Source: Pseudomonas sp. GM80
Lineage (GTDB): Bacteria > Pseudomonadota > Gammaproteobacteria > Pseudomonadales > Pseudomonadaceae
Direction: 5' to 3'
NCBI RefSeq assembly: GCF_000282515.1
Contig: NZ_AKJD01000015.1
Coordinates: forward strand, 1-64,000
DNA: 64,000 nucleotides
This document shows, piece after piece, positions 1 to 64,000 of this stretch (within the stretch, counting starts at the first letter, position 1; each line of letters begins with the position of its first letter). The notes beneath the pieces are model-generated. The model saw nothing but the letters and a program-made list of their open reading frames with translations. It was not told where the DNA came from and ran no database searches. A program made the position numbers and the translations under genes.

Positions 1-2
1 GT

Positions 3-41
3 CTTGGCGTGTCTTTTAAACGATGGTGTTTAAAAGCCAAG
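3..41. repeat. A/T-rich inverted repeat with a one-sided bulge
   Basis: Arms CTTGGC (3-8) and TTTTAAAC (14-21) pair with GTTTAAAA (28-35) and GCCAAG (36-41). Five unpaired bases (9-13) sit on the left side and a six-base loop in the middle. It lies downstream of the lipoprotein gene ending at 118, so it could be a transcript-end hairpin or an operator belonging to a gene left of the window. There is no clean T-run, so neither role is settled. Confidence 0.4.
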
Positions 42-117
42 GATAGCAGTCTCCGGCATGGCCATAGACGGGTGGAAATACACCGTGATCTGCACGTTAA
101 ACAACAAAGCCGCGGTA

Positions 118-777
118 CTAGCGACGAAGCCCTGCATACGATTGCCGCAGATCACTGGCCCAGCCATCCAGCACGACTTTGACGTCATCGGCCGTCAGCA
201 CTTGTTGGTCGTTTTCCAGTGCCACACCCTTGCCCTTGCGCACCACTTCGGCGATCACTTCGCCGGTCGAACCGTCTTCGAACGACACCTCGGTGGCGAT
301 TTCACTGTCCTGATCGCGGATGCCGGCAGCGGTACTCACTCCGGCCGCCACTAACGTGACCGGCAACCATTCATAAAAGCGCAAGCCCTGAGTGCTGGTG
401 GCGACCTGAGTGATGGCGGGGCGCACGACCAATGTGTCCGGTCCCGGCTGATTGACCAGGTGCAAGACCTTGCCCAATTCCAGCCTGAGCGCCGCGTCGT
501 AGTAGTCGGTGACGCCGGCGAGGGTGCTCAGCGGGATGCGCTTGGTCGGCTCGGCACTCGGGTAAAACTGGCTTGGCGCCAGGTACACCTGAGTGTAGCG
601 AGCCCTCGCCAGGGCCGGGCTGACCCACGCCAGCAGCGGTTGACCGGATGGCGACTGACGCTCGCTCAACACGCTGTAGTCATGCAGAAACCCGGTGTGT
701 TCGACCTTTTGATTGCTGCAGGCCGACAAACTCAGCGAGGCGCTGCACAACACGGTCATCAGGCAATGGCTTCTCAT
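118..777 (-). CDS. DUF3313 family lipoprotein
   Basis: 219-residue outer-membrane-type lipoprotein. The N-terminus has a signal sequence ending in the lipobox LSAC, so the mature protein would begin at Cys20. The rest fits the DUF3313 family: GFLHDYSVLS just after the lipobox, QPGPDTLVVRPAIT in the middle, and a C-terminal DGWASDLRQSY segment. The family function is unknown. The ATG overlaps the stop of the upstream 104-residue gene (TGATG), which indicates translational coupling, so I use this internal start rather than the long upstream extension. A two-component system lies on the other side of the divergent promoter gap and is a plausible controller (inference). Confidence 0.85.
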   Translation of the reverse strand: MRSHCLMTVLCSASLSLSACSNQKVEHTGFLHDYSVLSERQSPSGQPLLAWVSPALARARYTQVYLAPSQFYPSAEPTKRIPLSTLAGVTDYYDAALRLELGKVLHLVNQPGPDTLVVRPAITQVATSTQGLRFYEWLPVTLVAAGVSTAAGIRDQDSEIATEVSFEDGSTGEVIAEVVRKGKGVALENDQQVLTADDVKVVLDGWASDLRQSYAGLRR

Positions 778-1091
778 CAACGCGCTGCCTGCTGCTTGGG
801 TGTGCTGTGATCCGAGCACTCGATGTGCAACTGGCCGTGGCGCATGATCCATTCGACAAGGTCGGCGGCCGCGATGCTGTGCACGTACTCGACCCAATGC
901 GCACTGGTCGGGCTGAATTGCTCGAAGTAGCGGCGCAGCACGATCCGGCTCTGATCGCCCGACACGCCCAGGCACGATTCCTGAAACACCACCGGCGTGT
1001 CGGGGCCGAGCGCGGCCGTGCGCTGGCTGAGGATCAAGGGACGGTTGCTGTGCTGTCCCTCGGTGCAATGGCTGTTGTTCAATACCTTCAT
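777..1091 (-). CDS. small hypothetical protein upstream of DUF3313 lipoprotein
   Basis: 104-residue protein of unrecognised family. It begins MKVLNNSHC and contains a QESCLG segment and a hydrophobic HWVEYVHSIAAADLVEWI stretch, without a clear signal peptide or full membrane span. The start is supported by a strong GAGGGGG ribosome-binding site just upstream (about 1098-1104). The stop overlaps the ATG of the lipoprotein gene by one base, so the two form an operon. It faces the response-regulator gene across a 147-base divergent gap. Evidence for reality is the RBS plus the coupled overlap; the function is unknown. Confidence 0.7.
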   Translation of the reverse strand: MKVLNNSHCTEGQHSNRPLILSQRTAALGPDTPVVFQESCLGVSGDQSRIVLRRYFEQFSPTSAHWVEYVHSIAAADLVEWIMRHGQLHIECSDHSTPKQQAAR

Positions 1092-1238
1092 GCGAACCCC
1101 CTCGATTGGAATGGCTGCAGAATGCGCGAGAGGTTTTGCCAGACGATGTCCGCTTGATGTCTGGCGTGCAGGAATGTTGCTCGATTGAAATAAATGACCC
1201 GGGCGGCGAAATGGCTTTAGATAGCCTCTTTTTGGTCC

Positions 1239-1961
1239 ATGGATCCTGTAACCGTGAGCAGACTGTTGTTCGTCGACGATGACGTGGAAATTCTCGCGCT
1301 GCTGAAGAAGTTCTTTGTTCAGCACGGCTATGACGTCGACGTGGCGCCCCACGGCGAGGCCATGTGGGCGTCGATCGCCGAGCAGCGCCCGGACACGATC
1401 ATTCTCGATCTGATGATGCCCGGCGAAGGCGGTTTGAGCCTGTGCCAGAAGGTCCGGGCGCAGATGGCCATTCCGATCATCATGCTCACCGCCATGGCTG
1501 AGCTCAGCGACCGCATTGTCGGGCTGGAACTGGGCGCAGACGATTACCTGACCAAACCGTTCGCCCCGCAGGAACTGCTCGCCCGGGTACGCGCCTTGCA
1601 GCGTCGCGCGGGCGAGCAGCGAGCGGCGGTCGAGCCTTCGCGGCCGGTGATCGCCTTCGCCGGTTGGCATCTGGACATCACCTGCCGCGAATTACGTTCA
1701 CCGCAAAACGTGATGATTCCGCTGTCCGGCGGTGAGTTCGATTTGCTCGTGGTGTTTCTCGACCATCCGCAGCGCATCCTCACCCGCGAACAGTTGATCG
1801 ACCTGACCCACGGCCAGGGCCACGACGCGTTTGATCGCAGCATCGATGTGCAGGTCAGCCGTCTGCGCCGCAAGATCGAACCGGACAGCAAGCGCCCGGA
1901 CCTGATCCGTACCGTGCGTAACGGCGGCTATATGTTCACGGCCAAGGTCACGCGCTCGTGA
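1239..1961 (+). CDS. OmpR-family response regulator
   Basis: 240-residue DNA-binding response regulator. The receiver domain (about residues 8-120) shows the acidic pocket D13-D14-D15, phosphoacceptor D57 in LDLMMPG, T84 and K106 in LTKPF. The C-terminal winged helix (about 140-236) ends in the family-typical DVQVSRLRRKIE...IRTVRNGGYMF arrangement. The stop overlaps the GTG of the kinase gene (GTGA), so both are co-translated. Regulator and kinase resemble OmpR/EnvZ-type pairs, but the signal is not evident. The divergent lipoprotein operon is the nearest candidate target (inference). Confidence 0.95.
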   Translation: MDPVTVSRLLFVDDDVEILALLKKFFVQHGYDVDVAPHGEAMWASIAEQRPDTIILDLMMPGEGGLSLCQKVRAQMAIPIIMLTAMAELSDRIVGLELGADDYLTKPFAPQELLARVRALQRRAGEQRAAVEPSRPVIAFAGWHLDITCRELRSPQNVMIPLSGGEFDLLVVFLDHPQRILTREQLIDLTHGQGHDAFDRSIDVQVSRLRRKIEPDSKRPDLIRTVRNGGYMFTAKVTRS

Positions 1962-3286
1962 TTCGCCGACTGTTACCGGGCGACACTCTCAGCCGTCGGA
2001 TTGCCCTGACCATCGTCGCAGCGATGCTCGCCTCACTGGCGCTGAACGCGCTGTTCGTGCAGGTCGCCGGCATCTGGGCGCGCCCGCCCATTGAACGCAC
2101 GGGCCTGCTTGAGCAGATTGCCGCGACCTCGCGGGTGATCGAGGCGGCGCCCGTCAGCCTGCGCCCGCAACTGGCGGACGCGGCGAGCAGCGCCATGCTG
2201 CAAGTGTCGTGGAAAGCGCAGCGCGCCGACTTCGATCTGCCCAATGACGGCGTTCGCGTCGAAGCGAGCCGGGTGCCGGTGCTGCAACAACTGCTCGGCG
2301 GCGATCGCAAGATCGAAGCCTTCAACCCTGACGACTGGCCGCGCAACAATCCCCGTGCGCATTACGCAGCGCTGGTGCAACTGGCGGACGGCAGTTGGTT
2401 GTCCTTTATTCCGCCTGAACGCAGCTGGGGTCTGGAGCTGGGCACGCGGATCGCAATCATCATCGCCCTGGGCCTGATCGCGACCTTTTTGGTCGCCTGG
2501 ATCGCCACCCGGCAACTGGCCAATCCGTTGCAACGTTTCTCCCGTGCAGCGCGGCGATTCGGCACGGACCTGCGGGCGCCACCGATCAAGATCGAAGGGC
2601 CCCACGAAATTCGCCAGGCCATCGTCGCGTTCAACACCATGCAGGCGCAGATTCAGCACTTTATTGCCGAGCGCACCCACATGCTGGCGTCGATCTCGCA
2701 TGATTTGCGCGCACCATTGACGCGCATGCGCCTGCGCAGCGAATTCATGGAAGACCTCGATCACCAGCGCAAGCTGATTCGCGATGTCGAAGAAATGCAG
2801 TCGATGATCAACGCTGCACTGGCGTTCTTTCGAGAAGACACGCACCGCGAGCCAAGCACCGCGTTCGACCTGTCGGAGCTGCTGCAAACCATCATTGATG
2901 ACTATCGAGATCAGCAGATTGAGGTCGATTTCAGCGGCCCGGCGCATCTGGTGTACGACGGCCGACCGCTGGGCATCAAACGGGTGATCGTCAATCTGCT
3001 GGAGAACGCAGTGAAGTACGCGCAGCAGCCGCGCATTGCGTTGCGCGCTGATGAGTATTCGATTTGCATTGAAGTCAGTGACACCGGCCCCGGTATACCC
3101 GAGGGCGCGCTGGAGCAGGTATTCGATCCGTTCTTTCGCCTGGAAGCTTCGCGCAACCGCGACACCGGGGGCGTTGGTCTTGGGCTGTCGGCGGCGCGCG
3201 CGATCGTGCGTGAACAGGGGGGCGAGCTGACGCTGAACAATCGTCACGGCGCAGGGTTGTTGGCGCGAGTCGAGCTGCCGCAATAA
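1958..3286 (+). CDS. EnvZ-type sensor histidine kinase
   Basis: 442-residue inner-membrane kinase starting with GTG, overlapping the regulator stop by four bases. Membrane segments at about 14-37 and 163-182 bracket a periplasmic sensor region of about 125 residues that I cannot assign. A HAMP-like linker (about 183-240) is followed by the H-box SISHDLRAPLTR with phosphoacceptor His248, the N-box NLLENAVKYA (Asn350), the G1 box DTGPGIP and the G2 box GVGLGLS. It should autophosphorylate and pass phosphate to D57 of the adjacent regulator. Confidence 0.95.
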   Translation: MIRRLLPGDTLSRRIALTIVAAMLASLALNALFVQVAGIWARPPIERTGLLEQIAATSRVIEAAPVSLRPQLADAASSAMLQVSWKAQRADFDLPNDGVRVEASRVPVLQQLLGGDRKIEAFNPDDWPRNNPRAHYAALVQLADGSWLSFIPPERSWGLELGTRIAIIIALGLIATFLVAWIATRQLANPLQRFSRAARRFGTDLRAPPIKIEGPHEIRQAIVAFNTMQAQIQHFIAERTHMLASISHDLRAPLTRMRLRSEFMEDLDHQRKLIRDVEEMQSMINAALAFFREDTHREPSTAFDLSELLQTIIDDYRDQQIEVDFSGPAHLVYDGRPLGIKRVIVNLLENAVKYAQQPRIALRADEYSICIEVSDTGPGIPEGALEQVFDPFFRLEASRNRDTGGVGLGLSAARAIVREQGGELTLNNRHGAGLLARVELPQ

Positions 3287-3373
3287 CGAAAGGGTTGCGA
3301 ATACCTTGAAACACTTTGAAACATTCGTGCGCTGCGGGCGGTCAACAGCTCACATCCCGCACAAGAAGCGTCC

Positions 3374-4558
3374 ATGAAAACCCCGCGTCCCTCCGCCCGA
3401 CTTGAACCGCTGTCGCAACTGCGCAATCTGAAAATGGCCCGCTCGGCGCACGCTTATGTACGCGGCAGCACCGTGCAATTTTACGAGTGGCTGCACAGCC
3501 AACCGGGCCGCAGCCTGCCCAAAGGCCCGGCGGTGTGGATCTGCGGCGATTGCCATGCCGGCAATCTCGGCCCGACCGGGGATCTCAAAGGGCAGATCGA
3601 CATTCATATTCGCGACCTCGACCAGACCGTCATCGGCAACCCGGCGCATGATCTGGTGCGCTTGGCACTGTCGCTGGCCACGGCGGCGCGGGGCTCGGAC
3701 CTGCCCGGCGTGGCGACCGCACGCATGCTCGAAGAAATGATGCGTGGCTACGAGCAAGCCTTTGTCGGTGATCTGGATGAAGACCCGCCACGGCCGGCGC
3801 AAGTCAAAGCCGGCATGCGCAGTGCCGTGCAGCGCACCTGGAAGCATTTGGCCGAGGAGCGCATCGAAAGCACCAAACCGACCATTCCATTGGGCAAACA
3901 GTTCTGGGCGCTGTCGCGCGATGAACGCGCTGCATTGAAAACCCTCTGCGCCACGCCGGAAATCCATACGCTGGTGACGTCGTTGAAGGGCCGCTCAAAG
4001 GATGATCGGGTGAAAATGCTTGACTCGGCATATTGGGTAAAAGGCTGCAGTTCGTTGGGGCTCAAGCGTTATGCCGTGCTGCTGGGCGTGGGCAAGGGCG
4101 ATGACGAGGAATATTGCCTGCTCGATATCAAGGAAGCCGTCGGTGCCGCCGCCCCCCGTGCCGCCCGAGCGGCCATGCCCCGCGATAACGGCAGGCGCGT
4201 AGTCGAAGGCGCGCGGTTTTTATCGCCCGGGCTGGGCAATCGGATGCTGGCGACACGCATGCTTGATCACGGCTTTTTTGTTCGCGAGTTGCTGCCGCAG
4301 GACATGAAGCTGGAACTGGATCAGTTGAGTCAGCGCGATGCGATGCTCGCGGCCGGCTATCTGGCGCGGGTCGTCGGCGTGGCACATGCGCGGCAGATGG
4401 ATCTGGCCACCCGATCCGAGTGGATGGCGGATTTGCAAACCTGTCGTTCGAAACGTCTGGACGCGCCTTCCTGGCTGTGGACCAGCGTCGTGCAACTGGT
4501 CGGCAATCATGAAAAGGGCTATTTGGAACATTGTCGGCGGTACGCGCTACAGCATTGA
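3374..4558 (+). CDS. DUF2252 family protein
   Basis: 394-residue cytoplasmic protein of the DUF2252 family, whose members have an aminoglycoside-phosphotransferase/kinase-like look. Visible signatures are GDCHAGNLG (58-66), resembling the catalytic HxDxxxxN loop, and RDLDQT (80-85), resembling the metal-binding DFD-type motif. Near the C-terminus HARQMD and the WTSVVQLVGNHEKGYLEHCR tail are also typical. Substrate unknown. It lies 87 bases after the kinase gene on the same strand and converges with the GlxA-type regulator, leaving only 13 bases between stops. Confidence 0.85.
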   Translation: MKTPRPSARLEPLSQLRNLKMARSAHAYVRGSTVQFYEWLHSQPGRSLPKGPAVWICGDCHAGNLGPTGDLKGQIDIHIRDLDQTVIGNPAHDLVRLALSLATAARGSDLPGVATARMLEEMMRGYEQAFVGDLDEDPPRPAQVKAGMRSAVQRTWKHLAEERIESTKPTIPLGKQFWALSRDERAALKTLCATPEIHTLVTSLKGRSKDDRVKMLDSAYWVKGCSSLGLKRYAVLLGVGKGDDEEYCLLDIKEAVGAAAPRAARAAMPRDNGRRVVEGARFLSPGLGNRMLATRMLDHGFFVRELLPQDMKLELDQLSQRDAMLAAGYLARVVGVAHARQMDLATRSEWMADLQTCRSKRLDAPSWLWTSVVQLVGNHEKGYLEHCRRYALQH

Positions 4559-4571
4559 CTGGCGCGTCGGG

Positions 4572-5690
4572 CTATTGGGCCAGTCCCGCCAAGGCAATGC
4601 CCAACGGCTGGGCCCCAACTGCCGTGGTGGCTTTCATTTCGCTGCGGTAGCCGTTTGGGCTGGTGCCCAAGTGTTTTTGGAACGCGCGGCGCATGCGTTC
4701 CTCCCGGCCAAAACCCGCTGTTTCGGCAATGCGTTTGATCGGCTCGCTAGTGGTTTTGAGTAACCGAGTGGCCGTTTCCAGACGCAGGTTCTCCACCGCT
4801 TGCGCCGGTGTTTCGCCAGTGGCGGCAACGTAGGCGCGGGCAAAATGGCGCGGGCTCATGCCGAACTGTTCAGCCAGTCGCTCAACGCGCAGGTCACCGT
4901 TCAGATTCGCCGCAATCCACGCATGCAGCCGCGCCAAACGCACGTCCGGATCGGTGCGCAAGGCGTTGGACTGGGCATTAAGCGAGGCGCTCAGTTGCGG
5001 CTGCTCCGCGCCGCGCCAGAGAAATACCGTGAAATACCGCGCCAGCGTCAGCGCCGCTTGCGCGCCAAGGTCTTGCTCGACCAGCCCCAGCGCCAGATCA
5101 ATCCCGGCGGTTGCGCCGCCGCACGTCCACAGATTGCCGTCGTGCAGGTACAGCGCCTCGGTCTGGCAATGTACCGCCGGGTAGCGCACCTGCAATTCGG
5201 CGGCAAATTTCCAGTGCGTCACCACTTGCCGGCCATCGAGTAACCCGGCGGCCGCCAAGGCAAAGGCACCCGTACCGATCGAACAGAGGCGGCGGATCTG
5301 CGCTGAACGCGCACGCAGCCATTCACAGGCCTGTTCGTCAGCTTCCAGCGCGGCCATTCCCGGGCCTCCGGCGACGATCAACGTGTCGATCTGCGGGGCC
5401 ATCTGATCGATCTGTGCAAGTGAGCAGGTCGCGACGCTGATGCCGGAGATCGACAAGACCTCGCCACCCTGCGGCGACGCCATCAGCAAGCGATAGGGCG
5501 GTTGACTGCTGAAAGCGCCGCCCAACACACGCGGTATCGCAGCGAAGACCTCCAACGGCCCGGCCGCATTCAGCAACAACAGATCATCGAAGGCCAACAC
5601 CACGACGGTGCGGACCGGCTGCGGCGGGGTGTCCACCATGGCAGCAAAGGAGGGGTGTTTGGCATGGAGCGGCACGGCGGGCCTCGACAT
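4572..5690 (-). CDS. GlxA-family AraC-type transcriptional regulator
   Basis: 372-residue regulator with an N-terminal DJ-1/PfpI-like amidotransferase fold (about 28-200) and a C-terminal AraC helix-turn-helix pair (about 265-355, with FGMSPRHFARAYVAATGETP and IAETAGFGREERMRRAF). The DJ-1 elbow carries Cys136 in LCSIGTGAFAL. Such regulators usually sense small metabolites and activate divergent catabolic genes. Only 33 bases separate its start from the sulfonate-type binding-protein gene, so their promoters must overlap into each other's coding regions. An internal ATG at 5639 is an alternative start; neither has a strong RBS. Confidence 0.9.
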   Translation of the reverse strand: MSRPAVPLHAKHPSFAAMVDTPPQPVRTVVVLAFDDLLLLNAAGPLEVFAAIPRVLGGAFSSQPPYRLLMASPQGGEVLSISGISVATCSLAQIDQMAPQIDTLIVAGGPGMAALEADEQACEWLRARSAQIRRLCSIGTGAFALAAAGLLDGRQVVTHWKFAAELQVRYPAVHCQTEALYLHDGNLWTCGGATAGIDLALGLVEQDLGAQAALTLARYFTVFLWRGAEQPQLSASLNAQSNALRTDPDVRLARLHAWIAANLNGDLRVERLAEQFGMSPRHFARAYVAATGETPAQAVENLRLETATRLLKTTSEPIKRIAETAGFGREERMRRAFQKHLGTSPNGYRSEMKATTAVGAQPLGIALAGLAQ

Positions 5691-5723
5691 ACTGAATTCA
5701 ACGCAAAAAACGAGGCCACGACA

Positions 5724-6710
5724 ATGCCGGTAAAACCCGCGACTGCCAAGTATTCACTCACCCGTCATCTCGGCCAGTGCCTGCAAGCACTATTGTGCTG
5801 TGCGACTTTGTTGTTGGCGGTGCCGGCGGCCGAGGCAGCGTTGAAAGTCGGTGACCAAAGCGGTTTGACCCAAGCGTTGCTGAAGGCATCGGGGCAAGAC
5901 CAAGGCATCACCTATGCATTGTCGTGGCATCCGTTTCTGGCCGGCACGACCTTGCTCGAAGCGCTGAGCGCCGGGGCAATCGATGCCGGTGTCGTCGGCA
6001 ATGCGCCGCCGGTGTTCGCTCAGGCGGGAGGCTATGACGTGCGCATCGTCGGGGTGGCCAGCGGCGCGCAAAACAACAATGCGCTGCTGGTGCCGCAAGG
6101 TTCGACCGTTACGCAAGTCGCCGACCTCAAGGGCCAACGCATTGCCGTGGCCAAGGGCAGCAGCGGCCACTATCTGTTGCTGGCGGCGCTGCATCAAGCG
6201 GGCCTGACGCCACGCGATGTCAGCATCGCCTATGTCAGCCCGGTGGATGCGCAAAATGCCTTTGCCAGCGGCAAACTCGAGGGTTGGGCGGTGTGGTATC
6301 CGTTTGTGGGCCAGGCCACGTCACGCGGCGCACGGGTTTTGGTGGACGGCAGTGCCTGGCCGGAAACCGGGCTGAATTTCACCGTCGCCAGCCTCAAGGC
6401 CCTGAATGATCCACAACGGGCAGCGCAATTGGGCGATCTGCTCGGCAGACTGGCCCGTGCCCAAGCGTGGGCCACTGCGCACCCGCAGGCGTGGGCCGAA
6501 GTGTTCGCGCAAACCACCCGACTCCCCGTGGCGCTGGTGCAAGAGATGCTCGCGCAACAGGACCTGCATTACGTGCCGATCGAATCATCGGTGATCCATT
6601 CGCAGCAGCAATTGGCCGATATGTTCGCCAGCGAACGGCTGATTCCACGACCGTTGCAGGTCGAGCAGATCTTCGACGACCGTTTCAACAGCGCCTTGCC
6701 CACCCCCTGA
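5724..6710 (+). CDS. aliphatic sulfonate-type ABC transporter substrate-binding protein
   Basis: 328-residue periplasmic protein of the SsuA/TauA/NMT1 fold. The signal peptide ends around LLLAVPAAEA, followed by LKVGDQSGL. Fold marks include FLAGTTLLEALSAGAIDAG (the usual G.P.LEAL..G.ID.G element), ADLKGQRIAVAKGSSGHYLL and GKLEGWAVWYPF. I chose the ATG after cgagg (5711-5715) because it puts the signal peptide at the N-terminus. No permease or ATPase gene accompanies it; instead an arylsulfotransferase-fold protein and a TonB receptor follow, so it either borrows a distant SsuBC/AtsBC system or acts as a sensor protein. Confidence 0.9.
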   Translation: MPVKPATAKYSLTRHLGQCLQALLCCATLLLAVPAAEAALKVGDQSGLTQALLKASGQDQGITYALSWHPFLAGTTLLEALSAGAIDAGVVGNAPPVFAQAGGYDVRIVGVASGAQNNNALLVPQGSTVTQVADLKGQRIAVAKGSSGHYLLLAALHQAGLTPRDVSIAYVSPVDAQNAFASGKLEGWAVWYPFVGQATSRGARVLVDGSAWPETGLNFTVASLKALNDPQRAAQLGDLLGRLARAQAWATAHPQAWAEVFAQTTRLPVALVQEMLAQQDLHYVPIESSVIHSQQQLADMFASERLIPRPLQVEQIFDDRFNSALPTP

Positions 6711-6774
6711 CAACCCTTTCTGTTCACCGTGCCGCTTTGCTGGCGGCCGGGACTCACACGCCTGGAGAAAAGCC

Positions 6775-7893
6775 ATGCCTAACCTCGAAACCACCACCCT
6801 CAAGCGGCGCAAAACCGGCCTGATCACTGTCGACCATGCCCGCAGCGCTGGCGGCTACACGCTGTTCGCCCCGCAAACGGCGCAGGGCAATGTGTTCCTC
6901 ATCGACCTCGATGGCGAGGTCGTCCATCGCTGGAAACTGCCACAACGCCCTGGCCGCGACGCGGTGATCCTGCGCAACGGCAACCTCGGTTACAACGGCA
7001 ACCATCCGGATTCACCGGACCTGTTTCCGGGCTGGTCGGTGTGGCACGGCGGCGCGTTCAGCGAAGTGACACCGCAAGGCGAAGTGGTTTGGGAACACAC
7101 GGATCTGCTGCACCACCACGATGCGCAATGGCTCGACAACGGCCATCTGCTCTACACCACCGTCGAGCCTTTAAGTGCAGAGCTGGCCCGGCGCGTGGTC
7201 GGCGGCATTCCCGGCAGCGAAGCACCGGGCGGGGTGATTTACGCCGACGTGGTCAAGGAAGTCGATCGCCAGGGCAACGTAGTCTGGGAGTGGCGCAGCT
7301 GGGAACACCTGCGCCCTGAGGATTATCCGTTGCACGAATGCTTCGAACGTCACCACTGGCCGATGACCAATGCGGTGACGCCCGGTCGCGACGGCAAAGT
7401 GATCCTCAGCCTGCGCAGCGTTTCGTCGGTGATTGCCGTGCAACGCGGCAGTGGCGAAGTGTTATGGCGTCTCGGCCACGATCTGGTCGCGCAGCAACAT
7501 TGCCCGAGTGAACTGGAAAACGGCAACGTACTGGTATTCGACAACGGCATCTTCCGCCCGCACGTGAGCATGCCGCACTCGCGCATTCTCGAAATCAACC
7601 CGTCGACGCAGCGCATCGAATGGCAATACGCCGACACGCCGGGCTACGCCTTTTTCACCCCGTTCATGGGCGGCGCACAGCGTTTGCACAACGGCAACAC
7701 GCTGATCACCGAGGCCAACTTCGGCCGATTGTTCGAAGTCACTCAGGCCGGTGAAGTGGTCTGGGAATACGTCAATCCGCACTTCGCGACCTATCCCGAT
7801 GCGGCCTCGCAACGTTATCTGCCGGGCGCCAACAACGCGATATTCCGTGCCCACCGTTATCAGCGCGCAGACCTGCCATGGCTGCGTGACTGA
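6775..7893 (+). CDS. arylsulfotransferase (ASST)-fold protein, likely sulfur compound metabolism
   Basis: 372-residue protein of the arylsulfotransferase family, a beta-propeller. Repeated blades show the pattern V.RW/VVWE plus LxNGN: NVFLIDLDGEVVHRWKLP, LRNGNLGYNG, GEVVWEHTD, LDNGHLLY, LENGNVLVFDNG, LHNGNTLITE and GEVVWEYVNP. Histidines that could hold the transferred sulfate occur in LLHHHDAQW and ERHHWPMTNAV. I see no signal peptide, unlike periplasmic AssT enzymes, so it is probably cytoplasmic. The RBS is GGAGAA. It lies between the sulfonate-type binding protein and the TonB receptor. Substrate and direction of reaction cannot be read from sequence. Confidence 0.8.
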   Translation: MPNLETTTLKRRKTGLITVDHARSAGGYTLFAPQTAQGNVFLIDLDGEVVHRWKLPQRPGRDAVILRNGNLGYNGNHPDSPDLFPGWSVWHGGAFSEVTPQGEVVWEHTDLLHHHDAQWLDNGHLLYTTVEPLSAELARRVVGGIPGSEAPGGVIYADVVKEVDRQGNVVWEWRSWEHLRPEDYPLHECFERHHWPMTNAVTPGRDGKVILSLRSVSSVIAVQRGSGEVLWRLGHDLVAQQHCPSELENGNVLVFDNGIFRPHVSMPHSRILEINPSTQRIEWQYADTPGYAFFTPFMGGAQRLHNGNTLITEANFGRLFEVTQAGEVVWEYVNPHFATYPDAASQRYLPGANNAIFRAHRYQRADLPWLRD

Positions 7894-7995
7894 ACACCTA
7901 CACATCCACCGCAACGATCACGCTCACGCACGCCACGCGCAGCGAAGTATCGACTCCTCTCGAAGAGCGGCTCCTCGCCGCTCCAGGAACCACCG

Positions 7996-10293
7996 ATGAA
8001 TCTTCTTTTTTCGCGCAACGTTTCAGCTGGCGCCCTGGGTTTGTGTTCGTTAATGCCGTTACAGCCCGCCACGGCCAGCGATTTACCCAACAACAATGAT
8101 GTCCTGCAAACGGTCACGGTCGAATCCCGGCGCCGTAGCGAAGATGCTCAGCAAGTGCCCACGGCCATGAGCGTGTTGGGCGCGCAGACGCTGGAGGAGC
8201 AACGCCTGTATCGCTTGCAGGATTTGCAGCAGGCGATGCCTAGCGTCAACGTCGCGTTCATGCACGCCCGGCAATCGAGCCTGTCGATTCGTGGCCTGGG
8301 CAACAACCCGGCCAGCGATGGCCTGGAAGGCAGCGCCGGGATTTATCTGGACAACGTCTATCTCGGACGTCCCGGAATGGCGGTGTTCGACTTGCTCGAC
8401 GTCGAGCAGATCGAACTGCTGCGCGGCCCGCAAGGCACCTTGTTTGGCAAGAACACCACGGCCGGCGTGTTGAACATCACCACACGTCGTCCGTCATCGA
8501 CGCCGCAAGGCAGCTTCGCCAGCTCAATGGGCGAGGACGGTTATTCGCAAAACCAGGCGAGTTTTTCCGGCCCGCTCAATGACTCACTCAGCGGACGCAT
8601 CGCCGCGTACAAAACCTACGAAAATGGCTACGCGAAAAACCAGTTCGACGACCATACCCTCGGCGGTGGCGTGCGGCAGGGCGTGCGTGGGCAACTGCTG
8701 TTCCAGCCCAACGACGATTTCAATGTGCGTTGGCTGGCCGATTATCACGAGGAAGATTCCAGTGCGGGCACACGCTCGTTGTTCAGCACCGGGCCGACCA
8801 TCAATGGCGTCAACCGTTATCAACAACGTGCCGCCGCGGTTGGCGCGACGTTGGTGGACGGGCGTCGGGTCAATCTCGACGCCGATCAGAACGTCACGGT
8901 GTTTCAGGGCGGCACCTCGCTGGAGGCGAACTGGAACCTGCCCGGCGACTTCACGCTGACGTCGATCAGCGCTTATCGCTGGTGGGATTTCACGCCGCGT
9001 AACGATGATGAGCTGAACGTCGACGTGATGGACAACGTCGGCCAATCGGCGCGCGACAAGCAATATTCACAGGAGATACGCCTGGCTTCGCCGGTCGGCG
9101 AACACTTCGACTACGTGTTGGGCGCGTATTACTTCCGTCAGGAGATGAGCAACAAGGTTTTCACCGACTACGGGCCGTTGGCCGATACCTGGAACGGTAC
9201 CCCGCAAGGCGCGCTGAACAACGTCACCAGCATTGGCCATGGCGATGTCGACACCGACAGCTTTGCCACATTCGCCCAAGGCACCTGGCACCTGACGCCA
9301 CAAGTGGATTTCAGCCTCGGCGTGCGCGGCACCTATGAGCGCAAACTCGCCCAGGTCACGCGTAACGCACCGGTCGGTGGTGTCGCCGTCAGCGGTGCGG
9401 CAGCTGCCGCCAGGGCAGGGCGGTTGGGGGCGTATGATTCCGGCGACTTGAGCCTCTACAGCTTCAGCCCTTCGGCGCTGGCAAGCCTGGCCTGGCACGT
9501 CAGCGATCAGGTGTTGGCGTATGCCTCGTTGTCTCATGGCGAGAAGTCCGGCGGGGTCAATCTCAGCGTGGCGAGCGCGCCGGTGGCGGGGGCAGACTCA
9601 TTGTTGATCGGCAGCGAACGGGCCAACGACGCCGAACTGGGCATCAAGACCACGCTGCTCGATCAGCGCCTGCTGCTCAATGCCAACCTGTTCTGGACCG
9701 TGGTCAACGGCTATCAGACCAATGCCTACGACGACGTCAACCTCACCAGTTACCTGACCAACGCCGGTACCGTGCGCAGCCGTGGCGTGGAAGTCGACAG
9801 CAGTTGGCGGCCGATCTCGGGGCTGACGATCAACCTCAACGGCGCCTTCAACGACGTGCGCTATCTGTCTTACGACGATGCCCCATGCCCGGCTGAAGTC
9901 GCCTTGCGTCCTGGCACCCCGGCCGCCTGCGACCTGAGTGGCCACGCAGTGGTGGGCGCATCGAAATGGGTCTTCAACAGCAACGCCAGTTATCAATGGA
10001 GTCTGCACAATGGCCTGCAACCCTACGTCAACGGCAGCTACGCGTGGCGCTCCCATGCGGTCGGCACTGTCGATGATTCCCGCGACGCGCAATTGCCCGG
10101 CTACGGACTGGTGAACCTTTCCAGCGGCGTGCGCGGCGATTGGGGCAAGGGCCAGTGGGACGTGTCGTTGTGGTTGAAAAACGCCTTCGACAAGACCTAC
10201 TACACGACCCTGTGGAATTCCCCGAATGGTGCCTACACCGGGGTGTTGGGCACACCGCGAACACTGGGCATGACGGCGCGCTACGATTTTTGA
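7996..10293 (+). CDS. TonB-dependent outer-membrane receptor
   Basis: 765-residue receptor with a signal peptide ending near PATAS, an N-terminal plug (VTVESRRRSEDAQQVPTAMSV; SIRGLG; VEQIELLRGPQGTLFGKNTTAG; LNITTRRP) and a C-terminal 22-strand-type barrel ending in YDF. The VxVxARRxEEdxQxVP start places it with the broad receptors that import vitamins, sugars or aromatics rather than classic siderophore receptors; there is no secretin/STN domain. The RBS is AGGAAC. It follows the arylsulfotransferase-fold gene by 102 bases. The likely job is to bring a bulky sulfonate or sulfate ester across the outer membrane (inference from context). Confidence 0.92.
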   Translation: MNLLFSRNVSAGALGLCSLMPLQPATASDLPNNNDVLQTVTVESRRRSEDAQQVPTAMSVLGAQTLEEQRLYRLQDLQQAMPSVNVAFMHARQSSLSIRGLGNNPASDGLEGSAGIYLDNVYLGRPGMAVFDLLDVEQIELLRGPQGTLFGKNTTAGVLNITTRRPSSTPQGSFASSMGEDGYSQNQASFSGPLNDSLSGRIAAYKTYENGYAKNQFDDHTLGGGVRQGVRGQLLFQPNDDFNVRWLADYHEEDSSAGTRSLFSTGPTINGVNRYQQRAAAVGATLVDGRRVNLDADQNVTVFQGGTSLEANWNLPGDFTLTSISAYRWWDFTPRNDDELNVDVMDNVGQSARDKQYSQEIRLASPVGEHFDYVLGAYYFRQEMSNKVFTDYGPLADTWNGTPQGALNNVTSIGHGDVDTDSFATFAQGTWHLTPQVDFSLGVRGTYERKLAQVTRNAPVGGVAVSGAAAAARAGRLGAYDSGDLSLYSFSPSALASLAWHVSDQVLAYASLSHGEKSGGVNLSVASAPVAGADSLLIGSERANDAELGIKTTLLDQRLLLNANLFWTVVNGYQTNAYDDVNLTSYLTNAGTVRSRGVEVDSSWRPISGLTINLNGAFNDVRYLSYDDAPCPAEVALRPGTPAACDLSGHAVVGASKWVFNSNASYQWSLHNGLQPYVNGSYAWRSHAVGTVDDSRDAQLPGYGLVNLSSGVRGDWGKGQWDVSLWLKNAFDKTYYTTLWNSPNGAYTGVLGTPRTLGMTARYDF

Positions 10294-10342
10294 TCGGGAC
10301 AACGGCGGCTTGCCGGCGTGAAATTTATTCTGTAGATTTTCA

Positions 10343-10366
10343 TGAAATTATAAAAAGATAATTTCA
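10343..10366. promoter_or_regulatory. perfect 9-bp dyad, probable operator of the amine operon
   Basis: TGAAATTAT (10343-10351) and ATAATTTCA (10358-10366) form a perfect inverted repeat around a six-base A-rich centre. It lies directly upstream of the RBS (gagg, 10367-10371) of the FAD oxidase gene, where a bound repressor would block transcription. The XRE-cupin protein encoded second in the same operon is the obvious candidate ligand-responsive repressor. A looser related stretch lies just upstream (10318-10340). Confidence 0.6.
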
Positions 10367-10377
10367 CGAGGTCGCGA

Positions 10378-11667
10378 ATGTTTCAGCAATCCAGCCAGCA
10401 CGTCGACAGTTATAACGCCCACAGTTGCGCCGATATTCTGCGCCAGCGACCGGCGCTGGAGGGCGAGCAGCACACCGACGTGGTGATCATCGGCGCCGGT
10501 TTCAGCGGCTTGCATACCGCGTTGCGACTGGCGCTGGCCGGCAAACGCGTGACCTTGCTGGAGGCCAGCCGTGTGGCGTGGGCGGCCTCGGGGCGCAATG
10601 GCGGGCAAGCGATTCTCGGCTGGTCATGTGACATGCCGCCACTGGAAGCCGCGCTGGGACATGAGCGCGCTAAACGCTTGTGGGACGGCATGCGCTGGGC
10701 TGCGCAGGAATTGCGTGAGTTACCGGGGCGTCACGGTTTCGACATTGATTATCGCCCTGGGCATTTGTGGACATCGGTGATGCCACGACGAGTCAGTCTG
10801 CTCACCGAATGGCAACACGAAGCAAGCCACAAGTGGGGCCACGATGCCTTGCAGTTCATCCCGCGCGAGGAACTGCCGGCTTGGGTGGCCAGTGATCGCT
10901 ATCAGGCCGGACTTTACGACCCGGAAGGCGCGCACCTCAATCCGTTGAAACTCGCCTTGGGCCTGGCGGGCGCCATCGAGCGTGCCGGTGGGCATATCTA
11001 TGAGCAGAGCAAGGCACTGAGTTATCAGGAGGAGGGCGCAGGTTTTCGCGTTCACACCGCGCGCGGATCAGTGCGTGCCGATGTACTGGTGCTGGCCTGC
11101 AACGCCTATCTCGATGAACTCGACCCGCAACTGTCCAGCTGCATTTTGCCGGTGGGCACCTATCAAGTCGCCACCGCGCCGCTGGCACCTGATCTGGCCA
11201 CCGCGTTGCTGCCGAGCAACGTCTGCGTAACCGACAACCAGTTCGTCCTCGATTACTTCCGCCGCACGCCGGACCACCGCTTGTTGTTTGGCGGTGGCTG
11301 CACCTACTTGGGCGGCATGCCGAAAAACATCGCCGCTGCGACCCGACCGTTTCTGCAGCGCGTGTTCCCGCAGCTCAAAGGTGTCGAGGTGGAATTCGCC
11401 TGGGGCGGGCACATCGACCTGACGCTCAAGCGCACACCGGACGTCGGCGGCGAAGGCAATCGTTACTGGCTGCAAGGCTATTCGGGCCACGGCGTATTGC
11501 CGACCCTGGCCGCCGCACGGGCGGTGTCTGCGGCCATTCTCGGCGACGGTGATGAATTGACGTTGTACCAGCGCTTGAGCAATGGCCGCTTTCCCGGCGG
11601 CAAGCATTTCGCCGCACCGCTGGAGGCGATCGGCAAAGCCTGGTATCGCCTGCGCGACAGTATTTGA
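10378..11667 (+). CDS. FAD-dependent amine oxidase, PuuB-like
   Basis: 429-residue flavoprotein of the DAO family, closest in layout to gamma-glutamylputrescine oxidase. The FAD-binding Rossmann motif VVIIGAGFSGLHTALRL (about 38-54) is followed by LLEASRVAWAASGRNGGQ, a hallmark of PuuB/OrdL-type oxidases, and near the end by GYSGHGVLPT. PuuB oxidises gamma-glutamyl-putrescine to the aldehyde, releasing ammonia and peroxide. It starts the operon with a XRE-cupin regulator and a glutamine-synthetase-like ligase downstream. The exact amine is unknown; other gamma-glutamylated polyamines or monoamines are possible. Confidence 0.9.
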   Translation: MFQQSSQHVDSYNAHSCADILRQRPALEGEQHTDVVIIGAGFSGLHTALRLALAGKRVTLLEASRVAWAASGRNGGQAILGWSCDMPPLEAALGHERAKRLWDGMRWAAQELRELPGRHGFDIDYRPGHLWTSVMPRRVSLLTEWQHEASHKWGHDALQFIPREELPAWVASDRYQAGLYDPEGAHLNPLKLALGLAGAIERAGGHIYEQSKALSYQEEGAGFRVHTARGSVRADVLVLACNAYLDELDPQLSSCILPVGTYQVATAPLAPDLATALLPSNVCVTDNQFVLDYFRRTPDHRLLFGGGCTYLGGMPKNIAAATRPFLQRVFPQLKGVEVEFAWGGHIDLTLKRTPDVGGEGNRYWLQGYSGHGVLPTLAAARAVSAAILGDGDELTLYQRLSNGRFPGGKHFAAPLEAIGKAWYRLRDSI

Positions 11668-11680
11668 TGAGGCTTTGACG

Positions 11681-12238
11681 ATGAACAAGCAAGAAGAGAT
11701 CGCCGCGTTGGCGATCCTCATCCACGACCTGCGCAAGCACAAGAAGTGGACCCTCAAGGAGCTGGCCGACAAGATCGGCCGTTCGGTCGGTTTCCTCTCG
11801 CAGGTCGAGCGCGGCCTGTCGCGGCCGACGGTGGCGGACCTGACCGCGATCAGCGAAACCTTTGGCGTGCCAACCACCTATTTCTACAGTTTGCCCAAGC
11901 CCAAGGAGCTGCCGTGGGTGACGCGTCCGGACGAGCGCCGCACGTTGTATTACGCCAACGGCATCACCGACATTCTGGTGTCGCCGCAGATCCGCGCCTC
12001 GTTCTCCATGCTCGAAAGCCATCTGGAGGCTGGCGCGAGCAGCGGTGACCGCCACCTGACGGACAGCTCGGAGCAGGGCGGTTACGTGCTCGAAGGCGAA
12101 CTGACGTTGTGGCTGGGCGATGACGAAGAACCCGCCACGCTAATGGCTGGCGACAGCTTTCAATTCGACAGCCACACCCGCTGCCGCTACGGCAACCTCA
12201 CCGATCAGCTCACACGCGTGCTGTGGGTCTACACCTGA
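11681..12238 (+). CDS. XRE-family regulator with cupin domain, PuuR-like
   Basis: 185-residue regulator. The N-terminal helix-turn-helix (about 12-65) reads WTLKELADKIGRSVGFLSQVERG, and the C-terminal cupin (about 105-183) contains GGYVLEGELTLWLGD and AGDSFQFDSHTRCRYGN. This two-domain layout is that of PuuR and related repressors of amine catabolism. It lies 13 bases behind the oxidase gene and 12 bases before the ligase gene. The ATG at 11681 is chosen because it opens the HTH domain normally; the frame is open further upstream but inside the oxidase gene. Likely binds the dyad at 10343-10366. Confidence 0.9.
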   Translation: MNKQEEIAALAILIHDLRKHKKWTLKELADKIGRSVGFLSQVERGLSRPTVADLTAISETFGVPTTYFYSLPKPKELPWVTRPDERRTLYYANGITDILVSPQIRASFSMLESHLEAGASSGDRHLTDSSEQGGYVLEGELTLWLGDDEEPATLMAGDSFQFDSHTRCRYGNLTDQLTRVLWVYT

Positions 12239-12250
12239 TAACCATAAAGG

Positions 12251-13606
12251 ATGAACACGATGGACGCTGTCTGCGCTGACCTGCTCGCTGAAGTACGGGC
12301 GTTTCGCCAACGCTACCCCGAGGTGCGTTATGTCGACCTGATCGCCCTGGACATTCCCGGGCACTTTTATGGCAAGCGTTACCCGGTCGACATGCTTGAA
12401 AAAGTCGCCGCTGGCAGCGCACTGAAACTGCCGCAGAACTGCGTACTGCTGGGCGTGCAGGGCGGCTTGTTCAACATCGGCGATTACTGTTTCAACGACG
12501 GCGACCCGGACGCCGTGCGCCGTTTGGTTCCGGGCACGTTGAAACCGGTGACCTGGGAAGCGCAGCCGTTGGGGCAGATGCTGATCACTTCGGACGGCAC
12601 CGAAAAACCCATCGAATTCGAACCGCGAGAAGTGCTTGCACAGGTGCTCAATCGCCTCGCACGCAAAGGCATTCATCCGGTGGTGGCGTTCGAACTGGAG
12701 TTTTACCTGTTCGACAAAAAACTGCGTGACGGCCTGCCGCAGTTCCCTCGCGATGAGCTGAGCGACGACGCCGACGATCAACCGAACATGCACATCGAAC
12801 GCTTGTCACGCTTTGCCCCGGTGCTCGATGAAATGGTCGAGGCCACGCGGGCGCAGGGCATCGATGCCACCGTGATCACCGCCGAACTCGGCCCCGGCCA
12901 GTTCGAAATCAACTTCGGCCACCTCGACGACGGCTTGCGCGCCGCCGACTGGGCGGCGTTGTTCTGCCGCAGCACGCGTGGCGTTGCGCTGAAACACGGC
13001 TATCGCGCCAGCTTCATGGCCAAGCCATATTTGCAGCATCCGGGCAGCGGCATGCACGTGCATGTCAGCCTCTACGATTCAGCGGGTAACAACCTGTTGG
13101 CGGCGAACGATCAGCAGCCACTCCGCCATGCGGTCGCGGGGTGCCTGGAACTGCTGCCACACAGCATGCCGATCTTCGCGCCGAACCAGAACGCCATGCG
13201 CCGCCTGGGCGGCACGGTTAACACGGCAACCAAAGCCAGTTGGGGTTTTGAGGATCGCGATGCATGCCTGCGCATTCCGGAATCGGACGCGAAAAACCTG
13301 CGCGTCGAGTATCGCCTCGCAGGCGCGGACGCCAATCCGTATCTGGTGTTGGCGGCAATTCTGGTGGGCCTGGAGCATGGGCTGGCATCGGGCAAGGAGC
13401 CGATTGCGCCGCTCAATGAAGACCGCAGCAGCGGCATTGATTTCCCTAAGGAAATGTTCGAGGCCGTGCGTGCGATGCAGCATCAGCCGCAGTTGCGCGA
13501 GGGTATGGGCGCCGAGTTTGTCGATGTGTATTGCGAGAACAAACGTCAGGACCATCTGGCATTCATGCAGGAGATCAGTGCGCGGGAGTATCGCTGGTAC
13601 TTGTGA
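12251..13606 (+). CDS. glutamine synthetase family ligase, PuuA-like
   Basis: 451-residue member of the glutamine synthetase superfamily, of the gamma-glutamyl-amine ligase subgroup. Visible family elements are FELEFYLFD, ELGPGQFEINFGH, KPYLQHPGSGMHVHVSLYD (the glutamate/ATP site motif), PNQNAMRRLGG and the arginine-rich VEYRLAGADANPYLVLAAIL. PuuA-type enzymes join glutamate to an amine with ATP so that PuuB can oxidise it. The RBS aaagga precedes ATG. Together with the two upstream genes it makes a ligase-regulator-oxidase operon. True biosynthetic GlnA is normally longer in conserved motifs and not so placed. Confidence 0.9.
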   Translation: MNTMDAVCADLLAEVRAFRQRYPEVRYVDLIALDIPGHFYGKRYPVDMLEKVAAGSALKLPQNCVLLGVQGGLFNIGDYCFNDGDPDAVRRLVPGTLKPVTWEAQPLGQMLITSDGTEKPIEFEPREVLAQVLNRLARKGIHPVVAFELEFYLFDKKLRDGLPQFPRDELSDDADDQPNMHIERLSRFAPVLDEMVEATRAQGIDATVITAELGPGQFEINFGHLDDGLRAADWAALFCRSTRGVALKHGYRASFMAKPYLQHPGSGMHVHVSLYDSAGNNLLAANDQQPLRHAVAGCLELLPHSMPIFAPNQNAMRRLGGTVNTATKASWGFEDRDACLRIPESDAKNLRVEYRLAGADANPYLVLAAILVGLEHGLASGKEPIAPLNEDRSSGIDFPKEMFEAVRAMQHQPQLREGMGAEFVDVYCENKRQDHLAFMQEISAREYRWYL

Positions 13607-13743
13607 TGGCGGACATTGATGCGCGCAAGGTCATGCAAGGTTGTTTTCGGCCAGCAGCCTTTTTCATTTCACCGCGTAGCGCAGCCGAGGCGGGAAGTGT
13701 TCCAATTACGCAATTTCCCGACGTTGATAGAAGGTAATCCGCA

Positions 13744-14040
13744 ATGACCGATACGACCGATGACGCTTTCTACGATCGCGCCGACGCCCACATCAGCCTG
13801 TCGAACGAGCAGCTCAAAGTGTTCGAAAACCTCGGCAAAGTCAGCGCATCGATGATGTTTGGCACCACCCGGTTCAATGCCTGGGTGAGCGCACGCAGCT
13901 TCAAGTCTGGCGAAGAAATGGCGCAAGCGCGCGAGGCGATGCTGAAGTACTTTTGTGAGCAGTACCGGATGATGCTCGAGGATAACCTTGACGACCATAT
14001 CAACAATTTCAGCCAGTACATGATTGTGAAAGATGCCTGA
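13744..14040 (+). CDS. DUF3144 domain protein
   Basis: 98-residue soluble protein of the DUF3144 family, recognised by FYDRADAHISLSNEQ, GKVSASMMFGTTRFNAWVSA and the C-terminal YMIVKDA. The family is small, all-helical and uncharacterised. It is monocistronic: 137 bases after the ligase gene and before a compositionally different segment. Confidence 0.85.
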   Translation: MTDTTDDAFYDRADAHISLSNEQLKVFENLGKVSASMMFGTTRFNAWVSARSFKSGEEMAQAREAMLKYFCEQYRMMLEDNLDDHINNFSQYMIVKDA

Positions 14041-14186
14041 CTGACAGGGCCTGGACTGCTTTGACTTACTCAATAAAGGACTATCTGTATGTCCGTCCGG
14101 GTGTTGAAAGCGGCGAAGCGTCTCCATTGGGTATGGCCGTTTGGGTCGAAAGCCGCCATTCAGGCTGCATCAAGTCCAAGCGATTA

Positions 14187-14972
14187 CTACAGGTTGGCGC
14201 TAGGTTCTACAGTTGAATCGCCCCACGCGCAGTCAACGGACCGAGAACGTGCAGCTTCGTCGAGTGCAGCCATCAGCTCCATCCGATTTGCAATTAACTT
14301 AAGCCGGTCCGACCCAGAAAGATATTTACCAGGTGTGGGCAAAGCAGACGCTGTGGCCTCGCGCCAGCGTGAATACAAAACGCCGGTAGTGGCGAAATCT
14401 GCTACTTGCGCCTTGCGCAGAAATGCCAGGTCGATCTGTTTAGCGATAATGGGATTGACTTTGGAGTAAGCAAACCGCGAAGACGGGTGGTTAGCCACTG
14501 CTACAGGCACATCACCCGCTAGCGCAGTAATTCGCTTACCGTTTCGCTTGCTGAAGCAGACGATCAACTCTGGTGCTAAAACCTCCAAGACTTCAGTAAA
14601 CGTTCTCTTGCCGTTCTCCCAAGCTGCGTCCGACGGCTTTTCGCGAATGCTGGGTAAAAACTCCTGGATGAAGTTGTAATAGGCAATGCGATGCCAAAAA
14701 TCACTCCTGTCTGCGCTGGAGAAGTGCTTTCGGGCATTCAAGATAGAAGCCATTATTTTAGTGAAATGTGCATGTTTACGAAGCTTGGCTGTGGCTTGAG
14801 GATGTTTCTGGCCCAAGGCCAGAGCCTTCAATACTTCGGGTGTGACTGTCGGGCGCTCATGTTCTTTGGCCCCGTAGTGAGATTCGCAGACAACGAGAAT
14901 GCGTAAACCGTGAATGCCGCGCTCGTAGTGCGCACCCACCCATGGTGCAAAACGGACCGTACTTTTGCTCAT
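14187..14972 (-). CDS. uracil-DNA glycosylase-like superfamily protein (stand-alone, uncharacterised)
   Basis: 261-residue protein. Near the N-terminus ILVVCESHYG (25-34) resembles the water-activating motif 1 region of UDG-fold proteins, and ELIVCFSKRNGKRI followed by VAVANHPSSRFAY (157-169, with N161 H162 P163 S164 S165) resembles motif 2 (HPS). FWHRIAYYNFIQEFLP lies between. I take the ATG at 14972 because AAGGA lies five bases upstream; the ATG at 14978 has no room for an RBS. The gene is richer in A/T than its neighbours and stands alone on the minus strand, suggesting acquisition. The glycosylase assignment is by motif resemblance only; catalytic activity is unproven. Confidence 0.6.
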   Translation of the reverse strand: MSKSTVRFAPWVGAHYERGIHGLRILVVCESHYGAKEHERPTVTPEVLKALALGQKHPQATAKLRKHAHFTKIMASILNARKHFSSADRSDFWHRIAYYNFIQEFLPSIREKPSDAAWENGKRTFTEVLEVLAPELIVCFSKRNGKRITALAGDVPVAVANHPSSRFAYSKVNPIIAKQIDLAFLRKAQVADFATTGVLYSRWREATASALPTPGKYLSGSDRLKLIANRMELMAALDEAARSRSVDCAWGDSTVEPSANL

Positions 14973-15305
14973 TTCCATCCTTGCTTTGTTTGTTCGGGCC
15001 AGGATTTTGGCCCAAGCGTAATCACACTGTCAGTTTTATAAAAAAGCGATTGGGTTTGAAACTAGGGCAGTTACCGACCCGCGCCTGTTTCTTTAGAAAT
15101 ACTGAATGGCTTGTTTTGCCCCACCCACACTCTTGGTTTTTCAAACGCCAACTGGTAGCGTGCGCGGCCTCGCTGTATTGCCCGATCCCTTTCGTCATCC
15201 GTTGCCTGTGCAGGGCACACGTACACGAGTACCCGCTGCCCCACTTGAGGGTGCCGACGCAGGATGCATCGGGCGATGCACAGTCATTCGCAAATGGAGT
15301 TCACA
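14973..15305. other. gap between glycosylase-like gene and the helical-repeat operon
   Basis: About 330 bases without a supportable gene. The left part is A/T-richer, like the glycosylase-like gene; the composition returns to GC-rich near 15170. It must hold the divergent promoters of both flanking genes. Open frames here (for example 14942-15367 plus) have no RBS and read into the next gene in the wrong frame. No clear palindrome was found. Confidence 0.5.
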
Positions 15306-17630
15306 ATGACGCAAAACAGCACCGTGCTGTCCGGTATTGCGCTGGATCAATTCATGGATCGTCTTGAGGTCGAGCATCAGGAACACGGTGCCGATTATCT
15401 GCTGGGCCAACTGCGCGCCCAGCCACTCAAGGCTGTCTCGCTGGAGTCGATTGGCCGTCTTTACGTGCTTTGGGTCAACGCCGGTGACGCTGAAGCGGCC
15501 AAGGCAGTCCTGACCGACGATGGCCAGGCACTGATCGCGGCGACGCCGGGCGATGCGCGCAACGAACTCAAGGTCAATCTGTTGATTTTCCAACTCCGGC
15601 TCGGCAACTACCTCAAAGACGAGCAAGGCGTGCTGCTGGCGCTCGACACCCTGCAGCAATTGACCCACGAGTCGCTGCCGTTCGACGTTGAACAGTACCG
15701 GCGCTACCGCATTTTCGACGACCTGCAACACGCCACCCTCGACATCGCCCTCAAGGCCATCGAAGTGCGTCACAGCCTGGCCCTGATCAACCCTGATCGT
15801 CACGCTTTGCGCGCCTGGGACGATGCCGATCAACACCGGCGCCGGGCCCAGGTGCTGGCCGCTCATGAACGTGACGAAGCAGCGCGCGAAGCCGCACTGG
15901 CGGCGATTGATGCATTTCGCACGGCCGGCAACGATCAGGATATCGACGCTGACGACTGGCTATGGCTGGGCGATGCGCTGATCGAAATCGTGCCGTTGCG
16001 CCTGGCGCTGTTCGAACAACCAGTGATGCAGTTGACCGCCGATTTGTCGCTGCCTCAGCGCCGGGAATGGGAAGTGCGCCTGGCGCGTCTGGCCGCCCGT
16101 TCACTGAAGGCCCAGGGCGACCTCGCGGGTGCATTGAAAGTCTGTGACGTGGCGACCCTGAGCCTGGATTCGGGCGGCGCTGACAACTTCGTCGATTACC
16201 ATTTGCCATGGCTGCTGGAGAACGGCCAGGTCGAAGAGGCGGGGCAACGTGCCTTCGAGGAAATCTATGAAGTGCGCGCTCACATGTGGCCGGGCACGGC
16301 CTATTGGGTCAACGAACGTCTGCTTGATGCTGCAGACGCGTCCGTGTGGTGGCCGCTGTGTGTAATGCGTGCCTGTGACGATCAAGCGGTGCTGGAACAG
16401 TTCCTTTCCGGCTTGCCATGGCGTGATGAGTCGACGCCGTCTCAAGGGGCGCTGCTCGATGCACTGCAGGCCGCGCGCGATGACCTGGAGCAAATCGACA
16501 ACGTCTTCGCCCAGGCTCTGGCGGAGGCGCGACGTCGCGCGCCGGATCATCCGTGGATCAACCGCCTGGTGGCGGTGCGTGAAGGCCAGGCCGGGCGCAT
16601 CGACGCCAACACCCAACTGGCAATGCTGCGTGAAGCCGTCTCGGCCGGTAACCTGCACGACAATCGCAGCAACTTCGCCCTGTTCAGTGCCCATGCCAGT
16701 GTGTTTGGTATCGCTGATGCCCTGCGCCAACCCTTGCCGCCATTGGCCAGCGGTATGTACTACTACCAGTTTGCGACCAACCTTTCGGGACTGGTCGAAA
16801 CCCATGTCGAATCGCTCTCGGAAGAGCAAGCCGAACCTATCTGGTGGCAACTGCGCGAAGTACAGAAGGTTGCCTACGAACACGGCCAGGCCCGTATGGA
16901 GCAATGCATCACCAGCGGCCGCGGTCACCGCTCTGACGCCTGCGCACACCTGTACTCAATGCTGTGCGCCAACCTGGCGTTCAATTACCGCTGCTACAAC
17001 GACAAGCTCATGGGCCGGGCCCTTGAATTGCATGCTCGCGGCATCGCCGCCAGCCCGTTCGCCGAACACTATCAGGGCATCCTGGAAAATCGCATCAAGA
17101 TAAAGGACGACCAAGGCATCGCCGAAGCGGCCGAACAGCTCTGGCACTACGCAGCCGACCATGGTTACAGCCGCCACGACCCGGAAGAATACATTCAGGA
17201 CGTTACCCGCGCGCTGTACCGACTGGACCGTGAACGCGAGATTCTGATCTGGCTGGAACGTCTTCTCAAATGGCAGGAAGAGTGCGAAATCAGCGACAAG
17301 GCGCTGGAATACTCGCCGCTGTTCGCACGCATGAAAATCGCCATGTACCTCTCCTACACGCTGCCGGAAGCAGCCACCAGCCTGTGGTTGCGTTACGCGC
17401 CGATCATCGACGAAGGCGCCGAACCGTCCCTGCTGGGCTGCGCCGGTGATGTGCTCAAGGGGCTCGGCCGCAACGAAGAAGCCGTGGCCTATTACCATCG
17501 CTCGATCCTGCGCAGTGATCCGAACAACCCGGTTGATCAGGGCAACAATGAACTGTTCCACCAGTGGATCGCCGAATTGCAGGCGTCTGCAAAACCGGCC
17601 GCCAAGGCCTGGTGGCAAATATGGAAGTAA
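15306..17630 (+). CDS. large helical (TPR-like) repeat protein, uncharacterised
   Basis: 774-residue soluble protein with no signal peptide or membrane span. It is built from amphipathic helices rich in Ala, Leu, Glu and Arg. The last quarter is TPR-like: ALELHARGIAASPFAEHYQGIL, AEAAEQLWHYAADHG, and LLGCAGDVLKGLGRNEEAVAYYHRSILRSDPNNP, which is a near-textbook TPR. Start at the ATG after ATGGAG (15294-15299). Its last ten bases overlap the PcfJ-like gene. It is probably a scaffold or adaptor for the next two products; no family name is recognised. Confidence 0.8.
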   Translation: MTQNSTVLSGIALDQFMDRLEVEHQEHGADYLLGQLRAQPLKAVSLESIGRLYVLWVNAGDAEAAKAVLTDDGQALIAATPGDARNELKVNLLIFQLRLGNYLKDEQGVLLALDTLQQLTHESLPFDVEQYRRYRIFDDLQHATLDIALKAIEVRHSLALINPDRHALRAWDDADQHRRRAQVLAAHERDEAAREAALAAIDAFRTAGNDQDIDADDWLWLGDALIEIVPLRLALFEQPVMQLTADLSLPQRREWEVRLARLAARSLKAQGDLAGALKVCDVATLSLDSGGADNFVDYHLPWLLENGQVEEAGQRAFEEIYEVRAHMWPGTAYWVNERLLDAADASVWWPLCVMRACDDQAVLEQFLSGLPWRDESTPSQGALLDALQAARDDLEQIDNVFAQALAEARRRAPDHPWINRLVAVREGQAGRIDANTQLAMLREAVSAGNLHDNRSNFALFSAHASVFGIADALRQPLPPLASGMYYYQFATNLSGLVETHVESLSEEQAEPIWWQLREVQKVAYEHGQARMEQCITSGRGHRSDACAHLYSMLCANLAFNYRCYNDKLMGRALELHARGIAASPFAEHYQGILENRIKIKDDQGIAEAAEQLWHYAADHGYSRHDPEEYIQDVTRALYRLDREREILIWLERLLKWQEECEISDKALEYSPLFARMKIAMYLSYTLPEAATSLWLRYAPIIDEGAEPSLLGCAGDVLKGLGRNEEAVAYYHRSILRSDPNNPVDQGNNELFHQWIAELQASAKPAAKAWWQIWK

Positions 17631-18853
17631 CGGTGGACGGAGCCTCGCCACCGCGCCAGTCCGGTTACGCCCCGCGCAACGCACTCAATGCCGATCAACT
17701 CAAACGCGGCATTGCTGAGCGCAGCCTTGCTCGCGGCGATGCGCCGGAAGTCAGCAAATGGTTGCTCAACCATTTCTACCGTCATCTGGTCGGCAACTTC
17801 GAACCTGCGCGGCGGATCACCACGCGGGTAGAGGCGGCCGAGGCATTGGGCAGCGAGCCGCCAGCCTGGGTGGAAAGGCATTTGCACGACGCTGGCAAAG
17901 CGTCGCAGCAGACGCTGGCGCCGCTGGTCTGGGTCGATCCGCAGCAGGCGCCACTGCTGGCCGAGGAAGCGTTGCTGGTGGAGTTTCTGACCTCACGCCA
18001 GGGCACGGCACTGGCCGACAAGCTTGAACGCATCAATTGCCCACAAGCGCTGGCGCTGTGGCAAAAGGAACACGCGCAGATGGCGGCGCGGGTCGAGCAG
18101 GGCTGGTGCCAGAGCCATCCCGAAGCCTTGCTTGTGCGGCTGACCACTGCTGAGCACGTCTTGCACGAACTGCGTCCCGAAAGTGATTGCCTGCGCGCGG
18201 AAATGGCCTTTGAAAGTTATGTGATGCGCCACTGCCTGGGCCAGTTCGCTGATCGCCGCGCCTTGACCGGCGGTTACGGCGAGCGCTATGCCGAAGCGGT
18301 GGAGCAGCAGCGCATGCGCGTGTTCAGTTTTCGCGATGCCCAGGGCCAACCCCACATCACCATCAGCCTGATCGTCCAGGCCGACGGCACCTTGACGGTC
18401 GAGCAGGTCAAAGGCAAACAGAACCGGCCACCGGTTGAACGCTACTACCAAGACCTGCTGCAGTGCCTGAACGCCTTGCACACCGACCAGCAAACGCCCG
18501 CCGACTGCATCGCCATCGGTATCGTGCGCACTGAAGCCGGTTGGCTGCGCATCGAAGACGTCAGCGACCCGACCGCGCAGACTCGTCTGGTGGCGCGGTA
18601 TCCGCAATTGTACGAGCGCCTTGATGCGCCGTCGGCGATGGTCGAATGGCTGGTGGCCGGGCGACAGCCGCAGCAATTTTTGCAGGTTGCCCCGCAAGCG
18701 GTGTCGGTCAAATACGCCATCCGACATATTTTCAGCAAGCGCATTGAGCGTCAGGCCAGTGAGCCGCTGTGCCTGACCGAAGGCGTGCCGTGGCCGGACA
18801 TGGCGCCGGCCACGGCCGAGGAAATCCAGACCTGGCAGGCTCGGGCAAGGTGA
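17621..18853 (+). CDS. PcfJ-like domain protein
   Basis: 410-residue protein. The central and C-terminal part matches the PcfJ pattern: MRHCLGQFADR, a GGYGERYAEAV segment, VFSFRDAQGQPHITISLIV and VEQVKGKQNRPPVERYYQDL (roughly residues 200-285). PcfJ was first seen in conjugative plasmid clusters, and related domains occur on phages and in mobile elements; biochemical function is unknown. The ATG overlaps the helical-repeat gene by ten bases and the DUF1266 gene follows after ten bases, so the three are one operon. No transfer genes are nearby. Confidence 0.75.
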   Translation: MEVTVDGASPPRQSGYAPRNALNADQLKRGIAERSLARGDAPEVSKWLLNHFYRHLVGNFEPARRITTRVEAAEALGSEPPAWVERHLHDAGKASQQTLAPLVWVDPQQAPLLAEEALLVEFLTSRQGTALADKLERINCPQALALWQKEHAQMAARVEQGWCQSHPEALLVRLTTAEHVLHELRPESDCLRAEMAFESYVMRHCLGQFADRRALTGGYGERYAEAVEQQRMRVFSFRDAQGQPHITISLIVQADGTLTVEQVKGKQNRPPVERYYQDLLQCLNALHTDQQTPADCIAIGIVRTEAGWLRIEDVSDPTAQTRLVARYPQLYERLDAPSAMVEWLVAGRQPQQFLQVAPQAVSVKYAIRHIFSKRIERQASEPLCLTEGVPWPDMAPATAEEIQTWQARAR

Positions 18854-18863
18854 GGGGAACGGC

Positions 18864-19547
18864 ATGTTTTTATTGATTGCAGTGGTTGTTTCAGTCTGGT
18901 TGTTGTGGCAAGCATTCAAGCCCCGCCGTGCGCCGTTGTTCAGCCCACGCAAGCACTGGTCGCTGCTGCTGGCCAAACCTATGGCCGATGCGATGGGCGT
19001 CGAGGGTTTCTATTCGCCGGCGTGTGATCACTTCAACGAGCAGGCGCAGAAGATCCTGCGGGCAGCGTTGCTGCACCAGGGCGGGATACGCAGCCATTGC
19101 GATGACGAGGCGGTGCGGGCGCATTTCAGTGCAACCCTTGAGCGGCAATGGTTCAGCCTCGACCTGCAAGCGCTGAAAGCCGACGATGAGCCGCGCGCGG
19201 CCATGGCCTTTGCTTGTGTGCGGGTGGCGTTTCTAGTCCGTTGCGCACTGTTGATGCACTGGCTCGAACCCGGTGTCGCCTGGCGTGTGTTGCTGCTCAA
19301 TGCGCAGCGTGCGCAGGACTGTTTCGACAGTTGGGAAGATTTTGGCAAAGCCTATCAGCAGGGGCGCGAGCAGTGGGTGGCGGCATTTCGCGTCGACTCG
19401 CTGGGCGAGGCGTTCCACGAGCAGCATCTGCGCCAGTTGCTGACGCCCGGCAGCGGTGCCTGGAACGCTATCCCTTGGCAGACGCCGGCGGCGTTGAGCC
19501 CGACGCCGGCAAGGTCGTTCAGCAAAATGCGTCAAGCGAGAAGCTGA
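18864..19547 (+). CDS. DUF1266 family membrane-anchored protein
   Basis: 227-residue protein with one N-terminal membrane segment (about residues 2-17, FLLIAVVVSVWLLWQAF) and a cytoplasmic DUF1266 domain marked by a conserved W.I/W.RV-type centre (LEPGVAWRVLLLNAQRAQDCFDSWEDFGKAYQQGREQW). DUF1266 domains have no assigned activity and turn up in toxin/immunity and signalling neighbourhoods. The RBS is GAGGGGA. Third gene of the operon after the helical-repeat and PcfJ-like genes; the anchor suggests that the complex acts at the inner membrane. Confidence 0.8.
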   Translation: MFLLIAVVVSVWLLWQAFKPRRAPLFSPRKHWSLLLAKPMADAMGVEGFYSPACDHFNEQAQKILRAALLHQGGIRSHCDDEAVRAHFSATLERQWFSLDLQALKADDEPRAAMAFACVRVAFLVRCALLMHWLEPGVAWRVLLLNAQRAQDCFDSWEDFGKAYQQGREQWVAAFRVDSLGEAFHEQHLRQLLTPGSGAWNAIPWQTPAALSPTPARSFSKMRQARS

Positions 19548-19647
19548 GGGCGAAAAGCCGTTCCATCGAGCACACACTTTTTCACAAAGACCTCCAAGCC
19601 ACCGATCAATGGCAGAATCCCCTTACTTGAAAGTTTTGGAGATCACC

Positions 19648-21507
19648 ATGCTTCGTGTGTTTGAACGAAGGCTCGACCCTTTTCCTCCTGACGAGGTGCC
19701 GCCACCGCCCACCGGCCTGGCGCGGTTCCTCTGGGCTTGCACCCGTGGTGCGCGCGGTTACATCCTTGCGCTGGCGCTACTCAGTGCCGCTGTATCGATT
19801 TATGAAGCGTGGCTGTTTTCCTTCCTCGGCCAAGTCGTCGATCTGCTCTCGACCTGGCAGGCCGGCGGCGAAGCGGCGGCGCAGGAGAGTCGGGTGTTGT
19901 GGGGTATGGGCATCGTCATGGTGCTCAGTGTCGGGCTGGTGGCGTTGCGCACGATGGTGCAGCACCAGATTCTGGCGATTAACTTGCCGCTGCGCCTGCG
20001 TTGGGATTTCCATCGGCTGATGCTGCGGCAAAGCCTTTCGTTTTTCTCCGACGAGTTTTCCGGTCGGGTCACCACCAAAGTGATGCAGACGGCGCTGGCG
20101 GTGCGCGATGTGTTGTTCACGATGATCGAGATTCTGCCGGGGATCGGTGTGTATTTCATTGCGATCATCGCGTTGGCCGGCGGTTTTGCGCTGAAGCTGA
20201 TGCTGCCGTTCCTCGCCTGGGTCGTGCTGTTCGGCCTGGCCATGTGGTACTTCGTGCCGCGTCTGGGCAAAGTGGGGCAGGAGCAGGCCAATGCGCGGTC
20301 GATGATGACCGGGCGCATCTCCGATGCGTACACCAACATCACCACGGTGAAGCTGTTCTCGCACTCCAATCGCGAAGCGCATTTCGCGCGGGCGGCGATG
20401 GAAGATTTCAAGCTGACCGGTTTTCGCCAGATGCGTCTGGTCAGCCTGTTCGAGATCGTCAATCAGGCGTTAGTGGTTGGATTGATCATGTCGGCGGGCG
20501 GTTATGCGCTGTGGCTGTGGCATCAAGGCGAGGTCGGCGCCGGTGCGGTGGCGGCGATCACGGCCATGGCGTTGCGCATCAATGGCATGTCGAACTGGAT
20601 CATGTGGCAGATGACCTCGCTGTTCGAAAGCATCGGCACCTTGCACGATGGTATGGCAACGCTGACCCAGGGCACCAAGGTGCAAGACGCGCCGGATGCC
20701 GGCGTACTGAAGACTTCCGGCGGCGCGGTGACTTTCGACAACGTCAGCTTCAATTACAACGGCGAACGTCAGGTGCTCGATGGCCTGAGCTTGAATATCC
20801 GTGCGGGTGAAAAAATTGGCCTGGTGGGCCGTTCTGGCGCCGGAAAATCGACCTTGATCAACTTGTTGCTGCGCTTTTACGACATTGATCGCGGGGAGAT
20901 TCGCATCGATGGCCAGAACATCGCGCACGTGACCCAGGACAGCTTGCGCAGCTGCATCGGCATGGTCACGCAGGATACTTCGCTGCTGCACCGCTCGATT
21001 CGCGACAACATTGCTTACGGCAGGCCCGATGCCACCGACGCGCAGATTCGCAGCGCGGCGGCCAGCGCCCAGGCCGATGAATTCATCAGTCAATTGAGTG
21101 ATCGTCAGGGCCATACCGGCTACGACACGCTGGTCGGTGAACGCGGGATCAAGTTGTCGGGCGGCCAGCGTCAGCGTGTCGCGATTGCGCGTGTGATGCT
21201 GAAGAACGCGCCCATCCTGTTGCTCGACGAAGCCACCAGCGCGCTGGACTCGGAAGTCGAAGTGGCGATTCAGGAAAGCCTCGATGACATGATGCAAGGC
21301 AAGACCGTGATCGCGATTGCTCACCGCTTGTCGACGATTGCAGCGATGGACCGGCTGATCGTCATGGACGAAGGACGCATCATCGAACAGGGCACCCACA
21401 GCGAACTGCTGGAACTGAACGGCGTCTATGCGCGGCTTTGGCAGCATCAGAGCGGCGGGTTCCTCGGCGAGGATCAGGGCGTGGTGGAGGCCTTGGATCA
21501 GGCCTGA
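19648..21507 (+). CDS. ABC exporter, fused permease and ATPase (MsbA/lipid-multidrug type)
   Basis: 619-residue half-transporter. About six membrane helices (residues 30-330) precede a nucleotide-binding domain with Walker A GRSGAGKST, Q-loop VTQDTSLLHRSIRDNIAYG, signature LSGGQRQR, Walker B ILLLDEATSALD and the switch His in IAIAHRLSTI. It would work as a homodimer exporting lipids, peptides or drugs. I start at the ATG with GGAG eight bases upstream, not at 19609. A clear terminator follows, so the transcript ends here. 100 bases separate it from the DUF1266 gene; a shared transcript is possible but not shown. Confidence 0.93.
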   Translation: MLRVFERRLDPFPPDEVPPPPTGLARFLWACTRGARGYILALALLSAAVSIYEAWLFSFLGQVVDLLSTWQAGGEAAAQESRVLWGMGIVMVLSVGLVALRTMVQHQILAINLPLRLRWDFHRLMLRQSLSFFSDEFSGRVTTKVMQTALAVRDVLFTMIEILPGIGVYFIAIIALAGGFALKLMLPFLAWVVLFGLAMWYFVPRLGKVGQEQANARSMMTGRISDAYTNITTVKLFSHSNREAHFARAAMEDFKLTGFRQMRLVSLFEIVNQALVVGLIMSAGGYALWLWHQGEVGAGAVAAITAMALRINGMSNWIMWQMTSLFESIGTLHDGMATLTQGTKVQDAPDAGVLKTSGGAVTFDNVSFNYNGERQVLDGLSLNIRAGEKIGLVGRSGAGKSTLINLLLRFYDIDRGEIRIDGQNIAHVTQDSLRSCIGMVTQDTSLLHRSIRDNIAYGRPDATDAQIRSAAASAQADEFISQLSDRQGHTGYDTLVGERGIKLSGGQRQRVAIARVMLKNAPILLLDEATSALDSEVEVAIQESLDDMMQGKTVIAIAHRLSTIAAMDRLIVMDEGRIIEQGTHSELLELNGVYARLWQHQSGGFLGEDQGVVEALDQA

Positions 21508-21518
21508 TGATCAGGTAC

Positions 21519-21547
21519 AAAAAAACCGGCCTTGCGCCGGTTTTTTT
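21519..21547 (+). terminator. Rho-independent terminator
   Basis: A perfect stem of ACCGGC with GCCGGT around cttgc, flanked by seven As and seven Ts. It lies 12 bases after the ABC exporter stop and works symmetrically, so it also serves the convergent GFA gene. Confidence 0.92.
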
Positions 21548-21570
21548 GTCGCCGAATGGGCGCTGCGCGC

Positions 21571-21963
21571 TCAGGGTGACTGCCAGGGCCCGCCATCCGC
21601 TACGGGCACCTCACCCAGATCATAAGGATTGATGCCTTCAAGACAGCCGACATTGAAACCGAACTCATGCGGATTGCTGCTGCGGCGGTGATGGGTGTAG
21701 ATGCCGCAGTTGCCGCAGAAAAAATGTTCGGCCACTCGCTGGCCAAAGCTGTATTTCAATAACGCCGACTCACCGCGGATCACCCTCAGGTCAGCCGCCG
21801 GTACCGCCGCGACGATCGCCCCTCGACGCTTGCAGAACGAACAGTCGCAGCGATGGGGCGTGGGCAGGCCATCGGGCAAGTGAATCTCGAGGACGACGGC
21901 GCCGCAATGGCAGCGCGCGCGATGGTCACGCTGGATGAGCGTGTTACCGATCTGCTTGAGCAT
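21571..21963 (-). CDS. GFA family (glutathione-dependent formaldehyde-activating/CENP-V) zinc protein
   Basis: 130-residue protein with the complete cysteine set of the GFA/CENP-V fold: CHCGAV, CDCSFCKRRG and FFCGNCGIYTHH, which bind two zincs. Family members have been linked to formaldehyde-glutathione adduct formation, but most are functionally unproven. The RBS GGAGG lies upstream of the ATG. It ends just before the terminator shared with the ABC exporter. Confidence 0.9.
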   Translation of the reverse strand: MLKQIGNTLIQRDHRARCHCGAVVLEIHLPDGLPTPHRCDCSFCKRRGAIVAAVPAADLRVIRGESALLKYSFGQRVAEHFFCGNCGIYTHHRRSSNPHEFGFNVGCLEGINPYDLGEVPVADGGPWQSP

Positions 21964-21993
21964 GACTGGACCTCCGTCGACCTCGAGCGCTGT

Positions 21994-22470
21994 TTATCTG
22001 GCGCGACCGCGAGCACGATTGATCGCCAACAGACAGAGGCCTACGAGCGTTGCCGCACCTGCAACCAGTAATGCAGAGGGTTGCATCGGCTGACGCGGGC
22101 CGGTACTGCCGCGTCGTTGGGGCATATCCAGTTGCCGGGTTGAAAAGGTCGATTCGACAAGCGGCGGTAATGAGCTGACGCTTTGCGCCTGATACGGCAA
22201 CTCCTCGATGCTCAGACGCAGACCATCGCTCAACTCCAGTGTCAGCGCGGTGATCGTGCCAACGATTCTGTCGGGGTAAACCGGTTCGCCGGCGGGATCG
22301 AGCTGGTCATACAAGAAATTCTGGCCTTCGAGCCAGCCGACGGCGGTCTGCAGTTCAGGGCCCAGGTAGTATTTTCCGTCGAGGAAAAAGCCGGGGAATT
22401 GAGGCGCGCGCTCTACGCTTTCAATGCAATAACGCTCACCCGGTTTCATACCGGTTGCAGGGGCAATCAT
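21994..22470 (-). CDS. hypothetical tail-anchored protein
   Basis: 158-residue protein of unknown family. Residues 1-100 are a soluble domain (ERYCIESVERAPQFPGFFLDGKYYLGPELQ, GWLEGQNFLYDQ), followed by a proline/serine-rich linker and one C-terminal membrane helix (ALLVAGAATLVGLCLLAI) with a basic tail. There is no signal peptide, so the globular part should face the cytoplasm. The RBS AGAGGAA is well placed. Upstream of, and probably co-oriented with, the GFA gene (30-base gap). Confidence 0.7.
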   Translation of the reverse strand: MIAPATGMKPGERYCIESVERAPQFPGFFLDGKYYLGPELQTAVGWLEGQNFLYDQLDPAGEPVYPDRIVGTITALTLELSDGLRLSIEELPYQAQSVSSLPPLVESTFSTRQLDMPQRRGSTGPRQPMQPSALLVAGAATLVGLCLLAINRARGRAR

Positions 22471-22649
22471 GGTGAATTCCTCTGATGGTTTTGCGATAGA
22501 GAACAGAGATCACTCAGGGTTCCATGCAATGGAGGAAAGGTAGCTGTCGGCCTTGAGGCGTGCCATTCGTCCAGTGGCGGGCACTCGCGGTGGTGGAGAG
22601 TCTCTGACGTTCAAGCGCGGAATTTCCGTGCATCAGCAGGAGAGCCAGC

Positions 22650-22850
22650 ATGGACATTGATGAGAAAGCGCCGGGCAACCAGTCTCAGCAGCAAGTCACG
22701 CGCACCACGGACAATGAGACCGGGCATGATCCGCGGCGCGATGAAGCTGAGGTGCCGCTGCCGGCGGACGACGAGGCGTCGGTCGATGAAGACATGAGCG
22801 ACGTGGACGCGGCCAACTCGGTCGCAAGCGAACATCCGCAGTCGAGATAA
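22650..22850 (+). CDS. small acidic disordered protein
   Basis: 66-residue, highly polar protein dominated by Asp, Glu, Gln and Ser with no hydrophobic core (EAEVPLPADDEASVDEDM), probably disordered. Reality is supported by a good AGGAGAG ribosome site and by a perfect terminator 14 bases after the stop. Function unknown. Compare similar small acidic proteins at 46773-47009 and 47716-47898. Confidence 0.65.
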   Translation: MDIDEKAPGNQSQQQVTRTTDNETGHDPRRDEAEVPLPADDEASVDEDMSDVDAANSVASEHPQSR

Positions 22851-22863
22851 TTGCAAGGCAATA

Positions 22864-22891
22864 AAAAACCCGGCATTTACGCCGGGTTTTT
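22864..22891. terminator. bidirectional Rho-independent terminator
   Basis: AAAAACCCGGC and GCCGGGTTTTT are perfect arms around a six-base loop, between the small acidic gene and the convergent oprB gene. Confidence 0.92.
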
Positions 22892-22917
22892 ATTGCCTGC
22901 TATCCCCGCACATTCGG

Positions 22918-24216
22918 TCAGAGCGACGCTTTCACCTGCAGACCAAACACCAACGCATTGTCGATGTCCTGCCCGGAGAACGCGCCCGGCTCGATGATGT
23001 ATTGCATGTTCGGGCGCAGGGTCAGCCACGGGGTGGCTTGATAACCGTAGCCCAGCTCGATCAATTGCTCAGCGCTGTCCAGGTTCGGGAACGCGGTGCC
23101 ATTGTTCAGCGCAGCGTCTTGCAGCACATCGCGGCTGCGCGGGTTCGGCACGGCACGGCCGTAGCCCAAGGCGACGGTGTCACGCGGGCGACCTTCGAAT
23201 GGCTTATATAAAACCACGCCGGTGCCGTACCACTTGCTGAACGGCGAGGCCGCTTCGCTGGCCGCCGAGTATTGACCGAACGCGTGCAGGCTGCGGCCTT
23301 CCGACGACTCCGAACGCCACACGGCTTGATCGACCAGCAGGTAATGACCGCCGCGACCGGACACTTCTTTGCTGCTGCCAATGCGTTTTACGTCGGAGCT
23401 GTCGTAGTAGTAGCCGACCTTGTATTCGCCCGGCAGCTCACCGGCGTGCTTGTACACCAGCTCGATCGGCACCACGGTGCCGGTAGTGTGTTTCGGGCCA
23501 AGATGCCAGGCTCGGCTGGAGTTGCCGTTACTTTCCGGGTCGACGTTGAACGCCGCCACGCGCAGTTGCCACGACGGCGACAGGTCATATTTGACCCGCA
23601 CACCCAAATGCGCGTTGGGATAGTTGGTCCAGCCGCTGCCGCCGGACATGTTCAGCGGGTGACCGCAGAAACCGGCGTTCATGAAGTTACAGAGAATGCC
23701 ACTGTCGAGGCCGCCGAGGTCGTTGCCCATGGCCATGTAACCAAGCTTCACGTTGAGCGCCGGGGTGAACAGGTTGCGCTCGTAGCTCAATTCGGTCAGG
23801 CGCGTGTACAGGCCGCCGTAGTTTTCCTGGATCGGCAGACGGTTGCCGACGAGGTCTTCCGAGGCGCTGTTGCCGCGACGGTCGTTGATGGTCAACTGAA
23901 CCTTGCCAGCGTTGTCGACGCCGTACAGTTTGCTCAGATCGAACTGCACGCCGAGCTTGATGTTCTGTGAGTAACGCGCCGAGCGATGCAGGCCGCCGTC
24001 AGCGTTATAGGCGGTTTCGCCGCTGTAGTCGCCGGTGAACTTGACGCCTTCTTCGTCCATCTGGTGACGCAAACCACCCCAGTCACCCGTGAGGGTGCTG
24101 CGGGTCAACAGATCGGAATCGTTGTCGGCCAGCGCGGGGAGGGCAGTGGTGCACGCGACGCCCAGCAACAGGCCTTTGAACAGGTCGGAACGGGAAAAAC
24201 CAACAGCCGATAGCAT
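22918..24216 (-). CDS. oprB: OprB-family carbohydrate-selective porin
   Basis: 432-residue outer-membrane porin with a signal peptide (LLLGVACTTALPALA, then DNDSD). OprB marks are LTGDWGGLRHQMDEEGVKFTGDYSGE at the mature N-terminus, GGSGWTNYPNAHLGVRVKY, and the C-terminal ATPWLTLRPNMQYIIEPG. It admits glucose and related sugars. I start at the ATG with AGGAAG upstream rather than at 24267. The glucose dehydrogenase gene precedes it on the same strand, but a terminator lies between them. Confidence 0.93.
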   Translation of the reverse strand: MLSAVGFSRSDLFKGLLLGVACTTALPALADNDSDLLTRSTLTGDWGGLRHQMDEEGVKFTGDYSGETAYNADGGLHRSARYSQNIKLGVQFDLSKLYGVDNAGKVQLTINDRRGNSASEDLVGNRLPIQENYGGLYTRLTELSYERNLFTPALNVKLGYMAMGNDLGGLDSGILCNFMNAGFCGHPLNMSGGSGWTNYPNAHLGVRVKYDLSPSWQLRVAAFNVDPESNGNSSRAWHLGPKHTTGTVVPIELVYKHAGELPGEYKVGYYYDSSDVKRIGSSKEVSGRGGHYLLVDQAVWRSESSEGRSLHAFGQYSAASEAASPFSKWYGTGVVLYKPFEGRPRDTVALGYGRAVPNPRSRDVLQDAALNNGTAFPNLDSAEQLIELGYGYQATPWLTLRPNMQYIIEPGAFSGQDIDNALVFGLQVKASL

Positions 24217-24283
24217 GTAAATCTTCCTGCAGAAAACTTGAGCAATAGGGGAAAAGCAGCGCGGCACCCGAAGGTGCCGCGCT

Positions 24284-24314
24284 CAAAAAAAGCGTCCGCG
24301 TTTAACGTGGACGC
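24284..24314 (-). terminator. terminator after gcd
   Basis: On the minus strand, AGCGTCC and GGACGCT arms with the extra pairing of ACG/CGT around TTAAA are followed by seven Ts. A second stem (24258-24281, GCGGCACC/GGTGCCGC) lies just beyond. Together they should stop most gcd transcription before oprB. Confidence 0.85.
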
Positions 24315-24322
24315 TGGGGGGG

Positions 24323-26728
24323 TTACGGCAGAGCGTAAGCCATGACGTAGTCGCCACGATCGGTCGACTGACGCGCGCCGCCGGCGGTGATGACGATGTA
24401 CTGTTTGCCGGTTTTCGGCGAAACGTAGGTCATCGGGCCGCCCTGGCTGCCAACCGGCAGACGCGATTTCCAGACTTCTTCACCGTTGCCGCTGTTGAAC
24501 GCGCGCAGGTAGAAGTCCTGAGTGCCGGCGATGAAGATCAAACCACCTTGGGTCGACAGGGTGCCGCCGAGGGTTGGCAGACCGATCTTGATCGGCAAGT
24601 GCATGCGGATGCCCAGTGGACCGGTGTCTTCAACGGTGCCGACTGGAACCTGCCAGGCGACTTTCTGGGTCTTCATGTCGATCGCGGTCAGCGTGCCGAA
24701 CGGCGGCGCCTGGCAAGGAATGCCGGCCACCGACAGGAAGCGGTTCTTGTTCACGGCGTACGGCGTGCCTTTCAGCGGAACGGCGCCCATACCAGTGTTC
24801 AGCGCTTCGCCACCGCCAGCCGCCTGGCCTTTGTTCTGCGACGGGATCATCTGAATCCACAGACCCAGGCGCATGTCGTTGACGAAGATGAAGCCGTGCA
24901 CTGGGTCAGTCGAAATGCTGCCCCAGTTCATGCCGCCCAGCGAACCCGGGAAGCTCAGCGATTTGTCAGTGCCCGGCGCGGTGTACAGGCCGTCGTAGCG
25001 CATGCCTTTGAAGTCGATACGGCAGAGCAACTGATCGTACGGCGTGGCGCCCCACATGTCCGATTCGGTCAGGTGCTGAGCGCCGATTTCTGGCATGCCC
25101 ACCGATTTCGGCTGGGTAGGGGAGTACGGTTCGTTCGGGATGTTCGCCGCTTTGACCGGGACTTCTTTAACGTCGGTCAGCGGTTTGCCGGTGGCACGGT
25201 CGAGCACGTAGATCTGCCCGGCCTTGGTGCCGATGACCACGGCCGGTACGGTTTTGCCGTCCTTGGTGAAGTCGATCAGGCTCGGCTGCATCGGCAGGTC
25301 GAAGTCCCAGAGGTCGTTGTGCACGGTCTGGAACACCCAGCGTTCTGCGCCCGTGGTCGCGTCCAAAGCAAGGATCGAAGCACCGTAGGTGTGATCCAGT
25401 TTGCTGCGTTCGACACCATAGATGTCGGTCGACGAACTGCCCATCGGCAGGAATACCGTGTTGGTCGCCGGGTCATAAGACATCGGCGCCCAGCTGTTCG
25501 GCGTGCTGCGCACGTAGGTGCTGCCGTCGGCCGGAGCCTTTTTATCCTGCGGATTGCCCGGGTCGAACGCCCAGCGCATGGCGCCAGTGATCACGTCGAA
25601 ACCACGAATCACGCCGCCCGGCATGTCTGCTTGCACGTTGTCAGCCACGCGACCGCCAACCACCACGGTGGTGCCAGCCATCAATGGCGCGGAGGACAAC
25701 TGATAGTAGCTGTCCGGCACATCACCCAGACCGGCCTTCAGATCCACTTGGCCGTTGTTGCCGAAACCCTGGCAGAACTCGCCGGTGTCCGCATCGACCG
25801 CGATCAGGCGCGCATCGATGGTGTTGGTCAGCAAACGACGCTGGCAATTGGCAGCCGGCGCAGGTTTGGCTTCGATGATGCTCGAGTTGGACGGCTGAGC
25901 AATGGCGGCGGTGGCGTCGAAATACGCCATGCCACGGCAGCGCTGCCAGACTTTCGACTGTGCGTTGATCGAGTTCTTCCACAGTTCTTTGCCGGTGTCG
26001 GCATCGAGCGCGATCAGGTTGTTGTGCGGGGTGCAGATAAAGACTTTGTTGCCGATTTGCAGCGGGGTCAGTTGGTCTTCGGCGCCGTTGCCATCGCTCT
26101 CGGCGACGTCACCGGTGTGGTAGGTCCACGCGACTTTCAGCTTGTCGACGTTGTTGCGATTGATCTGGTCCAGCGCGGCGAAGCGGCTGCCACCTTCGGT
26201 ATTACCGTAGTGCGCCCAGTCTTTTTGCGCCTTGTCCGGCTCGACCGGAGTCAGGCCCGGGCCGGTGCCGGTTGCGGCAACGGTCGGGTGAGCGACGAAC
26301 ATATTGCCGGCCGCCACAACCACGCCAACCGCCAGCACCGCCGCCACGGCATAAGCGCCGCGGCCCGCGACGCCACCGTTGGCACGCTTGAGCAGCGGAT
26401 AGACCAGCGCCACGACCAGGCCGATCACGCTGAACATGAACAGGCGCGAGAACACCGGCCAGAACACCAGGCCAGCATCGCTCACTGCCCAGATCGCGGT
26501 GCCCACCAGGAACGCGGCGAACAACCACGCACCGGCCGGCTTGAAACGCGCGATCAACAGACCGGCAACGGCCATGACCAGGCCACCCAGCAGGAAGTAC
26601 CACGAACCTCCCAGGCTGACCAACTTCACGCCGCCCGCAGCCAGCGCCAAGCCGAGCAGGGCGATGACGACGCCCAGCCCGACCAGAATGAATTTTGATA
26701 TGCCCGAGAGGCTTTGACTCTGCTTCAC
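24323..26728 (-). CDS. gcd: membrane-bound PQQ-dependent glucose dehydrogenase
   Basis: 801-residue quinoprotein that oxidises glucose to gluconolactone in the periplasm and passes electrons to ubiquinone. Five N-terminal membrane helices (about residues 10-145) precede an eight-bladed propeller with WAHYGNTEGGSRFAALDQIN, NNLIALDADTGKELW, a paired CQRR and NSWAPMSYDP region, and the end PVGSQGGPMTYVSPKTGKQYIVITAGGA. Length is that of the usual Gcd (about 800). The start codon is GTG with GGGAC upstream. An imperfect palindrome lies about 40 bases upstream (26764-26785). The product drives the direct oxidative pathway and acid-mediated phosphate release known in pseudomonads. Confidence 0.96.
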   Translation of the reverse strand: MKQSQSLSGISKFILVGLGVVIALLGLALAAGGVKLVSLGGSWYFLLGGLVMAVAGLLIARFKPAGAWLFAAFLVGTAIWAVSDAGLVFWPVFSRLFMFSVIGLVVALVYPLLKRANGGVAGRGAYAVAAVLAVGVVVAAGNMFVAHPTVAATGTGPGLTPVEPDKAQKDWAHYGNTEGGSRFAALDQINRNNVDKLKVAWTYHTGDVAESDGNGAEDQLTPLQIGNKVFICTPHNNLIALDADTGKELWKNSINAQSKVWQRCRGMAYFDATAAIAQPSNSSIIEAKPAPAANCQRRLLTNTIDARLIAVDADTGEFCQGFGNNGQVDLKAGLGDVPDSYYQLSSAPLMAGTTVVVGGRVADNVQADMPGGVIRGFDVITGAMRWAFDPGNPQDKKAPADGSTYVRSTPNSWAPMSYDPATNTVFLPMGSSSTDIYGVERSKLDHTYGASILALDATTGAERWVFQTVHNDLWDFDLPMQPSLIDFTKDGKTVPAVVIGTKAGQIYVLDRATGKPLTDVKEVPVKAANIPNEPYSPTQPKSVGMPEIGAQHLTESDMWGATPYDQLLCRIDFKGMRYDGLYTAPGTDKSLSFPGSLGGMNWGSISTDPVHGFIFVNDMRLGLWIQMIPSQNKGQAAGGGEALNTGMGAVPLKGTPYAVNKNRFLSVAGIPCQAPPFGTLTAIDMKTQKVAWQVPVGTVEDTGPLGIRMHLPIKIGLPTLGGTLSTQGGLIFIAGTQDFYLRAFNSGNGEEVWKSRLPVGSQGGPMTYVSPKTGKQYIVITAGGARQSTDRGDYVMAYALP

Positions 26729-27100
26729 GTTGAGTGTCCCGTTGAAATGAGGCGCGCATTATATAGTTAGGTAACTACCTAGTTAAATCACAAATTTCAA
26801 CGTGAAGCGTAGTTCGCGCTTTTGACTCGCGCCTGAGGTGGCTCAAATGTTGAAAAGTCTGTCGAAATGCGCACAAAAATCGCTGTTCTGTAAGATTTAT
26901 TGTGATTTTTGACAGATATAGACTGTCGCGCCTTCAGGCTTAAATCATTTGCGCCGGGTTGTAAATGCGACGAATAAGCGCCCAATAGCCCGATACAGAG
27001 AGGTCAGCAGACGCATCGAGCTATATGGATATGCTTTTTTAATCTTGGAATTCGCGGTGTTTTACCGCTCAACTGGCGCCTTTTTGATAGGTGGCTATTT
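26729..27100. other. A/T-rich gap between gcd and solA
   Basis: About 370 bases that hold the divergent promoters of gcd (left) and solA (right). It is clearly A/T-richer than the genes around it. Apart from the palindrome at 26764-26785 and the solA RBS (aggtgg, 27087-27092) I see no gene; short open frames have no RBS and no family resemblance. Confidence 0.55.
26764..26785. promoter_or_regulatory. palindromic operator candidate upstream of gcd
   Basis: TAGGTA (26768-26773), two bases, TACCTA (26776-26781) form a perfect core, flanked by further TA symmetry (TAGT left, AGTTA right). It lies about 40 bases upstream of the gcd start, within the expected promoter, and has the size of a TetR- or MarR-type operator. 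No regulator gene is adjacent, so the binding protein is unknown. Confidence 0.5.
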
Positions 27101-28279
27101 ATGTCCGAGCGATGTGATGTGCTGGTTTTAGGCTTGGGCGCGATGGGCGCTGCCACGGTTTATCAGTTGGCGAAAGCGGGGGTTAACGTCGTCGGTATCG
27201 ATCGCCATCACCCGCCGCATAACCTCGGTTCCAGCCACGGTGATACGCGCATCACCCGACTTTCGGTGGGAGAGGGTGCGCAATATGTGCCGATCGTGCG
27301 CAATTCTCATCGCATCTGGCGTGAGCTGGAGGCATTGTCGGGCGAGTCGCTGTTCGAGCAATCCGGGTTGCTGGTGTTAACGTCGAGCAGCGAGTTCGAT
27401 CCTGAAGATCAGACCGACTTCACCTTGCGCACCATCGGTCTGGCGCAAACCTACGGCATCGAGCACGAAGTCTTGTCCGCCAAACAGATTCGCCAGCGCT
27501 TCCCGCAATTCGCCCACGCGCACGACTCGGCCATCGGTTATTTCGAGCCGGGTGGCGGCTTCGTGCGCCCGGAGCGCTGCATCGATGTGCAGCTCAAACT
27601 CGCCGAGCAACACGGGGCGACGCTGTATAAAGGCGAGACCGTCACCGGCATCACTTCGAACGAGGAGGGTGTCACCGTCACCACCGACCGCCGCACCCTG
27701 TTTGCCAACAAACTGGTGATCAGCGCGGGCAACTGGAACGGCGAATGGCTCGGTGAGCCTTATGAAAATCTGCTGAGTGTCTACCGGCAAAAACTGTTCT
27801 GGTTCGAACTGGAGGAGGACGCCGGACTGGTGGGCCACTCGCCGACGTTCATCCTCACCCACGGCCGTGGTGACGACAACATCAATTACGGATTTCCCGC
27901 CTTATCCGGCGAAGGCAGTATGAAAATCGCCACCGCGCAGTACCACACCGCATCGGCGCCGCAGGCCATCGACCGCACGGTTTCAGCAACCGAAGCGCAG
28001 GACATGTACGAGCACCAGGTACACAACCGCATCGCCGGCGTGACTTCGACAGTCGTCAAATCCGCCGTCTGCGCCTACACCGTGACACCGGATCGCCATT
28101 TCATCATCGACGAACATCCGTCGCTGCAGCACACCCTGTTCGTCTCGGCCTGCTCCGGACATGGCTTCAAACATTCCGCAGCACTCGGTGAGGCGTTCGC
28201 GCAATGGTGCATGCGCGGCTCGACCGACCTGGATCTGTCCTCTTTCTCCCTCAAACGATTCGAAGGAACACTATCGTGA
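27101..28279 (+). CDS. solA: SolA-type N-methyl-L-tryptophan / sarcosine oxidase
   Basis: 392-residue FAD enzyme of the monomeric sarcosine oxidase family. It shows the nucleotide-binding VLVLGLGAMGAATVYQLAKAG at the N-terminus, the family marker GSSHGDTRITRLSVGEG (about 43-59), FEPGGGFVRPERCI and the late CAYTVTPDRHFIIDEHP plus SACSGHGFKHSAALGE, including the Cys that carries covalent FAD in this family. It oxidises N-methyl groups of amino acids. Its stop overlaps the GTG of the binding-protein gene. The partnership suggests import and demethylation of an N-methylated amino acid. Confidence 0.9.
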   Translation: MSERCDVLVLGLGAMGAATVYQLAKAGVNVVGIDRHHPPHNLGSSHGDTRITRLSVGEGAQYVPIVRNSHRIWRELEALSGESLFEQSGLLVLTSSSEFDPEDQTDFTLRTIGLAQTYGIEHEVLSAKQIRQRFPQFAHAHDSAIGYFEPGGGFVRPERCIDVQLKLAEQHGATLYKGETVTGITSNEEGVTVTTDRRTLFANKLVISAGNWNGEWLGEPYENLLSVYRQKLFWFELEEDAGLVGHSPTFILTHGRGDDNINYGFPALSGEGSMKIATAQYHTASAPQAIDRTVSATEAQDMYEHQVHNRIAGVTSTVVKSAVCAYTVTPDRHFIIDEHPSLQHTLFVSACSGHGFKHSAALGEAFAQWCMRGSTDLDLSSFSLKRFEGTLS

Positions 28280-29055
28280 AACGCGTCGCGCTCTCCGTTG
28301 CACTGCTGGTCGCCGCCATGGGCAATGCCTACGCCGAAACCCTGAAAATCGCCGTGGTGCCTGTGCCCCATGCCGAGATTCTGGAGTTCTTGAAGCCTGA
28401 ACTGGCCAAAGACGGGGTGACGCTGGAGGTCAAAGTCTTCTCTGATTACATTCAGCCGGATCGGCAGACCGATGAAGGCTTGCTCGACGCCAACTACTTC
28501 CAAAGCAAGCCATACTACGAGGCCTACAAAAAAGACCGCCCGAGCAGCGATCAAGTGCCTGTCGTCGCCGTACACATCGAACCGTTCGGCGCCTATTCGA
28601 AGAAGATCAAAAACATCAGTGAACTCAAAGATGGCGCGACCATTGCCATTCCCAACGACCCGACCAACTCCGGTCGAGCGCTGCTGCTGATCGCCAAGCA
28701 AGGCCTGATCACACTCAAAGATCCTGACAACATCATGGCTACGCGCCTGGACATCGTCAGCAATCCCAAGCACTTGAAGTTCCAGGAACTGGAAGCGGCC
28801 ATGCTGCCGCGGGTGTTGAATCAGGTTGATTTGGCCCTGATCAACGCCAACTACGCCCTGGAAGCCAAACTGGTGCCGCACAAAGACGCACTGTTCATCG
28901 AAAGCTCGGAATCGCCGTACGCCAATTACCTGTACGTGCGTCGCGACAAGGCCAACGACCCGGCGGTGCAGAAGCTGGGTGCACTGCTCAATTCGCCGCA
29001 GGTGAAGCAGTTCATTCTTGAGCGTTATCACGGTGATGTGGTGCCGGCGTTCTGA
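28276..29055 (+). CDS. metQ: MetQ/NlpA-family substrate-binding protein
   Basis: 259-residue periplasmic protein of the methionine-binding NlpA family: TLKIAVVPVPHAEILEFLKPELAKDG, VKVFSDYIQPDRQTDEGLLDANYFQS, IAIPNDPTNSGRALLLIAKQGLI and the end SPQVKQFILERYHGD. It starts at GTG overlapping the solA stop, with AAGGAA upstream. Unlike classic MetQ there is no lipobox cysteine; the N-terminus ends in NAYAE, a type I signal peptide. No metN or metI gene is adjacent, so it must use another permease or a different amino-acid ligand, such as the solA substrate. Confidence 0.85.
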   Translation: MKRVALSVALLVAAMGNAYAETLKIAVVPVPHAEILEFLKPELAKDGVTLEVKVFSDYIQPDRQTDEGLLDANYFQSKPYYEAYKKDRPSSDQVPVVAVHIEPFGAYSKKIKNISELKDGATIAIPNDPTNSGRALLLIAKQGLITLKDPDNIMATRLDIVSNPKHLKFQELEAAMLPRVLNQVDLALINANYALEAKLVPHKDALFIESSESPYANYLYVRRDKANDPAVQKLGALLNSPQVKQFILERYHGDVVPAF

Positions 29056-29062
29056 TTGACTT

Positions 29063-29098
29063 GGGAGCCGTCAGTAGATCTGACGGTTCTCAGCTCCC
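29063..29098. terminator. stem-loop between convergent metQ-like and bestrophin genes
   Basis: CCGTCAG/CTGACGG around tagat, with outer GGGAGC/GCTCCC pairing. It fills the short gap between the two stops but lacks a T-run, so termination efficiency is uncertain. Confidence 0.55.
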
Positions 29099-30001
29099 TC
29101 AAGCGTTCTCTTCAATCCTGCGCACGTCCCCCAACGAATCACGCTGCATCGACTGCAGGTTTTTCTCGATGGTTTCGCACAGCGCTTCCATCTGAATCTG
29201 ATGCTCGCTGTGGCGAAACGGGCTTTGCAGATCGGTGCCGATGCGCTCGATGGCCAGCAGCATGAAACCGACCACGGTGGAGGCCAGCGGTGTGAACCAG
29301 CCAAGAGACTCCACCAGCCCTACCGGTACGATCAGGCAGAACAGCGAAATAAACAGGCGCGGGAAATACACATAAGGGTAGGGCAGCGGCGTATTGGCAA
29401 TGCGCTCCATGCCGCCCTGGCTGTTGGACAAATCCACCAGTGTCGATTCCAGCCGCGCCAGACGAATGCTGTCCAGACGCCCGGCGTTGTATTCCCGGGC
29501 AAGCAGCGCGGCCGAGCCGGTGAGGATGTCGTTGGCAAAGTTATTGGTGGTGCCACTGCGGGCGAATTCGTCAGCGGGAATGAACGCCCGGACCTCTTCA
29601 GGGCAAGGCTGGCCTTGCAGATGCGCGGCGAGGCAATTGACATAGGCGACGTGGCGGCGCAGCAGGGTCGACTTGACCGGGTTCACCTCACTGCCAGGGT
29701 CATCCAGTAACGTCAGCACCTGCCGGGCGAAGCTGCGCGAATTGTTGATCATCGAGCCCCACAGCGTCCGCGCTTCCCACCAGCGGTTGTACGCGCTGCT
29801 GTTACGAAAACTGATCAGCACGATCAATGCCGAACCCAACAATGTCAGAGGCATCAGCGGCAAATTCAGCTTGGCGTTGAGGAACAGCATGAAGTCCACG
29901 GTGACGGCAATGTCCCAGAGCAACAGCCAGAACAAGGCCCAGCCGACATAGCCCAGGGTCTTGATGATCAAACGGTATTTTTTGACGATGGCAGCTTTCA
30001 A
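29099..30001 (-). CDS. bestrophin-family (UPF0187) ion channel
   Basis: 300-residue membrane protein of the bacterial bestrophin family, which form pentameric anion or cation channels. Typical parts are the N-terminal membrane helices (GYVGWALFWLLLWDIAV), LLGSALIVLISFRNSSAYNRWWEARTLWG (the diagnostic NxAYxRWWEAR element), a second membrane pair with FPRLFISLFCLIVPVGLVESLGWFTPLASTVVGFMLLAIERIG, and the C-terminal IEENLQS. The start is TTG with GAGG seven bases upstream. It converges with the MetQ-like gene. Confidence 0.9.
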   Translation of the reverse strand: MKAAIVKKYRLIIKTLGYVGWALFWLLLWDIAVTVDFMLFLNAKLNLPLMPLTLLGSALIVLISFRNSSAYNRWWEARTLWGSMINNSRSFARQVLTLLDDPGSEVNPVKSTLLRRHVAYVNCLAAHLQGQPCPEEVRAFIPADEFARSGTTNNFANDILTGSAALLAREYNAGRLDSIRLARLESTLVDLSNSQGGMERIANTPLPYPYVYFPRLFISLFCLIVPVGLVESLGWFTPLASTVVGFMLLAIERIGTDLQSPFRHSEHQIQMEALCETIEKNLQSMQRDSLGDVRRIEENA

Positions 30002-30120
30002 ACGGAAACCTCGTGGCGAGCGGGAAGCATTGATGCCTTAGCTCGGACGGCGTTTCCGTGGGAAAGGTTCGCTGATCGCTTTACACAATGTGTCCGAGAC
30101 GCTGAGCGATCTGCGTGACG

Positions 30121-31254
30121 TCAGTCAACCATCACCTCATCCAGCGCCTGCTCAAGCGTACTGACCGTGCGTTCGATATTGTGCAGTTTTTCCAGCCCGA
30201 ACAGCCCGATACGGAAGGTCTGGAAGTCGGCCGGCTCGTCGCATTGCAACGGCACGCCGGCGGCGATCTGTAGACCATGGCTGGCAAATTTCTTGCCGTT
30301 TTTGATATCGGCATCGTCGGTGTAGCTCACCACGACGCCCGGCGCCTGAAAGCCTTCCGCGGCGACGCTTTTGAAGCCTTTGCCGGTCAACAGGATGCGC
30401 ACCCGATCGCCCAGCGCCTGTTGCTCGTCGCGAATCTTGTCGAAACCGTAGGCTTGCGTCTCTTTCATCACCTCGTTGAAGCGTGCAAGGGAATCGCTCG
30501 GCATCGTCGCATGGTAGGCATGTCCGCCTTGTTCATAGGCCTGCATGATCTGCAGCCACTTTTTCAGGTCACAGGCAAAGCTGCTGCTTTGGGTGTGCTC
30601 GATACGCTCCAGCGCTAAAGCACGGAACATCACCAGCGCGCAGCAAGGCGATGCGCTCCAGCCTTTTTGCGGTGCGCTGATCAGCAGGTCGACGGCGCAT
30701 TTGTGCATATCAACCCACAGCGTGCCCGAGGCGATGCAGTCCAGCACGAACAGACCACCCACCGCATGCACGGCGTCGCCGACGGCCCGCAGGTAGTCGT
30801 CGGGCAGGATGATCCCGGATGAGGTTTCAACGTGAGGGGCGAAGACGATTTTCGGCTTTTGCGTCGCGATCGCTGCCAGCACTTCGTCCAGCGGCGGCGG
30901 GGCGTACGCGGCCTGATGACCGCTTTCTACCGGCCGGGCTTTCAGCACCGTGGTGGCCGCCGGGATATTGCCCATCTCGAGGATCTGGCTCCAGCGATAA
31001 CTGAACCAGCCGTTGCGTATAACCAGGCATTGCTGGCCGGTCGCGAACTGGCGCGCCACCGCCTCCATGCCGAAGGTGCCGCTGCCCGGCACCACCGCAA
31101 CCGCCTCGGCGTTGTAGACCTGCTTGAGGGTCTTGGAGATGTTCTTCATCACCGCTTGAAAGGACTGCGACATGTGGTTCAGCGAGCGGTCGGTGTAGAC
31201 CACGGAGTACTCGACCAACCCCTCGGGATCGATACTGGGATAGAGCTTTGACAT
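30121..31254 (-). CDS. class-V PLP aminotransferase (alanine/serine-glyoxylate type)
   Basis: 377-residue PLP enzyme of fold type I, aminotransferase class V. The PLP lysine lies in LLISAPQKGWSASPC; the aspartate binding the pyridine nitrogen is in GLFVLDCIASG; glycine-rich VVPGSGTFGMEAVARQF precedes. Family members interconvert alanine or serine with glyoxylate; some act on phosphonates. Start ATG with AAGGAG. Unusually the conserved region is preceded by a short MSKLYPSIDPEGLVEYS segment. It is alone on its strand between the bestrophin gene and a divergent kinase gene. Confidence 0.85.
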   Translation of the reverse strand: MSKLYPSIDPEGLVEYSVVYTDRSLNHMSQSFQAVMKNISKTLKQVYNAEAVAVVPGSGTFGMEAVARQFATGQQCLVIRNGWFSYRWSQILEMGNIPAATTVLKARPVESGHQAAYAPPPLDEVLAAIATQKPKIVFAPHVETSSGIILPDDYLRAVGDAVHAVGGLFVLDCIASGTLWVDMHKCAVDLLISAPQKGWSASPCCALVMFRALALERIEHTQSSSFACDLKKWLQIMQAYEQGGHAYHATMPSDSLARFNEVMKETQAYGFDKIRDEQQALGDRVRILLTGKGFKSVAAEGFQAPGVVVSYTDDADIKNGKKFASHGLQIAAGVPLQCDEPADFQTFRIGLFGLEKLHNIERTVSTLEQALDEVMVD

Positions 31255-31475
31255 GGCGTAACTCCTTTGGCAGAGATGTCAGTGGGTTCGACCCTGCCTC
31301 AAGCCATGGCAAATGACAAGTTGGCCGGATTGAATGGCGGCTTCGGTCAAGCGGCATTGAAAAGGTCGGGTGAACATCATTGGGACGCAAGTGTAGGCAA
31401 AGGGCAGGGATGAGCTGATGCAATTGCGCAAATGCGGTTAGAGTGCTCGCCATAGTCTTGATCGTTGTGTGAAGA

Positions 31476-32087
31476 ATGAATCCCTCGCTGTTTATTTCTC
31501 TGGATGGCCCCAAAGGCACCGGCAAAACCACACTGTTGGAGGCCGTTACCGCAGCACTGAGAGCGGACAAGCAGAAAGTCATTCGGCTCTGCGAGAGAAA
31601 AAGCGATCCCTTCAGGGCTGAAACCATGGCCCTCGTTAACCAACTCGCCAGAAATCCTTCCGCGGAACTCGAGTGGGCTGTGTGTCAGCGTTTTGCCGAT
31701 AGCCGAAGCTGGATCTCCCGACACGTGCTGCCTGAACAACCGCCGAACAGCATCATCCTGATTGATCGTTGGTATCCGTCGGATGCCGCCTTTCGCCACA
31801 CCGTGCCGTTTGCAGAGATTCTTCAATTGAACATGGAGCGAGCCGTGCGAGTGCCGGATCTGCATGTCGGGGTCGTCACTGCACCGGATATTTCATGGGC
31901 GAGGGCAACAGCACGATCGCGCGGGCTGGGCGGCACGGTGATTCAGAAGCACGCCGAGCATGTTGCGTGTACCGAGATGTTCGAGCAGGCGGTTGCGGAT
32001 CAGGGCTGGGTGTTGTGCCGTAATGAAGGGACAGTCGAAGAGGCGACGATGCAGGTGGTCAGCGAGATTTATAGAGTGCTTCGGTGA
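31476..32087 (+). CDS. thymidylate kinase-like nucleotide kinase
   Basis: 203-residue P-loop kinase. The Walker A DGPKGTGKTT (residues 10-19) and the DRWYPSDAAF box (D97-R98) follow the thymidylate kinase layout, and AELEWAVCQRFADSRSWI occupies the usual substrate helix. Lid arginines occur in ARATARSRGLG. It is not Tmk in the usual chromosomal context, so it may phosphorylate another nucleotide or act in defence; sequence is A/T-richer than the gene to the left. No strong RBS is seen upstream. Confidence 0.75.
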   Translation: MNPSLFISLDGPKGTGKTTLLEAVTAALRADKQKVIRLCERKSDPFRAETMALVNQLARNPSAELEWAVCQRFADSRSWISRHVLPEQPPNSIILIDRWYPSDAAFRHTVPFAEILQLNMERAVRVPDLHVGVVTAPDISWARATARSRGLGGTVIQKHAEHVACTEMFEQAVADQGWVLCRNEGTVEEATMQVVSEIYRVLR

Positions 32088-32420
32088 TTATCGAGGTGCA
32101 AAAGGACATCCATCCGGGCCATTGCCCATCATTTCATTGCTGGGCTTGACTACATTAAGTGATAAGGCTCCGTTTTATTTGGCTGAGCCTGTCCCGCACT
32201 TCGCGGTGTGGTCGTTCTTGTTTATGGTGCTGGTAGTTGCTGTCGAGCGAATTAATATGAATGCCGTCGTCGCAGAGAATGAAGAACTCATAAATAGTCG
32301 CCATAGGAATCGAATCGGGGGAGGGTGAGGCGAAGCCAGTGCTCAGTCACACTGGATGCATGAACAGTTAGTTGCTAGAATCCTGGCAATATTCCATATT
32401 TATTTATGCCAAGGATGATG
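32088..32420. other. gap with a possible small membrane ORF
   Basis: About 330 bases. On the plus strand, in frame with the longer open frame ending at 32328, about 65 residues read as PIISLLGLTTLSDKAPFY... followed by a clear membrane helix (AVWSFLFMVLVVAVERI) and a polar tail. There is no ATG with an RBS at a suitable place, only TTG codons, so it may be a remnant. The rest holds the promoter of the Mrr-type gene (RBS aagga at 32411). Confidence 0.35.
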
Positions 32421-33485
32421 ATGAGCACCGGCTCTCTTCAAATCAATTTAGGTCTTTTTGAACCTACTCTTTTAGCTCTGTACGTTCTTGCAGCCATCTT
32501 GCTCATCGCTCTCTACCGCAAGACCGATGCTCAATGGTGGACGCCGTTTGTGCACGGCATCTTTTTTGCCATCGTGACCATCATCGCCGGCGCCTGCGGC
32601 GTTTCTGACAAGTACACGAATCCGGCTCTCTTCATCACGCTCTGTACCGTCGTGGGCTACTACGTTTTCAGCATCAGTGCCTATGTTTTCAATGTGGTGC
32701 GCAGATCGATGCGCATGAACCGACTCTGGTCTGCGATCCCGAGAGACCAGCGTCGCAGAAAACCGCACTGGCCATGGACGCCTTTCAATGAAGCCTGGTA
32801 CGACACTGCGCACTCAACCCTGGGCGAAATGCTTCAAAACGCTCAGATCACAGAGGGGCTGGCGCTCCTTGAGGAGCTTACCGAAGAGCACCTGATCACG
32901 CTTTCAAGGAAGCGAATCCAGTGTGCCTACAAAGACGAGTACGAGATCCTGCGAGACGGCGATTGGCCAAAGCACGCAAAGTACTTCATCAAGGCAGTCG
33001 CTATTCCAGCGATGGAGGCGCATGGGCTCACTGTGCATCCTCCGCTTAAAGCCATGCTCGAATTGATGAATGACATCGTCCCGGCCACCGCGTCACTCGA
33101 TGACCAAACAACAGAAACTCAGCTTCACGAGCACAGCACCGGCTCTGACTATGAGATGCATGTGGCGCGGATCCTGGAAGAGGCCGACTGGCAGGCGAAG
33201 ATGACACCGGTCACCGGGGATCATGGTGCAGACATCATTGCTATCAAAGGCTCCTTTCAGGCGGCTATCCAGTGCAAGTATTACTCCCAACCTGTTGGTA
33301 ACGGCAGCGTCCAGGAGGCTTACTCTGCAAAAGGCTTTTACCGCTGTGATGTGGGCGCCGTAGTCTCTAACGCGTCCTTCACGAAAGCCGCTCGAACAGC
33401 CGCTACCAGCCTGAATGTGCCACTTCTTCACCATGACGACCTCGTTGAAACCCTTGAGAAGCTGCGAATGCACGCGTTGACCTGA
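32421..33485 (+). CDS. membrane-anchored Mrr-type restriction endonuclease
   Basis: 354-residue protein. Two or three N-terminal membrane segments (about 16-32, 44-60 and 70-92) are followed by a basic stretch and a C-terminal Mrr_cat nuclease domain: GSDYEMHVARILEEADW (E245), TGDHGADIIAI (D271), AAIQCKYY (Q284-K286) and PVGNGSVQEA. This is the PD-(D/E)XK type core, D-Q-x-K. Start chosen at 32421, five bases after AAGGA; ATGs at 32406, 32415 and 32418 are close by. No methylase gene accompanies it. A membrane Mrr nuclease of this kind could cut modified or incoming phage DNA at the envelope (inference). Confidence 0.8.
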   Translation: MSTGSLQINLGLFEPTLLALYVLAAILLIALYRKTDAQWWTPFVHGIFFAIVTIIAGACGVSDKYTNPALFITLCTVVGYYVFSISAYVFNVVRRSMRMNRLWSAIPRDQRRRKPHWPWTPFNEAWYDTAHSTLGEMLQNAQITEGLALLEELTEEHLITLSRKRIQCAYKDEYEILRDGDWPKHAKYFIKAVAIPAMEAHGLTVHPPLKAMLELMNDIVPATASLDDQTTETQLHEHSTGSDYEMHVARILEEADWQAKMTPVTGDHGADIIAIKGSFQAAIQCKYYSQPVGNGSVQEAYSAKGFYRCDVGAVVSNASFTKAARTAATSLNVPLLHHDDLVETLEKLRMHALT

Positions 33486-33833
33486 GCTCGTCTCGGGCGC
33501 GTCAAGATTGCATAGGCGCGAGGTGTTTCTTGGTGAGTTGGCGCAGGTGGCTTTGGGTTGCGCTCAAAGCTTAGTTTTCCGACAGGACTGGAGGGGTAAC
33601 GCGAGGGGCTGATTTTCCACTATACGGGGTTTTGTGCACAAACCGACCGGGGGTTAGTGGATTGGACACTGAAAGCTAGATGCCGTCAGCCATAGGACAT
33701 GATTTAACATAATATACATTACACGTAACAAGATATTACAGATCTAGCCCAGTCACACACTGGAATTGAATCTCCAGCATTACCTCCAAGCACCTTTAAC
33801 CTCGCCGATTCCCATCCTTGAAATCTCCGCCTC
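33486..33833. other. A/T-rich gene-poor gap
   Basis: About 350 bases after the Mrr gene and before the end of the DUF985 gene. The middle (about 33700-33745) is strongly A/T-rich with ATAATATACATTACACGTAACA-like sequence. I see no reading frame with an RBS, no tRNA and no terminator with a T-run. It might be the scar of an insertion, but no target duplication is visible. Confidence 0.45.
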
Positions 33834-34349
33834 TCAATCATCCTCACGCGTCAGCATTTCTATCAGCACTCGATGCTGTGGAAACCGCGTCGACAGTTTC
33901 CGCCGATCACCAATCTCCATGTCCGCAAAATCGAATCCAGGTGAAACCGCTTCACTGATCAATCCAAATCCGTTCGAACCGCTCAGCAAGCGTGAAGCTT
34001 TCCAGATCCCGCCTGGTACGTGTAATTGCAATTGCTGACCGCTCAAAACTTCGCTACCCATCACCGGGGTTTGCAGTGAACCGTCAGCATGAATGAGGCT
34101 GTACTCAATGGCGTCGCCCAAATGGAAATAATGCAGAATGTCGGATTGGTTGAAATGGAACTGGCCCACCGGCGAATCTTCGGTCAGCAGATAGTAAATC
34201 GAGGTCATCAGGTATCGAGGACCACCCGTGGTTTCGAGCATTTCTCTACGATCAGCCTGATAGGTTCTGCGAAAATAGCCGCCTTCGACGTGAGGCTCCA
34301 GATCCAGCGCTTTGATGACGTCCTGTGCAGGGTTTGGGCATGAAATCAT
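33834..34349 (-). CDS. DUF985 cupin family protein
   Basis: 171-residue single-domain cupin of the DUF985 (Cupin_5) family. Characteristic elements are EPHVEGGYFRRTYQAD at the N-terminus, TSIYYLLTEDSPVGQFHFNQSDILHYFHLGD (metal-site histidines), GGIWKASRLLSG, GLISEAVSPGFDFADMEIG. Function unassigned, probably sugar- or nucleotide-related. The RBS GGAGAAGG is strong. A palindrome (34383-34416) lies 34-67 bases upstream of the start. Confidence 0.9.
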   Translation of the reverse strand: MISCPNPAQDVIKALDLEPHVEGGYFRRTYQADRREMLETTGGPRYLMTSIYYLLTEDSPVGQFHFNQSDILHYFHLGDAIEYSLIHADGSLQTPVMGSEVLSGQQLQLHVPGGIWKASRLLSGSNGFGLISEAVSPGFDFADMEIGDRRKLSTRFPQHRVLIEMLTREDD

Positions 34350-34382
34350 GACCTTCTCCGTAAGAATTGGCGGTTTTTTACT

Positions 34383-34416
34383 TTAGCTCTACTAAACGGT
34401 CATTTAGTAGAGCTAA
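34383..34416. promoter_or_regulatory. perfect 14-bp palindrome upstream of the DUF985 gene
   Basis: TTAGCTCTACTAAA (34383-34396) and TTTAGTAGAGCTAA (34403-34416) are perfect arms around cggtca. Its inner part (ACTAAA N6 TTTAGT) has the size and symmetry of a TetR-family operator. It sits upstream of the DUF985 gene and 39 bases after the end of the MFS gene on the same strand. No T-run follows on either strand, which argues against a simple terminator. Confidence 0.55.
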
Positions 34417-34454
34417 GTATTGACTCTAGTCGATGCCCTCCTCCAAAGGCACCT

Positions 34455-35924
34455 TCAGCGCGCCCTGATGCTATGCCGGGCGGTAATCACCGAACCCACG
34501 TGAACGCCTGAAATGTCCCCGCTCATCACTTTTCCTGCACGGGCCATTTCCCAGGCATCGCGGGCCTCGTCCAGGTCACGGTTGAGTGTTTCCGGTGTCT
34601 TGAACGTGGTGTACAGAGTGATCAACGTGAGCAGGCTCAGATAGCAAGCGATCGGCAGCCATGCATTGATCCCCGCGCTGGCATCGCCGTCATGGCTCGC
34701 CACTACCAGAGCGATGATGCCAGCCCCGATCATCGGCGCAATGCCCCCGGCGATGACCGCGGACACTTCCCGAGCGATCGATACCCCCATATAACGGTGA
34801 CGCGAGCCAAAGAGTTCAGGCATCAACGCAGCCTGGGTGCCGAACATGCCCCAGGTCCCGATGCCCAGCGCGATGGAGATCGCAATGATGCTCGCCACGA
34901 CATGGCCAAGACTCAGCACCCACCACACCGGAAATGCCAGGGCCAGTTGTAGCACTGCGAAAGCCCGGTAGACCACGACACGACCAAACCGGTCGCTGAG
35001 CTTTCCGGCGATTGGCACGGTCATCGCGCCGAGGCAGGCTGCACAGATCAGGGTCAAGACGCCCACCGGCCCTTGCAAACCCACGACGCCGACGATGTAG
35101 CTCACCGCCAAAGCCTGGTATATCGATGACCCACCGTTCTCTCCAAGGCGCAGCCCGATACCGAGCAACAACGTCGGTCTGGAGTGTTCCATCGCACTTT
35201 TCAATGGGTTGTCGCAGACACGCTTGAGCGCCTTGAGACGCACGAACGTCGGTGATTCCTGAAGCGACATGCGCATGTACAAGGCCAATGCCACGATGAC
35301 CACGCTGCTGAAAAACGGCACGCGCCAAAGCCCGCTCGCGATGACGTTGTCATTGCCGCTGACCACCAGGAAATACACCAGCGCCGCGAGGATGGTGCCC
35401 AACTGAATACCGAGGAATGGCAACGCCGCGTAGAAACCGCGCCGCCCCTCGGGAGCGTATTCGGTCATCATCACTGCCGCACCGGCCTGCTCCGCCCCGG
35501 CACCCAGCCCCTGCAAAAGGCGCAGGACGACTAACAATACTGGTGCCAGATAACCGATCTGATGGAAGGTAGGCAGTGCGCCAATCAGGGTGCTGGAAAT
35601 ACCCATCAACAGCACCGTCGACGTCAGCACGAACTTGCGCCCTACCCGATCACCCAGCATGCCGAACAGTACGCCGCCCAAGGGGCGTACCGCAAAGCCC
35701 AGAAAGTAGGTGCCGAAACTGGCGATCAGGCTCATGGCACGGCTCTGCTCGGGGAAGAACAGCGGCCCGAAGATCAGCGCCGAGGCCAAGGTATAAAGTG
35801 CGAAGTCGTAGTATTCAAGAGCGCTGCCCAAAGAGCAGGCCCAGGCGGCGCGATGCAGGTCTTTCTTTTGTTCGCGCGCATCGGGGATCAAAGCAACGTC
35901 GGATGGTGAGTGATCATGAGCCAT
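34455..35924 (-). CDS. MHS-family MFS transporter
   Basis: 489-residue inner-membrane transporter with about twelve helices. It is of the metabolite:H+ symporter family (KgtP/ShiA-like): SLGSALEYYDFALYT in helix 1, LGGVLFGMLGDRVGRKFVL in the helix 2-3 loop, and RLLQGLGAGAEQAGAA. Family substrates include shikimate, alpha-ketoglutarate and other organic acids. Being in the operon with a shikimate/quinate dehydrogenase gene makes shikimate, quinate or a related hydroaromatic acid the likely cargo. RBS GGAGG. Confidence 0.92.
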   Translation of the reverse strand: MAHDHSPSDVALIPDAREQKKDLHRAAWACSLGSALEYYDFALYTLASALIFGPLFFPEQSRAMSLIASFGTYFLGFAVRPLGGVLFGMLGDRVGRKFVLTSTVLLMGISSTLIGALPTFHQIGYLAPVLLVVLRLLQGLGAGAEQAGAAVMMTEYAPEGRRGFYAALPFLGIQLGTILAALVYFLVVSGNDNVIASGLWRVPFFSSVVIVALALYMRMSLQESPTFVRLKALKRVCDNPLKSAMEHSRPTLLLGIGLRLGENGGSSIYQALAVSYIVGVVGLQGPVGVLTLICAACLGAMTVPIAGKLSDRFGRVVVYRAFAVLQLALAFPVWWVLSLGHVVASIIAISIALGIGTWGMFGTQAALMPELFGSRHRYMGVSIAREVSAVIAGGIAPMIGAGIIALVVASHDGDASAGINAWLPIACYLSLLTLITLYTTFKTPETLNRDLDEARDAWEMARAGKVMSGDISGVHVGSVITARHSIRAR

Positions 35925-35980
35925 CGTGTTACCTCCAGGTGCCTTTCTGGCATCTTGTTATTGACCGGTAGTGGGATTGC

Positions 35981-36796
35981 TTACAATTTCAGGCGCTGTA
36001 TTTCCTTGAGCATGGCCTGCTCCATGATGTCGATGGGCGCGTCTCTGCCGGTGTACAGCTCGATCTGCCGACAAGCCTGATGCACCAACATGCGAGTGCC
36101 GGCGACGGTGCGGCAACCCAGCGTTTTGGCTTGCAACAGCAGCGCGGTCTGCACCGGCATGAAAGCCACATCCATCACAATCAAGTGGCTGGCCAGAACG
36201 CCGTCCAGTGGATTGCTCTCGGGCTGTTTGAAACCTACGGAGGTGGCGTTGATGACGATGTCGAACGACGTCGCCGCAAATGCTCCGACGTTGCCGCCCC
36301 ACCGGGCGCCGAGATCCTCGGCCAGGGCGGCACCACGTTCGATGCTGCGGTTGAATACCGTGACTTCCGCCGCTGCTTGCAGGCAACCGTAAACCACCGC
36401 GCGAGCTGCTCCGCCGGCACCGATCACAGCGATACGCTTACCACTCAGCTCGGTGACTTCTTGCAGGGCGCGCACGGCTCCCAGGTAGTCGGTGTTGTAA
36501 CCGGTCAACACGCCCTCGACGTTGTTGATGGTGTTGACCGCACCAATCACTTGGGCCGATTCGTCGATCTTGTCCAGACAAGACATGACTGCAGTTTTGT
36601 ACGGCATCGAAACGTTCATGCCGCGCACGCCCAGCGCGCGAATGGCCGCCACGGCCGCAACCGGATCTTCAACGCCGAAACAGACAAAGGTGTAGTCCAG
36701 GCCCAATGCGGCGTAAGCGGCGTTGTGGATTTTTGCCGAAAGCGAAAACGGCGACCCCATGATGGATCCACACAAGGTTGGCAGGGATTGAGGCAT
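35981..36796 (-). CDS. shikimate/quinate dehydrogenase family enzyme
   Basis: 271-residue NAD(P)-dependent enzyme of the AroE family. GSIMGSPFSLSAKIHNAA is a modified form of the substrate site; GMNVSMPYKTAVM carries the catalytic Lys; INNVEGVLTGYNTDYLG and VIGAGGAARAVVYG are the substrate Asp and dinucleotide loop; FNRS follows. Most AroE proteins begin the N-terminal motif GxPxxHSxSPxxHN; here it is G-S-P-F-S-L-S-A-K-I-H-N. Start taken at ATG with AAGGA, trimming 38 residues. Context (MFS, SDR, LysR) argues for a catabolic rather than biosynthetic role. Confidence 0.88.
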   Translation of the reverse strand: MPQSLPTLCGSIMGSPFSLSAKIHNAAYAALGLDYTFVCFGVEDPVAAVAAIRALGVRGMNVSMPYKTAVMSCLDKIDESAQVIGAVNTINNVEGVLTGYNTDYLGAVRALQEVTELSGKRIAVIGAGGAARAVVYGCLQAAAEVTVFNRSIERGAALAEDLGARWGGNVGAFAATSFDIVINATSVGFKQPESNPLDGVLASHLIVMDVAFMPVQTALLLQAKTLGCRTVAGTRMLVHQACRQIELYTGRDAPIDIMEQAMLKEIQRLKL

Positions 36797-36816
36797 GTTG
36801 GTGTCCTTCACGAGAG

Positions 36817-37581
36817 TTAGACGACGCTGGTCAAGCCACCATCGACGAAAAGGGTCTGGCCGTTGACGAAGTCGGAGGCTGACGAAGCGAGAAACACCGC
36901 CGCACCGCACAGTTCCTCGACATTGCCCCAGCGTCCGGCAGGCGTTCGTTGCATCAGCCAGTCGGAAAAAGCCGAGTCATCGACCAGCGCCTGGTTCAGT
37001 TCGGTTCGGAAATAGCCAGGGGCCAAGGCATTGATCTGCAGGCCATGCCTGGCCCAGTCGGCGCACATGCCACGAGTGAGCATGCGCACGGCCCCTTTGC
37101 TGGCGGCATACGGTGCGATAGAGGCGCGAGCCAGTTCGCTTTGTACCGAGCCGATGTTGATGATCTTGCCGCGCCGGCGAGCAATCATGTGTCGGGCCAC
37201 GGCCTTGGACACGTTGAAGACGCCATCGAGATTGGTGCTCATGAGTCGATGCCAGTCTTGCGCACTCACGTCTTCAAGCGCCTGACGATGTTGCAAACCG
37301 GCGTTGTTGATCAGAATGTCGATCGGGCCTGAGCGGTGTTCCAGCGCATCGATCGCGGTTGCAACGGCCTGGTGGTCGGTCACGTCGAACAATGAATATT
37401 CCGCGTCCAGCCCCTCATCCCGTAACAACGCGCAGGCACTTTGTGCGCGTTGGGCATCGCGACCATTAATCACCACCTGAGCGCCCGCCTGTGCCAACCC
37501 GCGCGCCAGGGCCAGTCCAATACCTCGCACCGAGCCGGTGATCAGCGCCCGACGCTGATTCAGGCGAAAGTTGTCGATCAT
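36817..37581 (-). CDS. SDR oxidoreductase, gluconate 5-dehydrogenase-like
   Basis: 254-residue classical short-chain dehydrogenase. Cofactor loop TGSVRGIGLALARG (16-29), NNAG at the catalytic centre, Ser in INIGSVQSE, and YAASKGAV (Y-x-x-x-K). The C-terminal AVFLASSASDFVNGQTLFVDGG is typical of the gluconate 5-dehydrogenase/3-oxoacyl reductase subfamily. First gene of a minus-strand operon continued by the shikimate/quinate dehydrogenase and the MFS transporter, and divergent from the LysR gene. RBS GGGGAGG. Confidence 0.92.
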   Translation of the reverse strand: MIDNFRLNQRRALITGSVRGIGLALARGLAQAGAQVVINGRDAQRAQSACALLRDEGLDAEYSLFDVTDHQAVATAIDALEHRSGPIDILINNAGLQHRQALEDVSAQDWHRLMSTNLDGVFNVSKAVARHMIARRRGKIINIGSVQSELARASIAPYAASKGAVRMLTRGMCADWARHGLQINALAPGYFRTELNQALVDDSAFSDWLMQRTPAGRWGNVEELCGAAVFLASSASDFVNGQTLFVDGGLTSVV

Positions 37582-37663
37582 CTGTGCCTCCCCTTCTTGG
37601 TTTTATGCATAGGGCAACGACCCCACTTTCGACCGCTTCCGCCCCGGCGTGCCAATCGTTTAT

Positions 37664-37694
37664 GGTGATGCCGTAATCACCGATCGTGATCACC
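37664..37694. promoter_or_regulatory. LysR-type operator with three related half sites
   Basis: GGTGAT (37664-37669), six bases, ATCACC (37676-37681), then a further ATCACC at 37689-37694 within GTGATCAC. It lies in the 141-base gap between the divergent SDR and LysR genes, which is the classic place for a LysR recognition site plus a downstream activation site (spacing 13). Confidence 0.6.
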
Positions 37695-37722
37695 AGAAAC
37701 ACCGTACGGATCAGGAGGATCA

Positions 37723-38604
37723 ATGGAACTCAAGCATTTGCGGGCATTTGCAGCCTTGGCTGAGGAACTGCACTTTGGTCGTGCGGCAGCGCGTCTGCAC
37801 ATTGTCCAGCCGGCGTTGAGTGCGCAGATACGCGCACTGGAAGACGATGTAGGCGCGCTGTTGTTCGAACGTGATCGTCACGGCGTCGAGTTGACCGAAG
37901 AAGGTGCGCTGTTTCTCCCCGAGGCCTTGGCAACCCTGCGTCAGGCCGCTCGGGCCCGTGAAGTGTTGCAACAGGCTGCAGCCGGAGAAGCCGGGGTGCT
38001 GCGTCTGGCATTTGTGTCGTCGACGCTGGCGCACTTGTTGCCAACGCTTGTGCGTACGCTGGAGCAGCGCTACCCGCGCATCGAGCTGGAACTCAAGGAC
38101 ATGCCCTCGCTGCCGCAGACCCGGGCTTTGCTGGACAACGCCCTGGATTTCGGTCTGGTGCGCTTACCCTTGAATGTGCCTGGCGTACACACCCGTTTGC
38201 TCTTCGAGGAGTCGCTGGTGGTGGCGCTGCCGCAAGACCACGCACTTTGCAGCCAGGCTCGTATAAAACCTCAGGATCTGGCCGGGTCTGCGGTATTGGT
38301 GCTCGCGCGCAAATTCGCGCCCGGTTTATACGACCAAATGCTGGCGGGTTTTCATCGCCGCAAAGTGACGTTGACCATCGCCCGGGAAATGGGTGAGTTC
38401 ACTACACAATTGGCGTTGGTCGCTGCGGGGCTGGGCGTCGGTATTTTGCCAGGTGGCGCCGCTTCAGCGCTGCCAGTCGGCGTGGTGACCCGGCCACTGG
38501 CGCTGCCCATGAGCGGCGCGGGCATCGGTGTGGCCTGGCTCGGACTGGAAAACCCTCGTAAACGGGCATTGATGACAGTGCTGGACGAACTCTATCCAGC
38601 GTAA
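37723..38604 (+). CDS. LysR-family transcriptional regulator
   Basis: 293-residue regulator. N-terminal winged helix: MELKHLRAFAALAEELHFGRAAARLHIVQPALSAQIRALEDDVGALLFER, then a periplasmic-binding-like effector domain (about 90-290). The HFGRAA-xxL-xxQPxLSxQI pattern places it in the CatR/BenM-like group of LTTRs that respond to aromatic or hydroaromatic acids. RBS AGGAGG. It is divergent from the SDR / dehydrogenase / MFS operon and likely its activator. Confidence 0.93.
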   Translation: MELKHLRAFAALAEELHFGRAAARLHIVQPALSAQIRALEDDVGALLFERDRHGVELTEEGALFLPEALATLRQAARAREVLQQAAAGEAGVLRLAFVSSTLAHLLPTLVRTLEQRYPRIELELKDMPSLPQTRALLDNALDFGLVRLPLNVPGVHTRLLFEESLVVALPQDHALCSQARIKPQDLAGSAVLVLARKFAPGLYDQMLAGFHRRKVTLTIAREMGEFTTQLALVAAGLGVGILPGGAASALPVGVVTRPLALPMSGAGIGVAWLGLENPRKRALMTVLDELYPA

Positions 38605-38862
38605 GAAATACATCCAATGTTCCGGCAACTGATGTTTGATCCCTTCAGTGAGTGAGTTTCAGACGCTAAGGGCAGCATCATCAGCGTCAACTCGTCACCG
38701 CACGGAACGGGAATGACTCAAGGTAGCGTTCGCTGATCGCACGACATCAAGTGCCGCCCCTCCTTCACTGGCCAATTGTTTGGCAGGCTATGCACACCGG
38801 TGCAGTCACCGTGATTCAAGCGGTTTTTGCAGCCAGATTTCGCTGTCTAGTCAACATGAAAC

Positions 38863-39567
38863 ATGGGGTACGCCTTGATCGATAAAACGTTTGAATCCAT
38901 CGCTGCCGCACTTGATGGGATAGCCGATGGCTCGACCATCATGGTCGGTGGTTTTGGTACCGCCGGCATGCCATCCGAACTTGTGGATGGTGTGATCGCC
39001 TCGGGCGCCCGCGAGCTGACCATCATCAGCAACAATGCCGGCAATGGTGAAATCGGTCTCGCCGCCTTGCTCAAGGCTGGGCGGGTTGCCAAGGTCATCT
39101 GTTCGTTTCCGCGCCAATCCGATTCCTACGTATTCGACGAACTCTACCTGGCCGGAAAGGTACAGCTTGAAGTCGTTCCGCAGGGCAACCTGGCGGAACG
39201 CATCCGCGCCGCCGGTTCAGGCATCGGTGCGTTTTATTCGCCAACAGGCTATGGAACGCTACTGGCTGAAGGCAAGGAGACCCGGGTGATCGACGGTCGC
39301 AACTACGTGCTGGAAATGCCGTTGCACGCCGATGTGGCATTGATCAAAGCAGAAAAAGGTGATCGCTGGGGCAACCTTACCTATCGCAAGGCCGCGCGCA
39401 ATTTCGGACCGATCATGGCCATGGCGGCGACAACGGCCATCGCTCAGGTCAACCAGATCGTCGAGTTGGGCGAGCTAGACCCCGAGCACATTGTCACACC
39501 GGGGATTTTCGTTCAGCGCGTGGTCGCTGTGCCGTTCGCCCGTCTTCCGAAAGCCAACGTCAACTGA
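38863..39567 (+). CDS. pcaI: 3-oxoadipate CoA-transferase subunit A
   Basis: 234-residue alpha subunit of a CoA-transferase that moves CoA from succinyl-CoA to 3-oxoadipate, the last activation step of the beta-ketoadipate pathway. MVGGFGTAGMPSELVDG and ISNNAGNGEIGLAAL are diagnostic; LPLHADVAL and NLTYRKAARNFGPIMA follow. Comparison with the family suggests that translation may begin at the TTG at 38875 (giving MIDKTFES) with GGGG upstream; the ATG at 38863 lacks a good RBS. pcaJ follows after eight bases. Confidence 0.93.
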   Translation: MGYALIDKTFESIAAALDGIADGSTIMVGGFGTAGMPSELVDGVIASGARELTIISNNAGNGEIGLAALLKAGRVAKVICSFPRQSDSYVFDELYLAGKVQLEVVPQGNLAERIRAAGSGIGAFYSPTGYGTLLAEGKETRVIDGRNYVLEMPLHADVALIKAEKGDRWGNLTYRKAARNFGPIMAMAATTAIAQVNQIVELGELDPEHIVTPGIFVQRVVAVPFARLPKANVN

Positions 39568-39575
39568 GGCCCGCC

Positions 39576-40217
39576 ATGACTGTTATGAACAAACTCTCGC
39601 GTAGCGAAATGGCCCAGCGTGTGGCCGACGATATTCTTGAAGGCTCTTACGTGAACCTCGGCATTGGCGTGCCGACGCTGGTGGCCAATTATCTGGGTGA
39701 CAAGGAAGTGTTCCTGCACAGCGAAAACGGTGTGTTGGGCATGGGCCCGAGTCCGGCGCCGGGCGAGGAAGACGATGATCTGATCAATGCCGGCAAGCAA
39801 CACGTAACACTGCTGGCCGGGGGTGCCTACTTTCATCACGCCGACTCCTTTTCAATGATGCGTGGTGGACACATCGATATCGCCGTTCTGGGTGCTTTTC
39901 AGGTCTCGGTCAACGGTGACCTGGCCAACTGGCACACCGGTGCTGAAGGTTCCATCCCGGCCGTGGGCGGCGCCATGGACCTCGCGACTGGCGCACGCCA
40001 AGTGTTCGTCATGATGGATCACCTGACCAAGACAGGCGAAAGCAAGTTGGTGCCGCAATGCACCTACCCGCTGACCGGCATTGGCTGTGTGACGAGGATT
40101 TATACTGACTTGGCCATCCTCGACGTCACGCCTGAGGGCTTGCAGGTCAGGGAGATTCTGGCTGATATCAGCTTTGAAGATCTGCAATCGCTCAGTGGTG
40201 TGCCGCTGATCCAGTGA
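39576..40217 (+). CDS. pcaJ: 3-oxoadipate CoA-transferase subunit B
   Basis: 213-residue beta subunit. The active-site glutamate lies in FLHSENGVLGMGP; the oxyanion-glycine loop in YVNLGIGVPTLVANYL at the N-terminus, and MMDHLTKTGESKLVPQCTYPLTG follows. GAGG eight bases before ATG. With PcaI it forms the transferase. Neighbouring transport and hydroaromatic dehydrogenase genes fit feeding of protocatechuate-type intermediates, but the ring-cleavage genes are outside the window. Confidence 0.93.
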   Translation: MTVMNKLSRSEMAQRVADDILEGSYVNLGIGVPTLVANYLGDKEVFLHSENGVLGMGPSPAPGEEDDDLINAGKQHVTLLAGGAYFHHADSFSMMRGGHIDIAVLGAFQVSVNGDLANWHTGAEGSIPAVGGAMDLATGARQVFVMMDHLTKTGESKLVPQCTYPLTGIGCVTRIYTDLAILDVTPEGLQVREILADISFEDLQSLSGVPLIQ

Positions 40218-40339
40218 CGGGGTTCGTCGGTTCGCTCCCCCCTGCGCCGGACGACATTGCGTACGTCCGGCGATGGATTCTGACGCTTGAGTTTCAAAAC
40301 CGCAGGGCCAGCGCTGGCGGTCGAGGCTGATCAGAGTGC

Positions 40340-41518
40340 TCAGGCGAGAAAGTCTTCCACCAGTTTTACCCAGCAATCGGCGCCCAGTCGGATCAGCTCA
40401 TCATTGAAGTCGTAGTGCGGGTTGTGCACGGAGCAGCCGTGAAACTCGCCCTCACCATTGCCCAGCAAGAAATAGCACCCCGGCACTTCTGCGAGCATCC
40501 AGGCGAAGTCTTCGGTACCCATGACCTTTGGTCCTCGGCTTTGCAGGTGGCCAGGTTCAAAAAGTGGTTCAAGGCTTTCGCGCACTCTTTGTGTTTCGGT
40601 GGCGTCGTTGATCAGTGCCGGGGCCAGCGGAGTGAATTCCAGGTCAATGCTCACGCCGAATGATTGCTCGTGACCGCGGATGATCTGCTCGAGTCGCCGA
40701 TTGATCTTTTGCTGAGTCTGCGGAGTATCGGTACGCACGCTGATCAGCATGCGCGCCTCATCAGGAATGATGTTGTAGACACTCCCGGCCTGGAGCATGC
40801 CGATGCTGATCACCGCGTATTCTTCCGGGCCGAGGTTGCGCGATTTGATGGTCTGGATCGCGTTGATAAGGCTGGCCACCACGGGTAGTGGATCAACCGA
40901 CTTCTCTGGCATGGCGCCGTGTCCACCTTGGCCGGTGATGAGCAGTGACACACGTTCCGAGGACGCCATGGTCGGCCCTGCCTGAACCACGGCCGTGCCC
41001 AAGGGGTAACCGGGCATGTTATGCAGCGCGAAAATCGCATCGCAGGGAAACCGTTGGAACAGGCCGTCATCGATCATCGCCTTGGCCCCACACAAGCCCT
41101 CCTCGTCCGGTTGGAAAATCAGATTCAGGGTGCCGTTGAATTCGCCGTGGGTTGCCAGACGATAAGCCGCCGCGAGCAGGATTGCGGTGTGCCCGTCATG
41201 CCCGCAGGCGTGCATGCGATCGGCAATCTGGCTGGCATGCGCAAAGGTGTTTTTTTCTTGCATGGGCAGCGCGTCCATGTCGGCGCGCAGACCGATACGG
41301 CGTGGGCCCTCGCCTCTTTTCAGGACACCGACCAGGCCATGCCCGCCGATACCGCGATGCACCTGATAGCCCCATTGCGTCAGTTTGGCGGCGACCAGTT
41401 CAGCGGTGTTCGGGGTTTCGCCGCCCAACTCAGGCGCAGCATGAATTTGTCGGCGCAAGGCGATGAAGCTTTGCAGTTCGGTTTCGCTTAACGCTGATTT
41501 ATTTTGTTGGTTGCGCAT
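40340..41518 (-). CDS. M20 family amidohydrolase (hippurate hydrolase type)
   Basis: 392-residue metallopeptidase/amidohydrolase. Zinc-site motifs: RADMDALPM, HACGHDGHTAILL, FQPDEEGLCGAKAM (catalytic Glu-Glu), and the late TEDFAWM. A dimerisation domain lies in between (about 190-300). Enzymes of this type cut N-acyl amino acids, for example hippurate to benzoate and glycine. It starts three bases after the MFS gene on the same strand, so MFS and hydrolase are co-expressed. Converges with pcaJ. Confidence 0.92.
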   Translation of the reverse strand: MRNQQNKSALSETELQSFIALRRQIHAAPELGGETPNTAELVAAKLTQWGYQVHRGIGGHGLVGVLKRGEGPRRIGLRADMDALPMQEKNTFAHASQIADRMHACGHDGHTAILLAAAYRLATHGEFNGTLNLIFQPDEEGLCGAKAMIDDGLFQRFPCDAIFALHNMPGYPLGTAVVQAGPTMASSERVSLLITGQGGHGAMPEKSVDPLPVVASLINAIQTIKSRNLGPEEYAVISIGMLQAGSVYNIIPDEARMLISVRTDTPQTQQKINRRLEQIIRGHEQSFGVSIDLEFTPLAPALINDATETQRVRESLEPLFEPGHLQSRGPKVMGTEDFAWMLAEVPGCYFLLGNGEGEFHGCSVHNPHYDFNDELIRLGADCWVKLVEDFLA

Positions 41519-41521
41519 GGG

Positions 41522-42841
41522 TCAGTCTCGTCCAATGTTTTCCGGGAACAGTTTCAGGCAGCACAGGCTGATCACCCCGCCGACAAGCAGGTAGAACGCC
41601 GGAGCCGTGGGTGTGTCGAGTGCCGAGGTTAGCCATGTGGCGATCAACGGCGAGAAACCGCCGAACAAGGTGACGCCGAAGCTGTAACTCACCGAGGTGC
41701 CGAGCGCGCGGTGGGGCTTGGCGAAGGCTTCCATGATCATCGCGAAAAACGCCCCCGAGCCCACGCAACCTGGCAGGACCAGCAGTGCAACGATCAGCAT
41801 CGCGATGTACAAGTCAGTGGTATGCGACAACAGCCAAAGTGCGGGCCATGCTGCGATAACCGGTAAGGTCATCGTCCAGACCAACAGTTTTTTGCGCAGA
41901 CCGTGGCGGTCGGCGTAACGCCCTGCAATTGGAGTGATGATCGCCAGGCACGCGGCTGCAACGCAGGCAATCGCCAAGGCGCTGCGCTGCGGATAATGCA
42001 GCGCGCTCACCAGATACGCCGGCATATAGAAAATGAACAAATACATGCCGATGGTGGCGCTCGCCATCAGGCCGGTGGCGAGTGCGGTGTTGCGCAGATC
42101 AATGACCTCGCGCCAGCCGGGTTTGCGCACGGTTGAAGGGGCGGCGCTGATCGTGGTCTGTTCAAGGGTTTCCGGCAGGCAGCGGCGGATGTACCAGCCG
42201 ACAGGGCCAATCAGCAAACCGATGACAAAAGGAATACGCCAACCCCATGCTTCCAGGTCGGGCGCGGTCATGACACTGCTCAGAAGAAGTCCGATGCCAG
42301 CCCCGACCAGCGCCGCGTAACCCTGACTCGCAGCTTGCCAACTTACATTGCTGCACCGATGGTTCGTCGCCGACGATTCCATCATCAACACCGAGGCGGT
42401 GCCGATTTCGCCGCCAGCGGAAAAACCTTGAGTCAGCCGGCCGATAACCAGCAGAGCAGTGCCCAATACCCCGGCTTGCTGATAAGTGGGGGCGAATGCG
42501 ATCAGCGCTGTACCTAGAGTCATCAGTGCGATGGTCAGCGTTAGCGCGGCCTTGCGCCCTTTCCTGTCGGCGAAACGGCCAATCACCATTGCTCCGACCG
42601 GACGCATCAGAAAGCCCACTCCGAACGCCGTCAACGACATCAGCAATGAGGCGATCGGCGACTGGGCGGGGAAAAAGTTCTTGGCGATGATCACGGCAAA
42701 AAAGCTGTAGATCGTGAAGTCGTACATTTCCAGGGCATTGCCCAGGGCGCACGCTACAGTGGCTTTTCTTGAGTTGGATGTGGCCGGATTGGAACGCATC
42801 GTTCCGTCGGCCAGGGAAGTGTCCGAATGCAGGGTCGTCAT
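41522..42841 (-). CDS. MHS-family MFS transporter (with M20 hydrolase)
   Basis: 439-residue membrane transporter with about twelve helices. ALGNALEMYDFTIYSFFAV, LMRPVGAMVIGRFADRKGRKAAL and LIGRLTQGFSAGGEIG are MHS family elements (ProP/KgtP-like). Start taken at the ATG preceded by GGAGCG; the frame extends 13 residues further without RBS. It precedes the M20 amidohydrolase by three bases, so it probably imports that enzyme's N-acyl substrate. A second member of the same family occurs at 34455-35924. Confidence 0.92.
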   Translation of the reverse strand: MTTLHSDTSLADGTMRSNPATSNSRKATVACALGNALEMYDFTIYSFFAVIIAKNFFPAQSPIASLLMSLTAFGVGFLMRPVGAMVIGRFADRKGRKAALTLTIALMTLGTALIAFAPTYQQAGVLGTALLVIGRLTQGFSAGGEIGTASVLMMESSATNHRCSNVSWQAASQGYAALVGAGIGLLLSSVMTAPDLEAWGWRIPFVIGLLIGPVGWYIRRCLPETLEQTTISAAPSTVRKPGWREVIDLRNTALATGLMASATIGMYLFIFYMPAYLVSALHYPQRSALAIACVAAACLAIITPIAGRYADRHGLRKKLLVWTMTLPVIAAWPALWLLSHTTDLYIAMLIVALLVLPGCVGSGAFFAMIMEAFAKPHRALGTSVSYSFGVTLFGGFSPLIATWLTSALDTPTAPAFYLLVGGVISLCCLKLFPENIGRD

Positions 42842-43229
42842 GGCACGCTCCGATTTCTTATTGGCGTTATGCGAGACCAACTATCGGGGAACTCCGAAGA
42901 CGAATCACTTGCGCTTTTTGCAGGCAATTAACCACTGGTTAACTTGCTTGCGTCACGTCCTTTGAATGCGCCCTACAACGGTGCCGCGCGAGGGCTTGAA
43001 GGCGGGTATCGCACCAATGGCTTCCATTCTCCAGACTCATGCAGTCGCCGAATCGAGGTGATCGGGCTTGTTTTTGTGATCTTTGCGCACGCTTGTCGCC
43101 CTCAATGCACCGGTCATTCGCCAGCAAATTAACCATTAGGCATAGCCATGCAAAATTGACCATTTCCGCCGGTTTTTATTTTCGTGGAGGCTGCGATCCA
43201 TCAGCCATCACGTCTACGGAGCGTCTGAA
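42842..43229. other. divergent promoter gap between MFS and porin genes
   Basis: About 390 bases without a gene. AATTAACCA occurs twice (42926-42934 and 43127-43135). The first copy belongs to a 15-base palindrome TTAACC-act-GGTTAA (42928-42942). These flank the middle of the gap and could be paired operators for the two divergent genes. No coding frame has an RBS. Confidence 0.45.
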
Positions 43230-44369
43230 ATGGTTATGTCCGCCGCGCGCAATTGTTCATTGACCGCTTTGCTCTTGGGGCTCGGGCTACCGACGTGCAG
43301 CCAGGCTGAGGGATTTCCTGCGATCGCCCGAGTAGCGCCGGGATTTGGCTATTACAACGTCGATAAGGGCTACACCGACAAGCTCAATGTCTACGGCACG
43401 CTCGATGCGTTTGTGAATTACCAGGACTCGGGCCATCACTCCGGAAGCAAACTTGCGGGCGGTGGCGCCTGGACCAATAAGCTCGGGCTTTACATGCGCA
43501 AGGCCCTCAACCCGGACACGGTGCTGGAGTTCGATGTCGAGGAAGGTTTCAACCTCAATGGCCAAGCGCTCGACGAGCACTGGAAGCAGGTCGGCACGCT
43601 ACGGTTGGCAGTGGCGGCGCTGCGTTCGCGGGAGTACGGCAAGCTGGAATTCGGTAAAACCTATGGCATGGGCACGCCGACGTTTGCTGATCCGTTCCTG
43701 GCCACCTACGGTTCGCCCTATACCTACCTGACCAGCCCGCCGGCCGGGCGTGGTGCCTATTATCTGGATATGCGCCCCAAGCACACCCTCGCCTACACCA
43801 CGCCCAAATTCGCCGGTTTCAGCGTGGCCACCGCCGTCAGCCTGGGCTTGAACGATACCGCCAGCTCCGGCAAAACCGTGCGCGGCAAAGGCATGAGTGT
43901 TCAGTACAGCAATGCGCGATGGATATTGCTGGGTTCATTCAATGATTACTTGAGCGATCCATGGGACGACGGCGACCGTCAGCGGCAGACCCACAACTAC
44001 TTCAAAAGTGCTTCGGCGTTTTATGACTTCGGGCCGCTGTCTGCCAATGTCACCTGGCAGCGCCAGGACGTCGACTACCACGCCACACCGAGCATGAGCG
44101 CATGGACGTTGGGCCTTTCCGCGCCCGTCGGCAAAGCCGATGTGGCGCGCATGGCACTGGTCAAGCGCGACATCGAATTCGGCGACAAGGACGCCACCGG
44201 GATCATGCTCGGCTACGACCATTTCCTGAAAAAGAACTGGGCCATCTACGGTCGGCTCGCCCTGATCGATAACCGCCCCGAATCCGCCATCAGCTATGCG
44301 GGAATCCCCCTCGAGCAAAGCGGCGACGCCCCCAGCAACCTGGCCGTCGGCATGTACTATCACTTCTAG
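43230..44369 (+). CDS. Gram-negative general porin (Porin_4 type)
   Basis: 379-residue outer-membrane porin. Signal peptide ends near CSQA, then EGFPAIARVAPGFGYYNVDKG and a barrel with VYGTLDAFVNYQDS, LEFDVEEGFNL, YGKLEFGKTYG and the C-terminal NLAVGMYYHF ending in Phe. This is the Burkholderia/Neisseria-type fold rather than OprD. Its stop lies in a CTAG shared with the LysR gene stop on the other strand. Probably provides outer-membrane passage for the acid taken up by the divergent MFS/M20 unit. Confidence 0.85.
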   Translation: MVMSAARNCSLTALLLGLGLPTCSQAEGFPAIARVAPGFGYYNVDKGYTDKLNVYGTLDAFVNYQDSGHHSGSKLAGGGAWTNKLGLYMRKALNPDTVLEFDVEEGFNLNGQALDEHWKQVGTLRLAVAALRSREYGKLEFGKTYGMGTPTFADPFLATYGSPYTYLTSPPAGRGAYYLDMRPKHTLAYTTPKFAGFSVATAVSLGLNDTASSGKTVRGKGMSVQYSNARWILLGSFNDYLSDPWDDGDRQRQTHNYFKSASAFYDFGPLSANVTWQRQDVDYHATPSMSAWTLGLSAPVGKADVARMALVKRDIEFGDKDATGIMLGYDHFLKKNWAIYGRLALIDNRPESAISYAGIPLEQSGDAPSNLAVGMYYHF

Positions 44370-45289
44370 TAAGTCGGCTCTGCCGAAGACTCAGCGGCCA
44401 ATTTGGATTTGAGACCGCTGAACAGATCTCTCGCCGGCGACGTCAGCGAATGGCGGTCAACGCATACCAGATAAATCGGGTACTCCGGGTTGACCTCTTC
44501 GACTTCGACGAGGACCAGTTCCGGTACCCGTCCCGGCGGCAGTGCACTGCCCAGCGCCAGATTGCTCAGGGTCATGAACGCATCGGCATTCTCGACCAGG
44601 CGCAAGGCCAGAAACAACGAGGCGCACTCGATGACCTTCTGCGGCGGATGAATATCGTTGACCTCGAACATTTGGTAGAACTGTGAGGATCGGTCGTCTA
44701 CCTCGTCCAGGCTGATCCAGTTGGCGTACTGCAATTGCCGCAACGAGGGCGAATGCCGCATCGGGTTGTTCGGACTGCATACCACCGTGCCCTTGATCCG
44801 GTGCAGGGCTTCCCAATCGAGATTCAGACGTTGAGTGTTTTGTTGAGACGTCAGGGCAAAGTCCAGCGTCCCGTCGCGCAAACGCTGGACGATATGGCTG
44901 GGGCGCAGCTCGATCAGCTTGATCCGCACGCGAGGGTTCTTGGCCTGATAGTCACTGATGCATTTCTCAAAACCCGGCAGCATGGCGGTCAGTGAAGTGA
45001 CGCCGACAGCCACCTCGCCCACGGCCATGTCGTGAATATTGTCGGCCTCGATTTGCAGGCGCCGCATGCTCTCGACCGCCATGTGCGCATGCCGGATGAT
45101 CCGCCGGCCTTCGTCAGTCAACGACATGCCTTTATAGGAACGCTGCAGCAGGGTCAGGCCCAATTCGCGCTCCAGATCCTTGATGGAACGGCTCAGCGCA
45201 GGCTGGGTGACATGCAACATCTGCGAGGCTTCATTGATGCTGCCGCACTGGTTGATCGCGACCAAGGCTCTGATTTGATGGAATTTCAC
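44366..45289 (-). CDS. LysR-family transcriptional regulator
   Basis: 307-residue LTTR. GTG start gives VKFHQIRALVAINQCGSINEASQMLHVTQPALSRSIKDLERELG, the usual N-terminus for the family; the frame extends 14 codons upstream without RBS. The CBL/CysB-like order and effector domain (about 90-290) suggest small-acid ligand. It converges with the porin gene (stops overlap as CTAG) and is divergent from the PRISE-type reductase, whose promoter contains a palindrome at 45311-45320. Confidence 0.9.
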   Translation of the reverse strand: MKFHQIRALVAINQCGSINEASQMLHVTQPALSRSIKDLERELGLTLLQRSYKGMSLTDEGRRIIRHAHMAVESMRRLQIEADNIHDMAVGEVAVGVTSLTAMLPGFEKCISDYQAKNPRVRIKLIELRPSHIVQRLRDGTLDFALTSQQNTQRLNLDWEALHRIKGTVVCSPNNPMRHSPSLRQLQYANWISLDEVDDRSSQFYQMFEVNDIHPPQKVIECASLFLALRLVENADAFMTLSNLALGSALPPGRVPELVLVEVEEVNPEYPIYLVCVDRHSLTSPARDLFSGLKSKLAAESSAEPTY

Positions 45290-45305
45290 GGTGTGCGACT
45301 CGCTT

Positions 45306-45327
45306 TTTATTTGGCGCCAACCATAAA
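45306..45327. promoter_or_regulatory. palindromic LysR operator candidate
   Basis: A perfect ten-base palindrome TTGGCGCCAA (45311-45320) lies inside TTTAT (45306-45310) and ATAAA (45323-45327), in the 160-base gap between the LysR gene and the divergent reductase gene. Confidence 0.5.
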
Positions 45328-45449
45328 GCAAGATGCCGGCCAGTTACCACTCTGTCGCTGAGCGCAGCTCGCCAGGCTGATGCGGATCCGCTTTAGGTTG
45401 AACCTCTGTTGCTGACGTGGACTCCCAAACCTGAATTCAGGAGAAACGT

Positions 45450-46511
45450 ATGACCCAGACAGCTTTGGTCGTGGGCGCCAGCGGCATCGTCGGCAGCGCC
45501 ATCACCCAGTTACTCATCGACAACCAGTGGCAGGTCGCCGCGCTCTCGAGGCACCCGTCGCCAGTGCAAGGCGTGATTCCTGTCGCGGCAGACCTTCAGG
45601 ATCCTGCTTCGCTGGCACGGGCGCTGGCGGGTTTGAAACCCACTCATGTGTTCATTACCACATGGTCACGGCAAGCCACGGAGGCCGAGAACATTCGTGT
45701 CAATGCCGCCATGGTTCGCAATGTCCTCGACGCCATTCGTCCAGCCAAGAGTGTCAAGCACGTAGCACTCGTGACGGGCCTGAAACACTACCTCGGCCCA
45801 TTCGAAGCTTATGGTAAGGGCAGCCTTCCGCAGACACCGTTTCGCGAAGACCAGGGGCGACTGGATGTCGAGAATTTCTACTATGCCCAAGAAGACGAAC
45901 TCTTCGCCGCGGCTGCAAAGGACGGTTTCACCTGGAGCGTTCATCGCCCGCATACCGTCACCGGGGTTGCTGTAGGCAATGCGATGAACATGGCAACCAC
46001 CCTCGCCGTCTATGCCTCGATTTGCAAACAGACCCATCGCCCTTTCGTGTTTCCAGGATCAAAAGTGCAGTGGGACAGCCTTACCGATATGACGGACGCC
46101 CGGCAGTTGGCGAACCAACAACTGTGGGCGGCCACCACGCCGGCTGCGGCCAATCAGGCATTCAACGTCACGAATGGCGATGTATTTCGTTGGAAATGGA
46201 TGTGGAGCCGAATTGCCGACTACTTCGACTTGCCTGCTGCCGATTATCCCGCTTCACTTTCGCCGCTCGAGAAGCAGATGGATAACGACCAGGCCGCATG
46301 GACGCAAATGGTTGCGGAATACGGTTTGAAAGAATCCGATATTGGTCGCCTGGTGTCCCCATGGCACACCGATGCAGATCTCGGCCGCCCCATCGAAGTA
46401 GTCACGGATATGTCGAAAAGCCGTGCAATGGGCTTCACTGCGTATCAAGCAAGCGATCAGGCATTTTTCGACGTGTTCGACAAACTACGCGAGATGCGCT
46501 TGATACCCTAG
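45450..46511 (+). CDS. PRISE-type SDR reductase (progesterone 5-beta-reductase/iridoid synthase-like)
   Basis: 353-residue atypical short-chain dehydrogenase. NAD(P) loop VVGASGIVGSA (8-17); FITTWSRQ (68-75) is the family cofactor-specificity region; TGLKHYLGPF (109-118) and ENFYYAQED (141-149, with Tyr144/145) are the active-site motifs of PRISE enzymes, which reduce enones in plants and some bacteria. RBS AGGAG. Divergent from a LysR gene and close to the porin gene. Enone substrate unknown. Confidence 0.9.
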   Translation: MTQTALVVGASGIVGSAITQLLIDNQWQVAALSRHPSPVQGVIPVAADLQDPASLARALAGLKPTHVFITTWSRQATEAENIRVNAAMVRNVLDAIRPAKSVKHVALVTGLKHYLGPFEAYGKGSLPQTPFREDQGRLDVENFYYAQEDELFAAAAKDGFTWSVHRPHTVTGVAVGNAMNMATTLAVYASICKQTHRPFVFPGSKVQWDSLTDMTDARQLANQQLWAATTPAAANQAFNVTNGDVFRWKWMWSRIADYFDLPAADYPASLSPLEKQMDNDQAAWTQMVAEYGLKESDIGRLVSPWHTDADLGRPIEVVTDMSKSRAMGFTAYQASDQAFFDVFDKLREMRLIP

Positions 46512-46622
46512 GTTCTGCCAGTAACGCTGTCTGATTTTTCCATCGAACCCACCGTGCTACTCCCATCACGATAATTTCACATTGGCGGGTGTACGGTTGT
46601 GACAGCTCCTTAAGTGTTTCCC

Positions 46623-46652
46623 GACCCGTGCCCCCATCGCGGGTCTTTTTTT
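46623..46652 (+). terminator. Rho-independent terminator
   Basis: GACCCG and CGGGTC arms around an eleven-base loop followed by seven Ts. It is 112 bases after the PRISE gene stop. Confidence 0.8.
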
Positions 46653-46772
46653 GTGCCGAATAAAGAGATCAGTGTCTTTATGTGATGTGCTCCGCACTAT
46701 GGCTTGAACGTGCCGAGTCATCGCTGATACAGCGACCTCCGTGTGCCAATCAGTAAGCGTGCTGTCACCCCG

Positions 46773-47009
46773 TCAGCGTGGATCCTGCTGAGTATCCATC
46801 ACCGCATTATCCGTCTCCTCCCGCACACGCTCAGGGTCTAGCCCGACGTCGTCATCAAGCGGACGCTCACCCTCGTTATCCGGCAGTTCGTCAATCCCCT
46901 CCTCCTTCATCGGGTCAACCTCAGTGCGCCCCGGGCTCAATGGATCGGGTGACGTGGGCATTGGGTCGTCCTCACCCATACCGCCTTGAAGCTTAGGATC
47001 GTGATTCAT
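46773..47009 (-). CDS. small acidic disordered protein
   Basis: 78-residue polar protein rich in Asp, Glu and Pro (PDNEGERPLDDDVGLDPERV), with no hydrophobic core. Start at ATG with GAGAGG upstream; a GTG two codons earlier is possible. Similar unannotated small acidic proteins are common in pseudomonads. Function unknown. Compare 22650-22850 and 47716-47898. Confidence 0.65.
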   Translation of the reverse strand: MNHDPKLQGGMGEDDPMPTSPDPLSPGRTEVDPMKEEGIDELPDNEGERPLDDDVGLDPERVREETDNAVMDTQQDPR

Positions 47010-47194
47010 AGACACCTCTCAGTACCCTCAATGGTGGGGGCATGTACCTTTGAGAGGGTTGGTATTTCGAGTGTTCGATTTATTGGCTTACCGACCGTCG
47101 CCAGCCTGCCATTTCAGCCTTTCAGTCATCTCGATGGAACGTTGCGCAAGCCCCCATCCTCTATCGCAACACCACCGAATCTGAGGACTTCATC

Positions 47195-47251
47195 ATGAAG
47201 TATCTGGAGAAGCGGCCTTTGAAGATCGGAGGTGAGGAATGCATCCAGTAA
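47195..47251 (+). CDS. possible 18-residue leader peptide
   Basis: A short frame, MKYLEKRPLKIGGEECIQ, begins eight bases after TGAGGA and ends inside the start of the next gene (13-base overlap). The RBS and overlap suggest a translated leader that couples to the 106-residue protein. It is too short to prove by eye. Confidence 0.35.
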   Translation: MKYLEKRPLKIGGEECIQ

Positions 47252-47559
47252 CACCTGACGGTCGTTACTTCGTTGTCAAAGGGCAGCTGTGGCGCTGTTC
47301 AAATCCATCATTGCAAGAGGACGTGCGCCAGCGTCTCGTCGATGCACTCATGGCAGCTCGACGGGAGGTGAAGAAAGCAAAGGATGCGGAAGACGAATCG
47401 CAGATGAAGCGCGCTCGGGAAAACGTACAACTGGCCAAAGTAGCGCTTGGTGAGCGGGGCCCTGTTTGGTGGGTTGATGGCAGTCCTGATTTCAATCGAT
47501 TCCGGGTCACTAACTCGCCTTATGCTGAATGGTTCAGGTTGCTTCATGCGTCTGATTAA
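47239..47559 (+). CDS. hypothetical 106-residue protein
   Basis: Soluble protein starting MHPVTPDGRYFVVKGQLWRC, then a charged helix (about 30-75, AARREVKKAKDAEDESQMKRARENV) and the end GPVWWVDGSPDFNRFRVTNSPYAEWF. The RBS ggaggtgagg is immediately before the start. I do not recognise the family; the FVVKGQLWRxxNP pattern occurs in unannotated pseudomonad proteins. Gene is A/T-richer than average. Confidence 0.7.
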   Translation: MHPVTPDGRYFVVKGQLWRCSNPSLQEDVRQRLVDALMAARREVKKAKDAEDESQMKRARENVQLAKVALGERGPVWWVDGSPDFNRFRVTNSPYAEWFRLLHASD

Positions 47560-47715
47560 CCCTTGGCTCAAGGCGGAAGCAAGGCGATGGAAACCGCAGT
47601 GGCATTCATGCGCTGCGCTTTCTCCGCTTCGATATCTGCGAAAGACGGAACGACTCAGAGCATATGTTTTCGAAAAATTGAGCGCCTCGAATTTCAAGGG
47701 GCGAGGAGAAATCTT

Positions 47716-47898
47716 ATGACTGAAAAAAGCTCCGTTTCATCAAAAAAAAGCAAAGCACTGAAAGATTCTGCTCTCGTCTCGGACGTGTCAGAAACAGGCT
47801 TAACAGATGACGAACGAGTGGTCAGGGAAGATGAGTTCCTTGGCGACGAACCACGTGTGGAACCCGGCCCAGCCGACTTGGAAAGACTCAAGGATTAA
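47716..47898 (+). CDS. small charged hypothetical protein
   Basis: 60-residue protein: basic serine-rich first half (SSVSSKKSKALKDSALVSDV) and acidic second half (DDERVVREDEFLGDEPRVEPG). Start at ATG after AGGAGA. No known family. Of a kind with the other small acidic proteins in the window. Confidence 0.6.
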   Translation: MTEKSSVSSKKSKALKDSALVSDVSETGLTDDERVVREDEFLGDEPRVEPGPADLERLKD

Positions 47899-47984
47899 CG
47901 TCAGCGTCCTTGGTATTCGGTGCGACCGATATTTCGAATACGCGACAGCTGCTACCTGAAATTTGCTTGATGGAGGTGTCTCGT

Positions 47985-48659
47985 ATGCGCCAGCAAACCT
48001 CATTCATTTTTGATCTGGATGGCACGTTGACTGATAGCGTCTACCAGAATGTTTTCGCGTGGAAAACCGCGCTCGACTCAGAAGACATACCGTTGGCCAT
48101 GTGGCGAATTCACAGAAAGATTGGTATGAGCGGCGGGCTGATGCTCAAGATGCTAGCCCGTGAGACCGGCCTGGAAATCAAACCAGACCAGGCTAAAAGG
48201 CTCAGCGATAAACATGATAAAGCCTACAAGGATCTGCAGGGTCAGATAAGCGCTCTGCCTGGCGCTGTCGAGCTTCTCGATACTCTGAACCGCGATCAGT
48301 TCAAGTGGTGTATTGCGACCAGCGGTGGCATGGACACTGCGGCGATAAATCTGAAGGCATTGGGCTTGAATATCTCGGAGGTGAATCTCATCACCCGTGA
48401 TGACGTCGAGTATGGCAAGCCCGATCCAGACCTTTTCCTCGCCGCTGCAAGCAAACTCAATGTACCCATCGAAGATTGCCTGGTGATCGGTGACGCCATC
48501 TGGGACATGCTTGCCGCACGACGCTGCAAGGCCACCGGTATAGGGCTGCTTTCAGGTGGTTATGACACAGGAGAGCTTGAACGTGCAGGTGCACTCCGAG
48601 TCTACGAGGATCCTCTGGCACTGCTGCAGCACCTGGACGAGGTGGCTTCCCGTCCGTGA
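47985..48659 (+). CDS. HAD-superfamily phosphatase
   Basis: 224-residue HAD hydrolase, beta-phosphoglucomutase/phosphoglycolate phosphatase-like. FDLDGTLTDS holds the catalytic Asp pair; a helical cap follows (YQNVFAWKTALD ... MARETG-like); motif II CIATSGG; motif III Lys GKPDPDLFLAAASKL; motif IV VIGDAIWDMLAARR. Start taken at ATG eight bases after GGAGG. Substrate cannot be read. Confidence 0.9.
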   Translation: MRQQTSFIFDLDGTLTDSVYQNVFAWKTALDSEDIPLAMWRIHRKIGMSGGLMLKMLARETGLEIKPDQAKRLSDKHDKAYKDLQGQISALPGAVELLDTLNRDQFKWCIATSGGMDTAAINLKALGLNISEVNLITRDDVEYGKPDPDLFLAAASKLNVPIEDCLVIGDAIWDMLAARRCKATGIGLLSGGYDTGELERAGALRVYEDPLALLQHLDEVASRP

Positions 48660-48776
48660 GCCTTCTGTAGACACTCATTCAAATGCCCCCTGCCAACGTA
48701 TTGGCAGAAGACGCCGCGCCTACAACCTGAATACAGCTACGAAATCACCCCCAAGTTGACTAAAAAACGATAACTG

Positions 48777-48800
48777 AAAAGGGCCTTGTCAGGCCCTTTT
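48777..48800. terminator. bidirectional Rho-independent terminator
   Basis: AAAAGGGCCT and AGGCCCTTTT are perfect arms around tgtc. It can end the HAD transcript and, on the other strand, the remnant reading frame. Confidence 0.9.
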
Positions 48801-48815
48801 GTATTTAAACCAAAA

Positions 48816-49129
48816 TCACTTGGCCAACCAGGACTCGACAGTCGCAGAGCCGTGTTCAGATTTCCAGTCTTTCAACGTTTTGTGATTTCCACCCTTGGTT
48901 CCAACAACACGGCCCGCACTTTTAAGGAGTAGCGCCTGAGGTCTCTCACCCGGACAGCCGATATTAATATCTGTTTCCAAGCAACAATAGGCCCCGAGTT
49001 GATTCCCTGTGCATGGCCGATGCTCCCTTTCTTATTGATGAGTATCCGCCTCCTCAGCCGGATAAACCTCTCGACTGGCCAAAGTATCACCATCTGCTCT
49101 GGCGCTAGCTCCTTGGGACAGCGGTCCAT
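48816..49129 (-). pseudogene. frameshifted remnant of an unknown small gene
   Basis: On the minus strand a protein-like frame ends with KSEHGSATVESWLAK and a TGA at 48816-48818, 15 bases before a perfect terminator. It is open back to a TAA at 49032-49034 but has no ATG. Upstream, a second frame starting at the ATG 49127-49129 (MDRCPKELAPEQMVILWP) would join it if one frameshift is assumed near 49040. I do not recognise the product. Either a pseudogene or a start at an internal TTG. Confidence 0.4.
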
Positions 49130-49219
49130 CGATTCGCAGATCGAGTAGCGTCCGCACAGGGTGTCACCCGTCGAATTGTCGTACCTATGAGATTGACCGC
49201 AAGCGAAGCAAATCGTTAA

Positions 49220-49235
49220 CTGTATATACGTACAG
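49220..49235 (+). promoter_or_regulatory. LexA (SOS) box
   Basis: CTGTATATACGTACAG matches the gamma-proteobacterial consensus CTG-N10-CAG almost perfectly. It lies 22 bases upstream of the umuD start. Confidence 0.92.
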
Positions 49236-49257
49236 CTAACCTCTTAAGGCTTGCATC

Positions 49258-49689
49258 ATGAGCATCACCATCCTCGGCCCTCTCGCGTCTGGCGGCATAA
49301 AGCTGCCCTTCTATTCATCCAGGGTGCCGGCGGGTTTCCCCTCCCCTGCGGCTGATCACATCGAAAAACACATTTCCCTCGATGAGCTGTTTGATATCCG
49401 CGCGCCGCACGTGTACCTGGTGAGAATTGATGGCGATAGCATGCAGGGCGCCGGCATCTATTCAGGGGATCTGGTGGTGGTTGATCGGAGCATCGATGCG
49501 GTCAGCGGCGATATTGTCATCGCAGCACTCAATTCCGAGCCCTTCTGCAAGCGTTTGCTTCTGCGCGAGAACGCCGTGATGCTTTTGTCAGAGAATTCAA
49601 AATACCCGGCAAGGCATGTCATGGAGGGCGATGAGCTGGTGATCTGGGGTGTGGTGAAATACAGCGTGCGCAATCATGAAAACACTTGA
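49258..49689 (+). CDS. umuD: UmuD-type translesion polymerase accessory protein (S24 peptidase)
   Basis: 143-residue LexA-like peptidase. Catalytic Ser61 in IDGDSMQGAGI and Lys98 in EPFCKRLLL. The self-cleavage site appears to be Ala25-Gly26 in VPAGFPSPAAD, in place of Cys-Gly of E. coli UmuD. After RecA-stimulated cleavage the shortened protein would join UmuC in DNA polymerase V. RBS AAGG; preceded by a LexA box. The umuC start overlaps its end by 14 bases. Confidence 0.95.
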   Translation: MSITILGPLASGGIKLPFYSSRVPAGFPSPAADHIEKHISLDELFDIRAPHVYLVRIDGDSMQGAGIYSGDLVVVDRSIDAVSGDIVIAALNSEPFCKRLLLRENAVMLLSENSKYPARHVMEGDELVIWGVVKYSVRNHENT

Positions 49690-50956
49690 GCCAGTCTTTG
49701 CCCTGATTGACTGCAACAGCTTCTATGCGAGCTGCGAGCGAGTGTTCAGACCCGACCTGGCAAAGACACCTATCGTGGTGCTGTCCAACAACGACGGCTG
49801 CGTGATCGCGCGCAGCTACGACGCCAAGCCTTTCGTGAAAATGGGCCAGCCGTACTTTCAAATCAAAGATCACCTTCGCCGGCATGGAGTCGTGGCCTTC
49901 AGCAGTAACTACGCACTGTACGGCGACATGAGCGAACGCGTCATGACGATCATCGAATCGATGGTGCCAGCGCTCGAGGTCTACAGCATTGACGAGGCGT
50001 TTGCCGATCTGACCGGCGTCCCAGGCGATCTATGTGCTTTTGGGCGGCATATGCGTTCCACTCTTTTCAAGCGCACGGGGGTTCCAGTCGGGGTGGGTAT
50101 TGCCCGCACCAAAACCCTGGCGAAGCTCGCCAACCATACCGCCAAACGGCTGCTGGATATCACCGGCGGTGTGGTCGATCTGTGCGACCCGTTCAAACGC
50201 GACTGGACGCTGCGCAACACCGATGTCGGCGAGGTCTGGGGCATCGGCAGGCGCATGAAGGCCCACCTGGAAACGATGGGCATCAAGACCGCCATGGACT
50301 TGGCGAAAGCCGATCCGTGGATGCTTCGTCAGAAATTCAGCGTGGTAATCGAAAAGACCGCTCGCGAGCTTGCCGGCACCTCCTGTCTGGAACTGGGTGA
50401 AGCTGACCCACCCAAGCAAGAGATTTGCTGTAGCCGGATGTTCGGCACCCGGCTCACGCAGATCGAGCCGATCAAGGAGGCCGTCGCCACCTACACCCAG
50501 CGCGCGGCGGAAAAGCTCAGAGCGCAAAACTCGCTGTGCAAGAAGATCCGCGTGAGTATCAGGACAGGCATGTTCAATCCCGAAGAAGCGAAGTACGCGA
50601 ACGGCGCACTCGTCGAACTCCCCTACCCGACAAACGACGTTCGACTCATGACCAAGGCTGCGACCGAAGCGGTCAATCGCCTCTTCCGACCAGGCTTCAA
50701 ATACAGCAAAGCGGAAGTTCTGCTGATGGATTTGCGCCAGCCCGGTGAATTCACGGACGACCTGTTTGCACACTCCCAGCCTGTTACGGCGGACAAGGTG
50801 ATGACCGTGCTGGATGAAATCAATGGTCGTTGGGGAAAGGGAGTTCTTCGCCTCGCCAGCGTGCCGGCGGCGCCTGATTGGGCGATGCGCCGCGAGTTGA
50901 TGAGTCAGAGCTACACGACGAAGGTTGATCAGCTGTGGACGGTAATGGCCCGGTAA
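49676..50956 (+). CDS. umuC: UmuC, catalytic subunit of DNA polymerase V
   Basis: 426-residue Y-family polymerase. Catalytic acids Asp12 (LIDCNSFYASCERVF) and Asp106/Glu107 (YSIDEAFADLTG). Nucleotide loop NNDGCVIARSYDAKPF and helix-hairpin region VWGIGRRMKAHLETMGI. C-terminal little finger domain, ending in LRLASVPAAPDWAMRRE. Performs error-prone synthesis across lesions when the SOS response is on. Gene overlaps umuD by 14 bases. Confidence 0.97.
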   Translation: MKTLEPVFALIDCNSFYASCERVFRPDLAKTPIVVLSNNDGCVIARSYDAKPFVKMGQPYFQIKDHLRRHGVVAFSSNYALYGDMSERVMTIIESMVPALEVYSIDEAFADLTGVPGDLCAFGRHMRSTLFKRTGVPVGVGIARTKTLAKLANHTAKRLLDITGGVVDLCDPFKRDWTLRNTDVGEVWGIGRRMKAHLETMGIKTAMDLAKADPWMLRQKFSVVIEKTARELAGTSCLELGEADPPKQEICCSRMFGTRLTQIEPIKEAVATYTQRAAEKLRAQNSLCKKIRVSIRTGMFNPEEAKYANGALVELPYPTNDVRLMTKAATEAVNRLFRPGFKYSKAEVLLMDLRQPGEFTDDLFAHSQPVTADKVMTVLDEINGRWGKGVLRLASVPAAPDWAMRRELMSQSYTTKVDQLWTVMAR

Positions 50957-51085
50957 GAGGTCGTTGAAAGTGGACGGCGACCTGCATGAGCGGGGCCATC
51001 GTATCGATTGCAAGTCGATAGCACTTTTCACGCTCACCCTACCTCCAATGACATGTGCGTTTCTCCTGACAACCTGGAGGTCTCT

Positions 51086-51643
51086 ATGTCGATACGCAAG
51101 ATCGTTCTGCTTTCCTGTTTGGGTGTGGCACTCGCTGGGTGCGCAGGCTCGCGCGAGGAGCCCCCTCCCACCACCATGCAAGTCGACCTGCAGAAATACC
51201 AGGGCACCTGGTACGAGCAGGCCAGGTTGCCTATGTTCTTCCAGCGCAATTGCCAGCAGTCAGAAGCGCATTACGGTCTGCGTGATGATGGCCGCATTGA
51301 CGTCACCAATCGTTGCAGGGAACAGGATGGCGAATGGAAAGAGGTAGGCGGAATTGCCGAATCGCAGCAGCCAGGCAAAACAGACAAGCTCTGGGTGCAG
51401 TTTGATAACTGGTTCAGCCGCATCGCGCCAGGAATAACCAAAGGCGAGTATTGGGTGCTTTACCACGACCCGGCCTACCAGTTCGCACTGGTCGGCCACC
51501 CGAACCGGGAATATCTGTGGGTGCTTTCACGCACCTCTGAAATTAACGGCGTCAACCGTGAACAGCTGGTAAAGATTGCTCAGCAACAGGGGTATGACAC
51601 CAGCAAACTGATCTGGCGTCCGGCAGACCCGACCAAGCCCTAG
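51086..51643 (+). CDS. blc: Blc-type lipocalin lipoprotein
   Basis: 185-residue outer-membrane lipoprotein; lipobox LAGC (Cys19). Lipocalin motifs: YQGTWYEQARLPMFFQRNC, GKTDKLWVQF, GEYWVLYHDPAYQFALVGHPNREYLWVLSR. Such proteins bind lipids or lysophospholipids during envelope stress. Start at ATG seven bases after TGGAGG. Confidence 0.93.
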   Translation: MSIRKIVLLSCLGVALAGCAGSREEPPPTTMQVDLQKYQGTWYEQARLPMFFQRNCQQSEAHYGLRDDGRIDVTNRCREQDGEWKEVGGIAESQQPGKTDKLWVQFDNWFSRIAPGITKGEYWVLYHDPAYQFALVGHPNREYLWVLSRTSEINGVNREQLVKIAQQQGYDTSKLIWRPADPTKP

Positions 51644-51686
51644 TCCACTGGGCACCTTACGCCCGGAGACCTTCGAGGAAATGCAC

Positions 51687-52211
51687 ATGCTCAAGAAATG
51701 GATACTGCTGCTATGCATTGGCCTGGCAAGCTGCAGCCAAGTGGATGTGCAGACCTACAGCCACGAGACGCCCACGCTCGAGTTGCGCGAATTCTTCGAG
51801 GGCCGGGTCGAGGCGTGGGGTATGTTTCAAAAGCGATCAGGCGAGGTCACGAAGCGTTTTCATGTGGTGATCAATGGCCACTCCGAAGGCCGCAGGCTGA
51901 TCCTCGACGAGTCGTTTACCTACAGCGACGGTACTACGCAAAAACGGGTGTGGACGCTAACCCCTGCTGGCCCAGGCCAATGGCGCGGAACCGCTGGCGA
52001 CGTGGTGGGCGAGGCGCTTGGCGAGGTGGCAGGCAACGCACTGCGCTGGAAATATGTGCTGAACCTTCCGGTGGATGGCAAGGAGTATGAGGTTCATTTA
52101 GATGACTGGATGTACCTGATGGACAAGAACACCCTGATAAATCGCTCGTTCATGAGCAAATTCGGTGTAGAGGTCGGCCAGATCACTTTGTTCTTTCGCA
52201 AGCAGCCTTGA
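51687..52211 (+). CDS. DUF3833 family lipoprotein
   Basis: 174-residue lipoprotein with lipobox LASC. DUF3833 marks: LELREFFEGRVEAWGMFQKRSGEVTKRFHV, LDESFTYSDGTTQKRVWTL and KYVLNLPVDGKEYEVHLDDWMYLMDKNTLINRSFMSKFGVEVG. Function unknown; the family is usually near fatty acid cyclopropanation or flavin-type genes, here beside a lipocalin gene, 43 bases downstream. Start at 51687 eight bases after GAGG. Confidence 0.85.
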   Translation: MLKKWILLLCIGLASCSQVDVQTYSHETPTLELREFFEGRVEAWGMFQKRSGEVTKRFHVVINGHSEGRRLILDESFTYSDGTTQKRVWTLTPAGPGQWRGTAGDVVGEALGEVAGNALRWKYVLNLPVDGKEYEVHLDDWMYLMDKNTLINRSFMSKFGVEVGQITLFFRKQP

Positions 52212-52279
52212 GGCCGAGGGTGACTGCTCCATGATGGTACTGCCACGGATGACGCTGTGCGCTTTCAATGAATGCCTCT

Positions 52280-52867
52280 CTACACCGTCTTCACGTCATC
52301 GACCGGCAATGAAGCAACCATTTCTGCCCGGCACACCTCAAGAATTTCATCAGCAAGTGCGGAATCATCCGGGCAGGCACGCGACAGAATAATAGCGCCG
52401 ACGGCCCGCGACAGCAGGTCGATCATCTTCTTGCGCCCCTCACCCGCCTCGGCCTCCGGCCCTGTCGGGTACTTCTCGCCCAAAGTTTGCAGGGTGTGCT
52501 CAATGCCTTGGGCAAATGTCGCTTTCACCTTATCTGACTGGCGCGCCGCGTCGCCGCCCAACGCGGCCATGGTGCAACCGTCACCACGTCCGTCGCGATG
52601 CTCTCTGTTCACGTAGACGTTGATGAAGCCCGGGACATCCAGCGCCTGAGCGCCGGTCAGCGATTTGGCCAGACTGCACGCCGAGGCTTCGGCCATTAGG
52701 TCGGCCTTCGACCCGAAGTGTTTGTAAAAACCGCCATGGGTAAAACCGGCGGCCGCCATGAGATCGGCCACGCCGACGCCATCAAAGCCGCGCTCACGGA
52801 ACAGCTCTGAGGCCGTTTCAACGATGTGCTCTCGATTGGCCTGCGCCTGGGCCTTGGTCACTCTCAC
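52280..52867 (-). CDS. TetR-family repressor (NemR/AcrR-like)
   Basis: 195-residue regulator. HTH: IVETASELFRERGFDGVGVADLMAAAGFTHGGFYKHFGSKADLMAEA. GTG start gives VRVTKAQAQANRE with GAGG eight bases upstream; the frame extends 22 codons further without support. The ligand domain contains Cys in DGCTMAALGG, which in the related NemR group acts as a redox sensor. Divergent from the Old Yellow Enzyme operon, whose promoter has a dyad at 52933-52948. Confidence 0.9.
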   Translation of the reverse strand: MRVTKAQAQANREHIVETASELFRERGFDGVGVADLMAAAGFTHGGFYKHFGSKADLMAEASACSLAKSLTGAQALDVPGFINVYVNREHRDGRGDGCTMAALGGDAARQSDKVKATFAQGIEHTLQTLGEKYPTGPEAEAGEGRKKMIDLLSRAVGAIILSRACPDDSALADEILEVCRAEMVASLPVDDVKTV

Positions 52868-52932
52868 GTGCAATACCTCGTGTTTGCGGGGAAATCCTGC
52901 GCCCGATAATACATAGATGTTGGCCATAATCA

Positions 52933-52948
52933 AAACCGTTGACAGTTT
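52933..52948. promoter_or_regulatory. palindromic operator overlapping a TTGACA box
   Basis: AAAC-n-GT-nn-AC-n-GTTT dyad (52933-52948), with TTGACA at 52939-52944 inside it. It lies between the TetR gene and the OYE operon; a protein bound here would cover the -35 box of the right-hand operon. Confidence 0.55.
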
Positions 52949-53016
52949 AGATTTCGATCATCATCCTAATTGCTCGCACCATCGATCTTCATCAACGGCC
53001 ACGGAAGAAACACCAG

Positions 53017-54117
53017 ATGACCGAGCAAACCCTGTTCTCCCCTTACACGCTGGGCAAACTCACTCTGGCGAACCGCGTCGTTCTCGCGCCGCTGACACGC
53101 AACCGCGCCGGTCAAGGTTTCGTCCCCAGCGAATTCGCGGCGACCTATTACAGCCAGCGCGCCAGCGCCGGTTTGCTGATCAGCGAAGCCACGCAAATCT
53201 CCCGACAGGGCCAGGGTTACCAGGACACCCCGGGGATCTACACGCCGGCACAGATCGACGGCTGGCGCGGCGTGACCGACGCGGTGCATGCCAAGGGCGG
53301 AATAATCTTCCTGCAACTGTGGCATGTCGGCCGCGTCTCGCACGTCGACCTGCAAGAAAACGGCGTCGCCCCGGTGGCCCCTTCTGCGCTGCGCGCCGCC
53401 ACCAAAGTGTTCGTCAACAACCACTTCGAAGACGTTTCCGAGCCGCGCGCACTGGACATCAGCGAACTGCCGGGCATCGTCAACGATTTCCGCCAGGCGG
53501 CGGCCAACGCGATCGCCGCTGGCTTCGATGGCGTGGAAATTCACGGTGCCAACGGCTACCTGCTCGATCAATTCCTCAAGGACAACTCCAATCTGCGCAC
53601 CGATGCTTACGGCGGCTCGATTGAAAATCGCGCGCGTCTGTTGCTCGACGTGACGGCGGCTGTAGTCAGTGAGATCGGTGCAGACCGCACCGGTGTTCGC
53701 CTGTCGCCGGTGTCGCCGGCCAATGGCGTCTCCAGCAGTGATCCGCAGGCGCAATTCGATTACCTCGTCGAACAACTCGACGCCCTCGGCGTGGTTTACC
53801 TGCATGTGGTCGAAGGCGCGACCGGCGGTCCGCGTGACGTGGCGCCCTTCAATTTCGCCGCCCTGCGCCAGCGCTTCAAAAACACCTACATCGCCAACAA
53901 CGGCTATGACCTCGATCTGGCCACCTCACGGCTCGCTGAAGACCAGGCCGACCTGATCGCTTTCGGTCGCCCGTTCATTGGCAATCCGGATCTGGTGGAA
54001 CGCCTGAAACGTGGCGCGCCGTTGTCCGCGTTCAATCCCGCCACCCTCTATGGCGGCGGCGCGGCAGGCTACATCGACTACCCGACACTGGCTGAATCGA
54101 GCGTCAGCGCAAGCTAA
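53017..54117 (+). CDS. nemA: Old Yellow Enzyme family alkene reductase, NemA-like
   Basis: 366-residue FMN enzyme. LANRVVLAPLTRNRA (FMN site), ISEATQISRQGQGYQDTPGIYT, FLQLWHVGRVSHV and EIHGANGYLLDQFL are the standard active-site elements, with RTDAYGGSIENRARLLL (substrate His/Asn pair in HGAN). Reduces activated C=C bonds (maleimides, enones, nitro esters) with NADPH. First gene of an operon with SDR, hydrolase and quinone reductase. Confidence 0.95.
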   Translation: MTEQTLFSPYTLGKLTLANRVVLAPLTRNRAGQGFVPSEFAATYYSQRASAGLLISEATQISRQGQGYQDTPGIYTPAQIDGWRGVTDAVHAKGGIIFLQLWHVGRVSHVDLQENGVAPVAPSALRAATKVFVNNHFEDVSEPRALDISELPGIVNDFRQAAANAIAAGFDGVEIHGANGYLLDQFLKDNSNLRTDAYGGSIENRARLLLDVTAAVVSEIGADRTGVRLSPVSPANGVSSSDPQAQFDYLVEQLDALGVVYLHVVEGATGGPRDVAPFNFAALRQRFKNTYIANNGYDLDLATSRLAEDQADLIAFGRPFIGNPDLVERLKRGAPLSAFNPATLYGGGAAGYIDYPTLAESSVSAS

Positions 54118-54156
54118 GCGCACTCTTTTTCTCACCTCCTCAAAGAGAGATACCCC

Positions 54157-54945
54157 ATGAGCACTCGCCCTACTGTTCTGATCACTGGCGCCTCCACCGG
54201 CATTGGCGCCGTCTACGCCGAACGCTTTGCGCAACGCGGCCACGATCTGGTACTGGTCGCCCGCGATCAGGCGCGCCTGGACGCACTGGCCGCACGCTTG
54301 CGCGGTGAACATGAGGTCGCGGTCGATGTGATCCCGGCGGACCTGACTCAATCCGGCGACCTGACCGTCGTTGAAAACCGTCTGCGCGACGACGCCCGCA
54401 TCGGCATCCTCGTCAATAACGCCGGTGCCGCGCTGTCCGGCCATTTCGTCGAGCAAAGCACCGACAAAGTGGCGCAACTGGTCGCCCTCAACACCACCGC
54501 GCTGGTGCGACTGGCCAGCGCCGTCGCTCCACGTCTGGTCAAGGCCGGTGACGGTGCGATCATCAACATCGGTTCGGTGGTAGGCCTCGCGCCGGAATTC
54601 GGCATGACGGTCTACGGCGCGACCAAGGCCTTTGTGCTGTTTCTGTCCCAGGGTTTAAGTCTGGAATTGTCGCCTCAGGGCGTCTACGTGCAGGCGGTGC
54701 TGCCGGCCGCCACGCGCACGGAAATCTGGGATCGCTCCGGCGTCGACATCAACACCCTGAGCGAAATCATGGAAGTGGGCGATCTGGTGGATGCCGCTCT
54801 CGTCGGCTTCGATCGTCGCGAGCCCGTGACCATTCCGCCGCTGCACGAAGCGGAGCGCTGGGATGTCCTGCAGGGCGCACGTCTGGGCCTGATCGGGCAA
54901 ATCCGTCAGTCTGCGGTTGCTCAGCGTTACCAGACGCCAGAGTGA
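54157..54945 (+). CDS. SDR short-chain dehydrogenase
   Basis: 262-residue enzyme of the DltE/YqjQ-like group. TGASTGIGAVYAERFAQRGHDLVLVARD, NNAGAALSGHF, GSVVGLAPEFGMTVYGATKAFVLFLSQGLSLEL (Ser, Tyr, Lys) and VLPAATRTEIWDRSG. Substrate unknown. 39 bases after nemA in the same operon. Confidence 0.92.
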   Translation: MSTRPTVLITGASTGIGAVYAERFAQRGHDLVLVARDQARLDALAARLRGEHEVAVDVIPADLTQSGDLTVVENRLRDDARIGILVNNAGAALSGHFVEQSTDKVAQLVALNTTALVRLASAVAPRLVKAGDGAIINIGSVVGLAPEFGMTVYGATKAFVLFLSQGLSLELSPQGVYVQAVLPAATRTEIWDRSGVDINTLSEIMEVGDLVDAALVGFDRREPVTIPPLHEAERWDVLQGARLGLIGQIRQSAVAQRYQTPE

Positions 54946-55027
54946 TGTTCAGGTAGCGAGCATGTTGGGCGGATTCGCTGCAGGCGCAAGGCGCTGAACC
55001 GAATCCGTCCTGCAATCCGGAGTAGTC

Positions 55028-55897
55028 ATGAATTCAGCACAAACAAATCTGCCTTCGGGTTCGCCGACGTCGTTCATCGACGCGGCAAACCAGTCCGTCA
55101 CCGCCAACGGCGTTCGCTTTGCCTATCGCGACACTGGCCCCGCCACCGGCGTGCCTCTCCTATTGTTCAACCATTGGGGCGCAGTGCTCGACAACTTCGA
55201 CCCCGCGATCATCGATGGCCTGGCGCAAACCCGACGCGTCATCACCACCGACTATCGCGGCATCGGCGGCTCGGGTGGAACCGCGCCACTGACCGTCGGC
55301 GAGATGGCTGACGATGCCATCCAGTTGATCCGCGCGCTGGGGCTGGACACCGTTGATGTGCTCGGCTTCTCCCTCGGCGGTTTCGTCGCTCAGGACATCG
55401 CTCTGAAGGCCCCTGAACTGGTGCGGCGGTTGATTCTGACCGGCACCGGGCCAGCCGGCGGCAGCGATATCGACAAGGTTGGCCCGGTGACGTGGCCATT
55501 GATCCTCAAAGGCCTGCTGACTCTGCGCGATCCGAAGTTCTATCTGTTTTTCACGTCTACGGCCAACGGCCGTCGATCGGCCTCGCAGTATTTGCAGCGC
55601 CTGCAAACTCGCAAAAACAATCGCGATCAAGGCCCGACGCCCCGCGCTTTCCTGCGCCAGTTGAAAGCGATCACCGCGTGGGGCAAGCAGCCGCCGCAAG
55701 ACCTTGGGCGTTTGCAGTCACCGACGCTGGTCGTCAACGGCGACACCGACATCATGGTGCCCAGCGTCAATTCGTTTGAACTGGCCAAGCGAATCCCCAA
55801 CGCAGAATTGGTGATTTATCAGGATGCCGGACACGGCGGGATTTTCCAGCATCACCTTGATTTTGTGGCCAAGGCGCAGGCGTTCCTCGATGCCTGA
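55028..55897 (+). CDS. alpha/beta hydrolase
   Basis: 289-residue hydrolase. Nucleophile elbow GFSLGGFVAQD (Ser), acid in VNGDTDIMVPS, and His in DAGHGGIFQHH. Oxyanion region LLLFNHWGAVLDNFDP. Likely an esterase or enol-lactone type hydrolase. RBS GGAG. Same operon as nemA; the next gene starts 46 bases after its stop. Confidence 0.93.
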   Translation: MNSAQTNLPSGSPTSFIDAANQSVTANGVRFAYRDTGPATGVPLLLFNHWGAVLDNFDPAIIDGLAQTRRVITTDYRGIGGSGGTAPLTVGEMADDAIQLIRALGLDTVDVLGFSLGGFVAQDIALKAPELVRRLILTGTGPAGGSDIDKVGPVTWPLILKGLLTLRDPKFYLFFTSTANGRRSASQYLQRLQTRKNNRDQGPTPRAFLRQLKAITAWGKQPPQDLGRLQSPTLVVNGDTDIMVPSVNSFELAKRIPNAELVIYQDAGHGGIFQHHLDFVAKAQAFLDA

Positions 55898-55943
55898 CCA
55901 CGCCCCGGCTACCCTCCCTACAACCGACAAGAGCCGCACCTCG

Positions 55944-56942
55944 ATGAAAGCCTTTCTGATTGATCGCTACGGCAAGCAACCCGGACGCCTCGGCGAAGCG
56001 CCAGCCCCTGAAGTGGGAGGCCGCGACGTCTTGATCGAGGTCCATGCCAGCAGTGTCAACGCGCTGGATTCGAAGATCAGCACAGGCGAATTCAAGCTGA
56101 TCCTGCCCTACTCGTTTCCGCTGATTCTGGGCAACGACCTGGCGGGTGTCGTGGTGACGGTCGGCTCTAAAGTGACACGCTTCAAACCGGGTGACGAGGT
56201 GTACGCTCGCCCGCCGGAAGCACGGATCGGCACGTTCGCCGAGAGGATTGCCGTGGACGAGAACGCGATCGCCCTGAAACCGGCCAATACCAGCATGGCG
56301 CAAGCCGCGTCCCTGCCCTTGGTGGCACTGACGGCCTGGCAAGTGCTGGTCGACACCGCCCGCCTGCAACAGGGCCAGAAGGTGTTGATTCATGCCGGCT
56401 CCGGCGGCGTCGGCAACGTTGCCATCCAGCTTGCCAAACACCTGGGTGCCTTTGTCGCCACAACCACCAGCACCGCGAATGTCGAATGGGTCAAGGCGCT
56501 GGGGGCTGACGTGGTCATCGACTACAAAAAGCAGAATTTCGAAGATGTCTTGCACGGCTACGACGTGGTGTTGAACAGCCTTGGCACCGATGTCCTGAAA
56601 AAGTCACTCAAGGTCCTCAAGCCCGGCGGCCAGCTGATTTCCATCTCAGGGCCGCCCACTGCGCTATTCGCACAGGAGCAGGGATTATCCTGGCCATTGC
56701 GGCAGGTAATGCGTCTGCTGAGCCTCGGCATTCGGCGCAAGACACGCAAGCAGGACATCAGGTACACGTTCGTGTTCATGCGCGCCAACGGCGCCCAACT
56801 GCACCAAATCAGCGCGCTGGTTGAGGCCGGCATCATCAATCCGGTGATTGATCGAACGTTTCCCTTTGAATCAACGGCAGAGGCGCTGAAATACGTCGAA
56901 CAGGGACGAGCCAAAGGCAAGGTCGTGGTTACGATCAAATGA
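55944..56942 (+). CDS. zinc-independent NADP(H) quinone oxidoreductase
   Basis: 332-residue member of the medium-chain dehydrogenase superfamily, quinone oxidoreductase/enone reductase group. ILGNDLAGVVVTVGSKVTRFKPGDEVYA, cofactor loop LIHAGSGGVGNVAIQLAKHLGA, ALGADVVIDYKKQNF. There are no zinc-binding cysteines. Start at ATG 55944; the open frame extends into the hydrolase gene. Reduces quinones or enones with NADPH and closes the operon. Confidence 0.9.
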   Translation: MKAFLIDRYGKQPGRLGEAPAPEVGGRDVLIEVHASSVNALDSKISTGEFKLILPYSFPLILGNDLAGVVVTVGSKVTRFKPGDEVYARPPEARIGTFAERIAVDENAIALKPANTSMAQAASLPLVALTAWQVLVDTARLQQGQKVLIHAGSGGVGNVAIQLAKHLGAFVATTTSTANVEWVKALGADVVIDYKKQNFEDVLHGYDVVLNSLGTDVLKKSLKVLKPGGQLISISGPPTALFAQEQGLSWPLRQVMRLLSLGIRRKTRKQDIRYTFVFMRANGAQLHQISALVEAGIINPVIDRTFPFESTAEALKYVEQGRAKGKVVVTIK

Positions 56943-57324
56943 CTACCCGCCCATCGATGACTACCGAAGTGCCCGAGCAACTTTTAGCACACCAGCACTC
57001 CTCATCCGGACTGAGCGATTCGACTGCAATTGAGTTGCCAAAACAGGTACTGCAGCAAACAGACCTCTCACCTGTTGCACCAACAGTGATCCTATGGCGC
57101 AGTTTAATGCTTGAGCAGTAGACGGGTATGGCTAGCTCCGAATATCGCTAACGCCAGTGCGCTATCTGAGATAGGAAAGTATCGGGTGAATGATTCTGGC
57201 CGAAAGCGGCCATTTGTGGGCGTCAGCAATTGGCCGGAAGCCGCGGTTCTCGATCGCCAGCGTTCGGCCAAAAGCGGCAAGCGTCTGCTGATCACCCCTT
57301 GCTACATTGAGCTTTCAGCTGGCG
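56943..57324. other. gap with GGCCGAAAGCGGCC-type repeat
   Basis: About 380 bases between the quinone reductase and the P-loop kinase gene. A short frame from 56939 overlaps the previous stop (ATGA) but has no family likeness. ggccgaaagcggcca (57199-57213) is an inverted repeat; a related sequence, ggccaaaagcggcaa, follows at 57266-57280. Such motifs are scattered in pseudomonad genomes. No gene supported. Confidence 0.45.
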
Positions 57325-57831
57325 CTACTTCTCGGATAAAAATCGTTTAATGATCATTGCCACTGCCTCCACCGGAGACGTCAGGGCTGTGTCTATATCA
57401 AACGGAGTGTTATCCCATGGCTCATATTCATGATCCAATACAGACTGCCAGGTTGGTGGTGTCAGGCCAGGAATATCAATCTTCCTGGTTTCTACCCGTC
57501 GTTGGTGTTCATATTTATCAGAGCAAACCACCTGGATATTCACTAGTGGAGCACCAGAGCGAGCAGCGATCTCGCTCCACGCCTTTCGGCTTTCAACTAC
57601 AGGGTTAACACAGTCGACTATGACTGTACTACCAAAGCGAAGATTGCTCAGAGCAAGCTCATTAGCGACCATATAACCGCTCCGCCCCACGTCTTGTGCC
57701 AGAGCACCGGAATTTCGGATAGCCTGCTCAATCGTATCAATCCGCAGATACACCGCACTTGTTCTGGTGGCAAGGTCACTTGCTATAGTCGTTTTTCCAG
57801 TACCGGGAAGGCCGCTGAAGACAATAAGCAT
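57325..57831 (-). CDS. P-loop kinase of the AAA_33/zeta-toxin-like family
   Basis: 168-residue protein with Walker A SGLPGTGKTT (6-15) at the N-terminus, a DRID-like acidic position (YLRIDTIEQAIR), DCVNPVVESRKAW and a late TPPTWQ segment. Such kinases phosphorylate small molecules, tRNA precursors or sugar nucleotides. Start at ATG after GAAGGA; the longer frame from 57897 has no RBS. The M24-type gene starts divergently 109 bases away. Confidence 0.75.
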   Translation of the reverse strand: MLIVFSGLPGTGKTTIASDLATRTSAVYLRIDTIEQAIRNSGALAQDVGRSGYMVANELALSNLRFGSTVIVDCVNPVVESRKAWSEIAARSGAPLVNIQVVCSDKYEHQRRVETRKIDIPGLTPPTWQSVLDHEYEPWDNTPFDIDTALTSPVEAVAMIIKRFLSEK

Positions 57832-57940
57832 TCTATGTCCTTCGATTAGAGAGTTGGCCCAGTCTAGGCCAAAAAGCTGACGTTCAATTTTGCTCAAGCG
57901 CCTGCTCCATCATTCAAGGACGACGATAGAGGCTTCACTC

Positions 57941-58474
57941 ATGCCTGCACCACGCAATCTACTGATACAGACCGCAGCGAAATCGGTCCTGTCGCAGCTC
58001 GTTGACCCTATAAAACCAGATTTGACCGAGTCTTCAATCGCGAAAATTGCAGCTGATCTGCTGAGGCAATCAGGGTTTCCTGATACCTGGTATTACGATT
58101 GTCCGGCATTCGTATTACTCGGATCGCGCAGTTCGATTTCAGTGTCAGGTCGAGACTATCAACCAAGCAGCGAAAAAGTGGGCCTGAATAATCTTGTGAC
58201 CGTCGACCTCAGCCCCCGCTCAGGAAATGATTGGGGCGATTGCGCACGCTCATTCTATGTCGAGAACGGTGTGTGTCGATCGGTGCCACTCGGTGATGAA
58301 TTCACCCGAGGGTATGAGGCAGAGCGCAGTCTGCATGCCCTCATGCTTTCATCAGCCAGTGCGGCATCATCCGGGCTGCCGCGTGAAGCCTGCTTAAGCG
58401 CATGGACCGGCCAATCGAAGCATTTATCAGCAATAAATCGTTTGTCCCTGACTCACTCATCACTCGGGTCATAA
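57941..58474 (+). pseudogene. truncated M24-peptidase-like gene
   Basis: 177-residue frame. The first 140 residues match the start of M24 (creatinase/aminopeptidase) proteins: YYDCPAFVLLGSRSSISVSGRDYQPS and NLVTVDLSPRSGNDWGDCARSFYVENG, which holds two metal aspartates. The usual HGIGH and later Glu residues are absent and the tail (LPREACLSAWTGQSK) looks unrelated, running into the MarR gene's end. Probably a deletion remnant. The RBS is gagg. Confidence 0.6.
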
Positions 58475-58923
58475 CTGTTCACATTGGGCACTTGCAAGTG
58501 CAGGCGCCCAAGCAAGTCAACCAACGTGTCGACCTCGGCAGGGGTCAATCCGCTGAGCAGACGCGACTCTCGCTCAAGTGCAACTTTGAGCACGCGGTCA
58601 TGCAGTTCTTTACCGCTGGCCGTCAATCGTACGGTGTAACGCCGCGCGTCCTTGGGATCAAGTTGGCTGGTGATCCGCCCCGCTGCTTCCAGCGTTTGCA
58701 ATGAACGACTGACAGCGCTCTTGTCGAGGCCGATGGCCTGGCAGATTCGATTGGCGGTGATGTCGGATTCAACGGCCAGCATTGAAAGCATTCGCCATTC
58801 AACCACGCCGATTCCGAAGTGTTTGCGATAGCACTGGGAAGCCCCGGTGGCGAGTTTGTTCGCCAGGAACGTCACCAGGCCAGGTACATAACGCGACAGG
58901 TTCAGTTGTGTATCGGTAGCCAT
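58453..58923 (-). CDS. MarR-family transcriptional regulator
   Basis: 156-residue winged-helix regulator. WRMLSMLAVESDITANRICQAIGLDKSAVSRSLQTLEAAGRITSQLDPKDARRYTVRLTASG spans the DNA-binding domain. Start ATG at 58923; the frame continues 23 codons upstream across the dyad at 58956-58975. Divergent from the reductase/Rieske oxygenase operon and so probably its aromatic-acid-responsive repressor. Confidence 0.9.
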   Translation of the reverse strand: MATDTQLNLSRYVPGLVTFLANKLATGASQCYRKHFGIGVVEWRMLSMLAVESDITANRICQAIGLDKSAVSRSLQTLEAAGRITSQLDPKDARRYTVRLTASGKELHDRVLKVALERESRLLSGLTPAEVDTLVDLLGRLHLQVPNVNSYDPSDE

Positions 58924-58955
58924 CGAGAAAACACCATAGATCGAAGATTTGTAAT

Positions 58956-58975
58956 TTGGTTGACACCGCAACCAA
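58956..58975. promoter_or_regulatory. MarR operator overlapping a TTGACA box
   Basis: TTGGTTG (58956-58962), six bases, CAACCAA (58969-58975), a perfect seven-base dyad. It includes TTGACA (58960-58965), a -35 box reading towards the oxygenase genes, and lies 33 bases upstream of the MarR start. Typical of MarR self-regulation. Confidence 0.65.
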
Positions 58976-59214
58976 TTTATCTGAGGATTCACTCAGCCAA
59001 GCATTGCGGTCAATGCGCCGCATGATACGCCGTAGCACAACCTCAAAAAAATAATTACAGGTCTTGCTTATGAATGCTTCCCAACCGTGCCCTTCCGTGG
59101 CGCCGATGATTTCCTACCGCCTCTACTTCTTCGCGCCCGGCTGATTCGTCACTCGCTCGCCCCCCTTTTTGCCATTCGTTTTTCAGCAGCCACTTCAATG
59201 TGGAGGGAGAAGTC

Positions 59215-60168
59215 ATGCTTCAAGTCAACGTCACCCGCAAAGTCGTTGAGGCCGAGGGTATTTGCAGTTTCGAGTTGTGCGCAGCGGACGGTCGCCCGTT
59301 GCCACCGTTCAACGCCGGTGCTCACATCGACATCCATATTGCCGGCGGCCTCACCCGACAATACTCGCTGTGCAATGACTCCCGAGAGCGTCATCGCTAC
59401 TTGATCAGTGTGCTGAAGGATCCCGCCTCCCGCGGCGGTTCCACCGCGATGCACGACAGCATCTGTCAGGGACAGACACTCAGCATCAGCGAGCCGCGCA
59501 ACCTTTTCCCACTCGCCGATTCAGCGAAGCGTCACTTGCTGTTCGGCGGCGGCATTGGCATCACACCGATGCTGGCGATGGCCCACGAACTTCATCATCA
59601 AGGCGCGGATTTCGAGCTGCATTACAGTTTTCGATCCAGCGAGCGTGCCGCGTTTATCCAATACCTGCGGCAAGCGCCGTTCGCCAGCCACGTGCACTTG
59701 CATGACGACAGCGGATCGCCCCAACAGAAACTCGATGCAACCGCCCTCCTCACCGCGCCAGATACCACGACGCACCTTTACGTGTGCGGCCCCGTCGGTT
59801 TCATGAATTTCATCCTCGACACCGCGCAGGCCGCTGGCTGGCCGGAAGATCGCGTACACAGAGAGTTCTTCGCCGCCGCACCTGTCGATGCAAGCGCTGA
59901 TTCGCCGTTCGAAGTTCAGTTGGCGAGCACAGGACAGATTTTTTACATCCCCGCCGATCGAACTGTTTTTGAAGTACTCGATGAGGCCGGAATTGCCATC
60001 GAATCATCGTGCGAGCAAGGCGTCTGCGGCACCTGTGTCACGGGCTTGCTCGAAGGCATTGGCGATCACCGTGACCAGTTCATGACGGCTGCTGAACACG
60101 CTGCCAATGACCGTTTCACGCCCTGCTGCTCACGTGCCAAATCGCCCCGCCTGGTATTGGATCTTTGA
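59215..60168 (+). CDS. ring-hydroxylation/O-demethylation reductase, VanB/PDR type
   Basis: 317-residue iron-sulfur flavoprotein. FMN site RQYSLC (48-53), NAD site GGGIGITPML (111-120) and LYVCGPVGFM, and a C-terminal plant-type 2Fe-2S domain with C266, C271, C274 and C304 (CEQGVCGTC). Passes electrons from NADH to the Rieske oxygenase encoded next. RBS GGAGGGAGA. Divergent from the MarR gene. Confidence 0.94.
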   Translation: MLQVNVTRKVVEAEGICSFELCAADGRPLPPFNAGAHIDIHIAGGLTRQYSLCNDSRERHRYLISVLKDPASRGGSTAMHDSICQGQTLSISEPRNLFPLADSAKRHLLFGGGIGITPMLAMAHELHHQGADFELHYSFRSSERAAFIQYLRQAPFASHVHLHDDSGSPQQKLDATALLTAPDTTTHLYVCGPVGFMNFILDTAQAAGWPEDRVHREFFAAAPVDASADSPFEVQLASTGQIFYIPADRTVFEVLDEAGIAIESSCEQGVCGTCVTGLLEGIGDHRDQFMTAAEHAANDRFTPCCSRAKSPRLVLDL

Positions 60169-60204
60169 CCTGAACCGAGCATCGACCGCTCGCCGGAGAA
60201 CATC

Positions 60205-61278
60205 ATGACTATCGCTGCCCAACCTCTTGCACACGAAATTGCCCCGGTCACCGTGCCAAGTTTCCCGCTCGATCAATGGTACGTTGCAGCCTTGAGCCGG
60301 GAACTGAAAGACCAACCTCTTGGCCGCACGTTACTGAATAAACCGGTGGTGCTTTTCCGCACGGCAGATAACCAGGTCGCCGCGCTGGAAGACCGCTGCT
60401 GCCATCGTGCACTGCCGCTGTCCGGCGGCACGGTGGAGGAACGTGGATTGCGCTGCGGTTATCACGGACTGCTATTCAATGAAGGCGGTAAATGCATCGA
60501 AATTCCGGGCCAGGACAAGATCCCGAGCAAAGCCAAAGTCCCTGCCTACCCCGTCCGGGAGCAGGATCAGATCATCTGGATCTGGTTTGGCAGCGCTGAG
60601 CATCCCGAGCCGACATTCGCGCCACCGGTCTACGACGTACACAGCAGCGGTAAGTACCTGTTCGACGGTGATGTCTACCACTACGACGCGCCCTATCAAC
60701 TCATCCACGACAACCTGATGGATCTCAGTCATCTTGGCTATGTCCATCTGCACACCATTGGCGGCAACGCCAGCATTCACATGAACGCGAAGATGAGCGT
60801 GGACGGTGATGACTCGATGGTTCGTGTGGTTCGTCATATGCCCAATTCCGTCCCGCCGCCGACCTACACCGCGGCCTACCCGTTCAAAGGCAACATCGAC
60901 CGCTGGCAGGAGATCGAATTTCACTTCAATCACCTGCGCATCTGGACCGGCGCGATAGACGCGGGCACGGACGATCTGCATAACCCGGATCGAGGTGGTT
61001 TCCACATGCGAGGTTTTCACGGTGTAACGCCGGAAACCGACACCACAAGCCACTATTTCTGGACCATGGCGACCAACCCTGAACATGATCCTGAATCGGT
61101 CAAAGCCAAAGTGATCGAACAGACGAAACTGACGTTTGATGAAGACAAAGTGGTGATCGAAGCGCAGTACCAGAACATGTGCCGGTTCGGTACGCGCCCG
61201 ATGATTGATATCCACGTCGACGTCGGTGCCAATCGTGCCCGCAGAATCATCGAGCGACTGCGCAATCCGACAAGTTGA
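60205..61278 (+). CDS. Rieske non-heme iron oxygenase, VanA-like
   Basis: 357-residue oxygenase. Rieske cluster C65-x-H67 (DRCCHRALPLSGG) and C84-x-x-H87 (RCGYHGLLF); mononuclear iron ligands in IHDNLMDLSHLGYVH (H176, H181, bridging Asp169/173 region). This is the vanillate demethylase / aromatic O-demethylase group, monocomponent oxygenase with the adjacent reductase. The exact aromatic substrate is not evident. Confidence 0.94.
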   Translation: MTIAAQPLAHEIAPVTVPSFPLDQWYVAALSRELKDQPLGRTLLNKPVVLFRTADNQVAALEDRCCHRALPLSGGTVEERGLRCGYHGLLFNEGGKCIEIPGQDKIPSKAKVPAYPVREQDQIIWIWFGSAEHPEPTFAPPVYDVHSSGKYLFDGDVYHYDAPYQLIHDNLMDLSHLGYVHLHTIGGNASIHMNAKMSVDGDDSMVRVVRHMPNSVPPPTYTAAYPFKGNIDRWQEIEFHFNHLRIWTGAIDAGTDDLHNPDRGGFHMRGFHGVTPETDTTSHYFWTMATNPEHDPESVKAKVIEQTKLTFDEDKVVIEAQYQNMCRFGTRPMIDIHVDVGANRARRIIERLRNPTS

Positions 61279-61285
61279 TGGCCGC

Positions 61286-61321
61286 AACACAGTGGCGGCG
61301 GCAAACGCCGTCCACTGTGTT
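61286..61321. terminator. strong hairpin between convergent oxygenase and arylsulfatase genes
   Basis: Perfect ten-base arms AACACAGTGG / CCACTGTGTT with a further CGGCG/CGCCG inner stem. No T-run follows, but it occupies the gap between two convergent stops and is probably a transcript-end structure. Confidence 0.65.
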
Positions 61322-61337
61322 CAAAGCCTCTGCCGTG

Positions 61338-62969
61338 CTAGTGCGGCGCAAACGCTACGCCGACCCGCTCGGCATATTTGAGCCATGCGGCTTTGAGCCG
61401 CTCGACCGTCTGCGGCTGAGCCGCCGCCAGGTCATGGGTTTCACCACGATCCTGGGCAACATCAAACAACTGCCATTGCGGCGGCTGCGTGTTATCGCCG
61501 AAACCTGCTGGCGGGCGCATACCCAACAATTTGAGGTTGCCCTCACGATAATAAGCATTGCCGAACAACTCTCCGGCCAGACTCTCAGCGTCGTGAGGGC
61601 TGCCCTTGCCTTCGAGCATTGGCAGGATGGATCGGCCGGTGATCGGTTGTTTGTCAGCTTCGCTCGGCAAAGCGATGCCCGCCAAATCAAGGAATGTCGG
61701 CGCCAGATCATCCACCCGCGCCACGCCCCTTTCTACGCCCTGACGACGCAGTGTCTTAGGCAGTTGAATGATCGCCGGCACACTGATTCCGCCTTCGGCC
61801 GTGGTGCCCTTGAACAAGTGGAAAGGCGCGGCACTGACCTCCGCCCAGCGCAAACCATAATCGATCTGCGAGCCGCGCTGGCCCAGGTTGGCCAGGCTGT
61901 TATCGGTGTTCGCGCCGGGTGGATAGAACTGCGCATGGTTTTCCGCTGCCGCGCCGTTGTCGGACATGAACACGATCAGCGTGTTGTCGTACTGGCCGCT
62001 TTGGCGCAGGTAGTCGATGACCCGGCCAATGTTGTGATCGAGGTTGTCGACCATTGCCGCGTAGATCTCCATTTTCCGCGCTTCGATTTTCTGCTGCTCG
62101 GCCGTGAGTTGCTGCCAACCGGGCAGCCGTGGGTTCACAGGTAAGGGTTGCGCTGGCTGAAAGTCCTTGTCCACCAGGCCGAGCTTTTTCAGCCGCTCAA
62201 TGCGCGACGAGCGCACGGTGTCGTAGCCTTGATCGAAACGGCCGCGGTATTTGTCGAGGTATTCCTTGGGCGCTTGCAATGGCCAGTGCGGTGACGTGTA
62301 GGCGGCATAGGCAAAAAAAGGTTTGCCTTGGCGTTGGGTGTTTTGCAGGTAGCCAATCAGCTTGTCGGTGTAAAAGTCTGTGGAGTAGAACGTCTCGGGA
62401 ACCTCTACCGACTGGCCGTTTTCACGGTAATGCACTTGCTCCAACGGCGTCGGTGCAACGCTGGCGGGTTTGAAGTGCGTCGCCCCGCCTTCCAGCAACG
62501 TGAACGACTGTTCGAAACCACGCCGATCCGGGCCTTGATCGGCTTCCAGACCCAAGTGCCATTTGCCGACCATCAGCGTGTTGTATCCGCCCGCTTTGAG
62601 CAGTTCGGCAACCGAGTAGGCGCGCCCGTTCAGATACCCTTCATACCCCGGTTTACCCCGTTGAAACGGTTGCAATGCTTCGGCCATGGTGCCCAGCCCG
62701 ACAAGGTGATTGTCAGTGCCGGACAGCAACATCGAGCGGGTGATGGAACAGGTCGGCGCCGCGTACATGCTGGTAAATTGCACGCCCTGTTGGGCCAGTT
62801 CATCCAGTCTGGGCGTGTGAATCTCGCCGCCATAGCTGCCCAGATCCGAGTAGCCGAGATCGTCCGCTACAATCAGCAGGATATTCGGTTGGCTGGCCGC
62901 CATGGCCATGCTGCTGCCCATCGTCAGGGCGCAAAAAAGTGCCGTCAGCGGTAATCGCGATAGAGCCAT
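61338..62969 (-). CDS. arylsulfatase, AtsA-like
   Basis: 543-residue sulfatase of the alkaline phosphatase superfamily with signal peptide (MGSSMAMAA). Metal site LIVADDLGYSDLG (Asp36, Asp37) and DNGAAAEN. The formylglycine motif is C74-S-I-T-R78 (APTCSITRSMLLSG) where the family and the maturase normally need C/S-x-P/A-x-R. Other elements KWHLGLEADQGPDRRGFEQSF are normal. Start at ATG trims 36 residues of the longer frame. Hydrolyses sulfate esters for sulfur supply. Confidence 0.92.
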   Translation of the reverse strand: MALSRLPLTALFCALTMGSSMAMAASQPNILLIVADDLGYSDLGSYGGEIHTPRLDELAQQGVQFTSMYAAPTCSITRSMLLSGTDNHLVGLGTMAEALQPFQRGKPGYEGYLNGRAYSVAELLKAGGYNTLMVGKWHLGLEADQGPDRRGFEQSFTLLEGGATHFKPASVAPTPLEQVHYRENGQSVEVPETFYSTDFYTDKLIGYLQNTQRQGKPFFAYAAYTSPHWPLQAPKEYLDKYRGRFDQGYDTVRSSRIERLKKLGLVDKDFQPAQPLPVNPRLPGWQQLTAEQQKIEARKMEIYAAMVDNLDHNIGRVIDYLRQSGQYDNTLIVFMSDNGAAAENHAQFYPPGANTDNSLANLGQRGSQIDYGLRWAEVSAAPFHLFKGTTAEGGISVPAIIQLPKTLRRQGVERGVARVDDLAPTFLDLAGIALPSEADKQPITGRSILPMLEGKGSPHDAESLAGELFGNAYYREGNLKLLGMRPPAGFGDNTQPPQWQLFDVAQDRGETHDLAAAQPQTVERLKAAWLKYAERVGVAFAPH

Positions 62970-63007
62970 CGGTGTTCTCTTATTGTTGTGGAAGGAGTGT
63001 CCGGAAC

Positions 63008-63802
63008 TCACTCTTCGAAAATAGCCACCGCACGCACAAACCCTGCAGACGCATGCCGGATCTTGTAGGGAAAGCACGACACGGTGAAACCGCTCGCTGG
63101 CAGGGATTCGAGGTTGGCCAGTTTTTCCATTTGTCCGTAGCCGATATCGCGCCCGGCCTTATGCCCTTCCCAGATGATCGAGGCATCGCCGCTGGCGGCA
63201 AAACGTTCACGGGTGTATTTGAACGGCGCGTCCCAGCTCCAGGCATCCGTGCCGACCACGCGCACGCCGCGTTCCAGCAGATACATCGTCGCTTCGCGCC
63301 CCATGCCGATGCCGGCATCGAGATACCCAGGCTGGCCAAACAACGCCCCGGCGCGTGTGTTGATCAGCACGATATCCAGCGGCTGCAACGCGTACTCAAT
63401 ACGCGCCAGTTCCGCTTCAACCTCTTCTGCCGTCACCACGTGACCGTCGGGCAAATGGCGAAAATCCAGTTTGACCCCCGGCTGCAAGCACCAGTCCAGC
63501 GGCAACTCATCGATGCCAAATGCCGGTTCGCCGCCATCGGTGGTCGAGGCGTAATGCCACGGCGCATCCATGTGCGTGCCGCTGTGGGTGGTGATCTGCA
63601 GGCGCTCGGCGGCCCACGATTCATTGCCGGGCATCTGCTCAAGCTGCAAACCTGGAAACATCGCCGCCATCTCGGGCCAGCCTTGCTGGTGATCCATGTA
63701 ATCGATTTTCGGCAACAGCGGCGGCGGGTCTGTGTAAGGGTTGTTGTCGAGGGTCACCGAAAGATCGACCAGACGACGTTTACGCTGGATGGGCTGTGAC
63801 AT
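63008..63802 (-). CDS. cyclase-family (kynurenine formamidase-like) metal hydrolase
   Basis: 264-residue protein. The metal motif HSGTHMDAPWH (73-83) fits the HxGTHxDxPxH of the cyclase/formamidase family; Asp and Glu follow later (DAGIGMGREA, WEGHKAGRDI). Cleaves formamides or lactones. RBS GGAGA. The downstream arylsulfatase gene begins 38 bases after the stop; the upstream dehydrogenase gene overlaps the start by 23 bases. Confidence 0.88.
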   Translation of the reverse strand: MSQPIQRKRRLVDLSVTLDNNPYTDPPPLLPKIDYMDHQQGWPEMAAMFPGLQLEQMPGNESWAAERLQITTHSGTHMDAPWHYASTTDGGEPAFGIDELPLDWCLQPGVKLDFRHLPDGHVVTAEEVEAELARIEYALQPLDIVLINTRAGALFGQPGYLDAGIGMGREATMYLLERGVRVVGTDAWSWDAPFKYTRERFAASGDASIIWEGHKAGRDIGYGQMEKLANLESLPASGFTVSCFPYKIRHASAGFVRAVAIFEE

Positions 63803-64000
63803 GAGGCGTGTCTCCGTTCAACGGCAGATGCCGATAAGGGGCTGGGTTGAGGGCGTTGCGAATAAGTGTGGCGACGCTGCCGTCATGGCTGAAGCCGGCA
63901 GCGCGCGCCTGCGGGGTTTTCAAGGGCGGCATGCGCCCGAACAGGGTTTCGAGTTCAAGATCAGCGGCGAAACTGATCAGCCCACGGCGTTGCTCGCCGT
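63780..64000 (-). CDS. C-terminal part of NAD-dependent epimerase/dehydratase (DenD-like), cut by the window end
   Basis: The minus strand from the window edge to the TAA at 63780-63782 reads 72 residues: LISFAADLELETLFGRMPPL, AAGFSHDGSVATLIRNAL and a polar tail. This resembles the end of D-erythronate dehydrogenase-like (DenD) SDR proteins. The start lies beyond 64000. Its end overlaps the cyclase gene by 23 bases, so it is the upstream operon partner of cyclase and arylsulfatase. Confidence 0.7.
   Translation of the reverse strand, partial: GEQRRGLISFAADLELETLFGRMPPLKTPQARAAGFSHDGSVATLIRNALNPAPYRHLPLNGDTPHVTAHPA

Follow-up and report, generated by a model that had tools for sequence, protein, structure and literature searches.

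A candidate defence nuclease of the Mrr type with a predicted membrane anchor, inserted beside the chromosomal dif site of Pseudomonas sp. GM80

Mrr of Escherichia coli has a PD-QxK active site in an Mrr_cat domain that is joined to a winged helix, and in the model given in PMC12707154 the protein exists as inactive tetramers, which methylated DNA or a pressure shock converts into active dimers. The same publication describes Mrr-dependent SOS induction upon high pressure; the DNA damage was inferred in vivo, and by that account in vitro activity is still undescribed. We analysed a 64,000-nucleotide stretch of Pseudomonas sp. GM80 (contig NZ_AKJD01000015.1, positions 1 to 64,000, hereafter the window), which encodes a protein that, like the type IV enzyme Mrr of E. 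coli K-12, has a C-terminal Mrr_cat domain with PD-QxK and no methylase of its own. Where E. coli Mrr has its N-terminal winged helix, however, the window protein has three membrane helices by prediction, followed by a helical linker; no Pfam model, that of a winged helix included, reached its cut-off in residues 1-239.

Two systems catalogued in PADLOC also share the nuclease domain. The candidate system PDC-S02 has a C-terminal Mrr-like nuclease, and all 40 sequences of our alignment, the window protein among them, matched one of its models at E 1e-5, but the window protein aligns to no more than positions 182-306 of one 334-position profile and 195-318 of another with 346, leaving the N-terminal half unmatched. 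ZorD of type I Zorya shares the Mrr-like nuclease domain as well (46.9 bits), but only positions 922-1064 of its 1071-position profile are matched, without the helicase part, and none of the 54 open reading frames (ORFs) of the window matched another Zorya model. Membership in PDC-S02 was rejected because its profile is matched partially, at the nuclease domain, and membership in ZorD because both the helicase part and the Zorya partner genes are lacking.

The nuclease gene occupies 32421..33485 on the plus strand and encodes 354 amino acids. The ATG at 32421, preceded by AAGG at a six-base spacing, is the better start, although translation might also begin at the in-frame ATG at 32406; with its intact frame and plausible ribosome-binding site, the ORF stands as the first-pass annotation had drawn it. 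Mrr_cat (PF04471) was matched at residues 240-344 (33138..33452, plus strand) with E 1.2e-18 and 67.8 bits, where the cut-off is 21, and no other gene of the 6.79 Mb assembly matched Mrr_cat. Weaker related Pfam models overlap the same residues, including NA-iREase1 (39.7 bits), which is named for inactive nucleases. Mrr_cat was matched in all 40 aligned sequences, the window protein included, and the catalytic residues E245, D271, Q284 and K286, as well as C285 between the last two, are invariant in them, so that K286, which had been picked out from the sequence beforehand, is the correct active-site residue; with the domain above its curated cut-off and E, D and QxK all kept, the protein belongs to the Mrr_cat group of PD-(D/E)XK nucleases. 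Y174, D267, G269, N294, Q298, T321 and A324 are also identical in 40/40. A search of solved structures gave a best E of 0.067, and a scan of genome contigs with the single protein as the query gave no match.

The surroundings of the gene had been described as A/T-richer, and they are (54.4% GC in the ORF against 59.0% in the window), but low GC is no distinguishing mark of the nuclease gene because the adjoining cupin gene has 51.4%. Together with the gene-poor flanks and a glutamate at residue 175, where 37 of the 40 aligned sequences have glycine, the low GC might point to a decaying passenger that has lost its activity. This seems quite unlikely to us, as all catalytic residues are kept, the frame is intact and the ribosome-binding site plausible.

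A hydropathy scan detected three hydrophobic segments, at residues 12-30, 43-61 and 69-87. Similarly, an AlphaFold2 model calculated with 40 sequences (mean pLDDT 83.2, pTM 0.56) placed three helices near the N-terminus (15-34, 38-60 and 68-105), a further, long one at residues 124-156 and the nuclease fold from residue 241 onward. In blocks of ten residues, pLDDT was 88-98 from residue 241 on and 42-88 in the helix region, where the model is weaker. From hydropathy and model together, three membrane helices are predicted at residues 12-105 (32454..32735, plus strand), and a helical linker containing Y174-E175...W182...F189 extends over residues 124-219 (32790..33077, plus strand). Residues 92-123 are positively charged with 9 K/R. 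Because a positively charged flank of a membrane helix stays on the cytoplasmic side (the positive-inside rule), this sequence feature suggests that the nuclease domain faces the cytoplasm. Among PDB folds, AF1548 (1y88), MspJI and Cdn1 were the nearest to the model and the sole matches at E of 0.001 or below; archaeal Hjc ranked lower. A nuclease tethered to the membrane by two or three helices had been proposed, and domain search, model and conservation agree with it, with three helices predicted; this architecture is well supported and, with the insertion described below, makes up the solid part of the case.

Relatives were found with profile searches and analysed in the best 80 of 293 genome loci and in 62 viral-contig loci. 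The match starts at or before residue 163 in 54 of these 80 genome loci and in 14 of the 62 viral-contig loci, extending into the segment that precedes Mrr_cat, and the remaining matches cover little beyond the nuclease domain. The architecture of the family consists of hydrophobic helices (in most members), a conserved Y-G...W...F segment and Mrr_cat. In the segment, which precedes Mrr_cat, Y174 is present in 40/40 aligned sequences, and L161, W182 and F189 in 38/40 each (F189 is replaced by Y in 2). The window protein has both family features, the N-terminal helices and, apart from the deviating E175, the conserved segment. One to three hydrophobic segments lie ahead of the Y-G...W...F segment in 56 of 72 distinct segment-bearing sequences (window included), a rough share that was counted from first in-frame start codons and includes some near-identical sequences, with Microvirga and Methylobacterium over-represented. 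Since the other 16 have no hydrophobic segment on a simple scale, the membrane anchor is not universal in the family. The Mrr kind itself is known, and the N-terminal architecture of the window protein is covered by no Pfam model. In the titles and abstract openings of open-access papers that were searched, no title dealt with a transmembrane-Mrr_cat architecture or with an Mrr gene in a dif module. Another group of membrane Mrr-like proteins occurs in the genus (L019, L021, L022 and L028); these two-helix proteins resemble the window protein in having a hydrophobic N-terminus and an Mrr-like domain but, by eye, differ from it in a mid-protein position of the nuclease, a C-terminus with cysteines and the absence of Y-G...W...F.

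The nuclease gene lies at the replication terminus, next to dif, where the copies of the chromosome are parted after replication. The 28-base dif site at 33702..33729, which reads GTTACGTGTAA TGTATA TTATGTTAAAT on the minus strand, is the single match in the assembly within 3 mismatches and is separated from the end of the nuclease gene by 216 bp; its XerD half faces the nuclease gene and its XerC half the cupin gene. The spacer and the XerD half are the same as those of the chromosomal dif of Acinetobacter baumannii given in PMC10132070. The cumulative GC skew has a flat top at about 25-44 kb of the window and then falls, as at a terminus. The core pattern of dif (at most 1 mismatch) was detected in 277 of 298 genomes of the genus, once in each except for G197, which has two.

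To the left of the nuclease gene lies a gene for a thymidylate-kinase-like P-loop protein (31476..32087, plus strand), a flank conserved in the genus and outside the insert; to the right, beyond dif, lies a Cupin_5 (DUF985) gene (33834..34349, minus strand). In genomes G253 and G162, kinase, dif and cupin follow one another in this order with no intervening gene, and in G252 the same slot is occupied by a carbonic anhydrase gene. Homology to G011 stops at 32094 and resumes at about 33670, which sets the approximate inserted segment at 32095..33670, between the conserved end of the kinase gene and the dif flank. Because the empty site in G253 and G162 lacks the nuclease gene, we consider it well supported that a single gene, on a segment of about 1.6 kb, was inserted into a variable slot between kinase and dif, and horizontal acquisition is the best reading of its origin. 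A search for a target-site duplication was negative; the longest word common to the insert ends is 7 bases and the repeats look like chance. A short hydrophobic frame is present within the insert at 32130-32328, upstream of the nuclease gene, and is perhaps a remnant or a leader. In G216 and G011, which have the nearest relatives of the kinase gene, the terminus is rearranged at this place, and a block from an MFS to a LysR gene (34455-38604 in the window) is inverted beside the kinase gene (L066, L250).

The kinase had been taken as a defence-island neighbour of the nuclease, a claim that does not hold. Close relatives of the kinase gene are present in 157 of 298 genomes of the genus at E 1e-40 (source genome included), and among the same-contig pairs listed the gene always reads towards dif, with dif on its 3' side (76/76); the distance to dif in these pairs is at most 200 bp in 8, 1-5 kb in 11 (window included) and greater in 57. 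The nuclease gene or a relative was found in 3 of 398 genomes, and since the kinase is common without it, the kinase was rejected as its partner. This neighbour is thus part of the chromosome terminus, not of a defence island. At 1e-5, PADLOC models matched none of the ten genes that flank the nuclease gene (24326-37581). The common kinase and these PADLOC-negative flanks led us to reject the defence-island reading of the chromosomal copy. In a scan of the 54 ORFs of the window at 1e-8, two PADLOC families were matched by the nuclease protein itself; two more, mad3 and HTH_VI, were matched by one ORF each, outside the ten flanking genes. None of the 54 matched a PADLOC methyltransferase model at this threshold, in agreement with the earlier statement that the nuclease has no methylase partner.

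The closeness to dif raises the question of whether the position itself is functional, such that a membrane nuclease aids chromosome resolution or clears DNA trapped in the septum. A spacing of 216 bp and a predicted membrane anchor would suit such a role, but the dif core is present in 277/298 genomes and the gene or a relative in 3/398. In addition, no strong dif site of the proteobacterial pattern (XerC at least 6/8 and XerD at least 10/11) was found in the flanks of 142 relatives from genomes and viral contigs, and therefore proximity to dif is no rule of the family. We regard a role in chromosome resolution or septum clearing as very improbable.

The distribution of the gene is sparse. 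At E 1e-20 it or a relative was detected in 3 of 398 genomes of the genus, source genome included (2 of the 397 others), and the best other copy in that draw is 36% identical across residues 49-348. A relative in Pseudomonas alkylphenolica, outside the draw, has 43% identity across residues 155-353 and two hydrophobic segments. A draw across the order gave 4 of 293 genomes at E 1e-6, again with the source genome. Plasmid matches were found in 97 records at E 1e-8, none reaching 80% coverage; in the best 30 of the 97, query coverage was 29-51%, and in 8 matching phage records it was 26-33%. Many of the matches among the 97 plasmid records and the 62 viral-contig loci are the nuclease domain alone. 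The relatives thus form a scattered family across plasmids, viral contigs and distant genomes.

Neighbours of the relatives were compared in 52 family loci, and 42 groups recurred in three or more loci. Most of these groups come from related hosts (Microvirga, Methylobacterium) or are mutual antisense frames; the rest comprise integrases (6 loci), transposase-like genes (3 loci, by eye) and, in four viral contigs, tail genes. Only integrase- or transposase-like neighbours are common to unrelated hosts, and no group resembling a functional partner was seen among the 42. The tyrosine-integrase group, identified for one member via solved structures and joined by BLASTP for the others, is found no further than about 4 kb from the family gene in 6 of the 52 loci (L092, L096, L099, L104, L105 and L128), which fits an island-borne transfer of that gene. 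Scans of 118 of the 171 ORFs in 44 loci with PADLOC, PHROGs and Pfam gave raw counts with no enrichment measure; each matched family had one to three members in the 25 families listed out of 164 for PADLOC, out of 115 for PHROGs and out of 96 for Pfam. Some relatives, unlike the window copy, have defence genes as neighbours: the PADLOC matches listed, at 1e-10, are among others to models of type I and IIG restriction, retron reverse transcriptases, a type II methylase and PD-Lambda-5, and they are single or double, mostly one member per family as raw counts.

In four viral contigs (L169, L170, L172 and L182) the family gene follows tail genes on the same strand, namely for a lytic tail protein, a baseplate hub (twice) and a tape measure. 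These positions, like those of plasmid copies beside toxin-antitoxin genes, agree with a role in conflicts among mobile elements. One possibility is that the gene is selfish cargo, a nuclease that serves mobile elements against one another in superinfection exclusion or plasmid competition and has no settled chromosomal role. The four copies behind tail genes and five Acinetobacter plasmid copies in an Xer module near toxin-antitoxin genes speak for it, but no phage or plasmid genes were seen by eye beside the chromosomal copy, whose frame is intact, and we consider selfish cargo possible, though on the unlikely side.

A defence role is plausible from sequence and distribution because the family is sporadic and present on plasmids and viral contigs. 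In our estimate the chances are about even that the gene encodes a membrane-tethered, methylase-free nuclease that sits in a terminus insertion and acts against entering or foreign-modified DNA. The proposal of a candidate defence gene thus keeps its first argument, a membrane Mrr nuclease without a methylase, and loses its second, the defence island. If the nuclease acts in this manner, it may be held inactive by its assembly, as proposed for E. coli Mrr, and incoming or modified DNA would release or trigger the tethered enzyme, which would cut DNA that enters the cell or bears a foreign modification; the cleavage would restrict the invader or stop the infected cell. The membrane anchor might serve to keep the nuclease close to where foreign DNA comes in, or to reduce the harm done to the host's own nucleoid. 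A stand-alone, membrane-fixed Mrr nuclease would then be a simple restriction device with no methylase or ATPase partner, and the Y-G...W...F segment would provide a handle on how the nuclease is kept harmless. A stress-activated nuclease that damages DNA with no specific anti-phage function, on the pattern of E. coli Mrr and its SOS induction after high pressure (PMC12707154), is unlikely, since a gene that is rare and also carried by plasmids and viral contigs looks more like a conflict gene than a stress gene.

Finally, we compared the window copy with relatives in Xer modules. In five Acinetobacter plasmids, the relative is flanked by two pdif sites in opposite orientation at 4626-4653 and 5751-5778 of the loci, giving a single-gene unit resembling a dif module (L086:4626-5778 of Acinetobacter pittii plasmid pAR3676_1, and likewise L231-L234). 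Of these modules, four have exactly the same sequence. They adjoin RelE/ParE toxin-antitoxin genes, and the encoded relative has 290 aa without a hydrophobic segment on a simple scale. A dif module encoding a VRR-NUC protein has already been published, according to PMC9455709. The window nuclease, in contrast, has a single dif and hence forms no module; no second dif-like site was found within 31000-35000 at the threshold used, and the single dif led us to reject the idea that the window still holds an Xer element. The Xer link between the Acinetobacter modules and the window copy is a lead only, as it consists of two cases, one of them a near-identical set. That the family is passed on as single-gene Xer cassettes, with the window copy having entered dif through XerC/D and lost its outer site, is doubtful. 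If true, dif would serve stand-alone defence genes as a docking place. The dif adjacency and the Acinetobacter module raise the possibility that Xer sites spread nuclease genes besides resistance and toxin-antitoxin genes.

Other genes were noticed near dif or with an unusual composition. In G002, another genome of the genus, three long adjoining ORFs, which by eye resemble a recombinase trio, start 85 bp from dif (L079:10158-15202). At 57325-58992 of the window, three ORFs, one of them for an AAA_33 P-loop protein, are among the six window ORFs with the lowest GC3, and the regulator-like ORF at 58453-58992 resembles one that G016 carries next to its cupin gene and dif (L049).
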